Shown here piece after piece: positions 1-64,000 of a DNA stretch of 64,000 nucleotides. The position numbers were made by a program, and so were the translations under genes. Location: NCBI RefSeq assembly GCF_000170755.1, contig NZ_ABCK01000016.1:1-64000 (forward strand). The letters are read 5' to 3'. Source of the DNA: Lentisphaera araneosa HTCC2155. GTDB taxonomy: Bacteria > Verrucomicrobiota > Lentisphaeria > Lentisphaerales > Lentisphaeraceae. The notes beneath the pieces were generated by a model. That model made no database searches, was not told where the DNA came from, and saw nothing but the letters and a program-made list of their open reading frames with translations. How positions within the stretch are numbered: the first letter of the stretch is position 1; each line of letters begins with the position of its first letter.

Positions 1-45
1 CGTTTTTCGTTACTAAGCTCAAAGTCCGACAGACTGCTAGTCAAT

Positions 46-79
46 AAAAAAGAGCTCACCAAATTGGCGAGCTCTTTTT
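46..79 (-). terminator. Rho-independent terminator of the 579-residue protein gene
   Basis: On the minus strand an AAAGAGCTCGCC arm pairs with GGTGAGCTCTTT (one G-U wobble) around a short AT loop and runs into a T tract. It sits 14 bases after the stop codon at 94-96. Confidence 0.8.
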
Positions 80-93
80 CGTTTTATAGGGGA

Positions 94-1833
94 TTAACGG
101 TAGTCGACAATGATACCATTGATCAAAGTTTTGTGCTTATCCTTCGTCAACTTTCCTTTTGCAGGTGCCAAGACGATGACAATGGATGAGTCTGCGGGGA
201 TCATGATTTCACTGCTTCCTGAAACATTGCGCGCTAGGAATGAATTGGAGCGCGTTTCGTAAATGTCGAATTCTCCTTTGGGCAATTCAATTTTGACGGA
301 CTTTGTTTCTTTGTAGGGATTAAAATACAAATAAGTTGGGTAGGCTTCTTTGGAGAAGACATCGGTCGCTAAACAATCGAGTTGGAGGATGTACTTCTGA
401 TTCGTTTTTTTGATGATACCGCCATAGACGCCCACATAAGATGATCCGTAGAGGCCGTGATCTGTAGCGTAACCCCAATTATGATTGACGGCATCTCCAC
501 TCGCAAACAGCTCTTCATCTTTGTCCCATTTTTGGCGTAGGCCCTCGTAGGCTACGGCATTATTTTTATCTTCTTTCCATTCGGGGGAAGACTGGCGCTC
601 TGGGGGATGAAAGCCTCCATAAAAGAGTCGTGAGGCATTGGCGGCATTGAGTATCCATTTACCGATGCTATCGGCATAGCGATCATCATAGCGCAACATC
701 GACACAAAGGGCCAAGCCATGGCAAAAGTATTCATGGCGAAAGCGTAGCCACCTTCTCGATCTCTCCAGGGAAGGCGGTTGAGTGAGCCTACGAGGCCGT
801 GGCAGTCATGATCCAGCCATCTTTTATAAACGACACCCATATCCCCGCGAACTTCACTTGAGTGCTCGAAGCACCAGTTGATCAATTTACTGGCATCATA
901 ATGTGTTCCTTTCTCCGCATTCATGCGAACTGCGGTGTAAGCTCCAAAGGGAAGTTGAACTTCATAATAGGGGTTTTCTTTGAGGAGTTTGTCGTCCAAA
1001 TCTTGGAGGCACCATTGGGCGGCCTTGAGGTACTTTTCATCATCAAATTTGAGGTAGGCCGAGTACATTAGCCAGGCAATGCCTGCGGCACTATCGGGTT
1101 CACGCCAGGTGTTATTGTATTTGGGTTGATTTGTGTCGAAGTCAAAATAAGTGAAGTTAAAGCCCGTAGCTTTGTCGCTGCCGCCCATTATATATGCGGC
1201 CTGATACCATTTGTCGGCAGTTATTTTCATGATTTCATCCATTTCACCCGTATTTGGGTAACGATCCGTTAAGGAGTAAAAAAGGATGTGGGGGAAAACG
1301 GTGTACCAAAAGGAGTCGTAGTCAGTATCCATCATATTGAGTACTAAATTGCGACCATTGCCCTTGTTAAAGTACTGCTGACACATTTCTACCCAGTTGT
1401 ATTCGCCCTTGCTCTTATCAATTCCTGCAAAAGTGGCGCTGAGTACATTGCCGATAACTGCGATCGCTTCAAAAGAATGTTGATGCTTTTCAATAGGTCC
1501 CACATAAGAGGTGAAACCAAAAGCTTTTTCATCACTATTAGGATTGAGTTCATTGGGAAGGACTTTCATTAAAGGTAGGTGTTCACCTTTAGCGTCGAGA
1601 TCGTAAAGAAAGCTATCAAAATCATGAGTGACCTTTTGCCAATCGCGCATGTGATAGGGCTCGGGAAAATTGGGCATGCGTTTAATCAAAGGGATGTGAA
1701 TCTGCGGAGAGAGCTCGCAGGAGTTTTCATTTTTTGCGGAATCCGCAAAGCAATTGAAAGCGAGACCCAAGCTCAAGGCAAGGGTCGTTTTTTTGAGTAA
1801 AAGGCTAGAGAATTTTTGGAAAACCAAGTGCAT
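94..1833 (-). CDS. Secreted uncharacterised protein, probable alpha/alpha-barrel carbohydrate-active family
   Basis: 579 residues. An N-terminal signal peptide (basic start, LLLKKTTLALSLGLAFNCFA) indicates export. No named family is recognised. It is a clear paralogue of the 926-residue protein at 46312-49092. Shared features are an MRDW..V..(D/Y)...Y segment near residue 63, a helix-rich middle, a motif N-A-E-(K/H)-G-x-x-(Y/F)-D near residue 310, A-x-P-T-(Y/F)-L-Y-(F/W)-N-P near residue 500, and the C-terminal NGI(I/V)(V/I)DY. The repeated Trp/Tyr-rich helices suggest an (alpha/alpha) toroid like many glycoside hydrolases and lyases, with a small C-terminal beta domain; this fold call is inference. 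GGAG lies 8 bases before the ATG. The gene stands alone with its own terminator. Substrate is unknown. Confidence 0.7.
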   Translation of the reverse strand: MHLVFQKFSSLLLKKTTLALSLGLAFNCFADSAKNENSCELSPQIHIPLIKRMPNFPEPYHMRDWQKVTHDFDSFLYDLDAKGEHLPLMKVLPNELNPNSDEKAFGFTSYVGPIEKHQHSFEAIAVIGNVLSATFAGIDKSKGEYNWVEMCQQYFNKGNGRNLVLNMMDTDYDSFWYTVFPHILFYSLTDRYPNTGEMDEIMKITADKWYQAAYIMGGSDKATGFNFTYFDFDTNQPKYNNTWREPDSAAGIAWLMYSAYLKFDDEKYLKAAQWCLQDLDDKLLKENPYYEVQLPFGAYTAVRMNAEKGTHYDASKLINWCFEHSSEVRGDMGVVYKRWLDHDCHGLVGSLNRLPWRDREGGYAFAMNTFAMAWPFVSMLRYDDRYADSIGKWILNAANASRLFYGGFHPPERQSSPEWKEDKNNAVAYEGLRQKWDKDEELFASGDAVNHNWGYATDHGLYGSSYVGVYGGIIKKTNQKYILQLDCLATDVFSKEAYPTYLYFNPYKETKSVKIELPKGEFDIYETRSNSFLARNVSGSSEIMIPADSSIVIVLAPAKGKLTKDKHKTLINGIIVDYR

Positions 1834-1930
1834 TCATGGCTCCTTATAAATTGGGGATTATGAAATTGAATAAGAACGATGTTGTCTAATGGCATTAATG
1901 TAGCTGATGAAGTGCTGTAGACAAAAAAAA

Positions 1931-1956
1931 GTCAGCCCGCAAAAGAGGGGGCTGAC
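1931..1956 (-). terminator. Rho-independent terminator of the DUF1861 gene
   Basis: A perfect 8-bp stem GTCAGCCC/GGGCTGAC is followed on the minus strand by eight T residues (1923-1930). It is 18 bases after the stop codon. Confidence 0.9.
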
Positions 1957-1973
1957 CGAATTAGTTTAAACTT

Positions 1974-2912
1974 TTAGTTTTGTTCCCACTCAGTGAAAGG
2001 GTCAGCAATTTCTAACCAGTGAGCTTCAGCGTCGCCTGCACCTGCATAAAGAACCGCGCGGCCATTGCCTAAACGCTTGAGTCCACCAGAGAAAATCACA
2101 TCTTGCAGGTCAGGACGCTTAGCAGCGCCTTCGTTAAAGAGTTCGCGGCAAGCAATCATTTTTACTTTTGAGTACTCGTTACTTTTGGGGTCGTAGAGGA
2201 AGGCACATGCGGCGTAGTGACGCGTGCTCTCGTCGGAACTGAATTTTGCGATGTGGGCTAAAACACCTAATTTGCCGTTGCTCAATAAATGGATCTCATT
2301 AGCACCACCCCATTCGTCATCGTGGAATTGCTCAAGTAGTTCGGCTTGGTTGATGCATTCTTCCGTGAGCTCACTGAGCTGATTAACTTGGGTATAACCA
2401 ATTTTGCCACGGCCACCGCGTTCACCTTGTGGACGTGTGAAGACACCAATACGTCCGTCAGCTAATTCCACAACACGAATGTCCTTCATGTGTTCTGGCC
2501 CTTGGAACATTTTCTCTAAAGAATAGATGTCTTTGCCTCGGTAAAAGATGGTACGCCAAGAAAGTTTGTTGGGTGTTCCACAAGGAGCAGGGAAAATTTC
2601 AACACCACCTACAATGAGTTCATCGCCAACACGTGTGAAGAACGGGTCTTGTAAATTAAAAGTTTGTGCGCCAGGAATAGGCGTCCATACACCATTAACT
2701 TCTTCGAAGAAGAAAACTTGTGAATGCTCACTGTCGCGACTTTCTACGCGACCGCCAATAACTGTTTTACCTGAGCATTCAAAAGGTGCAGTTATGTTAT
2801 AAACATCTTTTTCACCAACACCACAAAATTGAATTTGTTGAGTTTTAAAGTTTACTTCAGCAATGCTGTGTTTGAAGTTTTCGAGGGCTTCGTTGTAAGT
2901 TGTTAAGGTCAT
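1974..2912 (-). CDS. DUF1861 family protein (probable GH130-like beta-propeller)
   Basis: 312 residues, no signal peptide, so cytoplasmic. The sequence matches the DUF1861 family as I recognise it: an N-terminal FCGVGEKDVYNITAPF stretch, then repeated short strands such as VIGGRVESRDSEHSQVFFFEE, ending with GAGDAEAHWLEIADPF. Known background: the family is predicted or seen as a five-bladed beta-propeller related to the GH43/GH130 folds. A role in mannoside or glycan phosphorolysis or hydrolysis is inference. That inference is helped by the ATTACGTAAT sites upstream, which also precede the GH130 operon at 53.5 kb. AGGAG lies 7 bases before the ATG. It is divergent from the 1267-residue dehydrogenase fusion and monocistronic. 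Confidence 0.75.
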   Translation of the reverse strand: MTLTTYNEALENFKHSIAEVNFKTQQIQFCGVGEKDVYNITAPFECSGKTVIGGRVESRDSEHSQVFFFEEVNGVWTPIPGAQTFNLQDPFFTRVGDELIVGGVEIFPAPCGTPNKLSWRTIFYRGKDIYSLEKMFQGPEHMKDIRVVELADGRIGVFTRPQGERGGRGKIGYTQVNQLSELTEECINQAELLEQFHDDEWGGANEIHLLSNGKLGVLAHIAKFSSDESTRHYAACAFLYDPKSNEYSKVKMIACRELFNEGAAKRPDLQDVIFSGGLKRLGNGRAVLYAGAGDAEAHWLEIADPFTEWEQN

Positions 2913-2952
2913 GTGATCTCCTGAATAGTTTTTGAAATTACTTTTAATATAT

Positions 2953-2988
2953 GTAACAAAAAGTAATATTCAAAATAAATTACGTAAT
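2953..2988. promoter_or_regulatory. Candidate operator: GTAACAAAAAGT box plus ATTACGTAAT palindrome
   Basis: ATTACGTAAT (2979-2988) is a perfect 10-bp palindrome in the AT-rich spacer between the divergent DUF1861 and dehydrogenase-fusion genes. The neighbouring GTAACAAAAAGT (2953-2964) recurs exactly at 53481-53492, before the GH130 operon. The cognate regulator is not known. Confidence 0.45.
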
Positions 2989-3104
2989 ATTTTACATATT
3001 TTCTTGCTTTATACTTGTTTTAAGTGCGAATTGGTATTTAATTCTAGTAATAATTAATAAAAAAATTAATGTGAAAATATATTTTACGGTATTAAATAAA
3101 TATT

Positions 3105-3114
3105 ATTACGTAAT
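3105..3114. promoter_or_regulatory. Candidate operator: second ATTACGTAAT palindrome
   Basis: This is the same 10-bp palindrome as at 2979-2988, centred 126 bp away (about 12 helical turns) and 72 bp before the ATG at 3186. Two phased copies in one divergent promoter region suggest cooperative binding or looping; that is inference. Confidence 0.45.
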
Positions 3115-3185
3115 TAATTGTAATTTTCATAAAGGCTGGAATATATAATTTATGTTAATTAAATCTTTTAGAAAAAGGAAAAGAG

Positions 3186-6100
3186 ATGTATAAGAAAGTT
3201 AGTGTGCTCATAGCTTGTTCAGTAATGGCTTTTTCGAATGTCGCAGATGCGGCCAAGCTTTCAGCAGAAGAAGAATTAGCTAATATTAAAGAAGCAATGC
3301 CAGGCAGTGTTGCAGCTAAGAAAAAGTATAAAGTACTTTGTTTTTCTAAACCCTATGGTTTTCCCCATTCATCAATCAAAACTGCGAAAAAAATGATTCA
3401 GGTGATGGGGGATAAAACGGGGATGTTTACGGTAGATTTTAGTGATGATGTCAAAGACCTCTCCGCTGCGAACCTCGCAAAATACGATGCACTTTACCTT
3501 AATAATACGACTAAAATGGAGAAGGGGATTACAGATCCTCTCAAACGTAAAGAGCTCGTAGATTTTGTGAAAAATGGCGGTGGACTTTTTGCGGTTCACG
3601 CAGCCACTGATGGAGGCTGGCCAGAGTATGTAAAAATGACGGGTGGTGATTTTGATGGTCATCCATGGGGGCACGAAGGTACTTATTGCCTTTGTAATGA
3701 AGATCCGACACACCCGATTGTAGCCAATATTTTTAATGGCGAACAAAGCTTTGAACTCAATGATGAGCTTTATCAATACAAGAATTTTGATCGCAAGGAT
3801 AATCGAGTTTTGATTTCCATCGATATGTCAAAATTTCAAAATCAACGCGGAGGTATGAAAAGAGAGGATAATGACTATGCCATGGTTTGGGTGAAGGACT
3901 TTGGAAAAGGTCGCGTTTTTGTCTCGAGCCCAGGGCATAATCATCACATTTATTGGAATAAAGACATGCTCAAAATGTGGGTCGAGGGCATGCGTTTTGT
4001 CTTGGGTGAAATCGATGTGGATACCTCTTCGAAATCAAAGCCGCTTTACGCTTTGCCACCGAAAAAAGGAACTCAAGACCCACTCGTTCGTCAGCGTAGC
4101 GAAAAAGACAGTATGAAAGAGTTTGAAATCCAGGGCAACTATAGCCTCGAGTTAGTCGCGGGTGATGACATGCTTTATGAGCCAGCTCTGTGTGTATGGG
4201 ATGGCAATGGTCGCATGTATGTGGCGCAGTTAGAAACTTATATGCAAGATGTGGATGGATCTGGTAAATTCGATAAAGTAAGTCGAGTTCTTCGTTTAGA
4301 AGATACTAATGATGATGGTATTATGGATAAACGAACGGTATTTGCTGACAAGCTTAATTTACCACGAATGGTTCTACCACTAAAAGATTCAGTACTTATT
4401 GGTGAAACTAACACTAATGATATTTATGAATACTTTGATACCAATGACGATGGAGTGTCTGATAAAAAGAAGATTTGGTATGAGGGTGGAAAGCGCGGAG
4501 GTAACCTGGAACACCAACCCACTGGCTTGATTTGGGCAATGGACAACAACATTTATACAACTTACAATCAGCATGCTTATCGCTACACAGATGGCTCAGT
4601 GAAAAAGGTTGAAACCAAAGGCAATCGCGGTCAATGGGGACTCACGCAAGATAATTATGGTAAAGTTATATTTGTAGATGCGGGAGCTGGAGTAGGACCG
4701 GTTCATACATTGTTCCCAAATATTTACACAAAGTGGGATCCTAAGTGGGTACGAGCAGACGGTTTTAGAAATGTTTGGGGTATTAGTCAAGTCTTTGATG
4801 CTCAAGGTGGTATGGGTGCAATGCACTCGAATGGTAGTGTGAAAAGTTTTACTGACACTTGTGGTCAGGCAGTTTTTCGCGGAGACCGTCTTCCAGAGGA
4901 GATGCAAGGCGAACTGATTTTTAGTACTCCAGTAGGGCGTTTAACTCGTCGAGCGACTTTTAAAGTTGATGACAAAGGCCGTCAGGTTTTGCACAATGCC
5001 TACGATCAAAAGGAATTTATTGCCTCAACTGATGCTAATTTTCGTCCTGTTAATTCAGCCACAGGACCAGATGGGACACTCTATTTGGTTGATATGCACA
5101 GAGGCATTATCCAAGAGGGTCAATGGGTTCCCAAGGGTTCCTTTATCCGTAAGTCGATTGAGTTTTATGGCTTGGATCAAAATGTTGGGAATGGTCGTAT
5201 TTACCGTGTGCGTCACAAAGATTTTAAACCCAATGACAAAAAACCTCGCATGCTGGAAGAAACTCCTGCACAGCTCGTCAAACACCTCACTCATGCAAAT
5301 GGTTGGTGGCGTGACGAAGCTCAAAAATTGATCGTTTTGAGTGGTGATAAATCAGTGGCCCCAGCCCTAAAGAAAATAGTCGCTAACCACAAGTTTGACT
5401 TCGCTCGTTTACACGCGCTTTGGACTCTAGAAGGCTTGGGTTTGATTGACTTAGCTTACCTGCAAGAAGTTTACCAGGATAAGAGTCCGCATGTACGTGC
5501 AGCGGCCATTCGCATGACTGAACCTTATTTCCAAGAGGATATCAAAAATATTTACGCACTCAAAAGTCTTGTGAAAGATCCTGCAAAGGAAGTACTTATC
5601 CAGCTTATGCTCACGGCCTCGACTAAAGTTACTGAAGAAACGCGTTCTTTAGCAAAAGCGGTCATCAAAGCGAACCCAAGTAATGATTATTTAGTAGAAA
5701 TTGATGAAGAACTCAATAAAGCTTACTTTGATGAGCAAAAACGCCTTGCGGATCTTGCAAAACTCAATGCCAAAGAAGCGGCTTTGATGGATGAGGGCAA
5801 GAAACATTTTGATGCACTCTGTGCTACCTGTCACGGAACAGATGCTAAAGGTATGCAGGCGGGGCAAGGTCTAATGGCACCATCCTTTCTCCAAAATCCA
5901 CGAATCTTGGGTGATAAAGCAATTTTAACTCGTATCACTCTGCATGGCTTTACCGGTCCCATAGATGGGAAAACTTATGCGGGTGGAATGATGATGGGCC
6001 TGAAAGCAAATAATGATCAATACATTGCTTCTGTATTAACGTATATTCGCAATAGTTTTGGTAACAAAGCGGATATGATTACCGAGGATGAAGTGGCAGT

Positions 6101-6989
6101 AGTTCGTAAAGAAAGTGAATCAGTTACGGCTCCGTACACGGAGAAGACTCTACGCGAATTGAGCTTAAATTCTGGCGGTGATATTCGTTTATGGAAACTC
6201 AATGCGAGCCACAAAGTCGACCTGCTTGCGAACTTACAAGATGGAGATCCGAAAACGACTTATGCCAGCAAAGCATCAATGAAAACGGGTATGTGGATTG
6301 AGGCGGAATTTCCTCATCAGCGCAATATCTTCAAAGTTTTCATTAAGGCTAAAGGTGGTGATTTTGCCAAGTCAGTGAAGGTAGAAGTTTCAGAAGATGG
6401 CAAGACTTGGAAAACTGTGGCTGATAAAGTGAAGGGACAAAACGCGACAATGATTTCTTTCCCCATGGTCATAGCTAAAAAGGTCCGTCTCACCTGTCTC
6501 GAAGATAAAAATAAGTGGTGGCAATTAGAAGGTTTAGAAATTCGTGGACCTGGAATGGGTGACATCGATCAATACCCCCTTGATAAACGTCATTATATTA
6601 AGTTCAAAGATGCGAAGTCCGCAAAAACTGGTTGGGGTGAACTCAAACAAGATAAAAACCTGAGTATCGGCAAAGTGAAATACAAAAAAGGTATTTGGAC
6701 CCACGCGCATAGTGAGATCGTTTACGATATTGCCGGGAAAGGCTACAAACGTTTTTATAGTAAAGTAGGACATGCGGATAGCGGACACGATACCTTTACA
6801 GCATTTGAAGTGCATGTGGATGGAAAAGTTGCCTATAAAAGTGGTGATGTGTTCAAAGGTGATCCAGCTAAATTTGTGGATATAGACGTTTCTTCTGCAA
6901 AGGAAATTAAACTCATCGTTGCTGCGGGTAAAGATGGTAAGCCCGATGGTGATCACGCCGTATGGGCAGACGCCTGCTTTATTAAATAA
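3186..6989 (+). CDS. Secreted ThuA / PVC-type membrane-bound dehydrogenase / heme-binding / NPCBM fusion protein
   Basis: 1267 residues. A signal peptide covers about residues 1-22. Residues 48-280 are a ThuA-like domain (KKYKVLCFSKPYGFPHSS; GGGLFAVHAATDGGWPEY; DFDGHPWGHEG). Residues about 305-680 are the Pirellula/Verrucomicrobium-type dehydrogenase beta-propeller, with several Asp-rich calcium-loop motifs (DVDGSGKFD, DTNDDGIMD, DTNDDGVSD). A HEAT-like helical stretch follows. A cytochrome c-type site C879-A-T-C882-H883-G comes next, then an F5/8C-like beta-sandwich (about 1000-1115) and a C-terminal NPCBM-like carbohydrate-binding domain. It probably acts in the periplasm or at the surface in oxidation of a sugar or glycan unit with electron transfer to the heme; the substrate is unknown. 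The middle is strongly similar to the protein at 13140-15734, and the head to the separate ThuA protein at 16469-17473. A GGAAAAGAG purine run precedes the ATG. Confidence 0.85.
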   Translation: MYKKVSVLIACSVMAFSNVADAAKLSAEEELANIKEAMPGSVAAKKKYKVLCFSKPYGFPHSSIKTAKKMIQVMGDKTGMFTVDFSDDVKDLSAANLAKYDALYLNNTTKMEKGITDPLKRKELVDFVKNGGGLFAVHAATDGGWPEYVKMTGGDFDGHPWGHEGTYCLCNEDPTHPIVANIFNGEQSFELNDELYQYKNFDRKDNRVLISIDMSKFQNQRGGMKREDNDYAMVWVKDFGKGRVFVSSPGHNHHIYWNKDMLKMWVEGMRFVLGEIDVDTSSKSKPLYALPPKKGTQDPLVRQRSEKDSMKEFEIQGNYSLELVAGDDMLYEPALCVWDGNGRMYVAQLETYMQDVDGSGKFDKVSRVLRLEDTNDDGIMDKRTVFADKLNLPRMVLPLKDSVLIGETNTNDIYEYFDTNDDGVSDKKKIWYEGGKRGGNLEHQPTGLIWAMDNNIYTTYNQHAYRYTDGSVKKVETKGNRGQWGLTQDNYGKVIFVDAGAGVGPVHTLFPNIYTKWDPKWVRADGFRNVWGISQVFDAQGGMGAMHSNGSVKSFTDTCGQAVFRGDRLPEEMQGELIFSTPVGRLTRRATFKVDDKGRQVLHNAYDQKEFIASTDANFRPVNSATGPDGTLYLVDMHRGIIQEGQWVPKGSFIRKSIEFYGLDQNVGNGRIYRVRHKDFKPNDKKPRMLEETPAQLVKHLTHANGWWRDEAQKLIVLSGDKSVAPALKKIVANHKFDFARLHALWTLEGLGLIDLAYLQEVYQDKSPHVRAAAIRMTEPYFQEDIKNIYALKSLVKDPAKEVLIQLMLTASTKVTEETRSLAKAVIKANPSNDYLVEIDEELNKAYFDEQKRLADLAKLNAKEAALMDEGKKHFDALCATCHGTDAKGMQAGQGLMAPSFLQNPRILGDKAILTRITLHGFTGPIDGKTYAGGMMMGLKANNDQYIASVLTYIRNSFGNKADMITEDEVAVVRKESESVTAPYTEKTLRELSLNSGGDIRLWKLNASHKVDLLANLQDGDPKTTYASKASMKTGMWIEAEFPHQRNIFKVFIKAKGGDFAKSVKVEVSEDGKTWKTVADKVKGQNATMISFPMVIAKKVRLTCLEDKNKWWQLEGLEIRGPGMGDIDQYPLDKRHYIKFKDAKSAKTGWGELKQDKNLSIGKVKYKKGIWTHAHSEIVYDIAGKGYKRFYSKVGHADSGHDTFTAFEVHVDGKVAYKSGDVFKGDPAKFVDIDVSSAKEIKLIVAAGKDGKPDGDHAVWADACFIK

Positions 6990-7109
6990 TTCAGCCCTGT
7001 TCGATGAAATTACTGTAGGTATTACTGGTTTCTTTAGCTGCGCATTGCCTAAGTGGTGAAGCGCAGAAAGGGGAGCCAAGTCAAGGTGCCGAGGACACTG
7101 ATCTGATTT

Positions 7110-9170
7110 TTATTTAATCAGTCGTTCAACCTTTGGGTCGAGCTGTTTGAGTTGTTTGGGCAGAAATTGTTTTGATGAAATAATAACTTGTTTCAAAGCG
7201 GGTAATTGATTGAGCGGAGACAAATCACTCACGAGCGTTTTGCGTAGATCAATAACTTCGAGTTCATTAAGTCCTCGTAGTTGATTTAGATCATGTATTT
7301 GGGTTTCTCTAATATCGAGTGTTTTTATCTTAAGGGGAGCTAGCATAGAATTGCGATGATTCCTCATGTTTCGTGTGCCTAATATTTTGAATTCTGAGCC
7401 TCTTAAGCGCAAAGAAAAATCTTTAACGGAATAGACGAATTTACCATTTTTTGAATCGCCATTTCTGGTCGCGATCATATGGGCGACGATTTGATCGTAT
7501 GAGCTCATGTCAGTTCTCAAAGCCGCATCATAGACCATGACTTTTTCCATGAAAATTTCATTGCGGTGATTAAAGCTTTTAAATAGTTTAATGAAATCTT
7601 TTATGGGCAACAAGCCATCAGTATTTTTCTTGATTTTCACGTAATTCTTAGAGAATTTAAAAAGCGACAGTCTTGGATTGCTATCTTTGTTTAATTCAAT
7701 AACGGCTTTAAAATCTTGTGTGATAAAGTAGTACTCGCTTAGAATATTATTGCGTGACGCACCCGTATTACGAGATTCAAAATTGGCAATTTTTTGCTGG
7801 ACACTTTCAATAGGATTTCTATAATCAATACTCTCAAAATTAGAGGGGCGCACCAAGCTTTTTTGGGCGTTGAGGGCGGCGACGCGCTTTTGTTCATTTT
7901 GATAAACGAGTAAGAGCTCTTCGGCTTGGATTTGGGCTTCCGTGGCTTCTTGTTCCGACTTCTCGGCTTGGGTTTTAGCTTTTTCAGCCTCAGTTCTAGC
8001 GGCAATCGCTTGAGAAGTTTTTTCATTTAGATTGTAGATGAATTGAGCCGTTAAAAAAACTAAAATCGAGAGAAACAAAAAAGATAAATGGCAGAGCGAT
8101 TTATTGCGTTGATAGAGAAGCTTCATGGACTTCAACATGGTGGCATTTTCGGCATCGGTGGCAAAACCAGCGAGGTAGGCATGGACTTCATCGCGCAATT
8201 TTAATACAGAATTGTATCGATCGTCAGGATTTACGGCCATAGCCTTGAGTACAACGGCGTTTAAACTTTCGGGTATGTTGAGTTCTGGCGCACGTTCAAT
8301 TGCAGGAGTGATTTTCCCAAGGAGTGTTTTTTCTAAAATATCTTGAGTGTCACCTTCTAGGGGGCGTCGATTTGTGAGGATTGTATAGAGTAAGCAACCT
8401 AGTGAATAAATGTCAGTTTTTGTACTCTTTTCCATATCTTTTGTAATTTGTTCGGGAGCCATATACGACGGCGTCCCTTTGACCTGGCCCGTAAGGGTCA
8501 TGTTGTTGAGCCAATCTGATTTAAAGAGCTCGTTATCCCCCGAAATTTCCTTGCCTCCAATGATTTTTGCCAAGCCCCAATCGCAGACGAGTACTTCACC
8601 GAATTCACCCACCTGAATATTATCGGGTTTGATATCGAGATGAATGACCCCTTTTGAGTGCGCAAAGGCAATGGCGTCGCAAATTTTAATGAAGATTTCG
8701 AGAAGGGAATTGAGCGGATATTTATCTAGGTAGTCATTTTTTTCCTTGTGTTTAGCAATGAGAATTTTCTCTAGATTGTCGCCATCTTTTAATTCCATTG
8801 TAAAAAAGGGCGTGTTGTCGCTATCGATGCCCAAGTCGTGAATGGTCATGATGTTGGGGTGTTCGAGGAGACCAGTTATGCGAGCTTCGCAAATAAAGGG
8901 GTCGTAGTGTTCTTGCTCTGCGTGTTCGTGCAATTTTGCCATGGCAATATAACGACCGGCGACAGAGTCAAAAACGCGGTAGATTTTTTTCATGCCACCA
9001 GCATTGATGGGTTCAGGATCTAAGTAGCGTTTGCGAATGACTTCAAGACTTTCAAAAAGGGGGCTGCTAGGAGTTGATTCAGAAGACTGGTCATCGAGAG
9101 CATCGTCAAAAAGAGAGAGTAGGTTATCTGTCTTGGTATTCTCTGGGTTGATGGTGGTCGATTTCTGCAT
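7110..9170 (-). CDS. Membrane Hanks-type serine/threonine protein kinase with C-terminal leucine-rich repeats
   Basis: 686 residues. The kinase domain covers about residues 50-330. It has a Gly-poor nucleotide loop (INAGGMKKIYRV), ATP lysine K79 (AMAKL), catalytic D179 in HLDIKPDN, metal D197 in DWG (DFG variant) and APE in SYMAPEQ. The usual HRD arginine is leucine. A transmembrane helix lies near residues 357-377 (SFLFLSILVFLTAQFIY), then an Ala/Glu-rich coiled coil. The C-terminal part reads as short leucine-rich repeats (LNELEVIDLRKTLVSDLSPL) and probably lies outside the membrane. The sigma-factor gene ends 7 bases upstream, so the two are almost certainly co-transcribed. Its role is probably control of the partner sigma factor or of a stress or nutrient regulon; this is inference from planctomycete pairs of the same kind. 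Confidence 0.88.
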   Translation of the reverse strand: MQKSTTINPENTKTDNLLSLFDDALDDQSSESTPSSPLFESLEVIRKRYLDPEPINAGGMKKIYRVFDSVAGRYIAMAKLHEHAEQEHYDPFICEARITGLLEHPNIMTIHDLGIDSDNTPFFTMELKDGDNLEKILIAKHKEKNDYLDKYPLNSLLEIFIKICDAIAFAHSKGVIHLDIKPDNIQVGEFGEVLVCDWGLAKIIGGKEISGDNELFKSDWLNNMTLTGQVKGTPSYMAPEQITKDMEKSTKTDIYSLGCLLYTILTNRRPLEGDTQDILEKTLLGKITPAIERAPELNIPESLNAVVLKAMAVNPDDRYNSVLKLRDEVHAYLAGFATDAENATMLKSMKLLYQRNKSLCHLSFLFLSILVFLTAQFIYNLNEKTSQAIAARTEAEKAKTQAEKSEQEATEAQIQAEELLLVYQNEQKRVAALNAQKSLVRPSNFESIDYRNPIESVQQKIANFESRNTGASRNNILSEYYFITQDFKAVIELNKDSNPRLSLFKFSKNYVKIKKNTDGLLPIKDFIKLFKSFNHRNEIFMEKVMVYDAALRTDMSSYDQIVAHMIATRNGDSKNGKFVYSVKDFSLRLRGSEFKILGTRNMRNHRNSMLAPLKIKTLDIRETQIHDLNQLRGLNELEVIDLRKTLVSDLSPLNQLPALKQVIISSKQFLPKQLKQLDPKVERLIK

Positions 9171-9177
9171 GGAGAAT

Positions 9178-9765
9178 TTAATATTCTAATTGCGTCACGA
9201 GGACGCGGACTTCATCCATGAATTTCTTTTTGACGCGGTTTTTTAAAACGTAGACCGAGTCTTTTTTCAAATTGAGTTTTTCGGCGATTTCTTCCGAGCT
9301 TAAGCCCTGCATCGAGAGATCAAAAACGTCGATGGCATTACCCGAAAAGAGCGACTTCATTTTTTCAAAGGCCAGGTCACAAATATAGGACTTCCACTCT
9401 TTCTCAATGATTAGGTCCAGTTCAGAGGGCGGGGTGGAGTCAATGTACTCATTCATTTTTTCGGCGTCGCGTTTGGCCTGGTTGGCTTGCTTGCGATAAT
9501 AATTGAGTGTGGTGTTGCGAATGACGGCTCCCATCCAGTTGCGAAAGGAAGCTTTTTCTTTATCATATTTGGCGAGATCTTTCCAGAGGCTCAATAAAAT
9601 CATTTGGGTCAGATCATCAGTATCTTTTCCAGAAAACCTCAGTTTGTAAATGAGTACCTGAATAAAATCTTTGTAGTAGGAAATGAATTCTTCCCAAGCT
9701 TGATGATCATCGGGGTTTTTAGCTCGCAAAAGCAGCGTTTGGCGGGTGACCCATTCATTACTCAT
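9178..9765 (-). CDS. ECF-type RNA polymerase sigma factor
   Basis: 195 residues. Region 2 is near residues 25-95 (FIQVLIYKLRFSGKDTDDLTQMILLSLWKDL, FRNWMGAVIRNTTLNYYRK). Region 4 is a helix-turn-helix near 145-185 (LSMQGLSSEEIAEKLNLKKDSVYVLKNRVKKKF). No anti-sigma gene is adjacent. Instead a transmembrane Ser/Thr kinase follows after 7 bp, the arrangement known for kinase-linked ECF groups in Planctomycetes and relatives, where phosphorylation is thought to replace anti-sigma control. It is the first gene of the two-gene unit. Confidence 0.88.
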   Translation of the reverse strand: MSNEWVTRQTLLLRAKNPDDHQAWEEFISYYKDFIQVLIYKLRFSGKDTDDLTQMILLSLWKDLAKYDKEKASFRNWMGAVIRNTTLNYYRKQANQAKRDAEKMNEYIDSTPPSELDLIIEKEWKSYICDLAFEKMKSLFSGNAIDVFDLSMQGLSSEEIAEKLNLKKDSVYVLKNRVKKKFMDEVRVLVTQLEY

Positions 9766-9850
9766 CAGACTTCAAGACCTCGATTTTGTTAGCTAAATTG
9801 AATTCATATAAAGTACGGCTTCATCACTGGATCTACAAATATTATGAGCT

Positions 9851-9877
9851 CAAAAAGCTGGCCTAGAGAGCTTTTTG
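9851..9877 (-). terminator. Hairpin, possible second terminator of the sulfatase transcript
   Basis: CAAAAAGCT (9851-9859) pairs perfectly with AGCTTTTTG (9869-9877). It lies between the sulfatase stop (9970) and the sigma-factor start (9765). No strong T tract is present beyond the stem itself. Confidence 0.4.
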
Positions 9878-9895
9878 GAATCCTTAGTTTGACAT

Positions 9896-9938
9896 AAAAG
9901 TCCTGAGCTTCATTTAGCTTATGAATTATAGGACTTTT
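9896..9938 (-). terminator. Terminator-like hairpin after the sulfatase gene
   Basis: AAAAGTCCT (9896-9904) pairs with AGGACTTTT (9930-9938), with an inner TTCAT/ATGAA stem. The minus-strand stem closes on a short T run. It lies 32 bases after the sulfatase stop codon. Confidence 0.6.
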
Positions 9939-9969
9939 AATTTATTTATTCGATGAATATAAAAGAATT

Positions 9970-11511
9970 CTAGAGTGAGTTCACATAGTTCTCTAATTCG
10001 TGATCCTGAGTTTCTTTCAATAATTGGATCATATTTTTGCGAATCTTTTCGAGGACAGGACGGTATTCAGGATTCTTCGCTAAATTATTTCTGCAGCCAG
10101 GGTCTTTGACGATATCATAGAGTTCTTCGGGAGCGCGGAATTTCATGAATTTCGCACGCTTTTTGTAATCGGGGTAATTTTTGTCGAGTTGATTTTTTGA
10201 GTGTTTATTTAAGAGGTGGCTAACGGCGCCACCCATTTGCTTCGGTAGTTGAGCATCACCATCTGCCCAGCCGTTCCAAACATAGGAAAAGCGCGTGTTA
10301 TTCAAAGCTCTAGAAGGGCGGTACTGCTCGGTTTTTTGATAGAGGTCAGTGGAGTATTCAGGTGCCAATTGATCTTGTGGTTTATTATTGTTCATGTAAT
10401 TAAAAGTACTGAAGGCAAAGTTGCGATTCCACTTGGAGTTTTCAGTTTTTGCGAGGTCCGCAAAAGACTTGCCATCAGTGGCTTTGATAGCGTTGATTCC
10501 ACAAATCTCAGCTAGGGTTGGGGCAATATCCACCGCAGAAACAATCGCATTCTTTTCTCTTCTTCCAGGCTTGATTTGTGCTGGCCAACGCATGAGGAGT
10601 GGTGTGCGAGTTCCCGAGGGATAAAGCGACCACTTACCCATTTGCCAAGGCATGCCATGATCCGATAAAAAGATCACTAGTGTGTTGTCAGCCATACCAC
10701 TTTCGTCTAACTCTTTGAGGATGCCACCAATAATTTGATCCATGCGGTTGACGCCGTCAAAATAAAGTGTCGCCTCTTTTTTGAAGTTAATATCATCTGG
10801 GTATGATGCGGGGAGAACAATCTCCTCCGGCTTGTATTGAGTTAAAGGGTCAGGGTAAGGTTTGCCATTTTCATAAGCTTTCCAGTCCGTGGTGCGCATG
10901 CCCTGATCAAACCAGCGTTTATTTTCTCCTTTACTACGGGGCCAATAGTGATGGGGGTCGTGGGTATTGGCCGCTAAATAGAAAGGTTTATTTTCTTTTT
11001 TTGCTCGAGCTAGGAAATCCTTCACAAAAGCGGAATATTTATTGTGGTCGCGGCCAAAACCGGTTTGCTGATAGTCGCAGAATTTTTCATCAAACTTACA
11101 AACTGAAGTACCGTGTTTTCCCACAATGCCGGTCAAATAACCTGACTTATGCAGTTCTGAAGTGATGGATTTCTTGGGGAACTTACCGCCATTTTTTCTC
11201 CACCAAGTGGGAGGTTGAACTCCGTGGCCCATATAGCCGCTCGTATGGGGGTGACGCCCTGTATATAAAGCCGTTCTAGAAGGTCCGCAAATGGGTGTAG
11301 AAATAAAGCAGTGTTCAATAATGAGTCCATCCGAAGCCATTTTATCCAAGTTCGGTGTTAAACCTTCGATGGGATTCCCCATGCAACCTAGTGAGTCCCA
11401 GCTCAAATCGTCTGCGGTGATGAGTATAATATTTGGTCTTTCGGATTTATTTGAAAAGCCATTGAAACCTAAGAGTAATAAACTAAGAATGAGCAGTCTC
11501 TGTAATAACAT
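9970..11511 (-). CDS. Secreted type I (S1) sulfatase, heparan N-sulfatase-like
   Basis: 513 residues from the chosen ATG. A longer frame reaches 11619, but the ATG at 11509-11511 has an AAGG box and starts directly with the signal peptide (MLLQRLLILSLLLLGF). Metal-binding DD is in ITADDLSWDSLG. The catalytic site is C75-G-P-S-R, the formylglycine precursor, followed by TALYTGRHPH. A second metal site is in FLSDHGMPWQMGKW. The overall pattern resembles SGSH-like sulfatases. The enzyme removes sulfate esters or N-sulfates from glycans in the periplasm and needs a formylglycine-generating enzyme encoded elsewhere. It is monocistronic; the 21-bp direct-repeat motif lies 39-71 bases upstream of the ATG. 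Confidence 0.9.
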   Translation of the reverse strand: MLLQRLLILSLLLLGFNGFSNKSERPNIILITADDLSWDSLGCMGNPIEGLTPNLDKMASDGLIIEHCFISTPICGPSRTALYTGRHPHTSGYMGHGVQPPTWWRKNGGKFPKKSITSELHKSGYLTGIVGKHGTSVCKFDEKFCDYQQTGFGRDHNKYSAFVKDFLARAKKENKPFYLAANTHDPHHYWPRSKGENKRWFDQGMRTTDWKAYENGKPYPDPLTQYKPEEIVLPASYPDDINFKKEATLYFDGVNRMDQIIGGILKELDESGMADNTLVIFLSDHGMPWQMGKWSLYPSGTRTPLLMRWPAQIKPGRREKNAIVSAVDIAPTLAEICGINAIKATDGKSFADLAKTENSKWNRNFAFSTFNYMNNNKPQDQLAPEYSTDLYQKTEQYRPSRALNNTRFSYVWNGWADGDAQLPKQMGGAVSHLLNKHSKNQLDKNYPDYKKRAKFMKFRAPEELYDIVKDPGCRNNLAKNPEYRPVLEKIRKNMIQLLKETQDHELENYVNSL

Positions 11512-11549
11512 AAATGAACCTTTTGTAGTTAAGCGAGTGTGTTTGAAAA

Positions 11550-11582
11550 CTTGATTAACTAAGAAAGATATTTTCTTAACAA
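11550..11582 (-). promoter_or_regulatory. 21-bp direct-repeat operator candidate, site A
   Basis: Read on the minus strand: TGTTAAGA, 13 bases, then AGTTAATCAAG, repeats exactly 21 bp apart. It is upstream of the sulfatase starting at 11511. Matching sites are at 15772, 20687 and 43239. Confidence 0.6.
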
Positions 11583-11670
11583 GGAAAATGATATTTTTTG
11601 ATAGTAAATAAGGATTCAACAGTAATGAATAATGACTCTTTGGGCGTTAGGGAGATTATGGCTATGTGGC

Positions 11671-11678
11671 AATAGATC
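11671..11678. repeat. Left target-site duplication of the IS element
   Basis: AATAGATC directly abuts the left inverted repeat and is repeated exactly at 13073-13080. Confidence 0.92.
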
Positions 11679-13072
11679 GGTAGTGTCCCAAATTTTCTGT
11701 AAATTCTGCTATTGCTCTACTTTAAGAGTTATGAATAGCTTCCGAGACTTCGCGAGAATGGGAACTTTCTCGTCGGAGCGAAATTGAGGAAGTTGTTTGT
11801 AACTCGGGGTAAAGAAGATGCAGAGTGGTGTTGTACCAAAACAACCCACAAGGAATTATTATGCACCACTCTACACAAGAAAACAGTAGCGTCTTATTAG
11901 AAATGATCCAACAAGTTACAGAAAACGGCGAAAGCGGAATGCTTGAAGCGATGAGAGTTTTATTAAATGAAGCGATGAAAGTGGAGAGAAGTAATTCTCT
12001 TGAAGCTGATCCATATGAACGTAATGAAAGTCGCTTGGGTTATGCTAATGGCTATAAAAATAAAACTGTAAACACTCGACTTGGAGCAATGAAGCTTAAT
12101 ATCCCTCAAGTCAGAGGTGAAATTGATTTTTATCCAAGTTCTTTGGAGAAAGGCTTGCGAAGTGAACGAGCTTTAATGACAGCTATGGCAGAGAGTTATA
12201 TTCAGGGGACATCGACTAGAAAGGTGACTAAACTTTTAGAGAAAATATGTGGTCTATCTGTAAGTAAATCACAGGTATCCCGTGTGGTAACTGAGCTAGA
12301 TGAGAGTTTAGAAAAGTGGCGCAACCGTCCTTTAGGTAAATATTCTTATCTTTTGGTGGATGCGAGATACGAGAAGGTTAGAGTAGATAAGACTGTTCGA
12401 GATTGTGCTTTACTTATTGCCTATGGAATAGATGAATCAGGAAAACGTTCAGTCCTCGGAACAAGTGTTTCTTTAAGTGAAGCGGAAGTTCATTGGAGGA
12501 ACTTTTTTCTGTCATTGAATGCTCGAGGACTCCATGGCCTCAAGATGATTACCAGTGATAGTCATTCGGGCCTAAAAGCAGCGTTAAAGACTGTATTTGG
12601 TTCTATCCCATGGCAGAGATGTCAATTTCACTTACAGCAAAATGCTGGTGCTTATGTCCCTAAGAAAGCTATGCGCTCAGAAGTAGCTCAAGATATTAGA
12701 GATATCTTTAATGCACCTTCAAAGCTTGAGGCTGAAAGGCTTTTAAAGCTTACTTGCTTAAAGTATGAAGAAAAGGCTTCACATTTATCTGAATGGATGG
12801 AATCTGCACTTCCTGAAGGCTTTTCTGTATTCGATCTCGAGCGTTCTTGTTGGACAAAACTGAGAACGACCAATATGGTTGAAAGACAGAATCGAGAAAT
12901 TCTCAGGCGAACTAGAACCGTATCTATATTCCCAAATGAAGCTTCACTTCTTAGATTAGCATCCGCTATTCTTATGGAATTAGATGAAACCTGGATAGCT
13001 ACAAAAAGAGTTTATCTATCTGTTTAACTAAAATTGGTCAACACCAATTTACAGAAACAACGGGACTCTATC
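11679..13072 (+). mobile_element. Complete IS256-family insertion sequence
   Basis: A 1394-bp element. Imperfect 27-bp terminal inverted repeats (11679-11705 and 13046-13072) share GTCCC and TTTCTGTAAATT in register. An 8-bp target duplication AATAGATC flanks it, as expected for IS256-family transposition. It carries one intact transposase gene. It has landed between a sulfatase and a dehydrogenase gene, just outside the latter's terminator. The perfect duplication and intact gene suggest a fairly recent insertion. Confidence 0.93.
11861..13027 (+). CDS. IS256-family (mutator-type) transposase
   Basis: 388 residues from the ATG at 11861, which has an AAGGA box 7 bases upstream. An in-frame GTG at 11825 is possible but less likely. 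The DDE catalytic triad fits D167 (YLLVDARYEKVR), D233 (MITSDSHSGLKAAL) and E341 (NMVERQNREILRRTR). The family signature CQFHLQQN lies between the last two. Length is typical (about 390-410). The product binds the terminal repeats and catalyses cut or copy transposition. The stop is followed by an AAATTGGT-CAAC-ACCAATTT hairpin that runs into the right inverted repeat. Confidence 0.95.
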   Translation: MHHSTQENSSVLLEMIQQVTENGESGMLEAMRVLLNEAMKVERSNSLEADPYERNESRLGYANGYKNKTVNTRLGAMKLNIPQVRGEIDFYPSSLEKGLRSERALMTAMAESYIQGTSTRKVTKLLEKICGLSVSKSQVSRVVTELDESLEKWRNRPLGKYSYLLVDARYEKVRVDKTVRDCALLIAYGIDESGKRSVLGTSVSLSEAEVHWRNFFLSLNARGLHGLKMITSDSHSGLKAALKTVFGSIPWQRCQFHLQQNAGAYVPKKAMRSEVAQDIRDIFNAPSKLEAERLLKLTCLKYEEKASHLSEWMESALPEGFSVFDLERSCWTKLRTTNMVERQNREILRRTRTVSIFPNEASLLRLASAILMELDETWIATKRVYLSV

Positions 13073-13080
13073 AATAGATC
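13073..13080. repeat. Right target-site duplication of the IS element
   Basis: AATAGATC, an exact copy of 11671-11678, abutting the right inverted repeat. Confidence 0.92.
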
Positions 13081-13087
13081 AAAGCGC

Positions 13088-13116
13088 AAAAAGCCCCACA
13101 TGATGATGTGGGGCTT
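13088..13116 (-). terminator. Rho-independent terminator of the dehydrogenase-cytochrome gene
   Basis: A perfect 11-bp stem AAGCCCCACAT/ATGTGGGGCTT with a GATG loop runs on the minus strand into TTTTT. The IS target site lies only 8 bases beyond it. Confidence 0.9.
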
Positions 13117-13139
13117 ATGATATGAGTGGAGTACGAGAA

Positions 13140-15734
13140 TTACTTGGAAGGTGCGGGGATGATTATGTCGTACAGTTGCCACCAAGATTTCTTGTCTTCG
13201 AGGCTAGTGATTTTAACTTTTACGGCAATCGTTTCCGGGAAGCTGATTACGGTTTTACGCTTGCCAGGAACTTTATCCGCCACAGTCGTCCACGATTTAC
13301 CATCTTTAGAGATTTCGACTTTCAGACTAAGAGGGAAATCTCCACCTTTCGCCATGAGGGTAACTTTCGAAATACGTCTTTCATGAGGGAATTCAGCCTG
13401 AACATAAAAGCCAGCTTTTATTTGCGCTTTTGTGGCATAGGTATTTTTCTTGTCATCATCCTGAAGGTTGCTCAAGTGTTTCTCCCCTTTTTTAGCTGAG
13501 AGTTTCCAGAGTTTAATATCATCGCCAGATTTGAGCATGACTTTGCGTAAGCTTTGTTCGTTATAGGGGCCATCACTCGATTTTGTTTCTTTACGAATTT
13601 TTGCGACTTCCTTTGGGCTAATCATAGGAGCTTTGTTGCCCCAGCTATTGCGAATATAGGTCAGTACTGAAGCGAGGTATTTATCATCATTCGTCTTGAG
13701 TGCCATCATGACGCCACCCGCATAAGTTTTTCCATCAATTGGACCAGTAAAGCCATTGAGTGCAATATGAGCTAAAATCCCCTTGTCGCCAAGAACGCGC
13801 GGGTTGTTTACAAAGGCTGGAGCCATCATGGCCTGTCCTGCGGGCATGCCTTCGCCTTTTAGGCCGTGGCAAGAGGCACAGAGTGCTGCGTAGTGTTTGG
13901 AACCTGCATCCATGAGTTCACGCTCTTCTTCTGCGAAAGCCGCAAGAGCTTTTTGACGTTTGATTTCTTCGAAATAGGTTTTGTTGAGTTCGGTGTCGAT
14001 TTCCGCGAGGTAATCATTGCTGGCTTGGGTTTTTATCAATACTTCCGCAAACTTACGGGTGTCAGGTGTGACTTTAGTCGACATAGAGAGAATGAGTTGA
14101 ATATGAACGTCGTGATGACTGTCTTTGATAAGTCCGCGAAGACCTTTTAATACTGACATGTCTTCATGAAAGTAGGGTTCAGTCATGCGAATAGCTGCAC
14201 AACGAATATTCACATCTTTATCTTTGTAGAGTTTTTGGAGGTAAGGCAGTGTAATTGCATCAAAACCGTGAAGTGTCCAAAGGGCATGGAGGCGTCCGAG
14301 GTGAGATTTTCCTGAGGCAACAATTTTTTGTAAAGCTGGAATTACTGAACGATCTCCATGGAGAATGATGAGTTTTTGCGCTTCATCACGCCACCAGCCG
14401 TTAGGGTGAGACAGGTGCTTGACCAATTGCGCAGGACTTTCTTCAAGCATGCGAGGTTTCTTGTCATTTGGTTTGTAGTCAGGGTGACGAACGCGATAAA
14501 TACGTCCGTGTTTGATGTTTTTCTCGAGTCCGTAGTACTCAATAGCTTTTCGTACAAAAGATCCTTTTGGCACCCATTGTCCTTCTTGGATGATACCGCG
14601 GTGCATATCTACAATATAAAGCGTGCCATCGGGCCCCGTAGCAGCATTGACTGGACGGAAGTTAGCATCGGTGCTGGCGATGAATTCCTTTTGTTGTTCG
14701 CCGTAAGCATTGGTCATGATACGGCGTCCCATGGCATCCTTTTTGAAGCTAGTACGACGAGTTAAACGTCCAACAGGAGAACTAAAGAAGAGTTCACCTA
14801 CCATCTCTTGTGGGAGCCGGTCACCGCGAAAAACTGCCTGGCCGCAGGTGTCGGTAAATCTCTTGAGTTCGCCATTTTCGCGCATGGAGTTAAAACCACC
14901 TTGAGCATCCCAAACGCGATCTATACCCCACATAGATTTGAAACCTTGATCGCGAACCCATTTAGGATCCCATTTTGTGTAGACGTTGGGGAATAAAGTG
15001 TGAACGGGGCCAATACCTGCGCCCGCATCAGCATAAATGACTTTACCCAAGTTATCTTGAGTTAAACCCCATTGGCCGCGATTACCGGCGGTCATGGTTT
15101 TTTTAACTGTACCATCGGTGTAGCGGTAGGCGTGTTGGTTGTAGCTTGTGTAAATATTATTGTCCATTGCCCAGATTAAACCACTGGGCTGGTGCTCTAA
15201 GTTGCCACCGCGTTTTCCGCCTTCATACCAGATTTCTTTTTTATCGGCAATGCCATCATTATTCGTATCCCAGTATTCATAGATGTCGTGAGTATTGGTT
15301 TCACCGATGAGAACAGAATCTTTTAAAGGAAGGATCATGCGGGGGAGGATCATTTTATCGACAAAGACTGTACGCTTGTCCATGATGCCGTCATCATTGC
15401 TATCTTCTAAGCGTAAAACACGACTGACCTTGTCGTACTTGCCGCTGCCATCGACATCCTGCATGTAGGTTTCGAATTGAGCCACATACATGCGGCCATT
15501 GCCATCCCAAACGCAAAGCGTCGGCTCGGAGAGCATATCATCACCAGCGACGAGTTCGAGGCTATATTTGTCTTGGACTTCAAATTCTTTCATTGATTCA
15601 GCATGTGTGCGCTGACGTACGAGGGGATCTTGCGAGCCTTGCTTTTTAGAAAAGTCAGGAGCGTTTGCGGGAGCCGCAAAAATTGAGCTACAGAGGCTGA
15701 GGGCAAAGCCAATAATTCCGATTTTTTTATACAT
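13140..15734 (-). CDS. Secreted PVC-type membrane-bound dehydrogenase with heme-binding domain
   Basis: 864 residues. A signal peptide covers residues 1-20. The Pirellula/Verrucomicrobium dehydrogenase beta-propeller covers about 35-410, with calcium-loop motifs DVDGSGKYD, DSNDDGIMD and DTNNDGIAD. A HEAT-like region spans about 470-580. The cytochrome c-type site is C619-A-S-C622-H623-G. A C-terminal F5/8C-like sandwich ends the protein. It matches the core of the 1267-residue protein at 3186-6989 across nearly its whole length but lacks that protein's ThuA head and NPCBM tail. The inferred role is periplasmic oxidation of a sugar with electrons passed to the heme; substrate unknown. It has its own direct-repeat motif upstream (15772-15805) and its own terminator. 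Confidence 0.88.
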   Translation of the reverse strand: MYKKIGIIGFALSLCSSIFAAPANAPDFSKKQGSQDPLVRQRTHAESMKEFEVQDKYSLELVAGDDMLSEPTLCVWDGNGRMYVAQFETYMQDVDGSGKYDKVSRVLRLEDSNDDGIMDKRTVFVDKMILPRMILPLKDSVLIGETNTHDIYEYWDTNNDGIADKKEIWYEGGKRGGNLEHQPSGLIWAMDNNIYTSYNQHAYRYTDGTVKKTMTAGNRGQWGLTQDNLGKVIYADAGAGIGPVHTLFPNVYTKWDPKWVRDQGFKSMWGIDRVWDAQGGFNSMRENGELKRFTDTCGQAVFRGDRLPQEMVGELFFSSPVGRLTRRTSFKKDAMGRRIMTNAYGEQQKEFIASTDANFRPVNAATGPDGTLYIVDMHRGIIQEGQWVPKGSFVRKAIEYYGLEKNIKHGRIYRVRHPDYKPNDKKPRMLEESPAQLVKHLSHPNGWWRDEAQKLIILHGDRSVIPALQKIVASGKSHLGRLHALWTLHGFDAITLPYLQKLYKDKDVNIRCAAIRMTEPYFHEDMSVLKGLRGLIKDSHHDVHIQLILSMSTKVTPDTRKFAEVLIKTQASNDYLAEIDTELNKTYFEEIKRQKALAAFAEEERELMDAGSKHYAALCASCHGLKGEGMPAGQAMMAPAFVNNPRVLGDKGILAHIALNGFTGPIDGKTYAGGVMMALKTNDDKYLASVLTYIRNSWGNKAPMISPKEVAKIRKETKSSDGPYNEQSLRKVMLKSGDDIKLWKLSAKKGEKHLSNLQDDDKKNTYATKAQIKAGFYVQAEFPHERRISKVTLMAKGGDFPLSLKVEISKDGKSWTTVADKVPGKRKTVISFPETIAVKVKITSLEDKKSWWQLYDIIIPAPSK

Positions 15735-15771
15735 GTTTGTCTCTCTTTAAATGTTATCATCTTTCTAAAAA

Positions 15772-15805
15772 CTTGATTAACATGAAGAGCGAGGTTCTTA
15801 ACAAG
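15772..15805 (-). promoter_or_regulatory. 21-bp direct-repeat operator candidate, site B
   Basis: On the minus strand: CTTGTTAAGA, 13 bases, then TGTTAATCAAG. The two TGTTAA cores are exactly 21 bp apart. It is 38 bases upstream of the ATG at 15734. Confidence 0.65.
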
Positions 15806-15839
15806 TGTTTGGGAATTTAATTGAGTTTATGAAATTTGC

Positions 15840-16440
15840 TTCAGAAGAATTAAAGGCGTGAGCCTCAGGCGAGTCAGGCTGTATTATGACGTTTGATCAG
15901 TACTTGTTTTGAATGCTGAAGGCATGAAATAATAAAGCCCAAGGCGTGAGCCTTGGGTTAGGGTTGTTGGCCATGCATTGAATGCCGAAGGTATGGTATA
16001 GGAATTTATGGCGTTCCTTCAAAACTCGCAATGGAGTTAGATTTCGCAAACCTAGTTCTGACGAACCAGGCTCAGTTATGCCGTGCTTTCAGCACGCGAT
16101 TTTGCTAATGAGTTAGACTATGTAGTGGCGTTTGAACATCACTTGTCTTGAATGCTGAAGGCATGAAATAATAAAGCCCAAGGCGTGAGCCTTGGGGCTC
16201 TCGTGTGGTAAGACATAGGAATGCCGAAGGTATGGCATAAGTATTTATGCCGTTCCTTCAGAACTCGCAATGGAGTTAGATTTCCCAAAACCTAGTTCTG
16301 ACGAATTAGGCTCAGCTATGCCGTGCTTTCAGCACTCGGTTTGTCTAATAAACTAGGCTCAGTTATGGGGTGTATTCAGCACTCGAATTCTATATATTAT
16401 TCATGAACCAGGCTGAGCTATGCCGTGCTTTTAGCACTTC
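15840..16440. repeat. 239-bp tandem repeat made of short palindromic modules
   Basis: This 600-base gene-free region holds two diverged copies of a 239-bp unit; the string ACTTG(T)TTTTGAATGCTGAAGG recurs at 15902 and 16141. Modules inside include GAATGC(T/C)GAAGG(C/T)ATG, CCAAGGCGTGAGCCTTGG (a hairpin), CGTTCCTTC(A)GAACTCGC and TATGCCGTGCTTTCAGCAC. Related modules occur at 36605-36705 and 38395-38735. No coding potential is seen. It separates the ThuA operon from the dehydrogenase gene. Confidence 0.75.
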
Positions 16441-16468
16441 TGGCATCGGTATTTATATGATAGGGTAA

Positions 16469-17473
16469 CTATTTAACTGGCTTGGGTAGGAGGCCGAGTT
16501 TGGCGCTTGGGGTGGCGTCGGCTTCTAGGTCACCGCAGGCATACTGAATGCCAGATAGCATGTGCTGGAGAGCGACTTTGTCGAAGTAGGTCGCTTCGTT
16601 GTGACCAAGGTTCGTATAGAATACGCGTGAACCTGTGTAGCTGCGCAACCAAGACACGGCATAGTCATTGTCTTTGCGTTTCATATTTTTCTTCATCATG
16701 TTCTCACCTGATAGGTCGAGGCTGAGTAAGACGCGCATTTTATCGCGGGTAAAGTGTTCATCATCTTTGTACTGATAAATTTCATCGCGAATTTTATAGC
16801 CTTGTGGAACATGTTTACAGCAGGGGTGATCGAGGCCTTCGTTATAGAGTGTGACAGTTGAACCTGCGCCCCAAGGGTGACCATCAAAAATCCCACCCAT
16901 AGCTTCCAAGTACTCAGGCCAATCTTTGTGGCAATCAGTAGCGGCATGAATGCCCACAAGGCCTTTGTTTGAAGCCATGAACTTTTCAAAGGCAGCTCTT
17001 TGCTCAGGTGATTTAATGGGATTGTTAGTTGTGCTAAGCATGAGGATGACATCGTATTTTGCGAGCTCCGCATCATTAATCATTTCTGCATCTTCGGTAT
17101 GTGTGGAGGTATATGCACCGCTTTGCTCACCTAGAAGTTTGAGGACATCCGCGGCTAATTCAATCGAGGTATGGCGAAAGCCGGTTGTTTTTGAATAGAT
17201 GAGAACCTTTCTCGCTTTCTTAGGTTTTTGGACTTCCATGTTCTTGATATCGCTTTTGATTTGCTCCCCATGATCTAACCACAAGACTTTATGATGGAGG
17301 GCAATGACTTGTTTATTGAGTGCGCGTGATTCTTTAATTTTCTTAGCTTTTCGAAGCGAGCTCACTTCTTTTTTCATGAGCTTAATTTTAGCGTGTATGG
17401 CTTTGGATTCTTCATTGGCAAAGACTGAAGCACAGAAAAAAGTGAGAATGAGCAGTATAGATTTAACTTTCAT
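16469..17473 (-). CDS. Secreted ThuA-domain protein
   Basis: 334 residues. A signal peptide covers about residues 1-19 (SILLILTFFCASVFA). A charged coiled-coil stretch at residues 22-70 precedes the ThuA-like domain at about 85-315 (KVLIYSKTTGFRHTSIE; GLVGIHAATDCHKDWPEY; GIFDGHPWG; NLGHNEATYFDK). ThuA folds resemble class I glutamine amidotransferases, but the catalytic Cys is generally lacking. Related proteins are linked to trehalose or disaccharide 3-keto-sugar metabolism, so the exact chemistry stays open. It is the third gene of an operon after two sulfatases (19-bp gap). The same domain is fused to the dehydrogenase at 3186-6989, which suggests the two act on the same substrate. Confidence 0.85.
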   Translation of the reverse strand: MKVKSILLILTFFCASVFANEESKAIHAKIKLMKKEVSSLRKAKKIKESRALNKQVIALHHKVLWLDHGEQIKSDIKNMEVQKPKKARKVLIYSKTTGFRHTSIELAADVLKLLGEQSGAYTSTHTEDAEMINDAELAKYDVILMLSTTNNPIKSPEQRAAFEKFMASNKGLVGIHAATDCHKDWPEYLEAMGGIFDGHPWGAGSTVTLYNEGLDHPCCKHVPQGYKIRDEIYQYKDDEHFTRDKMRVLLSLDLSGENMMKKNMKRKDNDYAVSWLRSYTGSRVFYTNLGHNEATYFDKVALQHMLSGIQYACGDLEADATPSAKLGLLPKPVK

Positions 17474-17492
17474 GGTTGATCCTTTTTAATAA

Positions 17493-19289
17493 TTAATAAG
17501 AAAATTCGCGGACGGCAATTTTAGTGCCTTTTTCGGCGCCAAAAATAACGAGGCGTAAGAAGCGGTAGGTTTTTTGACTCGTGCTATTCTTGCTCACCGT
17601 TTCCCTAGTGCGGTTGCCGAATTTATTGAGGAGGATATCCCAATTATCACCATCCATAGAGGTGCCAATCGCGTAACGGTAGGTGGCTTCTTTTTCCCAA
17701 GTGATTTTAAACTCTGAACTTGTTTGGGCTTCTTTGAACTCAATTTGTAGCCAAAGATTCTTTTGCCCTTTGGGTGTCCAACGAGTTTTTTCATTTTTAT
17801 CAAAAGCATTTTTAGCGACATTCTTGTATTGATGCCCCGATGATTGAATAAATGTAGCGGCAGTAAAAGATGGAGCTTGGGGAACGGGGGTCTCGAATTC
17901 GGCTTGGACCAATTGTTCTTGTTCAGCTTCGAGCAGCATCTTTGTCATGGCAGCCACTTTTTCGGGCATTTGCGGAGCTAAGTTATGACTTTCGGCGATA
18001 TCGCCCTCAAGGTTGAATAGCTCAGTTTCCTTGCGCACGTTGTTTTTCTTATCCCAAGACATACGCAGTTTCATATTGCCGATGCGCAGCGCCTCGATGT
18101 GGTTTTTACTCCAAAAATAGAATTTTTCGTAGGGGCTTTTACCCTTATTTCCGTCACGTAACATGGGCGCAATATTTTTGCCATCGAGGGTGCGATTGGG
18201 GAGTTGGGCATTTGCGAGTTTCGCAAAAGTTGGCATAAAATCGAGAGTCGTTGCGATCTCCGCAGAATCAGTGCCTGCAGGGATAGTTCCAGGCCACCAC
18301 ATGACACAGGGGACGCGATGCCCACCTTCGTAAGTCGAGAATTTAGCACCGCGCAAGGGAAGGGCAGATCCACCGCGTTCGCCCAAGTTCCAAGGGCCAT
18401 TATCAGAAGTAAAGATCACTAGTGTATTTTTATCCGCACCACTCGATTTAAGGTGTTTGAGAATGCGACCAACGTGATAATCCATTTCTTCTACCGTGTC
18501 GCCGTAGGGGCCTCGTGCACTCTTTCCCGCAAATTTTGGTGAGGCATAAAGGGGAACGTGAGGCATGGCATAGGCGAGGTAGATGAAGTAGGGCTGCTTT
18601 TTCTTTTCGGATTCTTTGATGATTTTCAGGGCTTCGTCAGTGTAACGCTGGGTGATATAAGTTTGATCCACGGGGTATTCAACGACTTCTTCGTCGCGCA
18701 TCAATGGCACTTTGCCACCACGCTTTTCACCCTTAACGGCTTTGCTAGCTTCACCGGATTTGATTTGCTCAACAGTGACGCCACCAAAGAGCTTGATGTC
18801 ATCGGCTAGAGCTAAATCTTTACTCATCCACATATCGTTACTGAAGGGGATTCCAAAATAGCTATCAAAACCTTGATTAGTGGGTAAAAATTGATTGCGA
18901 TCGCCAAGGTGCCATTTGCCAATAATTGACGTTCTATAGCCAGCGGTTTTGAGGACTTCGGCAATGGTGATTTCCGAGGGCTTAAGACCTTGTGAAGCTC
19001 CAGGATAATAAACGTGAAAAACTCCATTGCGCGAAGGGTAGCGACCGGTGAGTAAAGCCGCACGAGATGCTGAACAAATAGCATTGGCAGAATAGAAGTT
19101 CGTGTAGCGGGCACCTTCTTTAGCCATTTGATCAATTTCGGGTGTTTTGATTTTTGGTGAGCCAAAACAACCGAGATCTTGGTAGCCTTGATCATCAGTA
19201 AAAATGACGATAAAATTTGGCTTTTTATCGGTCGCTTGTAGGTGGAGATAAGCAAGGCCTAAGACAAGAATGCTAATGAGTTTCTTCAT
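17493..19289 (-). CDS. Secreted S1 sulfatase with C-terminal F5/8C-like domain
   Basis: 598 residues. Signal peptide residues 1-19. Metal DD is in IFTDDQGYQDLGCFG. The formylglycine site C72-S-A-S-R uses the permitted Ala at +2 (C-x-P/A-x-R). A later metal site is FTSDNGPWNLG. Residues about 465-598 form a beta-sandwich resembling F5/8 type C (coagulation factor) domains, probably carbohydrate-binding. Substrate unknown. It is the middle gene of the sulfatase-sulfatase-ThuA operon; gaps are 15 bp upstream and 19 bp downstream. Confidence 0.9.
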   Translation of the reverse strand: MKKLISILVLGLAYLHLQATDKKPNFIVIFTDDQGYQDLGCFGSPKIKTPEIDQMAKEGARYTNFYSANAICSASRAALLTGRYPSRNGVFHVYYPGASQGLKPSEITIAEVLKTAGYRTSIIGKWHLGDRNQFLPTNQGFDSYFGIPFSNDMWMSKDLALADDIKLFGGVTVEQIKSGEASKAVKGEKRGGKVPLMRDEEVVEYPVDQTYITQRYTDEALKIIKESEKKKQPYFIYLAYAMPHVPLYASPKFAGKSARGPYGDTVEEMDYHVGRILKHLKSSGADKNTLVIFTSDNGPWNLGERGGSALPLRGAKFSTYEGGHRVPCVMWWPGTIPAGTDSAEIATTLDFMPTFAKLANAQLPNRTLDGKNIAPMLRDGNKGKSPYEKFYFWSKNHIEALRIGNMKLRMSWDKKNNVRKETELFNLEGDIAESHNLAPQMPEKVAAMTKMLLEAEQEQLVQAEFETPVPQAPSFTAATFIQSSGHQYKNVAKNAFDKNEKTRWTPKGQKNLWLQIEFKEAQTSSEFKITWEKEATYRYAIGTSMDGDNWDILLNKFGNRTRETVSKNSTSQKTYRFLRLVIFGAEKGTKIAVREFSY

Positions 19290-19304
19290 GAAAAGTCCTT
19301 ATTT

Positions 19305-20657
19305 TTATATCTTGTTTTTTGATTTTTTCTTCTTTGGTTTCTTACCCTGATAAAGTGCCTTTGGAATGACGCGTGTCGTTTGGCTGACAATTTTCATTTC
19401 GGCTTCGAGGAAATTCTTGACTTTCAGTGCTTCACCTTGAGGGTTGGAGATTGGGTTCTTTTCTTGACGATCATTGGGGATATCATAGAAGCTACCATCA
19501 TTATAAAGTTTGTAGCGCTGAGTACGGATGAAATCCTGGCGTAACAAAGTGAATTTATTAAAATAGGCGGAGTAAACCCACTTTCTTTGTTCTGATTTTT
19601 TTCCTTGGAGTGTGGGAAGAAAAGAAACACCATCCATTTTGCGATCGCTGGGCATTTTGCCTCCACCAGCTTCTGCAAGTGTGACGAAGAAGTCGCTAAA
19701 GTCAATCAGTTGATCAGTGACGAGTCCTTTGACCCCTTGTGAGGGCCAAGAAACGACGAGGGGAACATGTGTGCCAGCGTCTTTTAAAGTGGCTTTAGCT
19801 CCTCGAATCTCGCCCATTTTTGTATTGGAACTAATCATTGAGTGGGTGCCGTTATCGCCCGTGAAGATTAAAATTGTGTTGTCGCGAATGCCGAGTTCTT
19901 CGAGTTTAGCATCAATTTTGCCGACAATTTTATCCATATAATGCACCATGTCGACAAAGTTGTCTTTAACCATTTTACTACGAACTTCTTTTGGGAGCTT
20001 CTTACGATCTTTCAAAGTCACTCCTAGGCGTGCGCTATCTTGCGTGTCGGGGGTGGGGTCCATGGGATCGTGAACTAAGATCATCGGGTAGTAAAGAAAG
20101 AAGGGCTTATCTTTGTGACGGGTGATGAAGTCGAGGGCGAAGTTGGCCATGAGGTCGGGGCCATATTCGCCTTGATCGCCGGGGAGGAGTTCTCCATTGC
20201 CGATAAGTTCCCCTACGTTATTATAGCGTTCAGATTTATTTTCGAGCCACCAAAGTAAGTACTCATCAAAGCCAAAATGATTGATCAGTTCGCGATTGCG
20301 GCCCAATTGCCATTTACCGCAAATAGCCGTTACGTAACCCGCATCTTGCATCATTTTGCCAAAAGTAATTTCATTTTTGTCCAGCTTACCAAAGCCAGGG
20401 TAATTGCGATGGTTATAGCGACCCGTCATGATTTGATTGCGTGAAGGAGTGCAAAGAGCTTGAGCGTAACAGTGCTTGAATAAGACACCATTTTTACCAA
20501 TCTTGTCGATGTTTGGCGTCTGGTAATCGAGTGAACCATAACAGGAGAAGGCTTCCATGCCCACGTCATCCGCCATAATTAAAATGACATTGGGTTTCTC
20601 TGCGGCACAGATGCCGAGCACCAGTAATTGGATGAAAATTCCAGCTAAAAATTTCAA
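19305..20657 (-). CDS. Secreted S1 sulfatase
   Basis: 450 residues. Signal peptide residues 1-19. Metal DD is in IMADDVGMEAFSCYG. Formylglycine site C69-T-P-S-R, followed by NQIMTGRYNHRNY. Late metal site FTGDNGTHSM. The C-terminus is a short lysine-rich tail (KKPKKKKSKNK), a feature shared with the sulfatases at 38902 and 40497. It is the first gene of the three-gene operon with the sulfatase at 17493 and the ThuA protein. The 21-bp direct-repeat motif lies 30-63 bases upstream. Confidence 0.9.
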   Translation of the reverse strand: MKFLAGIFIQLLVLGICAAEKPNVILIMADDVGMEAFSCYGSLDYQTPNIDKIGKNGVLFKHCYAQALCTPSRNQIMTGRYNHRNYPGFGKLDKNEITFGKMMQDAGYVTAICGKWQLGRNRELINHFGFDEYLLWWLENKSERYNNVGELIGNGELLPGDQGEYGPDLMANFALDFITRHKDKPFFLYYPMILVHDPMDPTPDTQDSARLGVTLKDRKKLPKEVRSKMVKDNFVDMVHYMDKIVGKIDAKLEELGIRDNTILIFTGDNGTHSMISSNTKMGEIRGAKATLKDAGTHVPLVVSWPSQGVKGLVTDQLIDFSDFFVTLAEAGGGKMPSDRKMDGVSFLPTLQGKKSEQRKWVYSAYFNKFTLLRQDFIRTQRYKLYNDGSFYDIPNDRQEKNPISNPQGEALKVKNFLEAEMKIVSQTTRVIPKALYQGKKPKKKKSKNKI

Positions 20658-20686
20658 TGAGCTCTCCTAATAGTTGTATTTAGCAA

Positions 20687-20720
20687 CTTGATTAACAAGA
20701 ACCCCAAAAATCTTAACAGG
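20687..20720 (-). promoter_or_regulatory. 21-bp direct-repeat operator candidate, site C
   Basis: On the minus strand: CCTGTTAAGA, 13 bases, then TGTTAATCAAG, with exact 21-bp spacing. It precedes the sulfatase-sulfatase-ThuA operon. Confidence 0.65.
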
Positions 20721-20756
20721 AATTTTTACACATTAGCAATAATATGATTCAGTCCT

Positions 20757-22172
20757 TTATTTATTCCAAGAATCGATGTGAGCTTGGAGGCGTTTACTCA
20801 GTTTTTTGACTAATTCTGCATACTCAGGATTTGCTGCAATATTGAAGTTTTCGTCAGGATCGCGCTGATGATCATAGAGCATACGAGCCGTGATGTTACC
20901 ATTGCTTTTATTGCGCCATTCAGTGTATAGGAAGCGATTTGTATGGATAGAGTCTCCTGCATGGTAGCGACTAAATACGGCACTTTTCCATTTCGTATTA
21001 GGTTTTTTTAACAATGGGGCAAAGCTTTTACCTTGGAGATGAGGCGGTTTAGTGAATCCTGCTAAGTCGCATAAGGATGGATAGATATCAACAAATTCCA
21101 CTAGAGCTTTACTTGGGCCTTGTGCATTTTGTCCTGCGGCAGAAACGATAAGAGGTGTATTAAGTGAAGTTTCGAAATTTGCGTGCTTACACCAAAGGCC
21201 ATGTTCTCCGAGTTGCCAGCCATGGTCACCCCAAAGGATGACGGTGGTATTTTTACGTAAGTTGTTGGTGTCAAGATAATCTAAAATTCGACCAATCATA
21301 GCATCGGTAAAGCTAACGCAGGCATAATATCCATGCTTGAGTTCTAGCGCTTTATCATCAGGAACTGGACCAGTTTGAGGTATATCATTATACATTTTTC
21401 TAAGTTCATGCCATTGATGACTCGCTTGAGTTGGGGCATTTTTAGGCATATTAGGATTACTAGCAAGTTTAAAGTCACTACGCTTATAGAGGTCCCAGTA
21501 CTTTTTGGGAGCGACAAAGGGTAAGTGTGGTTTAGTGAAACCAACGGCAAGAAACCAGGGCTTGTTTTTCTTTTCGGTTTTATCGATATAATCGATGGCA
21601 GCGTCTGCTAGTTGATAGGTGAAGTACTTTTCATCAGGTTCATCAGCAGCTTCACAGGCGGTGCCGAGGGCTTCAAAACTATATTTTCCACGACCAGCTT
21701 GGTTTTCTGGGAGGTGGTAGTCACGCATTGAAGGACTGGTTATTAATGGACTATCTTTAAAGTCCCAAGAACTTCTGTAGTCATTGCGTTCATGGTATAC
21801 CTTGCCAATACTTATCGTGGTGTAACCATTTTTTTGAAATATACCTGCGAGGTCAAGCACACCACCAGATTCTTTGTAGGCTTTTGCATTATATGAAATG
21901 AAGCGATCTTTTGTTGGGCGCAAGCCTGTCATGACACTTGCTCGCGAGGCACCACAAACGGGTACATTGCAGTAGGCTTTTGAAAAGAGAGTACCTTCCG
22001 AAGCAAGTCGATCAATATTAGGTGAAAGGACTTGTTTGTTTCCATAGCAGCCGAGTTCGGGACGTAAGTCATCGACAATGATGAAGAGTACATTGTTTTT
22101 TTCAGATGCAAATAATGATAAGCTCAATGTGCATAAGACTAACGAGAAATATTGTAGTTTCTTAGTAAACAT
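20757..22172 (-). CDS. Secreted S1 sulfatase, iduronate-2-sulfatase-like
   Basis: 471 residues. Signal peptide residues 1-22. FIIVDDLRPELGCYG provides metal ligands, a pattern typical of iduronate-2-sulfatase-like enzymes. Formylglycine site C73-G-A-S-R. Late metal site WGDHGWQLGEHG. In this setting the substrate is more likely a sulfated uronate- or pentose-containing algal polysaccharide than an animal glycosaminoglycan; that is inference from the co-transcribed xylanase. It is the last gene of the transporter-pseudopilin-GH10-sulfatase-sulfatase operon (11-bp gap). Confidence 0.9.
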   Translation of the reverse strand: MFTKKLQYFSLVLCTLSLSLFASEKNNVLFIIVDDLRPELGCYGNKQVLSPNIDRLASEGTLFSKAYCNVPVCGASRASVMTGLRPTKDRFISYNAKAYKESGGVLDLAGIFQKNGYTTISIGKVYHERNDYRSSWDFKDSPLITSPSMRDYHLPENQAGRGKYSFEALGTACEAADEPDEKYFTYQLADAAIDYIDKTEKKNKPWFLAVGFTKPHLPFVAPKKYWDLYKRSDFKLASNPNMPKNAPTQASHQWHELRKMYNDIPQTGPVPDDKALELKHGYYACVSFTDAMIGRILDYLDTNNLRKNTTVILWGDHGWQLGEHGLWCKHANFETSLNTPLIVSAAGQNAQGPSKALVEFVDIYPSLCDLAGFTKPPHLQGKSFAPLLKKPNTKWKSAVFSRYHAGDSIHTNRFLYTEWRNKSNGNITARMLYDHQRDPDENFNIAANPEYAELVKKLSKRLQAHIDSWNK

Positions 22173-22183
22173 AATTAGGTTCC

Positions 22184-23515
22184 TTATTTTTTTCTTTTTG
22201 AGTGTGCTTTAACGCTTAGTTCCGCTTGCATGCCAGCGTCATTTTGATGCTTCATCCATTGGTCGAGTTTTTGGCTGAGTCGAGATTGTGTAGATCTGTA
22301 TTCTTTTTTATTTGCGAGATTTTTGAGTTCCCATGGGTCTTTTTGTAAGTCGTAAAGTTCCTCAGCAGGACGATTAAGGATGAGCTTATGTCTTGCTGCC
22401 CAAAAACTATCAGATTGCCCCATTTTTTCCCAAGAAGTCATCCAGCCTCCACCATAGGCTTTATAATCCAAGTTATGTGTTGTGATATTACTAGATATTC
22501 CATCGGGATTGAGGTTGCGAATGTATTTGAATCTTTTGTCACGAACGGATCTAATGGGAAAGGGAAGTCCTGCCATAATCCCTCTATTGGTATGAGCCCC
22601 GAAAATATATTCACGATGTTTTATTTTTGATGCAGTGAGTGTTTGGAGGAAGCTTTGGCCATCAATATTTTGAATAGTTTTTCCCGTCGCAGCCTGATAC
22701 ATGCTGGGAAGGATGTCGATAAGATTAATCATAGCATTATTTTGAGTGCCAGGTTTTATTTTACCAGGCCAGCGAATAACCATAGGAACACGAAGTCCAA
22801 TTTCATATAAGGTCCATTTTGCTAGTTTACCTGCGCCGTGATCGCTTAAAAATATAGTTATAGTGTTATCCGCTTTTCCAGATTCTTGAAGAATTTTTAA
22901 GTAGGAGCCAAAAGCTTTATCCATAGTTTCGATATCCGTGTAATAACCTTCACGTGTATTGCGAGTTTCATAGGTGTCGGGGAGGTATGGTGGGATGGGT
23001 ATAAGTTGTGGATCAAAGCCACCGCTTTGGTGTGGAGCATGAGGGTCATTGGATGCAATAATAAGGCAAAATGGGTCCTCGCCATTAATGACTTCAGATA
23101 TATCTTTAACTGTTTCTTGGACTCGATCCATTGCAAAGACACTCATAGGTTTAATATGTCCCTTGCCAGCTAAGACAACACGATATCCATGGGGTTTGAA
23201 GTATTGGCCAAAACTTTTCACTCCTTTGTTGACGGCACCATGATTCATGTGAGCTCCATTATTGTGTGGGTACAAACCTGTATAAAGCATACTTCTTGCA
23301 GGGGCACACATAGCGGTGGAAGTGAAAGTTTTGTTAAATAGCATGCCTTCTTTGGCAAGTTTATCGATATGTGGAGTACGGACAACTTGGTTGCCGTAGC
23401 AGCCTACATCAAAGGTACTATGATCATCAGCGAGGAAAATAAGGATGTTGGGTTTAGTTTGCGCAGTGAGCATAAAGGTGGCTATGCTGAGAAGACTCAA
23501 TATTAATTTTATCAT
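22184..23515 (-). CDS. Secreted S1 sulfatase with CAPAR active site
   Basis: 443 residues. Signal peptide residues 1-18. Metal DD in IFLADDHSTFDVGCYG. The active-site motif is C70-A-P-A-R, where Ala replaces the usual Ser/Thr of C-x-P-S-R. The Cys and Arg needed for formylglycine are kept, so it is probably active. It resembles heparan N-sulfatase-like enzymes (ALYxLxKDPWELKNLA end). It is the fourth gene of the xylanase operon, 8 bp after GH10 and 11 bp before the next sulfatase. Confidence 0.88.
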   Translation of the reverse strand: MIKLILSLLSIATFMLTAQTKPNILIFLADDHSTFDVGCYGNQVVRTPHIDKLAKEGMLFNKTFTSTAMCAPARSMLYTGLYPHNNGAHMNHGAVNKGVKSFGQYFKPHGYRVVLAGKGHIKPMSVFAMDRVQETVKDISEVINGEDPFCLIIASNDPHAPHQSGGFDPQLIPIPPYLPDTYETRNTREGYYTDIETMDKAFGSYLKILQESGKADNTITIFLSDHGAGKLAKWTLYEIGLRVPMVIRWPGKIKPGTQNNAMINLIDILPSMYQAATGKTIQNIDGQSFLQTLTASKIKHREYIFGAHTNRGIMAGLPFPIRSVRDKRFKYIRNLNPDGISSNITTHNLDYKAYGGGWMTSWEKMGQSDSFWAARHKLILNRPAEELYDLQKDPWELKNLANKKEYRSTQSRLSQKLDQWMKHQNDAGMQAELSVKAHSKRKK

Positions 23516-23523
23516 AATGCTAC

Positions 23524-24636
23524 CTATGGTGTTTTGGGTTTGACTGTTTTAATAATGCTATAGAATGCCGCCTTGGCTTTACCGTCACGATCAAATAGCA
23601 AAGGATGATTCGTTCTATTGGCGACTGGCCATTGATTTTTCCATGAGAATTCGTCGGTGAGTCCCCAGAAATTCACACGATCAATCTTATCTGCATGTTT
23701 TAAGAAAACTTTAAAAAGGCCCTGGTAGCGATTGGCAAGCTGATTTTGCATAGATGTAGGTAGACCTTCTTTATAAGGATCTATGAACATATTATATTTA
23801 TGTGATTCCGTGATTTCAGCGCCTCCATCAAATTGTTTTGGACGAGGTAGTACATCTATGTCAAGTTCAGAAAAATGAATTTGGACTTTGTTTTTATGAA
23901 GTGTATTGATGAGGAATTCTAAATTCTTATGAGAAGGGTAGTCTAAAGCCCAATGAGCCTGAATTCCTATTGCATCAATACGAATGCTATTCGCTTGCAT
24001 TGAGTGCAAGAGTTCAAGGAGTCCCATAAGTTTATTGCGATTGTGAAGGTTATAGTCGTTGTAAATTAGCTTTGTTTTTGGAGGGAGCTCTTCTTGAGCA
24101 ATTTTAAAGGCCTGTTGGACCCAGTCTTCACCTAGGATTTGTTTCCAAGGACTATCTCGTAAAGAACCATCTTCATTTAAAGCTTCATTGACCACATCCC
24201 AAGCATGTATTTTTTCACCATATCTTTTATTTAGAACTCTAATGTGGTGACGCATACGTTTGATTAAGAGGTCTTTACTGACTTGCTTGCCATTTGTGTC
24301 TTTGAAAAGCCATTCAGGTGTTTGATTATGCCAGAAAAGTACGTGTCCGACTACTTCCATCTTGCGTTCGGTAGCAAAGTCAATAAGTTTGTCAGAGAGA
24401 GCGAAATTGTAAACATTCGGTTCAGGGTTTAAAGCATCCCATTTCATGGCATTTTCTGCAACAAGGGAATTAAATTGTGAACTGATCAGCTCAGTGAATT
24501 CACCCCGACGTTTATCCAGTTGCTGTTCAATATTGATAGCGGTGCCTATTTTAAAATAGGGAGCAAAGCTATTTTTCAGGTGTTGGCCGGTGCTTAAAAA
24601 TGAAAATAAAAGGCATATAGTAAAGAGTTTGTACAT
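23524..24636 (-). CDS. Secreted GH10 endo-1,4-beta-xylanase
   Basis: 370 residues from the ATG at 24634-24636. That ATG overlaps the pseudopilin stop as TAATG, indicating translational coupling; an upstream in-frame start at 24654 lies inside the pseudopilin gene and is less likely. Signal peptide about residues 1-16. It is a single GH10 TIM barrel with no carbohydrate-binding module. Acid/base E151 is in DVVNEALN and nucleophile E257 in HFSELDID; VGHVLFWHNQTPEWL is also diagnostic. It cleaves internal beta-1,4-xylosidic bonds of xylan. Co-transcription with two sulfatases and a GPH symporter suggests a sulfated or otherwise decorated xylan as substrate. Confidence 0.93.
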   Translation of the reverse strand: MYKLFTICLLFSFLSTGQHLKNSFAPYFKIGTAINIEQQLDKRRGEFTELISSQFNSLVAENAMKWDALNPEPNVYNFALSDKLIDFATERKMEVVGHVLFWHNQTPEWLFKDTNGKQVSKDLLIKRMRHHIRVLNKRYGEKIHAWDVVNEALNEDGSLRDSPWKQILGEDWVQQAFKIAQEELPPKTKLIYNDYNLHNRNKLMGLLELLHSMQANSIRIDAIGIQAHWALDYPSHKNLEFLINTLHKNKVQIHFSELDIDVLPRPKQFDGGAEITESHKYNMFIDPYKEGLPTSMQNQLANRYQGLFKVFLKHADKIDRVNFWGLTDEFSWKNQWPVANRTNHPLLFDRDGKAKAAFYSIIKTVKPKTP

Positions 24637-25361
24637 TAATAGTCTCCTGACCAAAAATTGTTTCCAAGTATTCCGTAACGACCAAGTGCAGAGGCTTCGG
24701 AAAATGATTCTACGTGACCATCATTAAAAGACATGTTACTATTCTCATCATGTCTATCTCGGTCATACAAGTAATAGTTGGCGTTGTTGGTGTTAGTTAT
24801 GTGTACGGATTCCCCTAAGTCGACGCCTCTGGAATCTGCAAGAAGAGGGGTTTGTGAGGGCTTGATTATTTCTTGTAGTGAAGGGTATGAAATGCGTTTT
24901 TGGTTGCTGTCTAAGCTTAAAGAGTCTGCTTTTAAGAAGAGATTCATTCCGTAGCCAAAAATATTTTCTTGAGAGGCAGTGACAATCATTTCATTTGCTT
25001 TGGCTTCGTTGCAATGTAATAAATTTGTTTCAGCGAGAGGCTTATTATTTACTGAATCAGCATCTCCAAGAGTCCAAGACGGTTTGCCTATATAAGAGCC
25101 TAAAGCAATGTGCCATCGAGCAGCTTCGGTATAGTTACCGCCATAGCTATTTCGATCCCAAGGTGCTGGATATGACTCATAATCATCGCCATACATTGTG
25201 AATGCCAAATAACTTTGCTTAAGATTATTTTTACAGACCGAAGCTTGTGCTTTTTTTCTGGCTTTGCCAAGACTCGGTAAAAGCAAGGAGGCTAGTATGC
25301 CAATTATGGCTACCACAACAAGTAACTCGATTAGTGTAAAGGTGAATTTTTTTGTCTTCAT
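24636..25361 (-). CDS. Type II/IV pseudopilin-like protein (prepilin N-terminal motif)
   Basis: 241 residues. N-terminal [21 protein letters not shown] is a prepilin peptidase and N-methylation signature with Glu at +5, followed by the hydrophobic assembly helix and the [15 protein letters not shown]... linker common in PVC proteins. The rest is a small beta-rich head ending in a histidine/aspartate-containing [19 protein letters not shown] motif, also conserved in the other pseudopilins here. No secretion ATPase or platform gene is nearby. It sits between transporter (5-bp gap) and xylanase (overlapping stop/start), so it is part of the catabolic operon. Its role may be surface display or substrate capture; this is unproven. 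Confidence 0.88.
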
Positions 25362-25366
25362 ATTTT

Positions 25367-26689
25367 TTAATCTTGCTTAAGGTCTTTAATGATTTTATTA
25401 AAAAGCTCACCATCAATTTTATAAAAAATTAGAGCGACAAAACAAATTATAGAGTAGATTGCCGGGATGATATTAAATAAGCAACGAATGCCAGTTTCAG
25501 CGGCGCTACTTAATTCAGTGTTGGCTTCGTAGCCAGTTTGGTACATCACAAAAGCAGCAATGCTGCCTGCTAAAGCCATGCCAGACTTTTGCATGAAAGA
25601 GAAAAAAGCGAAGGGGATGCCCTCTGAACGGACACCTGTTTTCCAGTGACCATATTCGACAGTGTCTGGCAACATGCCCCATTGGGTAATAGAACAGAAC
25701 ATCATAAAAAATGAACTAAGTGCGGATAGCGCAAAAATCATAAATAGATTAGTGTCTGGTACAAAATGACGCCCAAGACTAAAGAGCGCTACAGCAATAC
25801 TAGCATACATGAAAACACTTCTTTTACCGAAGCGTTTAGTGAGTTGTGGAGTGATTAGTGCACCAAGGAGGTTTGCTGGCAACATCACCATAAAAAATGT
25901 TGATTGTAGGTTAGCATCTCCAAGGATGTATTTGAAGTAATAGAGCGCAACGGCGTTACCTGTAACCCAGACTCCTGTATTCAATAACATCGCTGCAGCA
26001 AGAACTAAGAGAGCATCGTTTTTAAAGATGATTGGGAGAATGTCTTTTAATTTATATTTTTCCTTAGGTGGCTCAACTCGCTCTCTAGAGAAGAAAAATG
26101 AAATCCAAAGTAGGATTACGGATGTGGCACCTAAAACGCATGCAGCAATAAAAAATCCTTCTTGCTCAGTAGAAAATTGGTTAACGAAGGGTTTGACACC
26201 TATTCCAATAACTCCAAGTGCAATCACTACTGCAAAGAACATTCTATAGCTAGAAATCACAGCTCGTTCTTGTTGGTCTTGTGTCATTACTGCACTGATT
26301 GATGAGTAGGGTAGCCCTACTGAAGTGAAACACATGCCATGGATAATGTAGGTAATATAAGCGTAGGCAATTTTAGCTGAGTCGGATAAATCTGGTGTGT
26401 AAAAGCAGGCAAGTAAAGCTAAGTTGAGGGGGATGGCTCCAAAGAGTAAGTATGGACGAAAGCGACCCCATTTACTTTTTGTGTGGTCAGCTATGAAACC
26501 CATGATAGGATCATTGAAAGCATCCCAAATACGAGCGGCTAGAAATAATCCTGCTACATGAGCTGCAGAAATGCCAAACACATCAGTGTAAAAATAAGCC
26601 AAATAGAAACCAATGAGCTGAAAGTTTAGATTCATGCCTAGGTCACCTAAGCTGTAGGCGAAGATATTGCTTTGTTTTAAAGGTTTCAT
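25367..26689 (-). CDS. GPH-family sugar:cation symporter (MelB/XynB-like)
   Basis: 440 residues with about 12 membrane helices. N-terminal [21 protein letters not shown] and the loop [26 protein letters not shown] are hallmark glycoside-pentoside-hexuronide transporter motifs. [21 protein letters not shown] is the second conserved loop. It imports a glycoside, plausibly xylo-oligosaccharides, with Na+ or H+. It is the first gene of the operon with pseudopilin, GH10 and two sulfatases. A GAGGT box lies before the ATG. It is divergent from the XylR-like regulator across 443 bp. Confidence 0.9.
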
Positions 26690-27132
26690 ACTAGCTTACC
26701 TCGAGGTTTAGGTGGTCATTAATTGAATAAGACTTCTCGTTAGTTAAAAAGCCAATTTTTACGGAATTAGTACAACAAGTCCTATGGCTATAATTGTAGA
26801 TATTTTTTTTGATGCTTAGACATGATTTTTACTAAAGGATCAAGATATAAACTTTTAGTTTGAAGTAAGTTTCTTAGGCTTTTGATAAGCATGAGGCTTG
26901 GTCCTTATTTGTTGAGTTGAACAAAGATAGGCCAAGTAAAAAGTTTAATCAATTATATAACATGAACACTTATGTATCAAAAATGAAACTTTTTTAAGTA
27001 TCCTTTGATATGTGCTGTTTTGAATTTATTTGTATATAAAGAATATTATAAAATATATTAGGAAAGTTTGGGTTTTGTATATTTATATTAATCTATAAGT
27101 ATTTTTTATGTTTTATTAAACAGGAGTTACAT
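26690..27132. other. Divergent promoter region between xylan operon and XylR-like gene
   Basis: 443 bp of very AT-rich DNA with no open frame of note. It must hold the promoters of the GPH-GH10 operon (leftward) and the regulator gene (rightward). I see no convincing operator repeat; neither the 21-bp direct repeat nor ATTACGTAAT occurs here. Confidence 0.6.
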
Positions 27133-28263
27133 ATGAGTAAGACCCCCGAAATAATTTTAGCCTTGGATTGGTATGATTACCGAATTCATCAAGGTGTAGT
27201 GAACGTTGCGCGAGAAAATGGTTGGAGTTTGTTATTTTTACAAAATTCATTTCGTAGTAGTGCTGTACCCGCAGCATGGAGAGGAGATGGCGCTATAACT
27301 CTAATTCATAGTGCTGAGACCTATCAATTTTTTCAAACACATAAAATTCCTGTTGTGGATTTGGGTTTAAATAAACATGGTTTAGCCATACCTCGGGTAG
27401 TGACAGACAATGTAGAGTTAGGGCGCATGGCTGCAGAACATTTTCTCGAGCGTGGATTTACACATTTTTATGCATTATCCACCAACAATATTCAGATGTT
27501 TCAGGAGCGTTACCAAGCCTTTAAAGAAACACTCATGAAGAAAGGCTATGATTGCGAAATAATTGAAGTCCCTAACCTCTATGATACGCACCTTCTAGAT
27601 TTATCTCAGGCGATTTTAAAGCAAAAACTGTCAAAGTTCAAAAATCCTGCAGCGCTTTTTGCTTACGAAGATAGCTGGGCAGCACAGTGGATTTATTTAG
27701 CGGAATCAATGGGCTTAAAAGTGCCAAATGATTTGGCTATTTTAGGGGCAGATAATAACCCTCTTATTGCAAGGTCTCTTTCAACGCCTTTAAGCAGTGT
27801 AGAAACTAACCAAGAGGGTCTTGGACAACAAGCAGCACTGGTTTTGAAAGACCTAATGGAAGGTAAGGGGATAGGGGATCACCTTTATAAACTTCAGCCA
27901 ACTTCAGTGGTGACTCGAGCAAGTACAGATGTTATTGCAAGCTCAAATCCGGTAATTCGTACAGCCTTGGAGATTATGAATAATGACATTTCAATAACAG
28001 CAGCTGAGGTAGCCCAACAAATGGATATGACTCAGCAGGGCTTGCAAAGAGCTTTTCGGACTCATTTTCATTTATCACCAGGTCAGATCTTAAGGAAATT
28101 ACGTATTCGTTTTATAAAAAATGCACTTGTTCATACAGATAAGTCTATGGAAGAAATAGCTTTTGAAGCAGGCTTTACCTCTACGCCATCTCTTTATCTT
28201 TTCTTTAAGAGAGAGGCTGGTGAAACACCTGGTAACTATAAAAAAAATAAAATAAAAAAATAA
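27133..28263 (+). CDS. XylR-like transcriptional regulator (LacI-type sensor fused to AraC HTH)
   Basis: 376 residues. Residues 1-270 form a type I periplasmic-binding-like sensor (IILALDWYDYRIHQGVVNVAREN; FAYEDSWAAQWIYLAESMGLKVPNDLAILGADNN; PLSSVETNQEGLGQQAA). Residues 275-376 are an AraC double helix-turn-helix (ITAAEVAQQMDMTQQGLQRAFRTHF; MEEIAFEAGFTSTPSLYLFFKREAGETPGNYKK). The architecture and length match the xylose regulator XylR of E. coli (about 390). The ligand is likely xylose or a xyloside, and targets are likely the divergent GPH-GH10 operon and the GH43 gene. AGGAG lies 7 bases before the ATG. Confidence 0.88.
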   Translation: MSKTPEIILALDWYDYRIHQGVVNVARENGWSLLFLQNSFRSSAVPAAWRGDGAITLIHSAETYQFFQTHKIPVVDLGLNKHGLAIPRVVTDNVELGRMAAEHFLERGFTHFYALSTNNIQMFQERYQAFKETLMKKGYDCEIIEVPNLYDTHLLDLSQAILKQKLSKFKNPAALFAYEDSWAAQWIYLAESMGLKVPNDLAILGADNNPLIARSLSTPLSSVETNQEGLGQQAALVLKDLMEGKGIGDHLYKLQPTSVVTRASTDVIASSNPVIRTALEIMNNDISITAAEVAQQMDMTQQGLQRAFRTHFHLSPGQILRKLRIRFIKNALVHTDKSMEEIAFEAGFTSTPSLYLFFKREAGETPGNYKKNKIKK

Positions 28264-28365
28264 GCTATAATCCAAAGTTAAGTCTAGAACTTTTAGCGCT
28301 CTCTAAAATTTCAGATTAATTCTTATGATCTCTAAATGTTATAAGGTTCCAATTCTAAATAAGTT

Positions 28366-29421
28366 TTAGTTGAAGTAAGGAGATATTGTCTGAATACTAC
28401 CGTCTTCCTTGTGCGTTAACTCAATCATTTTAATATTTCTTAAATGTGTTTGACCTCCTGAAAGCATAGTGTCGTGATAGAATAAGTACCATTTACCTTT
28501 GAATTTGGCAATAGAATGGTGTGTAGTCCAACCAAGGACGGGCTCAAGAATGAGGCCTTGATATGTAAAGGGACCATAAGGCGACTCACTCGTAGCATAA
28601 ACGATTTTATGTGTTTCACCTGTTGAGTAAGAGAAGTAATATTTTTCTTTGTATTTATGGAGCCATGGCCCCTCGAAATAACGACGGTCAGTATCTCCTG
28701 CTAAAAGCTCATTTCCGTATTCGTCTAAAATTGATATTTCATGGACTTCCTCGTCTAAACTTAGCATGTCTGGGGAAAGTTTGGCCATACGTGGTTTTAA
28801 TGCGGGCTCATCATTCGCCGGGTATTGTTCAGGGCCATAAGAGCTTTTATGCCAGTTTTGTAATTGGCCGCCCCAGAGTCCTCCAAAGTACATGTAATAG
28901 GAGCCATCCTTATCTTCATATACGGCAGGATCAATACTATATGTTCCTTTAATATAAGATGGCTCAGCTTTGAATGGACCTTCTGGCTGATTGCTAGAAG
29001 CAACACCAATGCGGAATAAGCCATCATAATCACGGGCAGGAAAATATAAATAATATTTGCCGTCTTTTTGAGCTGCATCAGGTGCCCACATTTGACGCTC
29101 TGCCCATTTAACCTCATTGATGTCTAATGCGCAACCATGATCAATGACTTTGGCATCAGGTTCATTTAGTGAAAATACATGATAATCTCTCATGTCAAAA
29201 TGATCGCCATCGTCGTTTAATGGTTTGTCACTTTCAATATCGTGCGAGGGATAGATGTAGATTTTGTCATTGAAAACATGTGCAGACGGATCAGCGGTAT
29301 ATATATGACTTACTAGAGGAAGAGACTTTTGTTGTAAATGGCCTGCTCGAGCTAAATCTTTTTTATTTACAGCTTCTGCGTCACTATTAATATTATTATC
29401 TAAGTCTATTACTTTGTTCAT
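28366..29421 (-). CDS. Cytoplasmic GH43 family glycosidase (beta-xylosidase / alpha-arabinofuranosidase)
   Basis: 351 residues. It is a single five-bladed beta-propeller with the GH43 triad: base D44 (YTADPSAHVF), pKa modulator D164 (YSIDPAVYED) and acid E250 (RRYFEGPWLH). WAPDAAQKDGKYYLYFPA is also typical. There is no signal peptide, so it should act on imported oligosaccharides, releasing xylose or arabinose downstream of the secreted GH10. It is convergent with the XylR-like gene and monocistronic. An AT-rich 449-bp spacer separates it from the divergent pseudopilin. Exact specificity cannot be read from the sequence. Confidence 0.88.
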   Translation of the reverse strand: MNKVIDLDNNINSDAEAVNKKDLARAGHLQQKSLPLVSHIYTADPSAHVFNDKIYIYPSHDIESDKPLNDDGDHFDMRDYHVFSLNEPDAKVIDHGCALDINEVKWAERQMWAPDAAQKDGKYYLYFPARDYDGLFRIGVASSNQPEGPFKAEPSYIKGTYSIDPAVYEDKDGSYYMYFGGLWGGQLQNWHKSSYGPEQYPANDEPALKPRMAKLSPDMLSLDEEVHEISILDEYGNELLAGDTDRRYFEGPWLHKYKEKYYFSYSTGETHKIVYATSESPYGPFTYQGLILEPVLGWTTHHSIAKFKGKWYLFYHDTMLSGGQTHLRNIKMIELTHKEDGSIQTISPYFN

Positions 29422-29870
29422 GTTTTATCTCCCTAATTCTTTGAGATATTATAATTTAAGAAAAGTCTGCTAATACCATCACAAGTCATGAAAGCTACTA
29501 ATGAAACTTTGCAGAGGACTAGTCTGTTTATTTTAATATTAAATAAAAAATTTAATTAACTTTAAAGGTAATATAGTCGTTTAACAATTATAATTTTTGA
29601 TCAATTAACTTATAATAATGAAACTATTGATTATTTATTTTATAATTTATTAAATTTAACTATATTATTTAACGACTACAGACTTAAAATTAAATATTAA
29701 GTATAATAAACTATGATTTAAGGCTCAGTTTATTTAAAACTAGATAAATACCTATAAATAAATTCGCTTATATTCTGTTTCATTTTTCGTATAAAACTAT
29801 TCATTTTATATATTTGTTTAAATTATCTTATGTCTCTAATTTGAAAGACATTAATAATCTGGAGATTTAA
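29422..29870. promoter_or_regulatory. Divergent AT-rich regulatory region between GH43 and pseudopilin
   Basis: 449 bp, very AT-rich, with no open frame. It contains TAGTCGTTTAAC (29575-29586) and, inverted about 90 bp away, TTTAACGACTA (29668-29678). A looser TAGTCTGTTTA is near 29520. These could be half-sites of a sugar regulator, but the match is modest. Confidence 0.35.
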
Positions 29871-30521
29871 ATGACTAGAAAAACATTTTCACTAATAGAG
29901 CTCTTAGTTGTCATTGCCATAATTGGTATATTAGCATCTTTATTGCTTCCCTCACTCGCTAAAGCACGTAAAACAGCCCAGGCTTCAGTTTGTAAAAGTA
30001 ACCTCAAGCAAATTACTCAAGCATTAATGATATATGCAATGGATAATAATAATTATGCACCAGCAGATACAAAATCTTCAAGTACAAATTTACAGTGGCA
30101 CCGAACACTTTCGGTAAAAGGGTATTTGGATTTTAATGCTCAAAATAAAAAGACTATATATGAATGCCCAAATGGGAAGGAATTCACTAATAATTGGGAA
30201 AGTAACTATGCGCTAAATTTTCGATTAGGTCGAGGTAATAATAATGGTGGATCAAATCTCGATAGTAATCATTTTCAGTATCTCAGTAGGATGTATGGCG
30301 ACAATTCTAGTGATACAATGATCATAATGGATGGTTACAGTACTTTTCGTTTCATACTTAGCACCGATATGGTAGATAGTAAATTGATCGAAGCTTCTCC
30401 AAATGTGGCACGTCATCAGTTGAGATCAAATATTTCTTATTTAGATGGTCATGTGGGCACTTTAAGTTATTCTCAGTTACTTACAAAAACCGATCATCTG
30501 GAAAGTTTTTGGACGCCTTAA
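29871..30521 (+). CDS. Type II/IV pseudopilin-like protein
   Basis: 216 residues. It starts with [20 protein letters not shown], a prepilin cleavage and methylation motif (Glu5), then a helix and the [20 protein letters not shown] linker seen in the other two copies. The globular head ends with a [20 protein letters not shown] motif, equivalent to the NDGHV and ADGHAN motifs in the paralogues. GGAG lies 8 bases before the ATG. It is divergent from GH43 and convergent with the hybrid kinase. No assembly machinery is nearby. Probably a surface or periplasmic minor-pilin-like protein tied to glycan use. Confidence 0.85.
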
Positions 30522-30549
30522 AAATCTCAAATTAGTGATTTATAGTCAT

Positions 30550-33261
30550 TCATAATGAATTGTTTTTTTGATCTATTTCATAATCAAGAAACCTTATTAG
30601 AATTTCAATAAGTTCATTGCGGTGAAAAGGTTTAAATAAATAAGCATCGCAAAGTTTGTTGATTTTATCAATATCTTCATTTAAAGCAGCTGCTGTCAAA
30701 GCAACCCTTGGGATACGGCTATTGATGGGATCATTTTTTAGATGTGTAGCCAATTCATAACCATCCATTACCGGCATCAAAATATCGTGTAAAATTATAT
30801 CCGCGTTTATTTCGGCTTGTTTTTCAAGAGCTAATTGGCCATTTTCTGCTGTGTGTATTTTGAAAGGGAAGTCGGCAAGCATATGAACCAGTAGTTTAAG
30901 ATTAAGTTTGTTATCATCAACTAATAATAGAGTGGCAGGCTTAAATATAATTTCGTTAATAGATGGAGTTGAGCCTGTAGATTTTTCTTTGTTTTGTAAA
31001 ACTTTGACTTGTGTGAGTGTTAAAGTAAAGCATGAGCCTTCAGCGACTGTACTATTAACTGTTAATGAACCATTCATTATATCGGCTAATTTTCTGCTAA
31101 TAGGAAGGCCTAGGCCCGTCCCGCCGTATACAGCCTGTGATTGTCCTTTAACCTGTTCAAAGCTGTTAAAAATATTTGGCTGTTGATTTATGGGTATCCC
31201 CTTACCAGTATCTTTAACGGTAATGATCAAATCAATTAAATCTTCTTGATTAGGTTTTGTTTTATAATCAGCGGTAATTGTAATCGATCCGGAATCAGTA
31301 AATTTTAATGAATTACTTAGTAAATTATTTAAAATTTGCCGTAAGCGATTTTCATCAAGTTCTAGGATTTTTGGCAAGTTTTTGTTTATACTTACGGTTA
31401 AATTTAAATCTTTTTTTGATATCCTATCGACAAAAAGTGTATGCATATCATTGATGAAGTCTGATATGTTTAAGGCTTCTAACTGGAGGGTTATTTTACC
31501 AGCTTCAATTTTTGAGAGGTCAAGGATATCATTAACTAATGATAAAAGAGAATTACTACTATTTGAAATGTTTTGAAGGTAAGACTTCCCTTTTTCACTC
31601 ATGCTTACATTTTGAAGTAGGTCTGAAAAACCAATGATAGCATTCATAGGCGTTCGTATTTCATGGCTCATTTTGGCTAAAAAAGCACTTTTACTACGGT
31701 TTGCTTCATCGGCGGCAATTTTGGCTTTAGTTTGTTGGTTTAATAAATTTGTTTCGATAATTCGCATGTGCTCGGATTCTGCAAAACGAGCTGTGGTTAT
31801 AAGTGTAACCCCATTAAGAATCATGACAATAAAAAAAACAATGCTATAAAATATTAGCATATGATTACTGTCTAAAAACTTATTTGTCGCGATAGCATTT
31901 ATCTTCCAGTTATAATCATAAAAAGAAAAAGACTTAGTTTTAATAAAATAGGGATCGGTAGTTAATGTTGAAGTCAATTCATTTTGATTCAATGTGTTAA
32001 CGTTTTTATTGAAACAGGTATCATTAATTACTAAGACTATATCATCTGTAGAAAGGTAGTTAGTTACATATTTGGTTAAATCATTAAGGTAAAAATCTAG
32101 AGATAAAAAGCCTTTGAAATTCATTTTTCTTTCTGAAGGAGTCTCTTTGATGCCACCATTATAAATTGGCATAAATACGGAGTGCATTTGAGTTTTATCT
32201 TTAGCATGTATGACAAATTCCTTGCCACTCTCCCTAGACAAGAGAAGTTTTTCTTTGTGAATTGGAGAGATATAAATGCCTACTTTTTGCATGGAGTTTG
32301 TGTTGAGCGAATTCTTCTGATAGGTACTGACTAAGTATTCATTACTCTGTATGGGAGTTATTAATTGGTTTTCTTCAAAAGCGTCACGATTTTTAGAAAT
32401 CACTAATTGATGCCAAGTTATTAATGGAGAATGAGCCTGGTTTAAAGATTGGTTATTGGTGAAAGTATAAAATTCTTTCTCAGTAACTTCTTGACTACTT
32501 TCGTAAAATGCTCGTATATAAGCGAGAGAGGTGGAGTACTGATCAATATGATTAATTAAACTCGTAGTCATGATGGTAGCTTTATCATGAAAAGTGTAAT
32601 GCATGTGTTTTTTTTCACTATTATCAGCTAAATTGAGTATTAAAGTCATTATCGCATAGGCGACTAAAGCTGTCAAAGTTATTGGTAATCGACGTTTTTT
32701 CCAGAATGGATTATCTTGTATTAACCAGGTTAGGCATAATGTGCTAATAGCAACAACTCCCAGCATATCACCGAACCACCACGTAAGGAAATTATTGAGT
32801 AAATCATGGGTAGGGATTATCTTGAAGGCCCATAAGGTAAGATTACCTATAGATGCATTAATAATTGTTGAAACAACTGCACCGAAAATAAAAAAAAGAG
32901 TGATATTATAGCTAGTATTTAAGGCTTCTGAAAATTTTGCATAACGTTTAATTAATTTAGAACCAAAGGCACTTTGTAGCATAGCGCCTATTCCGATAAC
33001 TAGATTGATAAAAATTATAAGTGGGTCATCAAAACCTTGTTGTGTGGAATTTGCTAAGAATGAGCCAATGCCAATACCAGGCAATATACTGTAACCCTTA
33101 CTTAAAACAGCGGCTAAAGCTAAACCTGAAGCAGGCCAGATTGGACTAGAATAACCGGGCCCGATGGCTATTAAAAGAGAGGTTTTTGCTAAGATAAAGT
33201 AGAGCAATGCGATTAACATATTCATCGCGATTATTGATCGATATTCTTTATTACCCAACAT
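30550..33261 (-). CDS. Hybrid sensor histidine kinase (MASE1-CHASE-HisKA-HATPase-REC)
   Basis: 903 residues. N-terminal MASE1 membrane sensor with about 8 helices (residues 10-215, containing PIWPASGLALAAV). A CHASE-type extracytoplasmic sensor covers about 235-450, closed by a helix near 470. HisKA has phospho-acceptor H533 in MSHEIRTPMNAI. The HATPase includes LRQILNNLLSNSLKFT and GGTGLGLPIS. The C-terminal receiver has D826 in LHDILMPVMDG. It is probably an inner-membrane sensor feeding a phosphorelay. No partner HPt or response-regulator gene is adjacent, so output is unknown. A 26-bp perfect inverted repeat lies upstream at 33414-33439. Confidence 0.92.
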   Translation of the reverse strand: MLGNKEYRSIIAMNMLIALLYFILAKTSLLIAIGPGYSSPIWPASGLALAAVLSKGYSILPGIGIGSFLANSTQQGFDDPLIIFINLVIGIGAMLQSAFGSKLIKRYAKFSEALNTSYNITLFFIFGAVVSTIINASIGNLTLWAFKIIPTHDLLNNFLTWWFGDMLGVVAISTLCLTWLIQDNPFWKKRRLPITLTALVAYAIMTLILNLADNSEKKHMHYTFHDKATIMTTSLINHIDQYSTSLAYIRAFYESSQEVTEKEFYTFTNNQSLNQAHSPLITWHQLVISKNRDAFEENQLITPIQSNEYLVSTYQKNSLNTNSMQKVGIYISPIHKEKLLLSRESGKEFVIHAKDKTQMHSVFMPIYNGGIKETPSERKMNFKGFLSLDFYLNDLTKYVTNYLSTDDIVLVINDTCFNKNVNTLNQNELTSTLTTDPYFIKTKSFSFYDYNWKINAIATNKFLDSNHMLIFYSIVFFIVMILNGVTLITTARFAESEHMRIIETNLLNQQTKAKIAADEANRSKSAFLAKMSHEIRTPMNAIIGFSDLLQNVSMSEKGKSYLQNISNSSNSLLSLVNDILDLSKIEAGKITLQLEALNISDFINDMHTLFVDRISKKDLNLTVSINKNLPKILELDENRLRQILNNLLSNSLKFTDSGSITITADYKTKPNQEDLIDLIITVKDTGKGIPINQQPNIFNSFEQVKGQSQAVYGGTGLGLPISRKLADIMNGSLTVNSTVAEGSCFTLTLTQVKVLQNKEKSTGSTPSINEIIFKPATLLLVDDNKLNLKLLVHMLADFPFKIHTAENGQLALEKQAEINADIILHDILMPVMDGYELATHLKNDPINSRIPRVALTAAALNEDIDKINKLCDAYLFKPFHRNELIEILIRFLDYEIDQKNNSL

Positions 33262-33413
33262 AAAAACCCCCGTAAAACGTAAATATATAAAATAAAGTCA
33301 AACAAAATATATATATTTAATTTTATAACTTTCTGTTGTTAAACTACAGAACTCAAAACCATAATACAATTTTTTGATGGCATTAAATAAGGGTCTTGTG
33401 AAATTTAAACACA

Positions 33414-33439
33414 ATTATTCATAGTGTACTATGAATAAT
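33414..33439. promoter_or_regulatory. Perfect 12-bp inverted repeat upstream of the hybrid kinase gene
   Basis: ATTATTCATAGT (33414-33425), spacer GT, then ACTATGAATAAT (33428-33439). It is AT-rich and has no T tract on either side, so it looks more like a dimeric-regulator operator than a terminator. It is 153 bp upstream of the kinase ATG and 104 bp beyond the epimerase stop. Confidence 0.5.
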
Positions 33440-33542
33440 GAAAACATAAATCCTGCTTATATCTCTAAAAAATTCTGGAAAGTCTTTCGTTTTATTGCCG
33501 CAGATTTTTCGGATTCTCAAATCAGTGATTGAATCCCCTTAA

Positions 33543-34610
33543 CTATTTCAGGCCTAATTTGAGCGTGTTTTTACAGTAGTCCAAGCTGTTTTCTAGATCA
33601 GTTAACATGAACTCTTTGCTGTGCCTATCCTTATGAAGGTGGAGTGGCGCTTTTTTCCATTGTGTCGCTAATTTTTCGAAGGCTTTATAGTCGACGTCAC
33701 GTATATCTTGGTAGTTCTTCCAGAAGGCTTCATCAGTTTTTGGAGCTATCGTTTTCCCCCAAGTCGAAATGATTTCTAGTTGCACAGGTGCATCGGGACA
33801 GAGTTTGCGCCATAGCTCAAAATACTGCGTCCAATCAACAGAGCCTTCCCCCATTTTACACCAGTTGGCGGTGATGCCACCCGTATCATTTTTAAAAATA
33901 GCTGTATCCCTAATGCCACTCGATAAAACATAGGGACCGAGGATTTTAAGGTTCTCAATAGGGTCTTCAAGTGTAAATGCGGCGTTGCCTGGATCGATTG
34001 TTGCACCGACGTAATCTGGGCCAGCACGCTCGATGAGATCCTTTAATTGATAAGCCGCCATGTCACCAGCATGATTTTCAATGGCAATTTTAATACCATG
34101 ATCTTTAGCATAGGATTCAACAGTTTTACACACAGTGACGACGCGACCCATATGGGGCTCTAAGCCCTTGGGTTCACGGCGTAGTTCAGCAGAGCCCATA
34201 TAACACCGAGCCACATCGGAACCAACTAAGTTGGCAATTTTAATGGCAAGCTTAAGGTGCTCTATGTCCGTGCCCCATTTGTCATTATAGTTTTTAACAG
34301 ATCCACAAATCCCTCCTGTGCCTGCTTGGATCTTTATTCCCAAACTTTGTGCTTTTTTAGCCAAATCTTTGAGGTAGGCAGGGTTATGGCTTTTATAGAC
34401 ATCTAAATCTGAAAACAAAACGGTGTCTAGCTTTTGCTTGGCGGCATAATCAAGTAATTGGTCAGCGTCCCAATTCCAGGCACGAATGCTAAAGTTATCA
34501 AAACCGAGGGCTAATTTTTTCGGTGAATCATTAGCTGGTGATTGGCATGACTCAAAGAAGAGTCCTGCGCCAATAATCGCTGAGCTCTTTAAAAAGGTTT
34601 TTCGGTTCAT
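33543..34610 (-). CDS. Secreted sugar phosphate isomerase/epimerase-like TIM-barrel protein
   Basis: 355 residues from the ATG at 34608-34610; a GTG two codons earlier is possible, but AGGAAG sits best for the ATG. The N-terminus (MNRKTFLKSSAIIGAGLFFESC) is an export signal, possibly a lipoprotein with Cys near 22, though the lipobox FES-C is poor. The body is an AP-endonuclease-2/xylose-isomerase-like TIM barrel. Metal-ligand-like residues lie in HGIKIAIENHAGDM, YVGATIDPGNAA and PVQLEIIS. Such exported homologues are common in PVC genomes and may isomerise or cleave oxidised sugars; the substrate is unknown. Monocistronic. Confidence 0.8.
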   Translation of the reverse strand: MNRKTFLKSSAIIGAGLFFESCQSPANDSPKKLALGFDNFSIRAWNWDADQLLDYAAKQKLDTVLFSDLDVYKSHNPAYLKDLAKKAQSLGIKIQAGTGGICGSVKNYNDKWGTDIEHLKLAIKIANLVGSDVARCYMGSAELRREPKGLEPHMGRVVTVCKTVESYAKDHGIKIAIENHAGDMAAYQLKDLIERAGPDYVGATIDPGNAAFTLEDPIENLKILGPYVLSSGIRDTAIFKNDTGGITANWCKMGEGSVDWTQYFELWRKLCPDAPVQLEIISTWGKTIAPKTDEAFWKNYQDIRDVDYKAFEKLATQWKKAPLHLHKDRHSKEFMLTDLENSLDYCKNTLKLGLK

Positions 34611-34616
34611 CGTCAC

Positions 34617-34917
34617 TTCCTAATCTAAAGTCTTATTAATTTATCTGAGGATAAGATATCAACCGATCTAATACTTGACAACTCATCTACAAAACAATGT
34701 TTTTTACGATCACCCAGAATAAAGGGCATGATGCGACCCATACGAGAAGGACGCTGTCCCTCTCGAGCTCTCCCTGCAAGGATTTGCCAATCTTTGACCA
34801 GGCGACTAGGGGCGTTGCCACGCTTTATGGGGAATTATGATGTTTTTTACCTTGATCCACAACAAGGGCTATGATGCGTTCAAGCGCTCCGTAAACGTGA
34901 GGAACTTATGATTTCTT
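34617..34917. repeat. Spacer holding copy 1 of a dispersed ~115-bp repeat
   Basis: The repeat spans about 34721-34840. Its core 34741-34809 matches 57771-57839 with only two differences in 69 bases, and a diverged copy is at 38774-38887. Small hairpins such as GGAC-GCT-GTCC lie within. No gene is seen in the spacer. Confidence 0.8.
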
Positions 34918-36387
34918 TTACTTTTCTTTTTGAGCTTGTTTCTCACGCCATTTTTTGATTTGGCCCTGGTAGTCACGGTGCTTAGCAAATTCGTCGAAAT
35001 GAGGTTCATACTGAGGCTGATTGACCCAATCTGGCTTGCGAATAGTTTTGATTTGTGGTGGCATGGGGTAATCAGCACCTTTTAAGCTGGCCTCTATGTT
35101 TTTATGAAGCTTATCAAAGTCAGCTTTTAACTGGGTAAACTTTTCGGGCAACTCTTTGGAGAGGTCTTTAGTCTCGGCGCGATCTTCCACGATATTGTAA
35201 AGTTCGTAATAACGCTTTTTGGTGGTTTTGTCGATGAGTGAGACAATTTTAAAGTCGTTATCGATGTAGCCTTGAAGCTTACCATGTAGCTGAAAGAAGG
35301 CCATCGCCTTGTCGCGAGTTGGTAAATCTTTTTTGAAGACGGGAACGAGGTCAATGCCATCGATGGGCTGGAGAAAGTCTTCTTTTGGGAGATTTAAGAG
35401 GCTGGCAATAGTGGGGAAGATATCTGTTGTACATGCCGGGAACTTAGTGATTCGCGGTTCGATATGTCCGGGCCATTCAATAATCCCGGGAACGCGAATG
35501 CCACCTTCATAGAGATCACCTTTTGCACCTCGGAGGCCACCCATACCATGTTCGATATCATGCCCGTGATATCCCCCATTGTCACTACAAAACCATAGGA
35601 TGGTATTTTTTTCAATGCCCATCTCTCTTAGGGCAGAGCGCAGAGCTCCCACAGAGCGGTCAACGGCTACGAGCTCGGCTAATACAGATTTGACGCCATT
35701 GCGAAGATCCAAATTTTCAAAAGGAGCTCGGTCTTCTGGTAAGGCACGACAGGGGTAATGGGGGGAGGGGTACCAAATGAGTGTGAGTGAAGGACGATCA
35801 GCTTCGTGTTGAGCACGAATGTATTTGATGGCCTCAGCAACGGCAATATCGGACGTATCTCCTTTAAACTGTTCAAAAACACCATTGCGACTCATGAGGG
35901 GATCCATGTCGTAAAAATTCGTCATCGACAACCAATTTTCAAAACCAAAAGTTCCCGGGCCAAAGGGATCGTCTTTGAGAATTGGCACACCCATTTGACC
36001 AACGCCATCCAAATGCCACTTGCCAATGTGATTGGTGGCATAGCCGGCTTTTTGAAGTGCTTCACCTAAAGTCTTTTCTTGATGACGCAAGCGGAAGCCG
36101 TGATCAATGACACCTGTACGCTGAGGTATTCTTCCTGTGAGCACACTGGCGCGGGTCGGGGAACAAACGGCATTCGCTGCGTAAAAGCGATCAAAACGCA
36201 GGCCATTTGCGGCCATCGCATCCAAGTTTGGCGTTTTTAAGTAGGGGTGATTATAAAAACCCATTTGGCCCCAACCTTGGTCATCGGTCATGAGCAAGAC
36301 GATGTTCGGCTTTTTGTTATCATCTGCGTGAATAAGAAAAAAGTTGATCAGTAGGACTGAGGCGATGCTGAGTAAAGTCTTGTTCAT
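34918..36387 (-). CDS. Secreted S1 sulfatase
   Basis: 489 residues from the ATG at 36387 that starts the signal peptide (NKTLLSIASVLLINFFLIHA); an ATG seven codons earlier is also possible. Metal DD in LMTDDQGWGQMGFYN. Formylglycine site C75-S-P-T-R, followed by ASVLTGRIPQRTGV. Late metal site FCSDNGGYHGHDIEHG. Close paralogue of the sulfatase at 49551-50999 over the whole length, including the unusual tail with DYPMPPQIKTI and a final charged segment. It is monocistronic; a degenerate copy of the 21-bp direct-repeat motif is about 110 bases upstream. Confidence 0.9.
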   Translation of the reverse strand: MNKTLLSIASVLLINFFLIHADDNKKPNIVLLMTDDQGWGQMGFYNHPYLKTPNLDAMAANGLRFDRFYAANAVCSPTRASVLTGRIPQRTGVIDHGFRLRHQEKTLGEALQKAGYATNHIGKWHLDGVGQMGVPILKDDPFGPGTFGFENWLSMTNFYDMDPLMSRNGVFEQFKGDTSDIAVAEAIKYIRAQHEADRPSLTLIWYPSPHYPCRALPEDRAPFENLDLRNGVKSVLAELVAVDRSVGALRSALREMGIEKNTILWFCSDNGGYHGHDIEHGMGGLRGAKGDLYEGGIRVPGIIEWPGHIEPRITKFPACTTDIFPTIASLLNLPKEDFLQPIDGIDLVPVFKKDLPTRDKAMAFFQLHGKLQGYIDNDFKIVSLIDKTTKKRYYELYNIVEDRAETKDLSKELPEKFTQLKADFDKLHKNIEASLKGADYPMPPQIKTIRKPDWVNQPQYEPHFDEFAKHRDYQGQIKKWREKQAQKEK

Positions 36388-36408
36388 AAGGTTCCCGTTT
36401 TGTTTCAT

Positions 36409-36758
36409 AGCTGCTTAGTTATACTCAAGTGAGCCCACTGAAAAAATTTTCTACGTATATATGAAGTTCTGTGAGGTCTGAGCTTTCTCTTGCTGAGTTT
36501 GTTTGCAGCTTCTAAGCGGATCTTAACAGGGTAAGTATGAACATAGAGAGAAATGTGTTATCTCGGCATGGTTTTTCTCAGGTTTACCTAGGAGCTAGTA
36601 TGACGAATTATGCGCCGTTCCATCAGAACGGAGTGGGGTGTGAAAACGAAAGCCTTATGGTTGACAAGTATAGTTTGAGTTATGCTTCGTACCTTCGGCA
36701 CGAGGACTATTTTTCTCAAGACAATAGCAATGCTGTTCAATGGGTATTCAAATCAAAT
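36409..36758. repeat. Gene-free spacer with palindromic repeat modules and degenerate direct-repeat site E
   Basis: 36605-36705 carries GCCGTTC(C)ATCAGAACGG-type and CTTCGTACCTTCGGCACGA modules shared with 38395-38735 and, more loosely, with 15840-16440. At 36497-36530 the minus strand reads CCTGTTAAGA then, 21 bp on, TGCAAACAAAC: a strong first half and weak second half of the direct-repeat motif. A 78-codon frame across the repeats is judged spurious. Confidence 0.55.
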
Positions 36759-36763
36759 AAAAA

Positions 36764-36795
36764 ACTCCAATAAGTTTTGTAAAACCTATTAGAGT
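36764..36795 (-). terminator. Rho-independent terminator of the beta-propeller protein gene
   Basis: On the minus strand ACTCTAATAGGTTTT pairs with AAACTTATTGGAGT (two G-U wobbles) and is followed by TTTTTTATTT. It lies 26 bases after the stop codon at 36821. Confidence 0.8.
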
Positions 36796-36820
36796 TAGAG
36801 TGGATAAAGGAAGCTTTTGT

Positions 36821-38287
36821 TTATTTAAAGTTCACTTCAACGCGGTCTAGTACGGGGTGAATGAGTTGATCCTTGAGTTTGTTGTGAATACTCGTGGTAC
36901 GGAATTCAAATTGGAAAGATTGGCTGGCGGGTAGCGAACTACAATCAAGTGTAGCTGGATCCACGTCAACGATGCGAGCAAAGCCAGGCTTTTGAGTGTA
37001 GCTTTCCTTGATTTTTTGCCAATCAGTCCATTGATCGACCTTGCCGTCACCATTGCTATCGGCACCAGCTCTTACTTCGAGGCCGTCGAGCCAAGGACCT
37101 GAACTAACGAAGTCAGTTTTTTGCTGCATGACAGCGTAAAATTTACCTTCGGCAAAACCAATGCTTGGATCGGGGTGGAAACCATCGCCCATAGAACCTG
37201 ACCAAGTAAACTCTTTGTTGAGATCATTACCGGTGAAACGTCCCATTTTCATTTTTTGTGAATGGTCAGCAGGGTCATAGTCGCAGAAGATGTGATAGTC
37301 CTCACCAATCTTGATCATGCTATAATCACCATAGGCATTTTGCTTAGGTTCATGGATTTCGTATTCGAGTATGCCTGTACCATTGACGGCTTTTGTGGCT
37401 CCATGTTTGAAGGTGCCTTTTTTGCCGGTAGGAGTCGTTCTGTGGTCAATGATATTTGGGTGTTGGCCAAAAGTGAAACCCTTGATACCATCGGGACTAC
37501 TGACACGTCCCGCTAAAGGCGAGTCCCAGGCATTTTGCTGAGCATTAATGGGACTCCAATCTTCGTAAATGAGGTGGAAAGTGCCGTCTTCATCACGAAA
37601 AGCCGCAATGTCTGAACCATGCGTGGGATCATCAAAAACCTTACCCATTTCTTGGCCGATTTTGCCATCCTTTAAATCTGTATCAATGATGAGGTGAGGA
37701 TCTTGGTCATTGGGCTCATCATAATAGATATAAAATTTGCCGTCTGCGTATTCCGCAGTTGTCACCCATCTGCTATTAGAAATGGGTCCGCAATGAGTCC
37801 AGCTTTTGAGGTCTGTACTATGCCAGCTATGGTAGCCACCAATTGGTTTCTTGTCTGGATTTTCTTTATAGTATTTATTGAGGAAGGCTTTTTTCTCTTT
37901 TTTGTCGAGTCCTTTAGGGTACTTAACTTTAGGTTTTGGTGGCTGAGCAAGGATGTAATAATCACCAGGTGCAACGGGAAGAAAAACATAAGCATTGCCT
38001 AAGCCCGGGGGAGTGATGTCGTCAATTTGTTCCCAGTTATCCCAAATTGCGGATTGTTTGAATTGAATATTATCGAGTTTTTGTTTCTCGTCAAAGCTTT
38101 TGATAACACTCGAAAATTGAGCATTTTTAGCTTGGGGTTGAGCTAAACCATTTTCTATTTTGAGTTCACTAGCCTGAGAAGTGGCAGCTTTCCATTCTTC
38201 ATTACTATCAATGCGCCATTGATTTTTTGCCGATAATGAGGTGCTTAAAAGTGCTGCGAGACAAAATGCCGTAGAGAATTTTTTCAT
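36821..38287 (-). CDS. Secreted beta-propeller protein, GH43/GH32-superfamily-like
   Basis: 488 residues from the ATG at 38287, which opens the signal peptide (MKKFSTAFCLAALLSTSLSA). The frame runs further 5' into repeat DNA, and that part is not believed. Strand-repeat motifs typical of five-bladed propellers are visible: GGYHSWHSTDLKSWTHCG, ADGKFYIYYDEPNDQDPH, DEDGTFHLIYEDWSP, IGEDYHIFCDYDPADHSQ and FHPDPSIGFAEGKFYAVM. Asp/Glu residues in these motifs could be catalytic. DSNGDGKVDQW is an EF-hand-like calcium loop. A hydrolase acting on sulfated-glycan fragments is plausible, but no specific family is claimed. Monocistronic with its own terminator. Confidence 0.7.
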   Translation of the reverse strand: MKKFSTAFCLAALLSTSLSAKNQWRIDSNEEWKAATSQASELKIENGLAQPQAKNAQFSSVIKSFDEKQKLDNIQFKQSAIWDNWEQIDDITPPGLGNAYVFLPVAPGDYYILAQPPKPKVKYPKGLDKKEKKAFLNKYYKENPDKKPIGGYHSWHSTDLKSWTHCGPISNSRWVTTAEYADGKFYIYYDEPNDQDPHLIIDTDLKDGKIGQEMGKVFDDPTHGSDIAAFRDEDGTFHLIYEDWSPINAQQNAWDSPLAGRVSSPDGIKGFTFGQHPNIIDHRTTPTGKKGTFKHGATKAVNGTGILEYEIHEPKQNAYGDYSMIKIGEDYHIFCDYDPADHSQKMKMGRFTGNDLNKEFTWSGSMGDGFHPDPSIGFAEGKFYAVMQQKTDFVSSGPWLDGLEVRAGADSNGDGKVDQWTDWQKIKESYTQKPGFARIVDVDPATLDCSSLPASQSFQFEFRTTSIHNKLKDQLIHPVLDRVEVNFK

Positions 38288-38394
38288 TTTTAAACCGTAA
38301 ATTTTATTGTTAGATAATTTAGATACGTAAGCTAGGCATTCCTTTGGATGCTTAATGAAAATTAATCTCTTAAAAATTTCTCTAGATAGGTGAT

Positions 38395-38735
38395 CAATGC
38401 ACCGTTCCTTCAGAACGGGTGGGGGGAGTAAAATTACGATCCTATGGTTGAAAGAGGCTGTGTGAGTTTTTTTAAGGTACAAAGTACCGGCATGCAATCG
38501 CGTGTGGCGTCAGCCACACACGTATGAGGAAACAGTTTTTATCCGCCCGTATGGCAATACCTCGTGGATGTGAGTCCGGCATCTGTCGGGCCCAAGTTTG
38601 GGCCCTTACAAATTTGATGTTTACAGTCATGCCCCTCATGGGGCATGCTACATTCTATCGGACTCACAAGTGAACCCTGATTCACAGTTTATGAAACCAT
38701 AGCTTGAGTTATGCTTCGTACCTTCGGCACGATCG
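38395..38735. repeat. Mosaic of palindromic repeats in the spacer before the beta-propeller gene
   Basis: The flanks (CCGTTCCTTCAGAACGG near 38402; CTTCGTACCTTCGGCACGA near 38716) match the 36605-36705 element. The middle appears inserted: GGTAC-AAA-GTACC, GTGTGGC-GTCA-GCCACAC, a GCCCGTATGGCAATACCTC string shared (inverted) with the 49.1-49.4 kb tandem repeat, and the three-way-junction element at 38570-38667. No coding potential is seen. Confidence 0.7.
38570..38667. other. 98-bp element able to fold as a three-way junction
   Basis: Outer stem GTGAGTCCG (38570-38578) with CGGACTCAC (38659-38667). Inner hairpin 1: GGGCCCAA/TTGGGCCC (38588-38605). Inner hairpin 2: CATGCCCC-TCAT-GGGGCATG (38628-38647). 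All three stems are perfect. It could be a structured RNA or a DNA-level palindromic mobile unit; it is not a tRNA. Confidence 0.55.
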
Positions 38736-38773
38736 TAATTGCCCCTTAAAAAAGGTTTTCGATTAGATAGAAT

Positions 38774-38887
38774 AGAGGGCAAGATGCGACCCATACAAAG
38801 GGACTCTGTCCCCTCGATCTCCCCTGCAAGGAGATGCCTCCCTTGACCAGGCAAGCATAGTGCTTCGCCCCTTTTCTAGGTAATTAT
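38774..38887. repeat. Copy 2 (diverged) of the dispersed ~115-bp repeat
   Basis: Shares GATGCGACCCATAC, GGACTCTGTCCC, CCCTGCAAGGA and CTTGACCAGGC in order with the copies at 34721-34840 and 57751-57872. It ends just outside the sulfatase stop at 38902. Confidence 0.75.
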
Positions 38888-38901
38888 ATAAAGCTATGAA
38901 T

Positions 38902-40404
38902 TTACTTTTTCTTCTTTTTCTGTGGCTTTTTGACTGTGGCACGACCGTGATTTAACTCGAGGTCACGCTTTTTCCATTCAGTTAACATGAGCTGCATTTG
39001 CTCAGGGTGACTTTCGCTTAGGTCATTGCTTTCGATACGGTCAGTTTCGAGGTCGTAGAGTTCTTTGGCATTGATTAATTTCCACTTGCCCATGACGAAG
39101 GCTGTTTTTCTGTTAGAAAAATTCTGATAGAGGAATTCGTGTTCGGGGCGTTTTTGGCCCTTGAAGCTTGGCACTAAACTAATCCCACGAACTTTGGCCG
39201 CTTTGTTGCCTTTGTACTCTGAAGGGTAATCAACCTGGGCTAATTCGCGAAAAGTCGCGTGGAAATCAATGAGGTGACCTCTTTGACGATTGAATGTTCC
39301 TGGAACTGTAATGCCAGCAGGCCAGTGAGTAATCATGCTTGTGGCAATGCCGCCTTCGTGCTGGTTTTGCTTATACATACGGAAGGGAGTGTTACAAGCA
39401 TTCGCCCAAGAGGCAGGGTAGCAAATATACGAAGCTGGATCCCATGGCATGAGATTATTTTTTTTAGTGGGTTTACGAGTTCTATCGAAGGGGCAGGCAC
39501 CATTATCACTCAGAAAAATGATCAAAGTATTGTCGAGGATTTTTTCGTCGTCTAGTTTTTTGACCACGCGACCAATGTTTTGATCGACCACATCAATCAT
39601 GGCGGCATAAGCGGCCATGCGAAGATCCATGTCTTCTTTGACTTCCTGGGAAAGTTTGTCCCAGCTTTTGATATTGCTTTCTGGTTTCGAAAGTTTCATG
39701 TCTTGGGGGATAATGTTGAGTTCTTTCATACGTTTAAAGCGTTTTTCGCGAAGCGCTTGCCAACCCTCCATGTACTTGCCACGGTATTTCATGACATCTT
39801 CTTTCGGTGCTTGAAGGGGGTAGTGGGGGGCATTATAGGCCATGTACATGAAGAAGGGTTTTTCTTTCTTTCGTTCATCTATGTATTTGATGGCGTAGTC
39901 CGTGAAGGCATTAGTACTATAAAAATCTTTGGGCATTTCGTAGGGTTGTTCGTCCTCAAAGTAGGAGTAACCACCACCTGTACCTTCTCCGTTAAAGAAG
40001 TTGGTTGCCCCCTCATGAAAACCAAAATAACGTTCAAAACCGCGGTCCATGGGCTTATCAAAAATATGCCATTTACCCACCATCCAGTTTTGGTAGCCGG
40101 CTAAGCCGAGGTTTTCGGGGATGGTGACCGTGCTATGATTATCTTTGTATGTTTCAGTATGGTAGCGACCTGACATGAGGCTCGTACGCGTTGTTTCGCA
40201 TTTGGAGTTGTTGGTGAAGTGCGTGAACTTAATTCCTTGAGAGGCGAGCTTGTCTAGGTTGGGCGTATCAATCTCACTACCAAAACAGCCAAGGTCGGAA
40301 TAACCCATGTCATCCACAAGGATAAGCATGATGTTCGGTCTTTCATCGGCACTTATAAAAAAGGGCAGTATGAATATAGTAAAAAGTGCGAAAAGTTTGT
40401 GCAT
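38902..40404 (-). CDS. Secreted S1 sulfatase with unusual CETTR active-site motif
   Basis: 500 residues from the ATG at 40404, with AGGAT just upstream; an ATG four codons earlier is less well placed. Signal peptide residues 1-19. Metal DD in LILVDDMGYSDLGCFG. The formylglycine position is C69-E-T-T-R, followed by TSLMSGRYHTE: Thr occupies +2 where Pro or Ala is the rule, while Cys and Arg are kept. Late metal site FLSDNGACPFDRTR. The rest reads as an arylsulfatase-like enzyme, ending in a Lys-rich tail. Whether standard maturases accept this motif is open. Monocistronic, followed by a gene-free repeat region. Confidence 0.88.
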   Translation of the reverse strand: MHKLFALFTIFILPFFISADERPNIMLILVDDMGYSDLGCFGSEIDTPNLDKLASQGIKFTHFTNNSKCETTRTSLMSGRYHTETYKDNHSTVTIPENLGLAGYQNWMVGKWHIFDKPMDRGFERYFGFHEGATNFFNGEGTGGGYSYFEDEQPYEMPKDFYSTNAFTDYAIKYIDERKKEKPFFMYMAYNAPHYPLQAPKEDVMKYRGKYMEGWQALREKRFKRMKELNIIPQDMKLSKPESNIKSWDKLSQEVKEDMDLRMAAYAAMIDVVDQNIGRVVKKLDDEKILDNTLIIFLSDNGACPFDRTRKPTKKNNLMPWDPASYICYPASWANACNTPFRMYKQNQHEGGIATSMITHWPAGITVPGTFNRQRGHLIDFHATFRELAQVDYPSEYKGNKAAKVRGISLVPSFKGQKRPEHEFLYQNFSNRKTAFVMGKWKLINAKELYDLETDRIESNDLSESHPEQMQLMLTEWKKRDLELNHGRATVKKPQKKKKK

Positions 40405-40496
40405 GATTATCCTCATATTGATATCTTAGTGATTGAATTAATTATGATACTGATGTTCTGTAAATGGCTAGGGAAAACACCAGTATAAAAAAAGCT

Positions 40497-41960
40497 TTAT
40501 TTTTTCTTGTTTTTCTTTCCTTTTTTAGCTTTCTGTGGTCCGGGAATATAGGAGCTACTGAACTTTTGAAGCTCTGTACTAAGTTGAGCGACAATTTGAG
40601 TGTGCTCGGGGTTTGTAGCTAGATTGATGGTTTCTTCTGGGTCAGTTTCATGATTGTAGAGTTCTTTGCCGGCTTGGCCCTTGTTCCATTCAGTATAGCG
40701 CCATTTCTTGGTTCTTATGGAATAGCCCTGCTTGTCAGCGCCATGGTGGATTTGAGTTATGGCGGGCTTGGTCCATTTCGTTTGAGCATTTTTGAGTAGG
40801 GGGCTCAAACTGACGCCTTCTAATTCACTGGGGATTTGGAAACCAGTTGCTTCGACGAGAGTGGGATAAATGTCGAGTAACTCGACGGGGCTTTTGCAAA
40901 CTTGTCCCTTACTGAGTCCAGGAGCTGCAATTAGTAAGGGCGCACGAGCTGAACGTTCAAAGGCTTTGCGCTTGAACCAAAGTCCCTTCTCACCGAGGAA
41001 GTAACCATGGTCGGACCAAAAGACGATAATCGTCTTGTCCATTAAATTATTTTTTTCGAGAGCCTCAAAAATGCGACCGACCTGAGCATCGATAAAAGAA
41101 ACGGTTGCGTAATACGCAAGTTTACATTGTTTGGCTTCGTCACGTGTGAGTCCTTTATAGAAGTAGGGCCAGCGTTGGCCTGCATCGCGTTGAATGGCCA
41201 TGGCGGGGACGTCTGCGAGTTCTTGTTTGGCTTCTTCGAGTTCTTGGAGTTCAATATCATTGATGTCATACATGTCGAAGTATTTTTTAGGAGCGACATA
41301 AGGACAATGCGGGTTGAAAAAACCTGCGGCAATAAAGAAGGGTTTATCTTTGTTGGCTTCTATCATTTTGATGGCGCGATCCGCTACGAGGCCATCGGTG
41401 TGTTCATTATCTTTGCTAACAGGGTCCCACCAAGCCATGGAAATGCCTAAGCCACCTTTTTTACCCGTTTTTCCTCCGGGGTAGCGGATGATATTTTCCT
41501 CCTGTGTGCGGTCAATTCCTTTGGGGTTGAAGCGTTCAGTCCAAGTTTGCTCATCATCATTACCATTGGTGCCAATATAAGTTGGATTGCCGTAGTGATA
41601 GATTTTGCCGACTCGACCAGAGTAATACCCCTGCTTTTGGAAGAACTCTCCCATGGTGACGAGATTGGGGATGCGACCGCGCAGTTTACTATTGAGAGTC
41701 CAAACACCGAGTGTATTGGGGCGTAAGCCAGACATTATACTAGCGCGACTTGGACCACACAGAGGTTGTTGGCAGTAGGCGCGATCAAAAACTGTGCCCA
41801 TTCTAGCTAGTCGATCGAGGTTGGGAGTCTTCACCTGTGTATTTCCATAAGGGCCAATATCACAGTTGAGGTCATCGGCGGAGATAAAGAGTACATTCAT
41901 TTTATCTTTAGCGGCAAGGCTAGTGACAAAAATGAGGCATAGGCAGAATAAAGACTTCAT
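40497..41960 (-). CDS. Secreted S1 sulfatase, iduronate-2-sulfatase-like
   Basis: 487 residues. Signal peptide residues 1-17. Metal site FISADDLNCDIGPYG. Formylglycine site C68-G-P-S-R, followed by ASIMSGLRPNTLGV. Late metal site FWSDHGYFLGEKG. The pattern DDLxxxIGxYG...CGPSRASxMSGLRPxT matches iduronate-2-sulfatase-like sulfatases and its relative at 20757-22172. It has a Lys-rich C-terminal tail. It is separated from the next sulfatase by about 90 bp. Divergent from the pseudopilin gene at 42348, with two TACGTA palindromes in the shared spacer. Confidence 0.9.
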   Translation of the reverse strand: MKSLFCLCLIFVTSLAAKDKMNVLFISADDLNCDIGPYGNTQVKTPNLDRLARMGTVFDRAYCQQPLCGPSRASIMSGLRPNTLGVWTLNSKLRGRIPNLVTMGEFFQKQGYYSGRVGKIYHYGNPTYIGTNGNDDEQTWTERFNPKGIDRTQEENIIRYPGGKTGKKGGLGISMAWWDPVSKDNEHTDGLVADRAIKMIEANKDKPFFIAAGFFNPHCPYVAPKKYFDMYDINDIELQELEEAKQELADVPAMAIQRDAGQRWPYFYKGLTRDEAKQCKLAYYATVSFIDAQVGRIFEALEKNNLMDKTIIVFWSDHGYFLGEKGLWFKRKAFERSARAPLLIAAPGLSKGQVCKSPVELLDIYPTLVEATGFQIPSELEGVSLSPLLKNAQTKWTKPAITQIHHGADKQGYSIRTKKWRYTEWNKGQAGKELYNHETDPEETINLATNPEHTQIVAQLSTELQKFSSSYIPGPQKAKKGKKNKKK

Positions 41961-42217
41961 AGTTTTCCTTTTAAATGTTAATTGAATTAACTACACCGCG
42001 GAATAAAAAATGTTTGAGCTTAGATTTAGTTTTTTGATGATTGTGCCTGTTTGTGCTTTCATCGCAAGCCTCAACTCAAGCTTCTTTGCAGAGTTCATTA
42101 ACCATCCTTTTAACAATCTAAACACATTTTGTCGATTGTGAGATGTTTTTCTTAAGAGGTTCGCGATAGTCCTGAGTGTAATGAGCCTTATTTCGAAGAT
42201 TTTCACACTTGGTGTAT

Positions 42218-42245
42218 ATTACGTAATATAGTTTATTTACGTAAA
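42218..42245. promoter_or_regulatory. Candidate operator: ATTACGTAAT plus TTTACGTAAA
   Basis: ATTACGTAAT (42218-42227) and TTTACGTAAA (42236-42245), centres 18 bp apart, lie in the 387-bp divergent spacer between a sulfatase and a pseudopilin gene. The palindrome is identical to those at 2979, 3105 and, nearly, 53476. Confidence 0.45.
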
Positions 42246-42347
42246 TATATGTAAAAATAAATGTAATAAGACTTGAAAAAGAGAGAAAAAGTTCATATCT
42301 TTAAAGCAATGGAGGGCATTTATAACTGAATTATTAATAAGGTGCCT

Positions 42348-43004
42348 ATGAAAATGAGATGCAAAAGATTCACTTTGATTGAACTTTTAGTGGTTGTGGC
42401 GATTATTGGGATTTTAGCCAGTTTACTTTTGCCAACATTGGGTAAGGCGCGTGAACGTGGTAAATCAGCAGTGTGCTTGAGCAACTTAAAACAGGTTGGA
42501 GTCGCCACTTTTATGTATGTAATGGATAATGACACTTATTTTCATAAAGGGCACCATAAGGCCCCACAGTCTTACGAAGAATATCTTGGGATCTCAACGA
42601 AAATGTGGGAATGTCCCTCAGATAAAGGGAATTGGGCCAATGGTGGTGCAGTGGTGCCAGATGGTAGAACCACTTATGAACGCAGGGGCAGTAGTTATCA
42701 TTGGAATGAGAATGCCGCTTATGACAAAGACAAATCAATCAACAATGTAACGGTCCCTAAGGATTATGTTTTAACAAGTAGTAGGTCCCTAATGGGCTCG
42801 TGGGGTACAGGAAGTAACCCAGCGAATGCTCCTAATAATTTCATGTGGCACTTTCCGGGCACATTAAAATTCCCCATGCTCTTTGCCGATGGCCATGCGA
42901 ACTTCATTTATTACGGTCCAGTTTTTGATACTATTCCAGCCTATTTTAAGTACCTTAACTATTCTAAAGGTCAGTATCCTTTTTATTGTAATGACACCTT
43001 CTAA
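42348..43004 (+). CDS. Type II/IV pseudopilin-like protein
   Basis: 218 residues from the ATG at 42348, with AAGG 5 bases upstream; an in-frame GTG at 42342 overlaps that box. N-terminal [20 protein letters not shown] is the prepilin signature, followed by [20 protein letters not shown]. The head is Trp/Tyr-rich and ends with [18 protein letters not shown], the histidine-aspartate motif shared with the other two pseudopilins. It is monocistronic with a strong terminator. Probably an exported minor-pilin-like protein of unknown purpose near glycan-degrading operons. Confidence 0.85.
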
Positions 43005-43038
43005 ATAAATTACATGGACTGTAAGTCCTAGAGAGTTG

Positions 43039-43067
43039 AAGCAAGTGAGTTATTCACTTGCTTTTTT
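43039..43067 (+). terminator. Rho-independent terminator of the pseudopilin gene
   Basis: AAGCAAGTGA/TCACTTGCTT perfect 10-bp stem, GTTAT loop, then a T tract. It lies 35 bases after the stop codon. Confidence 0.9.
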
Positions 43068-43238
43068 AATGGTGAATTCCTCTTCAAGTTTATCTAGCTC
43101 GCCTGCTTGAATTTGCCCGTTAGAGATAACCAGAGTTTTCAACCGCCCATTTCACATAGCCTCTCCCGCCAATGGGCTAAGCTATTTATGCCTACGGTAT
43201 TCACCTTCAGTATGGACATTAATTAAATTTAAGGAAGC

Positions 43239-43273
43239 CTGTTAAGAAAGCGTATGACGAGGTTAACTAATTG
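43239..43273 (+). promoter_or_regulatory. 21-bp direct-repeat operator candidate, site D
   Basis: CTGTTAAGA, 13 bases, then GGTTAACTAATTG, with exact 21-bp spacing. It is on the plus strand, 33 bases before the ATG of the sulfatase-esterase operon, in the same orientation relative to the gene as sites A-C. Confidence 0.55.
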
Positions 43274-43305
43274 ATAAATAACTTTAATTATAACAGGAGA
43301 CTGAC

Positions 43306-45384
43306 ATGGTCAATAAAATTGTAGCTGCACTTCTCATGAGTTTAGTGGGGCTTGCTAATCAAGTTGAGGCTAAGGATAGACCCAATATCGTTTGGATAGT
43401 GAGTGAAGACAATGGCGCGCGTTGGTTAGGAGCCTATGGCAATCCAGCTAAACCAACTCCCACACTCGACAAAATGGCTGCGGAAGGTTTTCTGTTTACC
43501 AATACTTATGCGTCAGTACCTGTATGTGCTCCTCAGCGTTCTACTTGGATTACGGGGATCAATGCTATTTCAATGGGGACTCAAGGTATGCGCAGCGGCT
43601 TTAATGTTCCTGATAATATTAAATTTTATCCCGAAATTTTTCGAGAAATTGCTTATTATACCAGCAAGGGTAATGACGCTAAGAGTGATTACAATTTGCG
43701 TAGTCCGCGCAATCCAAACGATACCTGGAATGACCCCAAGAAAATTGTTTGGGAAAACTTAAAGAAAAATCAGCCTTTTATCCACGTTTTTAATACTCAT
43801 GCGACGCACGAATCACGGTCTTTTGGCGGCTTTAATCCGGAAAAAGATAAAGTAGCGAAAGCGCAGAACTTAGCTTCTTATCATCCCGATCTTCCAGGGA
43901 TGCATTTCGTCTATGACAAGTATAATAAGTGTTTGCAAAAATTAGATGGTGAAGTCGCGGGTTGGCTCAAAGAGCTAGAAGAAAACGGACTCGCGGAAAA
44001 CACAATCGTCATTTATTCCTCTGACCATGGCGGTGTTTTACCTCGTTCAAAACGTTACCTCTACAATAGTGGAACTCATTGCCCCTTGATTGTGCGAATT
44101 CCGCAAAAATTTAAGCATCTCTACCCAGCTAAACAGCCAGGGATGAAAGTGGATGAACTCGTGAGTTTTACTGATTTTCCTAAGACTTGGTTGAGTTTGG
44201 GTGGAGCGAGTGCTGAACAGCTCAAACAAATGCAAGGGCGCGTTTTCTTAGGAAGTCAAAAAGAAGCTGAGCCCGAATACATTTTTACTTTTAGAAATCG
44301 CATGGATGATCGCATGGATATGGTGCGTTCCGTTCGCGATCATAAACACCTATATATTCGCAATTATATGCCCTTTGTCCCTAATGGCCAATTCTTGCCC
44401 TATACCTACAATATGGAAGCCACTAGGGCTTGGAAGCAATACTTTTTGGATGGCAAAGCGAGTAAGATTGAATCACGTTTCTTCGGCAAAGATCGAGCGA
44501 GCGATGAATTTTATCTTTACAATGAAGATTACGACAATGTGAAAAATGTCGCTTCCGCTCACCAAGCTGAGATTAAAAAAATGCGTCAGGCGCTACGTGA
44601 ATGGCAACTGAAAATTTTCGATAGTGGCTTTTTATCAGAATATGATATGACTAAAGAGCTGAGACAGCATGAGCTCACTGCTTATGAATACGTGCGCAAA
44701 CCCGATTTGTATCCCCTCGCGGAATATATTGACATGGCGGATAAATCGCTCGAATATGACCCCTCAAATATTCCTTTGTTTGTGAAGTCTTTAGACGATA
44801 AATATATCGGTAAACGTCATTGGTCGATCTTGGGTCTTTTGAACTTGAGTTTTGCAGGTAAGCTACAGGCTGACTCCAAAGCGCTTGCGGCGCTCGAGTC
44901 CTTTGTTAATCGCGAGGGTGAGTCCGTATTGCAACAGGCCTATGCGAGTTGGGTTCTTATTCGCGAGGGCAAAAAATCTGCGGGGCTCGCAAAAATTCGG
45001 GAAATAGGAAAGGACAAAAAATATACGAGAACGATGGTCAATATGCTGGATTGGATTGATTTCAACGATATAAAACCCGTGGCCATTGAGTACTTCATCA
45101 AAGGTGAAATGGGCGGGGTTGATGCTACTCGAGTTTTAGCCAGTGTTTTAATTGAAGATGGTTCACCAGAATTAGCGGAATTGACTAAGCAATCGGAAAG
45201 TCTTCGTCACAAAATTAAAGCTAAAGAGGGACGTATTAAAAAGCTTAAAGCAGGTAAAGAGAAGAAGTATTCGCCGGAACGCGTTCAAACAGAAATTAAA
45301 AAAGCGCAAGCTGAATTAGATCAATACGAATCCGAGCGCAATGAGGTCCTCGATAAAATGAGAGCTTTTATTAGCCAAGTATAA
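43306..45384 (+). CDS. Secreted long S1 sulfatase with C-terminal helical extension
   Basis: 692 residues. Signal peptide residues 1-22. Instead of the usual DD the N-terminal metal site reads V-S-E-D-N-G. Formylglycine site C74-A-P-Q-R (Gln at +3), followed by STWITGINAISMGTQGMRS. Late metal site YSSDHGGVLPRSKRYLY. Beyond about residue 480 is a HEAT-like helical region and a final charged coiled coil (residues about 630-690), not usual for S1 enzymes. Close paralogue of 51011-53146. First gene of an operon: 11 bp to the esterase, then 28 bp to the 926-residue protein. AGGAG lies before the ATG. Confidence 0.88.
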   Translation: MVNKIVAALLMSLVGLANQVEAKDRPNIVWIVSEDNGARWLGAYGNPAKPTPTLDKMAAEGFLFTNTYASVPVCAPQRSTWITGINAISMGTQGMRSGFNVPDNIKFYPEIFREIAYYTSKGNDAKSDYNLRSPRNPNDTWNDPKKIVWENLKKNQPFIHVFNTHATHESRSFGGFNPEKDKVAKAQNLASYHPDLPGMHFVYDKYNKCLQKLDGEVAGWLKELEENGLAENTIVIYSSDHGGVLPRSKRYLYNSGTHCPLIVRIPQKFKHLYPAKQPGMKVDELVSFTDFPKTWLSLGGASAEQLKQMQGRVFLGSQKEAEPEYIFTFRNRMDDRMDMVRSVRDHKHLYIRNYMPFVPNGQFLPYTYNMEATRAWKQYFLDGKASKIESRFFGKDRASDEFYLYNEDYDNVKNVASAHQAEIKKMRQALREWQLKIFDSGFLSEYDMTKELRQHELTAYEYVRKPDLYPLAEYIDMADKSLEYDPSNIPLFVKSLDDKYIGKRHWSILGLLNLSFAGKLQADSKALAALESFVNREGESVLQQAYASWVLIREGKKSAGLAKIREIGKDKKYTRTMVNMLDWIDFNDIKPVAIEYFIKGEMGGVDATRVLASVLIEDGSPELAELTKQSESLRHKIKAKEGRIKKLKAGKEKKYSPERVQTEIKKAQAELDQYESERNEVLDKMRAFISQV

Positions 45385-45395
45385 GGGAGGATCAA

Positions 45396-46283
45396 ATGAA
45401 GTGTTTTATTAGCATCATTTTATTGACTTTTGCACTGAGTGCAAAGGATTTACAAGATGGGGAATACTTTATTCAACAGTCTTGGGCGCAAGAAAAGAAT
45501 TATCAACGTTCCTATCTTGTGCAAGTCCCCGTGGAAAGCTCCAAAAAGAAAAAACCCGTCTTTATATTCTTACATGGTAATGGGGGTAAAGCAGCAGCGG
45601 CTATGAAGAATTTTATGAGGTCGGAAAGGCTGTTGAAAGATCATTTTATCATGGTTTTCCCTCAAGGCTATAAAGCGAGTTGGAACATCGTTTCGGAGCG
45701 AGCCAAGTCGAATGATCTAGTCTTTGTGGAATCGATCATTAAGGATTTACAGAAGTACGATAATGTTGATGCGACTCATTTCAGTATCATGGGTAATTCC
45801 AATGGAGCGGCTTTAGTGAATCAAATTGCTATTGAAACACAAATGGCTTGTATAAAAAATTACATTTCAGCTGTGAGCCCCCTCAATGGCTACCAATACG
45901 ATGGCAAGAACTTTAAAAAACGGGGGCATGATAATAATTATCGCGAAGTAGCCAAGCCACTCAAAGGGATTCGCCTATTAAATATATCTGGAACTCAGGA
46001 TGGCTTAGTTCCCTATGAAGGAGGCGACTCTAAACGAATCCCTGCTAAAGACGGAAAACTTCCTTTTGTCGCAGCTGAGGAATCAATTTTTATATGGGCC
46101 AAAGCGATGGGCTATACGGGAGATAAGTTAGAGAAGGGTGAGCGATTAAACAAAAAAGTAGAAAGATTTTCTTACCTAAATGGGGACCTGATTCATTATA
46201 AAGTCGATGGTGGTCACGGTGCAGGAGGGTCCATAGGAGATGCTCTATTACTGGAGTTTCTATTAGGTGAATCAGTCAGATAA
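45396..46283 (+). CDS. Secreted alpha/beta-hydrolase, LpqC / CE1-like carbohydrate esterase
   Basis: 295 residues. Signal peptide residues 1-16. The oxyanion region FIFLHGNGGKAAAAM and the nucleophile elbow G-N-S135-N-G follow the poly(3-hydroxybutyrate) depolymerase/LpqC and feruloyl-esterase pattern. A catalytic Asp is likely in ISGTQDGLVPYEGG and the His in VDGGHGAGG. It probably removes acyl or feruloyl esters from a polysaccharide so that neighbouring enzymes can act; exact substrate unknown. Middle gene of the sulfatase-esterase-926-residue-protein operon (11- and 28-bp gaps). Confidence 0.85.
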   Translation: MKCFISIILLTFALSAKDLQDGEYFIQQSWAQEKNYQRSYLVQVPVESSKKKKPVFIFLHGNGGKAAAAMKNFMRSERLLKDHFIMVFPQGYKASWNIVSERAKSNDLVFVESIIKDLQKYDNVDATHFSIMGNSNGAALVNQIAIETQMACIKNYISAVSPLNGYQYDGKNFKKRGHDNNYREVAKPLKGIRLLNISGTQDGLVPYEGGDSKRIPAKDGKLPFVAAEESIFIWAKAMGYTGDKLEKGERLNKKVERFSYLNGDLIHYKVDGGHGAGGSIGDALLLEFLLGESVR

Positions 46284-46311
46284 AAATCATAAAAAAAGTT
46301 AGAGTTGTGTA

Positions 46312-49092
46312 ATGGAAATAGATTTTAATTGTCATGGTTGTGGCTTGCAGTTGGCGGCTCCAATTGAGATGGCGGGCTTGCATGTGCGTTGTGATCATTG
46401 TGATGTGAAGCAAGAAGTGCCTGCGAGTTCACAAGAAATTAGTTTTGCTTGTGGGGGTTGCGCAAGATCTTTATCAGCTCCAATCAACTACGTAGGCTGC
46501 AAAGTTCGTTGCGATCATTGCGAAACAAAAATGCTTGTGCCAAAAGCGGGGGATGAAGCTCGAATCATAGAAGAGACAAAAATTCATGTAGCTTCTCATC
46601 CCACACCTTTAGATCCAGTAGATGTACATAGCCCTGAGCCAGAGCAGGAGATTGATTTAGAAAATATCATGGATCGTGAAGAAGTTTCTCACTTAGACAC
46701 TGAAGATGACTTAGAAGTAGAAGATGAGTGGGTCGAAGAAACTCTTTCGAAAAGAGCTCAGAATGCACTTAAGAATCAAAAATCCAGAAGTCCTTTGCCC
46801 ATTATTCTTGTGCTTATCTTCTTACTTGGAGGGGGCGCATTTTTTGCCTATAATTCCATGGATAAAAGTGGAGATTCATTAAGTCAAACCAATGAAGTAA
46901 ATCTTGATGCGCCAGTGGAGCTTGGACCCGTAAAAGAGCCCGAAGAACTCAATCAAAATTTGGAGGTGTCAGAACCATTAAGCCAAAACAATATTGAAAT
47001 TGTAGACCGCATGGTTCAAATGCCGAAACCGCTAGTCATGAGGGATTGGCTGGAAGTATCCCAGAAATATTATCAATACATTATGCGTCCTGGCTATGAA
47101 CTTGATGGGCACTTACTGATGCAGGTTCAGCCACGTGGGAAAAATCCAGGACAGTTTGCGATTAGCGCAAATTACCTGCAGAGTCGTGCGGGCAAGAAGG
47201 CATGGGATTGTGAGTTTTACGATAATATGGAATTTGCGGGAACCGCAAGCGTGAGTCGTTTGGATGAGGATGTTAATTTTAACTGGAAGCACGGTAAACC
47301 TTTAGATGAAATTGCTCATGATCGCTTTACAGTGAGATGGTCAACGACTCTACAAGTACCTGAAAGTCGAACATATAAGTTCTTTTTGAAATCAGATGAT
47401 GGCTCGCGTTTGAGTATAGATGGAAAGCAGGTCATGGGGAAACTCGATGGCTTGGTGAAGACCTCCCACCAAGCGCAACTTGAGAAAGGCAAAGAGTATA
47501 AGCTAGTTGTGGAATATAAAGAAGTAAGTGGCGATGCTTACGTCTACTTAAATTGGGATTATCAATCCGCAGAAGAATTCGAAGAAATGAAGCGCAATAC
47601 CACATTTGATTTGCGCATGCCTTCGTATCGACATAGTAAGCCAGGTGGGGAGATTTTCACTAATGTTTCTTCAGTAGTGGGCGCAAAAATGGTGGGCTTA
47701 GATCCCGTTAAATTAGTGGGTTTTGACATACTAAAATCCGTTAAGCTTTGGTTTGATGAAAAGCATGGACTCTACCGTCATGGACCAGGACAGAAGAGTC
47801 CAGAACTGCACTCCGGGATCTATGGTTACTGGAGTTCTGTCTATGGCGTCATGCTAGCGGATCTTTTTCCCGAAGATCCAGATTTTCTCAATCAAGTGAA
47901 GGCGTCAACAAATGCCTTTTTAACTATTGCCAAAGGCTTGGGTTGCCCAGATAATCCCAATTTTGATACCTTAGGTTTTAATTTCGAGACGAATGGGCCC
48001 GGAGGACGTAAGGAGCCAATGAATCGCTACGGGAATTCTCCTATAGTGGCTTGGATGAACTTGTTGGGTTATCAGCTGCAAGGAAATGAAGAAATGCTGG
48101 AATGTGCACGTTCAGCGATGCGTTATTATACAGAAAATCCTGGACGTTATGAATTGACTCACGTAATGGCTCCTTATGTGGCATCTAAACTCAATGCAGA
48201 ACATGGAGATCAATTTGATTTGGCATTGATTTACGATGTTTGGTTTGGTGGAGGCGGGGAAAAGAAAATCTGGCAAATTACAGCAGGAGAAGAATTCGAT
48301 GGCGTGACCGTGGATGGGCTTGACGGGGCGATTTGGAAGAGCGGTAACTTTCTTTGTTTCACAATGGGCTCACTTAATGGTCCTGCATGGTTGCTACCCG
48401 CATTGCGCTACGATCAAACTTATGCCCGTGCTCTTGCCAAATATTCATTAAATATGGCCAATTCAATGCGCTTGATGCAGGGTCATACACTCGACTGGAA
48501 TCGTCAGGATCACAAAGATTGGAAAGATAGATTTGACCCTGAATTCCTCTTGTTTTACGAAGCCTTGGGAAGCTCAGAGTTTAGTGACAAACGGATGTAT
48601 AGTCCAAACGCAACGGGTGACCCCATTCGTTTGGGTTGGGGGACTCCTAAAGTAGAGCGTAAAGATTATTTAGCTCAGAAGAAAGAATGGTTTTCTAAAA
48701 CTTCGAATAACCTCGGTATGTATATGGGTAATCACGTGGGTTTATTAGGTGCGATTTGTGAGAAGACGAACGTGGAAGGGGTCTTGCGTTGGGATTGCTT
48801 AAAAACGGAATGGTTACATGAAGAAGCTCACCCCACATTTTTGTATTGGAATCCTCACGAGACTAGTCAAGAAGTCAGCATAAGGCTGAGCGACAAACTT
48901 AAAGGACCAGTGGATGTCTATGATAGCGTCAGTCAAAAGTTTGTCGCCACAGCTCTGACTTCAGGTCAAACAATTAAAATGGAAGCAGATCAAGCCATGG
49001 TTTTAGTGATGGTACCGCAGGGAGCAAAAATTAGCCACGATGGTTCTCAGCTTAGCGCTAATGGCATAGTTATTGATTATCAGCTGAAGTGA
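46312..49092 (+). CDS. Membrane-anchored multidomain protein: two zinc ribbons, TM helix, PA14 domain, alpha/alpha-barrel-like domain
   Basis: 926 residues, no signal peptide. Residues 1-78 hold two tandem zinc-ribbon-like repeats (C7/C10/C27/C30 and C47/C50/C67/C70; each ends HVRCDHC or KVRCDHC). An acidic linker leads to one TM helix at about 163-181 (PIILVLIFLLGGGAFFAY), predicting cytoplasmic ribbons and a periplasmic body. About 285-410 is a PA14-like domain (FYDNMEFAG...FFLKSDDGSRLSIDGKQVM...YVYLNWDY). The remainder is paralogous to the secreted protein at 94-1833, whose sequence lacks the PA14 part, so PA14 is inserted near the start of the shared domain. Last gene of an operon with sulfatase and esterase. 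A glycan-active or glycan-sensing role is likely; no enzyme family is recognised. Confidence 0.75.
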   Translation: MEIDFNCHGCGLQLAAPIEMAGLHVRCDHCDVKQEVPASSQEISFACGGCARSLSAPINYVGCKVRCDHCETKMLVPKAGDEARIIEETKIHVASHPTPLDPVDVHSPEPEQEIDLENIMDREEVSHLDTEDDLEVEDEWVEETLSKRAQNALKNQKSRSPLPIILVLIFLLGGGAFFAYNSMDKSGDSLSQTNEVNLDAPVELGPVKEPEELNQNLEVSEPLSQNNIEIVDRMVQMPKPLVMRDWLEVSQKYYQYIMRPGYELDGHLLMQVQPRGKNPGQFAISANYLQSRAGKKAWDCEFYDNMEFAGTASVSRLDEDVNFNWKHGKPLDEIAHDRFTVRWSTTLQVPESRTYKFFLKSDDGSRLSIDGKQVMGKLDGLVKTSHQAQLEKGKEYKLVVEYKEVSGDAYVYLNWDYQSAEEFEEMKRNTTFDLRMPSYRHSKPGGEIFTNVSSVVGAKMVGLDPVKLVGFDILKSVKLWFDEKHGLYRHGPGQKSPELHSGIYGYWSSVYGVMLADLFPEDPDFLNQVKASTNAFLTIAKGLGCPDNPNFDTLGFNFETNGPGGRKEPMNRYGNSPIVAWMNLLGYQLQGNEEMLECARSAMRYYTENPGRYELTHVMAPYVASKLNAEHGDQFDLALIYDVWFGGGGEKKIWQITAGEEFDGVTVDGLDGAIWKSGNFLCFTMGSLNGPAWLLPALRYDQTYARALAKYSLNMANSMRLMQGHTLDWNRQDHKDWKDRFDPEFLLFYEALGSSEFSDKRMYSPNATGDPIRLGWGTPKVERKDYLAQKKEWFSKTSNNLGMYMGNHVGLLGAICEKTNVEGVLRWDCLKTEWLHEEAHPTFLYWNPHETSQEVSIRLSDKLKGPVDVYDSVSQKFVATALTSGQTIKMEADQAMVLVMVPQGAKISHDGSQLSANGIVIDYQLK

Positions 49093-49136
49093 TTTATTGG
49101 TTTTCTTTAACTGTCTACCAAGCTTAGTGAAGTTTA

Positions 49137-49390
49137 CCATACGGGCGATAAAAAGTATTTGCCCATACGGTAGTATATGCAGGGAAGGGGACGGAGTTCC
49201 AAGATTTTAGATCAAAAAGGATATTGATTCGCCTCACTCCGGCGGAGAGGTATTGCCATACGGGCGATAAAAAGTATTTGCCCATACGGCAGTATCTTGC
49301 AGGGATGGGGACGGAGTCCCAAAATTTCAGATAAAAAAGGAGATTGATTCGCCTCACTCCGGCGGGGAGGTATTGCCATACGGGCTGATT
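49137..49390. repeat. 119-bp tandem repeat, two full copies plus a partial third
   Basis: Copies at 49137-49255 and 49256-49375, then a stub to about 49390. Each starts CCATACGGGCGATAAAAAG and ends CTCCGGCGG(A/G)GAGGTATTG. Part of the unit occurs inverted at 38538-38562. A minus-strand frame through the repeat is a by-product of its length being near a multiple of three. The remaining spacer to 49550 holds nothing else recognisable. Confidence 0.8.
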
Positions 49391-49550
49391 AAAAGGGATG
49401 AACTGAGGGACATGTGATTTTGAACCATTGCGATGGGCATTAAATTCCAATTTGTTGTTTAGAATCAGATGATTGCAGATAATCAACATTATAGGTTCAG
49501 TTACCTTGGGCCATTGATTTTTAAATGATATTTACAATGAGGTTAAGTTT

Positions 49551-50999
49551 ATGAAATTCTATTCAAATTTTTTGTTGTCGGTAGTGATGATATCTTTGAT
49601 CACTCCCATCGCAATGGCCGCAGGAACGACTAAACGACCTAATATTATATTGGTTATGGCAGATGATCAGGGCTGGGGGCAGACTGGCTACAATGGTCAT
49701 GCACTATTGAAGACTCCCCATCTTGATGCCATGGCGAAAGCTGGTCTCCGTATGGATAGGTTTTATGCAGCTGCTCCTGTTTGCTCACCAACGAGGGCCT
49801 CAGTATTGACCGGTAGAAGCCCTTCCAGGACTGGTGTCAAGGACCACGGTATTAATCTCTGTCTACAGGAAAAAACCCTACCACAGGCCCTACAAGCCGT
49901 CGGATACAAAACGGCCCTATTTGGAAAGTGGCATCTAAACGGTGTGCGAGGCCATGGAGTACCCATCTTAAAGGATGACCCCAATCATCCAGGACATTAC
50001 GGGTTTGATGAATGGTTATCGGTCACCAACTTTTTTGATATCGATCCATTGATGAGTCGTAACGGTGAGTTTGAAGATCTAAAAGGAGATTCCTCCGAGG
50101 TAGTAGTCGCAGAGGCTCTAAAATTTATTTCTAAAGAGAAGGATTCATCAAAGCCTTTCCTGGCTGTTATTTGGTATGGATCACCCCATATTCCCTTTTA
50201 CGCCTTTGATGAAGATATGAAGGATTTTCCCGCACTTAAGGGAGCTAGAAATAAACATTTAGGTGAACTCGTCGCACTCGATCGAAGTGTGGGTTCCTTG
50301 AGGCAGGGCTTACGGGACATGGGCATTGAGAAAGATACCATAGTATGGTACTGCAGTGATAATGGAGGATTGAAGACAGACCCCGACTCCTGTGGCGACC
50401 TGAGAGGATACAAGACCAATATTTATGAGGGGGGAATTAGGGTTCCAGCTATTGTTGAGTGGCCGGGTCAAATTAACCCTGCGGTTAGTTCGTTTCCTGC
50501 ATCTACTATGGATATATTTCCCACCCTGGTTGACATGCTAGATCTACCAAAATCTTCACTATTAGAGGTGCATGATGGAGAAAGTATCAATGATCTTTTA
50601 AAGGGGAAGACTCCTGAGCGAAAAAATCCTATTCCATTTTTAATAAAGTCCAAGGCAGCATTAATTGACGGCGATTATAAATTAGTCACTTCTAATATTA
50701 GAACTGGTTTTGAACTCTACAATTTGAAGGATGACTTCAAGGAAGAAAAGGATTTATCAAAGGAACTTCCTGAACGATTTACAAAAATGAAATCGGAAAT
50801 GGAAGCATTCATAGAATCAACAAAGAGAAGTGCAGAAGGTGCTGACTATCCTGAAGGCCGGGTAATACAGAAGGCGCGGAGTGAGTTTTGGAAAAATATG
50901 GATGAATATAAACCTTATTTCGAGACCTTTGCCAAACGCCCAGAGTTTAAGGGCTTGGCAAAATCACTAAATAAAACCAAAAAGCAAAAGAAGCAGTAA
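49551..50999 (+). CDS. Secreted S1 sulfatase
   Basis: 482 residues. Signal peptide residues 1-24. Metal DD in LVMADDQGWGQTGYNG. Formylglycine site C78-S-P-T-R, followed by ASVLTGRSPSRTGVKDHG. Late metal site YCSDNGGLKTDPD. Full-length paralogue of the sulfatase at 34918-36387, including the shared DYP(M/E) tail region. It is followed after 11 bp by the long sulfatase at 51011, so the two form an operon. Codon choice is richer in C-ending codons than in the neighbouring paralogues, hinting at separate ancestry. Confidence 0.9.
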   Translation: MKFYSNFLLSVVMISLITPIAMAAGTTKRPNIILVMADDQGWGQTGYNGHALLKTPHLDAMAKAGLRMDRFYAAAPVCSPTRASVLTGRSPSRTGVKDHGINLCLQEKTLPQALQAVGYKTALFGKWHLNGVRGHGVPILKDDPNHPGHYGFDEWLSVTNFFDIDPLMSRNGEFEDLKGDSSEVVVAEALKFISKEKDSSKPFLAVIWYGSPHIPFYAFDEDMKDFPALKGARNKHLGELVALDRSVGSLRQGLRDMGIEKDTIVWYCSDNGGLKTDPDSCGDLRGYKTNIYEGGIRVPAIVEWPGQINPAVSSFPASTMDIFPTLVDMLDLPKSSLLEVHDGESINDLLKGKTPERKNPIPFLIKSKAALIDGDYKLVTSNIRTGFELYNLKDDFKEEKDLSKELPERFTKMKSEMEAFIESTKRSAEGADYPEGRVIQKARSEFWKNMDEYKPYFETFAKRPEFKGLAKSLNKTKKQKKQ

Positions 51000-51010
51000 A
51001 AGGTCTAATT

Positions 51011-53146
51011 ATGAAGCTTTATTATAAATTTTTGTTGTCGCTTATGACGATGACTCTTTTCGCCACTGCCGCCGATAAACCCAATATTCTCTGGTTGGTT
51101 TCCGAAGATAATGGTGCTCGATGGTTGGGTAGCTACGGCAACCCCGCCAAACCCACACCCAATTTGGATGCCTTTGCGGCAGAGGGTTTTCGCTACACCA
51201 ATACCCATGCCTCGGTGCCCGTCTGCGCACCCCAACGCTTCACTTGGCTCACCGGCATAAATGCCATCTCGGCAGGTACCCAGGGAATGCGCTCGAATGT
51301 GGTTATCCCGAAATCGATCCGTTATTACCCTGAAATATTTCAAGACCTAGGTTACTACACCTCCAAAGGGGCCAATAAAAAAGGCAAGATCCCCGGTGAT
51401 GGTAAGACTGATTATAATTCCAAAGGGGTAAAGACTAGCAAAGAAGAGAAGAGTCGCGAGGCCCATCAGTCCTGGAATAATGGTAAGACTCTTGACTGGG
51501 ATACTCTAAAGAAAAACCAGCCCTTTATGCACGTTATTAACACTCACGATACCCACGAAAGTCGCTCTTTTGGTGCTTTTAATTCCAATAAGGATAATGC
51601 TCCCAAGGCAAAAAATAGGGCGGCCTACCACCCCGATCTCCCTGAGGTAGATTATGTCTACGAAAAATACAATGAATGTCATCGCAAGATGGATAAGACC
51701 GTCGCCATGTGGCTTAAAGATTTAGAAGATTCTGGTATGGCTGAGAATACCATCGTGGTCTACAGCTCCGATCACGGTGGTGTGCTGCCCCGATCCAAAC
51801 GTTACCTCTACAATTCGGGCACCCACTGTCCTCTAATTGTTCGTATACCAAAGAAATTTAAACATCTCTATCCCGCAGAAAAGCCGGGCATGGTGGTTAA
51901 TGAATTAGTCAGCTTTACCGATTTTCCCAAGACTTTCTTGAGTCTAGGCGGTGCTAGTGAAAAAGATCTTCAGCAAATGCAGGGACGGGTTTTCCTCGGT
52001 GAAAAAAAGGATGTTGAACCCAAACAGATCTACTCCTTCCGTGGTCGTATGGATGAGCGTCTGGACATGGTTCGTTCAGTTAGAGAACGAGACTTACTCT
52101 ACATCCGCAACTACATGCCTTTTGTCCCTGTAGGTCAATACTTGGCCTACCTTCACAATTCCGCTGCTATGAGGGCCTGGTGGAAACACCATCAGGAAGG
52201 CAAGACCGATGAGATTACGGGTCGTTATTTTAAACAACCTCGCGACATCGACGAACTCTATGACTCCGCTAGCGATTACGACAATGTGAAAAACCTGGCC
52301 TTTGATCCAAAAAATACTCAGAAGATTAAAGAAATGCGTGCCGCCTTACGGAGCTGGCAACTGTCCATTTTCGACTCTGGTTTTCTGCCCGAAGACGAAA
52401 TTAATCGCGAAGCCGAAAAGGCTGGCCTCTTGGTCTACGACTATGTGCGTGACCCCAAACTCTATCCCTTAGAATCCTTCATCGATATGGCGGATCTCTC
52501 CCTAGAAGTTAATCTTAAAAACATCCCCATTTTCTTAAAGGGCTTAAAATCTGAGTACATCGGTCTGCGCTATTGGTCCACTCTGGGGCTCTTAAATCTT
52601 ACCTTCTCTAATGAGATTAAAGATTCCAAAAATATTATAGCGGCAATGAAACAAACCGTGGCAAATGACAAATCTGAAGTCGTCCGGGCCTATGCAGCCT
52701 GGCTCTTGGTTCGACTTGGAGAGGTAGACGCCGGTGTGGTCGAGTTGAAAAAACTCGCCTTTAATAGTTACAGCCTCAATACCATTTACAATATTTTGGA
52801 TTGGATGAAGCCAGAGATATCTCTGCCGATATCATCTCAGGTGTACTTATACGCCACTCGTCATAAGGATGATAGAGCTTTCGGAAATAGAATGAAAATC
52901 TTAGTTCACAACATGAGTAATAATTCCAGCCCCGAATTAGCGGCTCTAATTGCTAAACGCCAAAAGGCTTCTGGTCTGGTTAGAACCAAGAAAAATCGTT
53001 TAAAAAACCTCGCAGTCAATAAAGACAAGTATCCCGAAGATAGATTGGCCAGAGAGAAAATCCTCAACCAAAAGCAATACGATCAAGCAGTAATAGATTC
53101 GGAATCATCATTGAAAGAGTTAATGAAACTCTTTCCTAGGAGCTAG
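51011..53146 (+). CDS. Secreted long S1 sulfatase with C-terminal helical extension
   Basis: 711 residues. Signal peptide residues 1-20. Metal site V-S-E-D-N-G in place of DD. Formylglycine site C72-A-P-Q-R, followed by FTWLTGINAISAGTQGMRS. Late metal site YSSDHGGVLPRSKRYLY. A HEAT-like helical C-terminal region ends in a basic coiled coil. It is highly similar along its length to 43306-45384, but the DNA uses many more C-ending codons (ACC, CCC, GGC, CTC), so the two copies do not look like a recent local duplication. Second gene of the two-sulfatase operon. No terminator is evident downstream. Confidence 0.9.
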   Translation: MKLYYKFLLSLMTMTLFATAADKPNILWLVSEDNGARWLGSYGNPAKPTPNLDAFAAEGFRYTNTHASVPVCAPQRFTWLTGINAISAGTQGMRSNVVIPKSIRYYPEIFQDLGYYTSKGANKKGKIPGDGKTDYNSKGVKTSKEEKSREAHQSWNNGKTLDWDTLKKNQPFMHVINTHDTHESRSFGAFNSNKDNAPKAKNRAAYHPDLPEVDYVYEKYNECHRKMDKTVAMWLKDLEDSGMAENTIVVYSSDHGGVLPRSKRYLYNSGTHCPLIVRIPKKFKHLYPAEKPGMVVNELVSFTDFPKTFLSLGGASEKDLQQMQGRVFLGEKKDVEPKQIYSFRGRMDERLDMVRSVRERDLLYIRNYMPFVPVGQYLAYLHNSAAMRAWWKHHQEGKTDEITGRYFKQPRDIDELYDSASDYDNVKNLAFDPKNTQKIKEMRAALRSWQLSIFDSGFLPEDEINREAEKAGLLVYDYVRDPKLYPLESFIDMADLSLEVNLKNIPIFLKGLKSEYIGLRYWSTLGLLNLTFSNEIKDSKNIIAAMKQTVANDKSEVVRAYAAWLLVRLGEVDAGVVELKKLAFNSYSLNTIYNILDWMKPEISLPISSQVYLYATRHKDDRAFGNRMKILVHNMSNNSSPELAALIAKRQKASGLVRTKKNRLKNLAVNKDKYPEDRLAREKILNQKQYDQAVIDSESSLKELMKLFPRS

Positions 53147-53515
53147 CTTAAGTTATTTTAGTAAGCTGGCGCTGGGATTGGTCACTTTTGTTTGAGCACT
53201 CAATTACCACGTTAGCTTGATGAGTCAAATAGTTTGACTGATTGCGATGGTGCTAAATTTGGCCTTAAAGGCTTAGTAATCGGTTTTCTACTCAAATAAA
53301 CACACTTAGCTGAGTAAGAGATCTTTGTATTTGTGGAGTTCATATCATATTTACTTATATACAGATATGGACTGATGAAATCAGTACATAACTATAAAAA
53401 ATATTGAAGCATTTTTACGCAGATCTAATCTGTTTATTCACTTGAATTAAATTTGTTTCGTATTATTATTTAATTATTACGTAACAAAAAGTTTTATTAC
53501 ATAAGGTTTTAAGCA
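53147..53515. promoter_or_regulatory. Promoter region of the mannoside operon with ATTACGTAAC / GTAACAAAAAGT
   Basis: 369 bp with no gene. ATTACGTAAC (53476-53485) overlaps GTAACAAAAAGT (53481-53492), the same 12-mer found at 2953-2964 before the DUF1861 gene. It lies 24-40 bases before the phosphohexomutase ATG. The upstream part holds nothing else recognisable. Confidence 0.5.
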
Positions 53516-54997
53516 ATGAAAAAGTTGAACATTGAAAATTTAATGGAAGTAAGTGGTGTCAAATTCGGAACCTCGGGAGCCCGTGGTTTGGCGACGGCCA
53601 TGACTGATGAAGTCTGCTATGCTTACACTTTAGCTTTTCTGACTCATTTAGAAAATAGCAATAATATTAAAGAGGGCAGTGAAGTTGCGATTGCAGGTGA
53701 TTTGCGTCCTTCATCACCAAGAATTTGTGCGGCAGTCGTAAAAGCCGTGGAAGATAAAGGTTATTTGGCAGTTTATTCAGGTGAAATAGCTTCTCCAGCA
53801 GTAGCGTATTACGGTTTTTCTAAGACAATTCCCTCAGTCATGGTGACGGGAAGTCATATTCCCGACGATCGCAATGGTATTAAATACAACACGCCACTCG
53901 GAGAGATTTTAAAAGAAGATGAGCAGGGTATTCGTGCTCAAGAAGTGACGATCCCCGAGAATGTTTTCGACGACGAAGGTTTCTTTATTGAAACTCGTGA
54001 GCTCGCTACAATTTGTGAGAAAGCAGAAGAAATCTACATCAAACGATACACGAACTTTTTTGCTCCAGATACACTCGCGGGACTTCGCTTAGGTGTTTAC
54101 GAACACAGTTGTGTAGGGCGTGATACATTAAAAAGTATTTATCAGCAGCTGGGTGCCGAAGTCGTTGGGCTCGGGCGCAGTGAAAAGTTTATTCCAGTAG
54201 ACACAGAGGCGATTCGTCCTGAAGATGTTGCTTTAGCAGCTCAATGGGCACAAGAAAGTCACTTTGATGCAATTTTAAGTGCTGATGGTGACTGTGACCG
54301 TCCATTGATTTCAGATGAAAAAGGTCAATGGCTTCGCGGCGATGTAGCAGGTATACTTTGTGCACAATTTTTAAACGCGGATGCGGTTGCTACTCCAGTG
54401 AGTTGTAATTCTGCCGTGGAACTCTGTGAATCCTTCTCTGTGGTTAAACGTACGAGAATTGGTAGTCCTTATGTGATCGCCTCGATGAAAGAAGCGAGTG
54501 CGTCTGGCTCACAGATGGTTGTCGGCTACGAAGCTAATGGTGGATTTTTAACTAACTCTGATTTTAAGCAGGGTGCTAAAGTTTTAGAAGCTTTACCAAC
54601 ACGTGACGCAGCGATTTTACATATTGCTTTATTAGTGGATGCAAAAAAGCAAGGGATCAAATTAAGTGAGCTCGTGGCGACGTTGCCAGCACGTTACACT
54701 ATTTCTGACCGACTCAAGGAATTCCCTACGGAAAGATCACAAGAAAAACTCAAATCATTCACTTCAGAAGGTGGAGAAAGTCGCATCGAAGAACTCTTTG
54801 CTCAACTCAGCGGTAGCCTAGCGTCGATTGATCAGACCGATGGTGTTCGTATGACTTTCGATAATAAAGAAGTGATTCACTTACGCCCTTCAGGCAATGC
54901 TCCTGAATTGCGCTGTTATAACGAAGCTGATTCCGAAGCACGAGCCATAGAACTCAACAGGGCTTGCATCGAAATTATGGAAAATTGGCGAGCTTAA
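53516..54997 (+). CDS. Phosphomannomutase / phosphoglucomutase family protein
   Basis: 493 residues, cytoplasmic. It has the four-domain alpha-D-phosphohexomutase layout. N-terminal VKFGTSGARGLA. Active-site phosphoserine S113 in TGSHIPDDRNGIKY. Mg2+ loop D257-G-D259-C-D261. Sugar-binding GYEANGGFL. C-terminal phosphate-binding RPSGNAPELRCY. It interconverts hexose-1- and hexose-6-phosphates. With GH130 downstream, the natural job is mannose-1-phosphate to mannose-6-phosphate. First gene of the four-gene operon; 14 bp to the small ORF. Confidence 0.9.
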   Translation: MKKLNIENLMEVSGVKFGTSGARGLATAMTDEVCYAYTLAFLTHLENSNNIKEGSEVAIAGDLRPSSPRICAAVVKAVEDKGYLAVYSGEIASPAVAYYGFSKTIPSVMVTGSHIPDDRNGIKYNTPLGEILKEDEQGIRAQEVTIPENVFDDEGFFIETRELATICEKAEEIYIKRYTNFFAPDTLAGLRLGVYEHSCVGRDTLKSIYQQLGAEVVGLGRSEKFIPVDTEAIRPEDVALAAQWAQESHFDAILSADGDCDRPLISDEKGQWLRGDVAGILCAQFLNADAVATPVSCNSAVELCESFSVVKRTRIGSPYVIASMKEASASGSQMVVGYEANGGFLTNSDFKQGAKVLEALPTRDAAILHIALLVDAKKQGIKLSELVATLPARYTISDRLKEFPTERSQEKLKSFTSEGGESRIEELFAQLSGSLASIDQTDGVRMTFDNKEVIHLRPSGNAPELRCYNEADSEARAIELNRACIEIMENWRA

Positions 54998-55011
54998 ATT
55001 AAGGATACTAC

Positions 55012-55137
55012 ATGACTCTAAGGATTGATTTAGGAGGCACAGAAAAGAACTTTCAATTAAAAATTAATATCGCTCATGATGAAGCTCCGAGAGGAGTTTT
55101 AAATTTCTTGGCTTCATTGAGAAAAGGTGATCAGTAA
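55012..55137 (+). CDS. 41-residue small protein, translationally coupled to GH130
   Basis: ATG at 55012 with AAGGA 7 bases upstream; TAA at 55135-55137 overlaps the GH130 ATG as TAATG. The product begins MTLRIDLGGTEKN and ends LASLRKGDQ. It is charged, has no membrane helix or signal, and matches no family I recognise. The good ribosome-binding site and coupled stop/start support real translation. It may be a small regulator or subunit, or simply a leader that couples GH130 synthesis to upstream genes. Confidence 0.6.
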   Translation: MTLRIDLGGTEKNFQLKINIAHDEAPRGVLNFLASLRKGDQ

Positions 55138-56192
55138 TGGATATTGCCAAGCGTTTTGACGCAAACCCACTGATTAGTCCTGCTGATGTTGTGCCAAGTT
55201 TAAAAGGAGCTGAAGTTGAATGCTTACTCAATCCAGGAGTCTTTCAATTTGAAGGAAAAACCTTTCTATTGATGCGCGTCGCTGAGCGTATGGAGCAGCG
55301 TGATGGTTTCTTGTCCACATTAGTTGTAGACCCCTCGAGTCAAGATGGTGTAAGTGTTGTGGAGTTTACTTTAGATGACCCCAAACTCGTTTATGATGAT
55401 GCACGTGTTTTTAGTTATGATGGCAAGACATATTTGACGACGCTTTCGCATTTACGTTTAGCCGAGAGTGAAGACGGTGTCACTTTTAAAGTTCATGAAA
55501 AACCTTTGCTTTTAGGTCTTGGAGAATACGAAGACTTTGGTATGGAAGATTGTCGCGTGACTCAAATTGAAGATACTTATGTCTTGACTTACACAGCCGT
55601 TTCTGAGTATGGGCCCGCAGTGGGAAAAATCACCACAAAAGATTGGAAGAGTTTTCAACGCGATGGCATCATGTTGCCACCTCCCAATAAAGATTGTGCA
55701 ATTTTTGAAGAAAAGATAGACCAGAAATACTGGTGTTTACATCGTCCAGTAGTCAAAGTGGATAGCTGGAGTGAACTGAATATTTGGCTGGCAAGTTCAC
55801 CTGATATGCAACATTGGGGAAATCATACTTGCCTTGCAAAAACTCGTCCAGGACTCTGGGATAGTCAGCGTATTGGAGCGGGAGCAGCTCCTATAAAAAC
55901 GGAGAAGGGTTGGCTCGAAATCTATCACGGTTGCGATGAAAGTTCTCGTTATTGTCTAGGGGCATTGCTTCTGGATTTAGATGACCCCACAAAAGTTATT
56001 GCGCGCTCAAATAAGCCTATTATGGAGCCCATTGCCAAGTATGAGCAGGAAGGTTTTTTTGGCAATGTTGTTTTTACCAATGGTCACTTAGTCAAGGGCG
56101 ATTGTGTAAGGCTTTATTACGGAGCATCAGATACGGTAATCTGTGCAGCAGATCTATCGATCAAGGAAATCCTCACGAGTTTAGGAGTCTAA
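55137..56192 (+). CDS. GH130 family beta-mannoside phosphorylase
   Basis: 351 residues, no signal peptide, five-bladed propeller. Recognised by KRFDANPLISPADV, CLLNPGVFQFEGKTFLLMRVAER, DDARVF, EDFGMEDCRVTQIEDTYVLTYTA (which includes the general-acid Asp region) and PGLWDSQRIGAGAAPI. It phosphorolyses a beta-mannosyl linkage to alpha-mannose-1-phosphate plus the acceptor sugar. The acceptor (glucose, mannose or GlcNAc) cannot be read off. It is cytoplasmic, fed by the downstream symporter and drained by the upstream mutase. Its ATG overlaps the small ORF stop. Confidence 0.9.
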   Translation: MDIAKRFDANPLISPADVVPSLKGAEVECLLNPGVFQFEGKTFLLMRVAERMEQRDGFLSTLVVDPSSQDGVSVVEFTLDDPKLVYDDARVFSYDGKTYLTTLSHLRLAESEDGVTFKVHEKPLLLGLGEYEDFGMEDCRVTQIEDTYVLTYTAVSEYGPAVGKITTKDWKSFQRDGIMLPPPNKDCAIFEEKIDQKYWCLHRPVVKVDSWSELNIWLASSPDMQHWGNHTCLAKTRPGLWDSQRIGAGAAPIKTEKGWLEIYHGCDESSRYCLGALLLDLDDPTKVIARSNKPIMEPIAKYEQEGFFGNVVFTNGHLVKGDCVRLYYGASDTVICAADLSIKEILTSLGV

Positions 56193-56264
56193 GAAAACAA
56201 GTCTTCTATCTAAAGGACGTCTATCACTGATTGACTCACACAAATTTTAATTAAGGAACTTCAT

Positions 56265-57713
56265 ATGCACGATAACTTACCCATACCTGAAAAAGACCGA
56301 GTTCCGGCTTCTCAAAAGCTCGCATACGGTGCAGGTGGTCTAGGGGACTTTTTCATCCCCAACTTCATTCAAGCTCTCTTTACCTATGTATTTATTGTTG
56401 ATATGAAGTTAGACCCCGTGAAAATGGGTTGGGTTTTGGCTGCGACAAAGGCCGTGAGTATGATAGGCGATCCCACTGCAGGGGTTATTTCCGATAAGAC
56501 GCGCACGAAATGGGGACGACGTAAGCCCTTTATTTTAATTACGGGGATTCTCTGTGCGATTATGATGCCCTTTGTGTGGATGGTGCCAAGTGTAGAGGGA
56601 GGAGTCAATTTATACTTCTTTCATATAAGCTCGGAAAACTTTAAGTTTGTTTTTATCTTCTTCATGATGTCAGCTTATTTTTTAGCACATTCCTTTTATT
56701 CTGTTCCCTACAAGGCTCTTGGATTTGAGTTGACAAAAAACTATGATGAAAAGACCAAAGTCTTCACTTGGAAAAAGTATGTCGAGACCCTCGGGCTATT
56801 TATGGTCGCATGGTTTTATTGGTTTGCGGCGAGACCCATTTTTGGTGGTGTAAGTAATGGCGCAGTCGTACTAGGAATCATCGTCGGTGCGATCCTTATT
56901 ATTTGTTCTGTGACGGTCTTTTTTGGAAATCACGAAGTTGCCGAAGAACCTTCTTTTAATAAAAAGGATAAAATTCCTTTAGGAGAAGCGATCAAGGCGA
57001 CCTTTACTAATAAATCTTTCCTGCTCATTCAAGGTGCAATTCTCTTTGTTATGTTAGGTATGGGCGTCGATGCGATAATCGGGAACTATTTACATGTGCA
57101 CTACACCTCGGGTGGTAGTGAAGATGTGGCGTCAAAAATTGGCGGTGTTGGTGGAACCGTGTCAACGATTGTGATTTTTGTTGCCTTGCCAATTGCACTT
57201 TGGGTTTCAACTCACTGGGGCAAGAAAGAAGCCGCACTTATGGGTACTTTTGTCTTGCTTGCGGGTGTTTGTTCTATCCCATGGATGATGACACCTTCTT
57301 ACCCCTACCTAATCGTTGTTGTATGGGCACTGTCGCAATTTGGGGCACAAACTACTAACCTGGTGTATACCTCGATGATGGCAGATGTTTGTGATGAAGA
57401 TGAACTTATTACAGGCCAACGCAGAGAGGGGACTTACGCAGCTGCTAGTAGTATTATAGCGAAAGTCTCTGATGTCTTCGTTCTCTTACTGAGTGGTTAC
57501 ATGCCTAGACTTGCGGGTTATGTGAATACCGAAGTGAAACCCAATATGGAACAGCTAGAAAATATGAAAACGCTACTAGTTGCCAGTGATATTATTGGTG
57601 TGATTGCAGCTATCATACTCATTGTTTTCTATCCGCTTTCACGCAAGAAGTGCCAGCAGATTCAAGAGCAGCTCGAGGCTCGCAACGCAGCGAATGAGGC
57701 AGAGGTAAGTTAA
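56265..57713 (+). CDS. GPH-family sugar:cation symporter
   Basis: 482 residues, about 12 membrane helices. The family signature KLAYGAGGLGDFFIPNF is followed by GDPTAGVISDKTRTKWGRRKPFI and, late, ADVCDEDELITGQRREGTYAAASS. It probably imports beta-mannosyl disaccharides or oligosaccharides for GH130, judged from the operon. 72 bp after GH130. It is only distantly similar to the GPH symporter at 25367-26689. Copy 3 of the dispersed repeat follows. Confidence 0.9.
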   Translation: MHDNLPIPEKDRVPASQKLAYGAGGLGDFFIPNFIQALFTYVFIVDMKLDPVKMGWVLAATKAVSMIGDPTAGVISDKTRTKWGRRKPFILITGILCAIMMPFVWMVPSVEGGVNLYFFHISSENFKFVFIFFMMSAYFLAHSFYSVPYKALGFELTKNYDEKTKVFTWKKYVETLGLFMVAWFYWFAARPIFGGVSNGAVVLGIIVGAILIICSVTVFFGNHEVAEEPSFNKKDKIPLGEAIKATFTNKSFLLIQGAILFVMLGMGVDAIIGNYLHVHYTSGGSEDVASKIGGVGGTVSTIVIFVALPIALWVSTHWGKKEAALMGTFVLLAGVCSIPWMMTPSYPYLIVVVWALSQFGAQTTNLVYTSMMADVCDEDELITGQRREGTYAAASSIIAKVSDVFVLLLSGYMPRLAGYVNTEVKPNMEQLENMKTLLVASDIIGVIAAIILIVFYPLSRKKCQQIQEQLEARNAANEAEVS

Positions 57714-57750
57714 GTATTAAAGGGATTTAGTATTTCACGATAAGCCTCAA

Positions 57751-57872
57751 GAAGGAGTAGGGTGCGACTATACGAGAAGGACTCTGTCCCTCTCGAGCTC
57801 TCCCTGCAAGGATTTGCCAATCCTTGACCAGGCGACTAGTGTGGCTTTGCCCCACTCAAAGGGTCATTATAT
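57751..57872. repeat. Copy 3 of the dispersed ~115-bp repeat
   Basis: The core 57771-57839 is 67/69 identical to 34741-34809. It contains AAGGATT-TGCC-AATCCTT and GGAC-TCT-GTCC hairpins. It lies between the convergent transporter and lnt genes. Confidence 0.85.
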
Positions 57873-57890
57873 ATGATTTAGAGGCAGCAC

Positions 57891-59348
57891 TCAGCTCATA
57901 GTTTTGCTTTCCTTCTTACTTTTTCTTTTTTTGAAAAACACAATGAAAGAGTAGAGGAAGGCGAGGACAGAAATTAAAATCGCGGGATAAATGAGGAAGC
58001 GATCCAAGGGGCGGGAACCCGCTTCCTGTAAATTGATTTTAGCTGAAAGAATATCGCCTTGACCAGGAAAAGATCCTTCTTGATGAACCAAGCCCCTTTG
58101 ATTAACAAATTGGGAAATCCCCGAACTGCAGACGCGATAGATGGGGATGCCATATTCGCTGGCGCGAGTGGGAGCAATGCGTCCGTGAAGTTTGTGTTGA
58201 CGTTCGCCCCAGAATTCCACATCCATGGTGGGGATGAGGATCGCTTGAGCCCCTTGGCGTACGAGTTCGTCAGTGATTTTTGTATAGCTCAAGTCATAAC
58301 AAATACAGATGCCTAGATCACCCCAAGGGGATTTCCATAAGTTTTGTTCAGGAGCGGGAACGCCATCATTAAAAAATTGAATGGGCATCACTTTAGCTTG
58401 TTTGAAAACCACTTCACCATTGGGGCCAATGACCATGGCCATGTTATAGAAGGCTTTATGTTTGAGCTTTGCGTGAAGGCTTTTTTTGTTAGATTCTTGA
58501 ACCGCACTATCCTTAATGGTCTCGGTAGTACCTGCCAAGAGGTAAGTTTTGTTTTCTCGGCACCAATCTTTAAACATTTGGGGGATGCCTTCGTCAAAGG
58601 AATACTCACTAAGAAAGAAAAGTTCTGTGTCGGGGTAGAGTTCTTTGGCTTGATTGAGTGAAGCGAGTATTTCAGCACGAGATCCCATTTCCCATTGAAT
58701 ACCAGAGATTCTTGGCCCCGAACTGACTTTGTTTTCTTTGACGGGGATAAAGCTAGTGATTTGGCAAAGAAGCCCGAAAGCCATTATGGCGATTAAAAAG
58801 TTTTTTTGCTTTGGAATGAGATGCTCCCCTAAAGCCACGAGCAAGAGGCAGAGTAAGGAAATTCCGAAGACACCCAAAAGTCCAAGTCCGGCAAAGTAAC
58901 TGGAATCGGCAAAGGCGAGGCCAGGAATCAGCCAGGAGAATTTGAGCGGGTAAAGTTCAGAACGCGTGAACTCGAGAGCGAAATAAAGCAGGGGGATAAG
59001 TAAAATCAGAGACTTCTCCGAGTAGCATTTGCGAAGCCAGCAAGAGATCGCAATAAAGATGGCCAGCCAAAAACCAAGTATGCAAAAGAGGCTATAAGAG
59101 AATTGCTTGAAGATGCTAATGAAAAACTGTAAGTGATAGATATAGAGGCAAAAAGATAAAAGCATGCCAGTGAGAAAGGCTTTTGAAATTGACTTCATCT
59201 TGGTCAGTTGCCAAAGAGCGAAGAAATAAACGGGGAAAAATAGCGTCGCACCCAAATAACATAACTGAAAACTTATTGCGGCAAGCGCAAAATAAGTCGC
59301 GTGGCGAACGAACGGTTTCTCTTGAAATAAACTTTTTAATTTTGACAT
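57891..59348 (-). CDS. lnt: Apolipoprotein N-acyltransferase
   Basis: 485 residues. About 6-7 N-terminal membrane helices (to residue about 210), then a C-N hydrolase (nitrilase) domain and a final C-terminal helix near 460. The catalytic triad fits E248 (FFLSEYSFDEG), K319 (VFKQAKVMP) and C350 (GICICYDLSYT). It transfers the third acyl chain to the N-terminal Cys of lipoproteins at the periplasmic face of the inner membrane. Size and spacing match Lnt (E. coli 512). Confidence 0.9.
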   Translation of the reverse strand: MSKLKSLFQEKPFVRHATYFALAAISFQLCYLGATLFFPVYFFALWQLTKMKSISKAFLTGMLLSFCLYIYHLQFFISIFKQFSYSLFCILGFWLAIFIAISCWLRKCYSEKSLILLIPLLYFALEFTRSELYPLKFSWLIPGLAFADSSYFAGLGLLGVFGISLLCLLLVALGEHLIPKQKNFLIAIMAFGLLCQITSFIPVKENKVSSGPRISGIQWEMGSRAEILASLNQAKELYPDTELFFLSEYSFDEGIPQMFKDWCRENKTYLLAGTTETIKDSAVQESNKKSLHAKLKHKAFYNMAMVIGPNGEVVFKQAKVMPIQFFNDGVPAPEQNLWKSPWGDLGICICYDLSYTKITDELVRQGAQAILIPTMDVEFWGERQHKLHGRIAPTRASEYGIPIYRVCSSGISQFVNQRGLVHQEGSFPGQGDILSAKINLQEAGSRPLDRFLIYPAILISVLAFLYSFIVFFKKRKSKKESKTMS

Positions 59349-59414
59349 GGGCTCCCTTTACTCACATTTTAATTCTCTAGCTACCTTAATCGTGTACTTT
59401 GAGCTAAGCAAGAA

Positions 59415-59447
59415 AAACGGCTTAAACCCAATGGGTTTAAGCCGTTT
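59415..59447 (-). terminator. Rho-independent terminator of proS
   Basis: AAACGGCTTAAACCC pairs perfectly with GGGTTTAAGCCGTTT (15-bp stem, AAT loop) and runs on the minus strand into TTTTTCTT. It lies 17 bases after the proS stop. Confidence 0.92.
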
Positions 59448-59464
59448 AAAAGTGGTGTATGAGT

Positions 59465-61198
59465 TTACTTGAACTTATTGAGTTCCGCTTTAACTCGATT
59501 TACGATGAACTCAAAAGCTTCTGCTTTGGGGATGAGTTCTTTTTCGCTACCATCACGAGTTTTGAATTCATAGCTATCTTGAGCCATAGATTTCTTTGAA
59601 ATGATTAAACGTAAAGGAACGCCAATGAGATCGGCGTCATTGAAGGCAAAACCTGGTTTTGGGTCACGGTCATCAAAAATAACTTCGATGCCTTCTTTTT
59701 GTAAATTCTTGTAGAGTTCTTCGGCTTCTTCTTTAATCTCTGGTTGACCACCTGTGAGGGCGATAACATGAACTTGGTAAGGAGCAATAGAGATGGGCCA
59801 TACTGGTCCCCACTTATCGTTGCGCTGTTCGCAAACAGAGGCGAGGGCACGGCCAACGCCAATGCCATAGCAACCCATAGTTGGAATTTGGGCCTTACCA
59901 TTTTTGTCGAGGTAGCGAACTCCCATGGAATCTGAATATTTTGTTCCGAGTTGGAAGATATTGCCCACTTCAATACCCTTGAGCATTTCTAAGGGTTCTC
60001 CCGTTACGGGGCAAGGGTCGCCTTCGCGCACAGTCGCCACATCAATGATGTCAGCTTCGCCATCGAAATCGCGTTCCCAGTTAAAGTTTTTGTAGTGGTA
60101 TGCAGCTTCATTGGCACCGACAACGAGGTTGGAGCTTTCAAGGGCTGAAGGATCGGCAACAATGATGACTTTGTCCTTGTTGAGTCCCATAGGAGCAGCA
60201 AAACCAGGGACTGAACCAGCAGCAAGGATTTGTTCATCGTTGGCAGCCACTAAATCGCCACATGAGAGATGGTTGCCCAGCTTTGTTTCATTGACTTCTA
60301 AATCGCCGCGGATGATGCAAAGAATGACTTTATCCTCAATTGAAGCAGATGCATAGAAAACGGCTTTGGCTGTATCGCTCTCGGCGACACCGAGGAACTT
60401 GGAGACTTCTTCAATCGTTTTTTGAGTCGGAGTATGAACTTTTTCGAGTTCTTGAGCCTCTTCTTTTTTATAGACAAGTTTAGCGGTAGCAATTTCGCGG
60501 TTGGCTTTGTACTGACGGTCAGGTGAGAGGAAGAGGGTATCTTCGCCGATATCAGAAATAGCCATAAATTCGTGGGAAAGTGAACCGCCAATCATTCCGG
60601 CGTCAGATTCAATAGAAACACAGTCACTTAAACCTACGCGCTCAAAAATGCGTTCATATGCTTGGTGAACGCGATCGTAGTAATCAGAAAGGCATTTTTC
60701 ACTATCGTGGAAAGAATAGGCATCCTTCATAGTGAATTCGCGCACACGAATGAGGCCTGCACGAGCACGAGCTTCGTCACGGTATTTAGTTTGTATCTGG
60801 TAAACTGATGCAGGCAACTGCTTGTAGGAAGTGATTTCTGTTCTCGCCATATGACATACCGCTTCTTCGTGAGTCATGGCCAATACCATGTCTTTTTGAT
60901 TGCGGTCTTTGAAGCGTAGGAGACTTTGGTCAACGCTATCATAACGTCCTGATTCCTGCCAAATTTCAGCAGGGTTCACCACTGGCATCATGATTTCTTG
61001 GCAATCAACCGCTTCCATTTCTTCACGAATAATGTTTTCGATTTTTGTGGTCATTCTCTTAGCGAGTGGGAGCAAAGTGTAAATGCCTGTGGATACGGGG
61101 CGAATGTAACCGCCACGCATGAGAAAAATATGACTAGCGCTTTGAGCATCTTTGGGTGCTTCTTTGACGCGTTTACCTACGAGTTTTGAGAGTCTCAT
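59465..61198 (-). CDS. proS: Prolyl-tRNA synthetase (bacterial type with editing insert)
   Basis: 577 residues. Starts with MRLSKLVGKRVKEAPKDA and the ALMRGGYIRP-like segment, then class II motif 1 to motif 3 (TKYRDEARARAGLIRVREFTMKDAYSFH is motif 2; YGIGVGRALASV is motif 3). An INS editing domain occupies about residues 225-405, and the C-terminal anticodon-binding domain starts near 470. It charges tRNA-Pro. Length matches the bacterial form (about 570). It has its own terminator. Housekeeping gene, not linked to the glycan clusters. Confidence 0.96.
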   Translation of the reverse strand: MRLSKLVGKRVKEAPKDAQSASHIFLMRGGYIRPVSTGIYTLLPLAKRMTTKIENIIREEMEAVDCQEIMMPVVNPAEIWQESGRYDSVDQSLLRFKDRNQKDMVLAMTHEEAVCHMARTEITSYKQLPASVYQIQTKYRDEARARAGLIRVREFTMKDAYSFHDSEKCLSDYYDRVHQAYERIFERVGLSDCVSIESDAGMIGGSLSHEFMAISDIGEDTLFLSPDRQYKANREIATAKLVYKKEEAQELEKVHTPTQKTIEEVSKFLGVAESDTAKAVFYASASIEDKVILCIIRGDLEVNETKLGNHLSCGDLVAANDEQILAAGSVPGFAAPMGLNKDKVIIVADPSALESSNLVVGANEAAYHYKNFNWERDFDGEADIIDVATVREGDPCPVTGEPLEMLKGIEVGNIFQLGTKYSDSMGVRYLDKNGKAQIPTMGCYGIGVGRALASVCEQRNDKWGPVWPISIAPYQVHVIALTGGQPEIKEEAEELYKNLQKEGIEVIFDDRDPKPGFAFNDADLIGVPLRLIISKKSMAQDSYEFKTRDGSEKELIPKAEAFEFIVNRVKAELNKFK

Positions 61199-61325
61199 AA
61201 AAATGTTTCCTAAAGTGATTTATAAAAAATTTCGCTAATCTAATACAGGATTATGTAAAGGGAATTCAGCTTAGTAAAAAAGATGATGATGAAGTCGAAG
61301 ATTACCTCGACTTGAGAGTAAGGAT

Positions 61326-62981
61326 TTATTTGCTTTCGCCATTGGTGGCGATGGCTACAATACCTTTGTAGACAGTGACGATCTCGTCGTTGACCTTGAT
61401 GGGCTCGCTAATGGCTTCCCATTTGTAACGCACGGAGTCAGTACAAATACGCACGGGCTTTGAGTCCGAACCGATGACGTAGATGGTCTCTTCTAAATTT
61501 TCGGCTTCTATCGGGTCAGTGACTCGTTGTGAGTCATTTTTGAGATAAAAGAGTTCGGAGCGCAGGCTCTGCCCAGAAAAGTTGTAGACTAATTTCGAAG
61601 GGTCATTGATACTGGATTCGATAAGTTCTGCCGTTTGCTGCTTACTATATTTAAATTCATCCATTCTCATGTGGCGAGCTGAATCAACACTAAAGTAGAT
61701 GAGGATAACGGTGAAAGATATTTTGTACCATAGGGCTTGGCGCTTAAACATTTTGAAGAAGCATAAAATTGAAATAATGATTCCCGCAATGATCAAGTAC
61801 AGGGCGCTATTGATATGAAGAGTTTGGTAGCTGTTGTGTTGCTCATTAAGAAGAGGGTAAATGAATATGGCAATGACAGCTAGAGCAATGAAATTTATAA
61901 TGATGAGGCTTCGGACAATATTGTTGACGAATTTTCCATAACGACGTGCATAGATGGGGTAATGGAGGGCGGCCATTACAGAGAGTGGGTAGATTAAGGG
62001 GAGCAGTGAATAGGCGTTGGTTTCGGGGTAGAACATGAATGCGAAAAAAAGAACACAAGTGACTTTGCGCATGAAGCGGAAAATTTCGGGTCCTGCATCA
62101 GAAGTTTTTTCAACGAGTCGGTAAGCTTCGCAAAATCCCGTCCAAGCAATAAAAGTCCAAGGTAAATAATAGGAGAGCGAATTGAAAGCAAATTTTATTG
62201 AGGCTTTGAAGTAACCTTCATCAAAAGGGAAATCAGGGCGTTGTGGTGGGTTCACATCGGTACTAAAAAAGGTGAAAGCCAAATCACGGCTACTCGCTAA
62301 ATTAGTGAGCAGGTATTGAACTGCAATGATGATGAGGATATTAAAGCTGACAGCACTGAGGTGAGGCAACATAACAAGACGTTTGCGAACATCGGTAGGG
62401 CGAGTCATAAATAGCGTTGGGAGATAAAAGAAAAGGTACATCTGAGGGCCATTAATAGAGGCGGCTATCGAGGTGAAGAAAATCCCCCAGAACCAAGCTC
62501 GAAACCAACGTTTACTCTTGCGGCTAATGCTGTACCAAGTGAGCCAAGCACAAGCCATGAAAAAAGCTGTGAGTAAGCCTTCTTCGGCACGTGTGGACAT
62601 GTTGACGACTGCAACAGAAGTTAAACTGAAAGCGAGAGCAGGCCAAGCCGATTTGACTCCACCAAAGCGTTTGGCAGAAAAGAAGGAAATCAAAGCAATA
62701 CCGATAAGGGCGCATACCGAAACGAGGCGCAGGGAGAAGTGATGGATTTGCCCCCCACTCAGAAAGAGACTCAGCCAAGAGAAAAAGGGTGAGCGTTGTG
62801 TCTGGGTGCCGAGCATGGAGTTTTCGAAGAAGCCATGTTCACTTATGTGGCGTGTGATATGACCTAGGGTGCTTTCGCGGTTGCTAATTTCGTAGCTGAA
62901 GTTTTCTAATGCAATGTAAGAAAAGAAAATTGTCAAAAGGACAATTACTGCAAGGGGCTTGGTTTCTTTTTCATTATACAT
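61326..62981 (-). CDS. Polytopic membrane glycosyltransferase, GT39/ArnT-like
   Basis: 551 residues with about 11-12 membrane helices and a small C-terminal extracytoplasmic domain. The N-terminal loop after helix 1 (residues about 33-70, NRESTLGHITRHISEHGFFE...TQRSPFFSWLS) has the acidic-residue-and-R/Q pattern of the GT-C superfamily that uses polyprenyl-phosphate sugars. It probably transfers a sugar to a lipid, protein or envelope glycan on the periplasmic side; the exact acceptor is unknown. It is 23 bp from the upstream mgtE start side and 127 bp before proS. Confidence 0.7.
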   Translation of the reverse strand: MYNEKETKPLAVIVLLTIFFSYIALENFSYEISNRESTLGHITRHISEHGFFENSMLGTQTQRSPFFSWLSLFLSGGQIHHFSLRLVSVCALIGIALISFFSAKRFGGVKSAWPALAFSLTSVAVVNMSTRAEEGLLTAFFMACAWLTWYSISRKSKRWFRAWFWGIFFTSIAASINGPQMYLFFYLPTLFMTRPTDVRKRLVMLPHLSAVSFNILIIIAVQYLLTNLASSRDLAFTFFSTDVNPPQRPDFPFDEGYFKASIKFAFNSLSYYLPWTFIAWTGFCEAYRLVEKTSDAGPEIFRFMRKVTCVLFFAFMFYPETNAYSLLPLIYPLSVMAALHYPIYARRYGKFVNNIVRSLIIINFIALAVIAIFIYPLLNEQHNSYQTLHINSALYLIIAGIIISILCFFKMFKRQALWYKISFTVILIYFSVDSARHMRMDEFKYSKQQTAELIESSINDPSKLVYNFSGQSLRSELFYLKNDSQRVTDPIEAENLEETIYVIGSDSKPVRICTDSVRYKWEAISEPIKVNDEIVTVYKGIVAIATNGESK

Positions 62982-63004
62982 TGCGTGAACTTATGATACG
63001 AGAA

Positions 63005-64000
63005 TTAAAGGAACACTTTGAGCAGCGTTGTGGCAATGAGGAAGTAAATGAAGGAAGATAAGATGTCATTCATTGTTGTGACAAAAGGTCCTGCAGCAAC
63101 GGCAGGATCGAGACCACCTTTACGCAACATTATAGGAATTAGAGTGCCGATTAGACTAGCAGTGGTCATGCCGAAACAGACGGAGAAGAAGATGATCTTT
63201 GCTAAAATGAAGGGATCTAAGCTATTGCCATCTGCATAAAGTAAGGGGATGCCGATGTAGGCAATGACAGCTGCAATGAGGCCACAAACAATACCCATAA
63301 GTAAGCCAGATAAAGTTTCACGGAGGATCAGTGAGTTGAATTCTTCCGGTAAGATTTTTTCGAGTGCTAATTCACGAATAAAGACGGTGGCAGCCTGCAT
63401 TCCTGTGTTGCCCCCCATGGCGGCAATAACGGTTGGGAAAGCAGCGAGGACAATGAATTTATCGAGAGATTTAAGGAAATGACCGATCACAAAGGCGTTG
63501 GTTAAAGCGAGGAGAAGTGTGACGACGAGCCATGGGAGGCGGAGACGAATAGCTTCCATGAGATTGGCGTCGTGAGAAACAACTTCACTCGTACCCGTCA
63601 TGATCGCTATATCTTCGTCTGCTTCATCAATCGAGATATCGAGGATGTCATCCACGGTAATACGACCTACGATTTGGTTGCGGTGGTCGAGTACGGGCAT
63701 AACCCAGAGGTTATATTTGCGGAATTTTGCGGCAATTTTTTCTCGGTCTTCATCAAGACTAGCCCAAATTGAACTTGGTTCTGCAATTTCACCGACTTTC
63801 TCATCGGGATTGGCATTGATTAGGTCAATGAGTGAGATCGCCCCCTGGAAGTGTTTCGAGACAGAGTCAATTACGTAAATGTACATGACGGGGTCTTTTA
63901 GAGTCTCGGGCTGCAGTGAGTTGAGCACATCTTTCACGGTGAGGTTATCTGGGAAGGCACAAAGTTCCGAGGTCATGATACCACCACCAGATTCTTCATC
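63005..64000 (-). CDS. mgtE: Magnesium transporter MgtE, 5' end outside the window
   Basis: At least 331 residues are visible. The frame stays open to the window edge (…EESGGGIMTSE), and that string is the conserved start of the CBS pair, so the true N-terminal part lies beyond 64000. Two CBS domains (about residues 9-130 of the visible part) and five membrane helices follow, with the pore-helix motif PTVIAAMGGNTGMQAATV and a conserved AGPFVTTMNDILS. It mediates Mg2+ uptake through a gated channel. It is upstream of the GT39-like gene with a 23-bp gap. Confidence 0.92.
   Translation of the reverse strand, partial: DEESGGGIMTSELCAFPDNLTVKDVLNSLQPETLKDPVMYIYVIDSVSKHFQGAISLIDLINANPDEKVGEIAEPSSIWASLDEDREKIAAKFRKYNLWVMPVLDHRNQIVGRITVDDILDISIDEADEDIAIMTGTSEVVSHDANLMEAIRLRLPWLVVTLLLALTNAFVIGHFLKSLDKFIVLAAFPTVIAAMGGNTGMQAATVFIRELALEKILPEEFNSLILRETLSGLLMGIVCGLIAAVIAYIGIPLLYADGNSLDPFILAKIIFFSVCFGMTTASLIGTLIPIMLRKGGLDPAVAAGPFVTTMNDILSSFIYFLIATTLLKVFL

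Follow-up and report, generated by a model that had tools for sequence, protein, structure and literature searches.

Which sulfatases does a bacterium rich in them express, and what reads the signals ahead of these genes? The question arises in Lentisphaera araneosa HTCC2155, where a short bipartite motif recurs ahead of sulfatase operons in a window of 64,000 nucleotides (contig NZ_ABCK01000016.1, positions 1 to 64,000), the whole stretch of DNA analyzed here. Comparison with related genomes points, with high confidence, to a bipartite promoter (-35 TGTTWAGA, N13, -10 NGKTAATNAA) served by an ECF sigma factor whose gene (9178-9765) belongs to the same cluster. Gene clusters of this bacterium can now be tied to given sigma/kinase pairs, and for sulfatase-rich PVC bacteria a readable promoter turns the choice of sulfatase expression into testable pairings of cluster and sigma/kinase pair.

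Genes and regulators of the window

The window holds eleven sulfatase genes, along with genes for DUF7133/cytochrome proteins, ThuA, and glycoside hydrolases. Its principal features are these:

7110..9170, minus strand: transmembrane Ser/Thr protein kinase, put forward as cognate sensor/activator of the sigma factor (Pkinase 2.4e-34; TM-like segment C-terminal to the kinase domain; 7 nt from the sigma gene)
9178..9765, minus strand: ECF sigma factor that probably reads the promoters (Sigma70_r2 1.2e-12; TIGR02937 70.7 bits; orthologs in the same cluster of 3 relatives)
9970..11511, minus strand: sulfatase (PF00884), predicted target
13140..15734, minus strand: protein with DUF7133, HEAT, cytochrome c, and F5/8C domains, predicted target
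16469..20657, minus strand: operon of sulfatase, sulfatase-F5/8C, and ThuA genes, predicted target
27133..28263, plus strand: XylR-like regulator (periplasmic-binding domain and AraC HTH), rejected as reader of the motif
30550-33261: hybrid histidine kinase
43306..49092, plus strand: operon of sulfatase, alpha/beta hydrolase-like, and PA14 genes, predicted target

The sigma factor (195 aa) matches sigma region 2 (PF04542) at 47.8 bits against a cut-off of 24, and TIGR02937 over residues 23-181, well above its cut-off of 42.9. It has a region 4 helix-turn-helix and no region 3; the helix-turn-helix, at residues 146-182, is detected by the GerE model (24.6 bits, cut-off 23.5), while Pfam Sigma70_r4_2 scores 20.9, under its cut-off of 25.7. 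A Mutator-family transposase gene (11825-13027, plus strand) lies between two target operons, and a 95.5% identical copy is found near the orthologous cluster of Lentisphaera marina.

A recurring motif at promoter distance

The strict pattern TGTTAAGA-N13-DGTTAAYYAA has four exact matches in the window, where 100 dinucleotide shuffles lead us to expect 0. Weaker copies accompany them:

11551..11581, minus strand: exact site, -35 TGTTAAGA and -10 AGTTAATCAA; before the sulfatase at 9970-11511; leader 39 nt; orthologous site in 3 relatives
15773..15803, minus strand: exact site before the DUF7133/cytochrome c/F5-8C protein at 13140-15734; leader 38 nt; orthologous site in G005
20688..20718, minus strand: exact site before the sulfatase/sulfatase/ThuA operon at 20657-16469; leader 30 nt; orthologous site in G005
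36498..36528, minus strand: weak copy with 3 mismatches, 89 nt before the sulfatase at 34918-36408
42094..42124, minus strand: copy TGTTTAGA-N13-GGTTAATGAA, 2 mismatches to the strict pattern and an exact fit to the relaxed motif given below; 133 nt before the sulfatase at 40497-41960
43240..43270, plus strand: exact site before the sulfatase/hydrolase/PA14 operon at 43306-49092; leader 35 nt; orthologous site in G001 and G002
49456..49486, plus strand: copy TGTTTAGA-N13-AGATAATCAA, 2 mismatches to the strict pattern, 64 nt before the sulfatase at 49551-50999

Across the whole genome (6,023,180 bases, 6.02 Mb) the same four sites are the sole exact matches, all ahead of genes and no more than 35 kb from the sigma gene, and the reversed control pattern has 0. 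With two mismatches allowed, the motif yields 12 matches genome-wide and the reversed control 11, so outside the window the strict pattern is at noise level. A one-mismatch match at C4:317819-317849 lies inside a gene and was taken as chance.

A preliminary description of this DNA had reported four copies with identical spacing, 30 to 40 bases ahead of start codons and in the orientation of the gene, and this holds at every site: the motif ends 39, 38, 30, and 35 nt before the start codon. For the first sulfatase, the TTG start called at 11619 would place the motif within the gene, and we therefore prefer the ATG at 11511. Sulfatases and a cytochrome protein do lie downstream, as described; the ThuA gene belongs to the 20657-16469 operon, and the operon at 43306 consists of sulfatase, alpha/beta hydrolase, and PA14 genes. 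The three weaker copies all precede sulfatases, 64-133 nt from the annotated start. Two of them (at 42094 and 49456) had gone unnoticed, and the third, the half-degenerate fifth copy of the description, may be genuine, since a good copy stands at the equivalent place before the orthologous sulfatase of G005 (G005:C46:58036).

The motif follows the sigma factor across relatives

Orthologs of the sigma factor occur in three relatives, G001 (85% identity), G002 (72%), and G005 (74%), where the next paralogs reach at most 49%. The sigma gene is thus present in all four clusters, and it and the kinase alone, among the regulators recognised in the window, are common to them all.

The strict pattern finds no match outside its own genome in a search of 98 relatives, as the motif there has changed to TGTTWAGA/GKTAATNAA; for cross-genome searches we used the relaxed motif TGTTWAGA-N13-NGKTAATNAA. 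It recurs in the same cluster of each of the three relatives that have sigma orthologs, and throughout the whole genomes G000, G001, G002, and G005 each 0-mismatch match falls within the cluster of the sigma ortholog. Whole-genome searches of G003 and G004, both of which lack the ortholog, return no 0-mismatch match to the relaxed motif. A position weight matrix built solely from the four window sites, with a threshold of at least 16 bits and column-shuffled matrices as control, gives 8 matches in the ortholog cluster of G005 (mean of 0.05 with shuffled columns), 4 in that of G001 (0.15), and 3 in that of G002 (0.22).

Conservation at orthologous promoters is confined to the boxes: 6-8 of 8 positions are kept in the -35 box and 7-9 of 10 in the -10 box (6 of 10 for the weak copy), while the spacer (2-6 of 13) and the upstream flank (9-16 of 40) show chance-like identity. 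The two boxes drift differently from relative to relative. The recognition-helix stretch KKDSVYVLKNRVKKKF of the sigma factor is invariant across the four orthologs, and the motif nearly so. This linkage is strong evidence for tying the motif to the sigma factor and not to the XylR-like gene. Two suggestions of the preliminary description are supported: that one regulator controls a sulfated-glycan regulon, which here is a local one, and, as its alternative reading, that the motif represents an unusual promoter class.

Paralogous sigma factors with motifs of their own

This sigma factor has about 60 paralogs in the genome (70 matches, fragments included). Within the 2.0 Mb examined around ECF genes, 55 of the 64 ECF hits lie no more than 6 kb from a kinase, and 153 sulfatase genes are found. 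The same 2.0 Mb contain 83 pilin-like genes (prepilin N-terminus), a type of gene that turns up repeatedly behind the private motifs. One paralog (G000:C13:79404-80001) is interrupted by two TAG codons and sits beside two intact close paralogs.

At least two further paralogs, on C30 and C7, appear to have a private bipartite motif that tracks the sigma ortholog. The C30 motif, TGTTAAGA-N13-TGWCTTCTAT, precedes three pilin-like genes that flank the C30 sigma/kinase pair. Its first box and its spacing equal those of the window, where the proposed promoter joins TGTTAAGA (-35) with GTTAATCAA; its second box, TGACTTCTAT, is unrelated. The window "repeat" is therefore two different elements. Around the C30 sigma ortholog at G001:C1:700572 there are three 0-mismatch sites; the contigs of the orthologs in G004 (C8) and G005 (C257) carry six and three sites, respectively, with 1-2 mismatches; and G002, which lacks the ortholog, has a single match with 2 mismatches.

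The C7 motif, TGTCAAAAA-N14-GCGTACC, has sites clustered in G001 and G002. From these clusters the positions of the orthologs of ECF C7_123113 were predicted in writing before the search. The prediction came true: the orthologs, 86-87% identical, lie at G001:C2:187346 and G002:C2:2121124, roughly 0.1 kb from the closest sites. Assignment of the motif to another factor, ECF C7_134817, was rejected, as its G002 ortholog is more than 200 kb from the sites.

Recognition-helix identity does not by itself pick out C30, despite the -35 box that it has in common with the window, so the sigma-promoter code is not readable from simple identity. A genome with about 60 such paralogs, for some of which the -35 and -10 boxes have changed separately, would offer a natural data set for that code and a source of orthogonal parts.

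Alternative readers of the motif

The preliminary description saw in the motif a direct repeat, and hence the operator of an AraC-type activator that binds two equal half-sites and controls the sulfatase genes. The window does encode a regulator of this kind (27133-28263), and the boxes resemble two GTTAA copies 21 bp apart. Yet that gene has no ortholog in the motif-bearing clusters of the three relatives; G005, the relative with the most sites, has no relative of it at E<=1e-30; and none of the best motif matches of the window falls within the regulator's own intergenic region. Nor are the half-sites equivalent, as the paralogous C30 cluster combines TGTTAAGA with a second box unlike that of the window. 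The distance of 30-39 nt ahead of the start codon is that of a promoter, unlike the usual position of an activator. An AraC/XylR-type operator is accordingly very improbable. A slightly better, though still small, chance attaches to some other DNA-binding protein, with a gene close to the sigma/kinase pair or inherited along with it, that would bind the motif while the sigma factor acts elsewhere; the linkage of sites and sigma gene is, after all, correlational. Against it stand three independent sigma paralogs that each track a different motif with the same bipartite layout at promoter-like distance, the separate variation of two boxes, which suits the two DNA-binding domains of a sigma factor, and the restriction of shared recognised regulators to the sigma factor and the kinase.

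The closeness of the motif to start codons might suggest a conserved leader-RNA element, and the nearby insertion sequence (11825-13027) a mobile repeat; chance is a further option. Neither a mobile repeat nor a conserved folded RNA fits well with the unconserved spacer and flanks, the shuffle expectation of 0 speaks against chance, and we consider this group of readings the least credible of all. Housekeeping-type promoter matches near the sites do not exceed the shuffle level. In the favored reading, a promoter for the ECF sigma factor, transcription would start a few nucleotides past the -10 box, and the sigma factor is predicted to bind both boxes.

A proposed mechanism and its known relatives

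In the mechanism that we propose, an external cue is probably detected by the C-terminal part of the membrane kinase (7110-9170), which in turn probably regulates the sigma factor by modifying it; once active, the sigma factor would direct RNA polymerase to the promoters of the sulfatase cluster, about 4-7 in number. A membrane-like segment C-terminal of the kinase domain is found in 62 of 65 kinases. All 60 paralogs that cover the relevant stretch carry TRx[T/S] near the N-terminus, which may be a phosphosite or may simply be structural.

Bacteroidetes glycan utilisation loci are under sigma/anti-sigma control, with one ECF factor per locus and one glycan set. They seem to work alike, except that the sigma partner here would be a kinase instead of an anti-sigma factor or TonB-dependent receptor.

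The closest comparison is with ECF43 sigma factors and their cognate Ser/Thr kinases, EcfP/PknT of Vibrio parahaemolyticus and EcfK/PknS of Xanthomonas citri (PMC8103513, PMC13147305). As in ECF43, the ECF sigma gene adjoins a Hanks-type kinase gene, here at 7 nt, and the pair is probably one signaling unit. The ECF43 switch is phosphorylation at a region 2.2 patch devoid of its acidic residues (PMC8103513), and EcfK has further phosphorylation sites (PMC13147305). In L. araneosa, by contrast, the acidic DAED patch is retained: it reads DTDD in the window factor, not replaced by uncharged residues and a phosphorylatable Ser/Thr, and 59 of 61 paralogs keep at least 2 acidic residues. Since the known DAED phospho-switch is absent, we do not file the window factor as ECF43. 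Two more differences are the number of paralogs in one genome and the targets, which are sulfatase and pilin-like genes in place of polymyxin resistance or type VI secretion. The system is thus of the kinase-linked ECF sigma type, and is set apart by its scale, its private promoters, and the missing switch; an existing ECF group may already cover these factors.

Planctomycetes, which belong to the same superphylum as Lentisphaera, have expanded the same gene families, namely sigma factors, kinases, and sulfatases (PMC4807772). Rhodopirellula baltica has 37 ECF factors and 110 sulfatases, and its ECF factor RB138 is induced along with the kinase RB140; an ECF factor beside a PSD/PSC cytochrome gene, in work cited in the same report, was proposed as the regulator of that gene (PMC2754498). 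The portion of that report considered here describes regulation as global, not operon-level, and assigns the sigma factors neither a promoter motif nor sulfatase targets (PMC2754498). Our search found no literature tying ECF factors, sulfatases, and promoters together in this phylum.

How general are private promoters?

For three paralogs (those of the window, C30, and C7), private promoters are well supported by the comparisons above. In a search for cluster-specific bipartite motifs, 17 of 61 ECF windows did better than any of 61 random gene sets. Private motifs at p<1e-5 occur in 21 of 61 ECF windows and 0 of 10 ECF-free 40-kb windows (Fisher 0.022, with the threshold set post hoc), while a Mann-Whitney comparison of the two groups, in which ECF windows overlap one another, gives 0.053. 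The motif excess near ECF genes is modest, and private promoters for most paralogs are for this reason only plausible. Many clusters contain two ECF genes or ambiguous motifs.

The textbook ECF promoter has AAC at -35 and CGT at -10 (PMC8103513). The window boxes follow the bipartite layout but have TGTTAAGA and GTTAAT in place of AAC and CGT. Second boxes elsewhere often contain GT (CGTTT, TGTATTA, TGTAAGT, CGTCTC, GTGTA), and several carry CGT or TGT, reminiscent of the textbook -10 element (PMC8103513).

We tentatively put forward a broader picture, to which we give slightly less than an even chance: dozens of mutually orthogonal sigma/kinase pairs might run the sulfatase and pilin-like clusters of Lentisphaera, each with a private promoter whose boxes are exchanged separately (same -35, different -10), and the kinase might act off the DAED patch, perhaps at the N-terminal TRx[T/S].

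Several other repeats came to light. A second private-looking motif, CGTAATATT..TATATACC, stands ahead of four genes at G000:C30:35-43 kb (L046). At G000:C2:96-115 kb (L075, L076), TTGAGATC-N14-CGTTTTAAT recurs 39-90 nt ahead of several genes and may represent a further sigma promoter or else an operator. The cassette arrays C13:41-57k and C21:17-33k dominated the first within-cluster pair counts and were left out thereafter. These arrays of short genes (G000:C13:42-54 kb, L043; C21:18-32 kb, L063), with near-identical repeats between the genes (TAACAAGAAACTGGAG.., CTAACCAACAAATCG..GATTTTCGTT), resemble integron cassette arrays.
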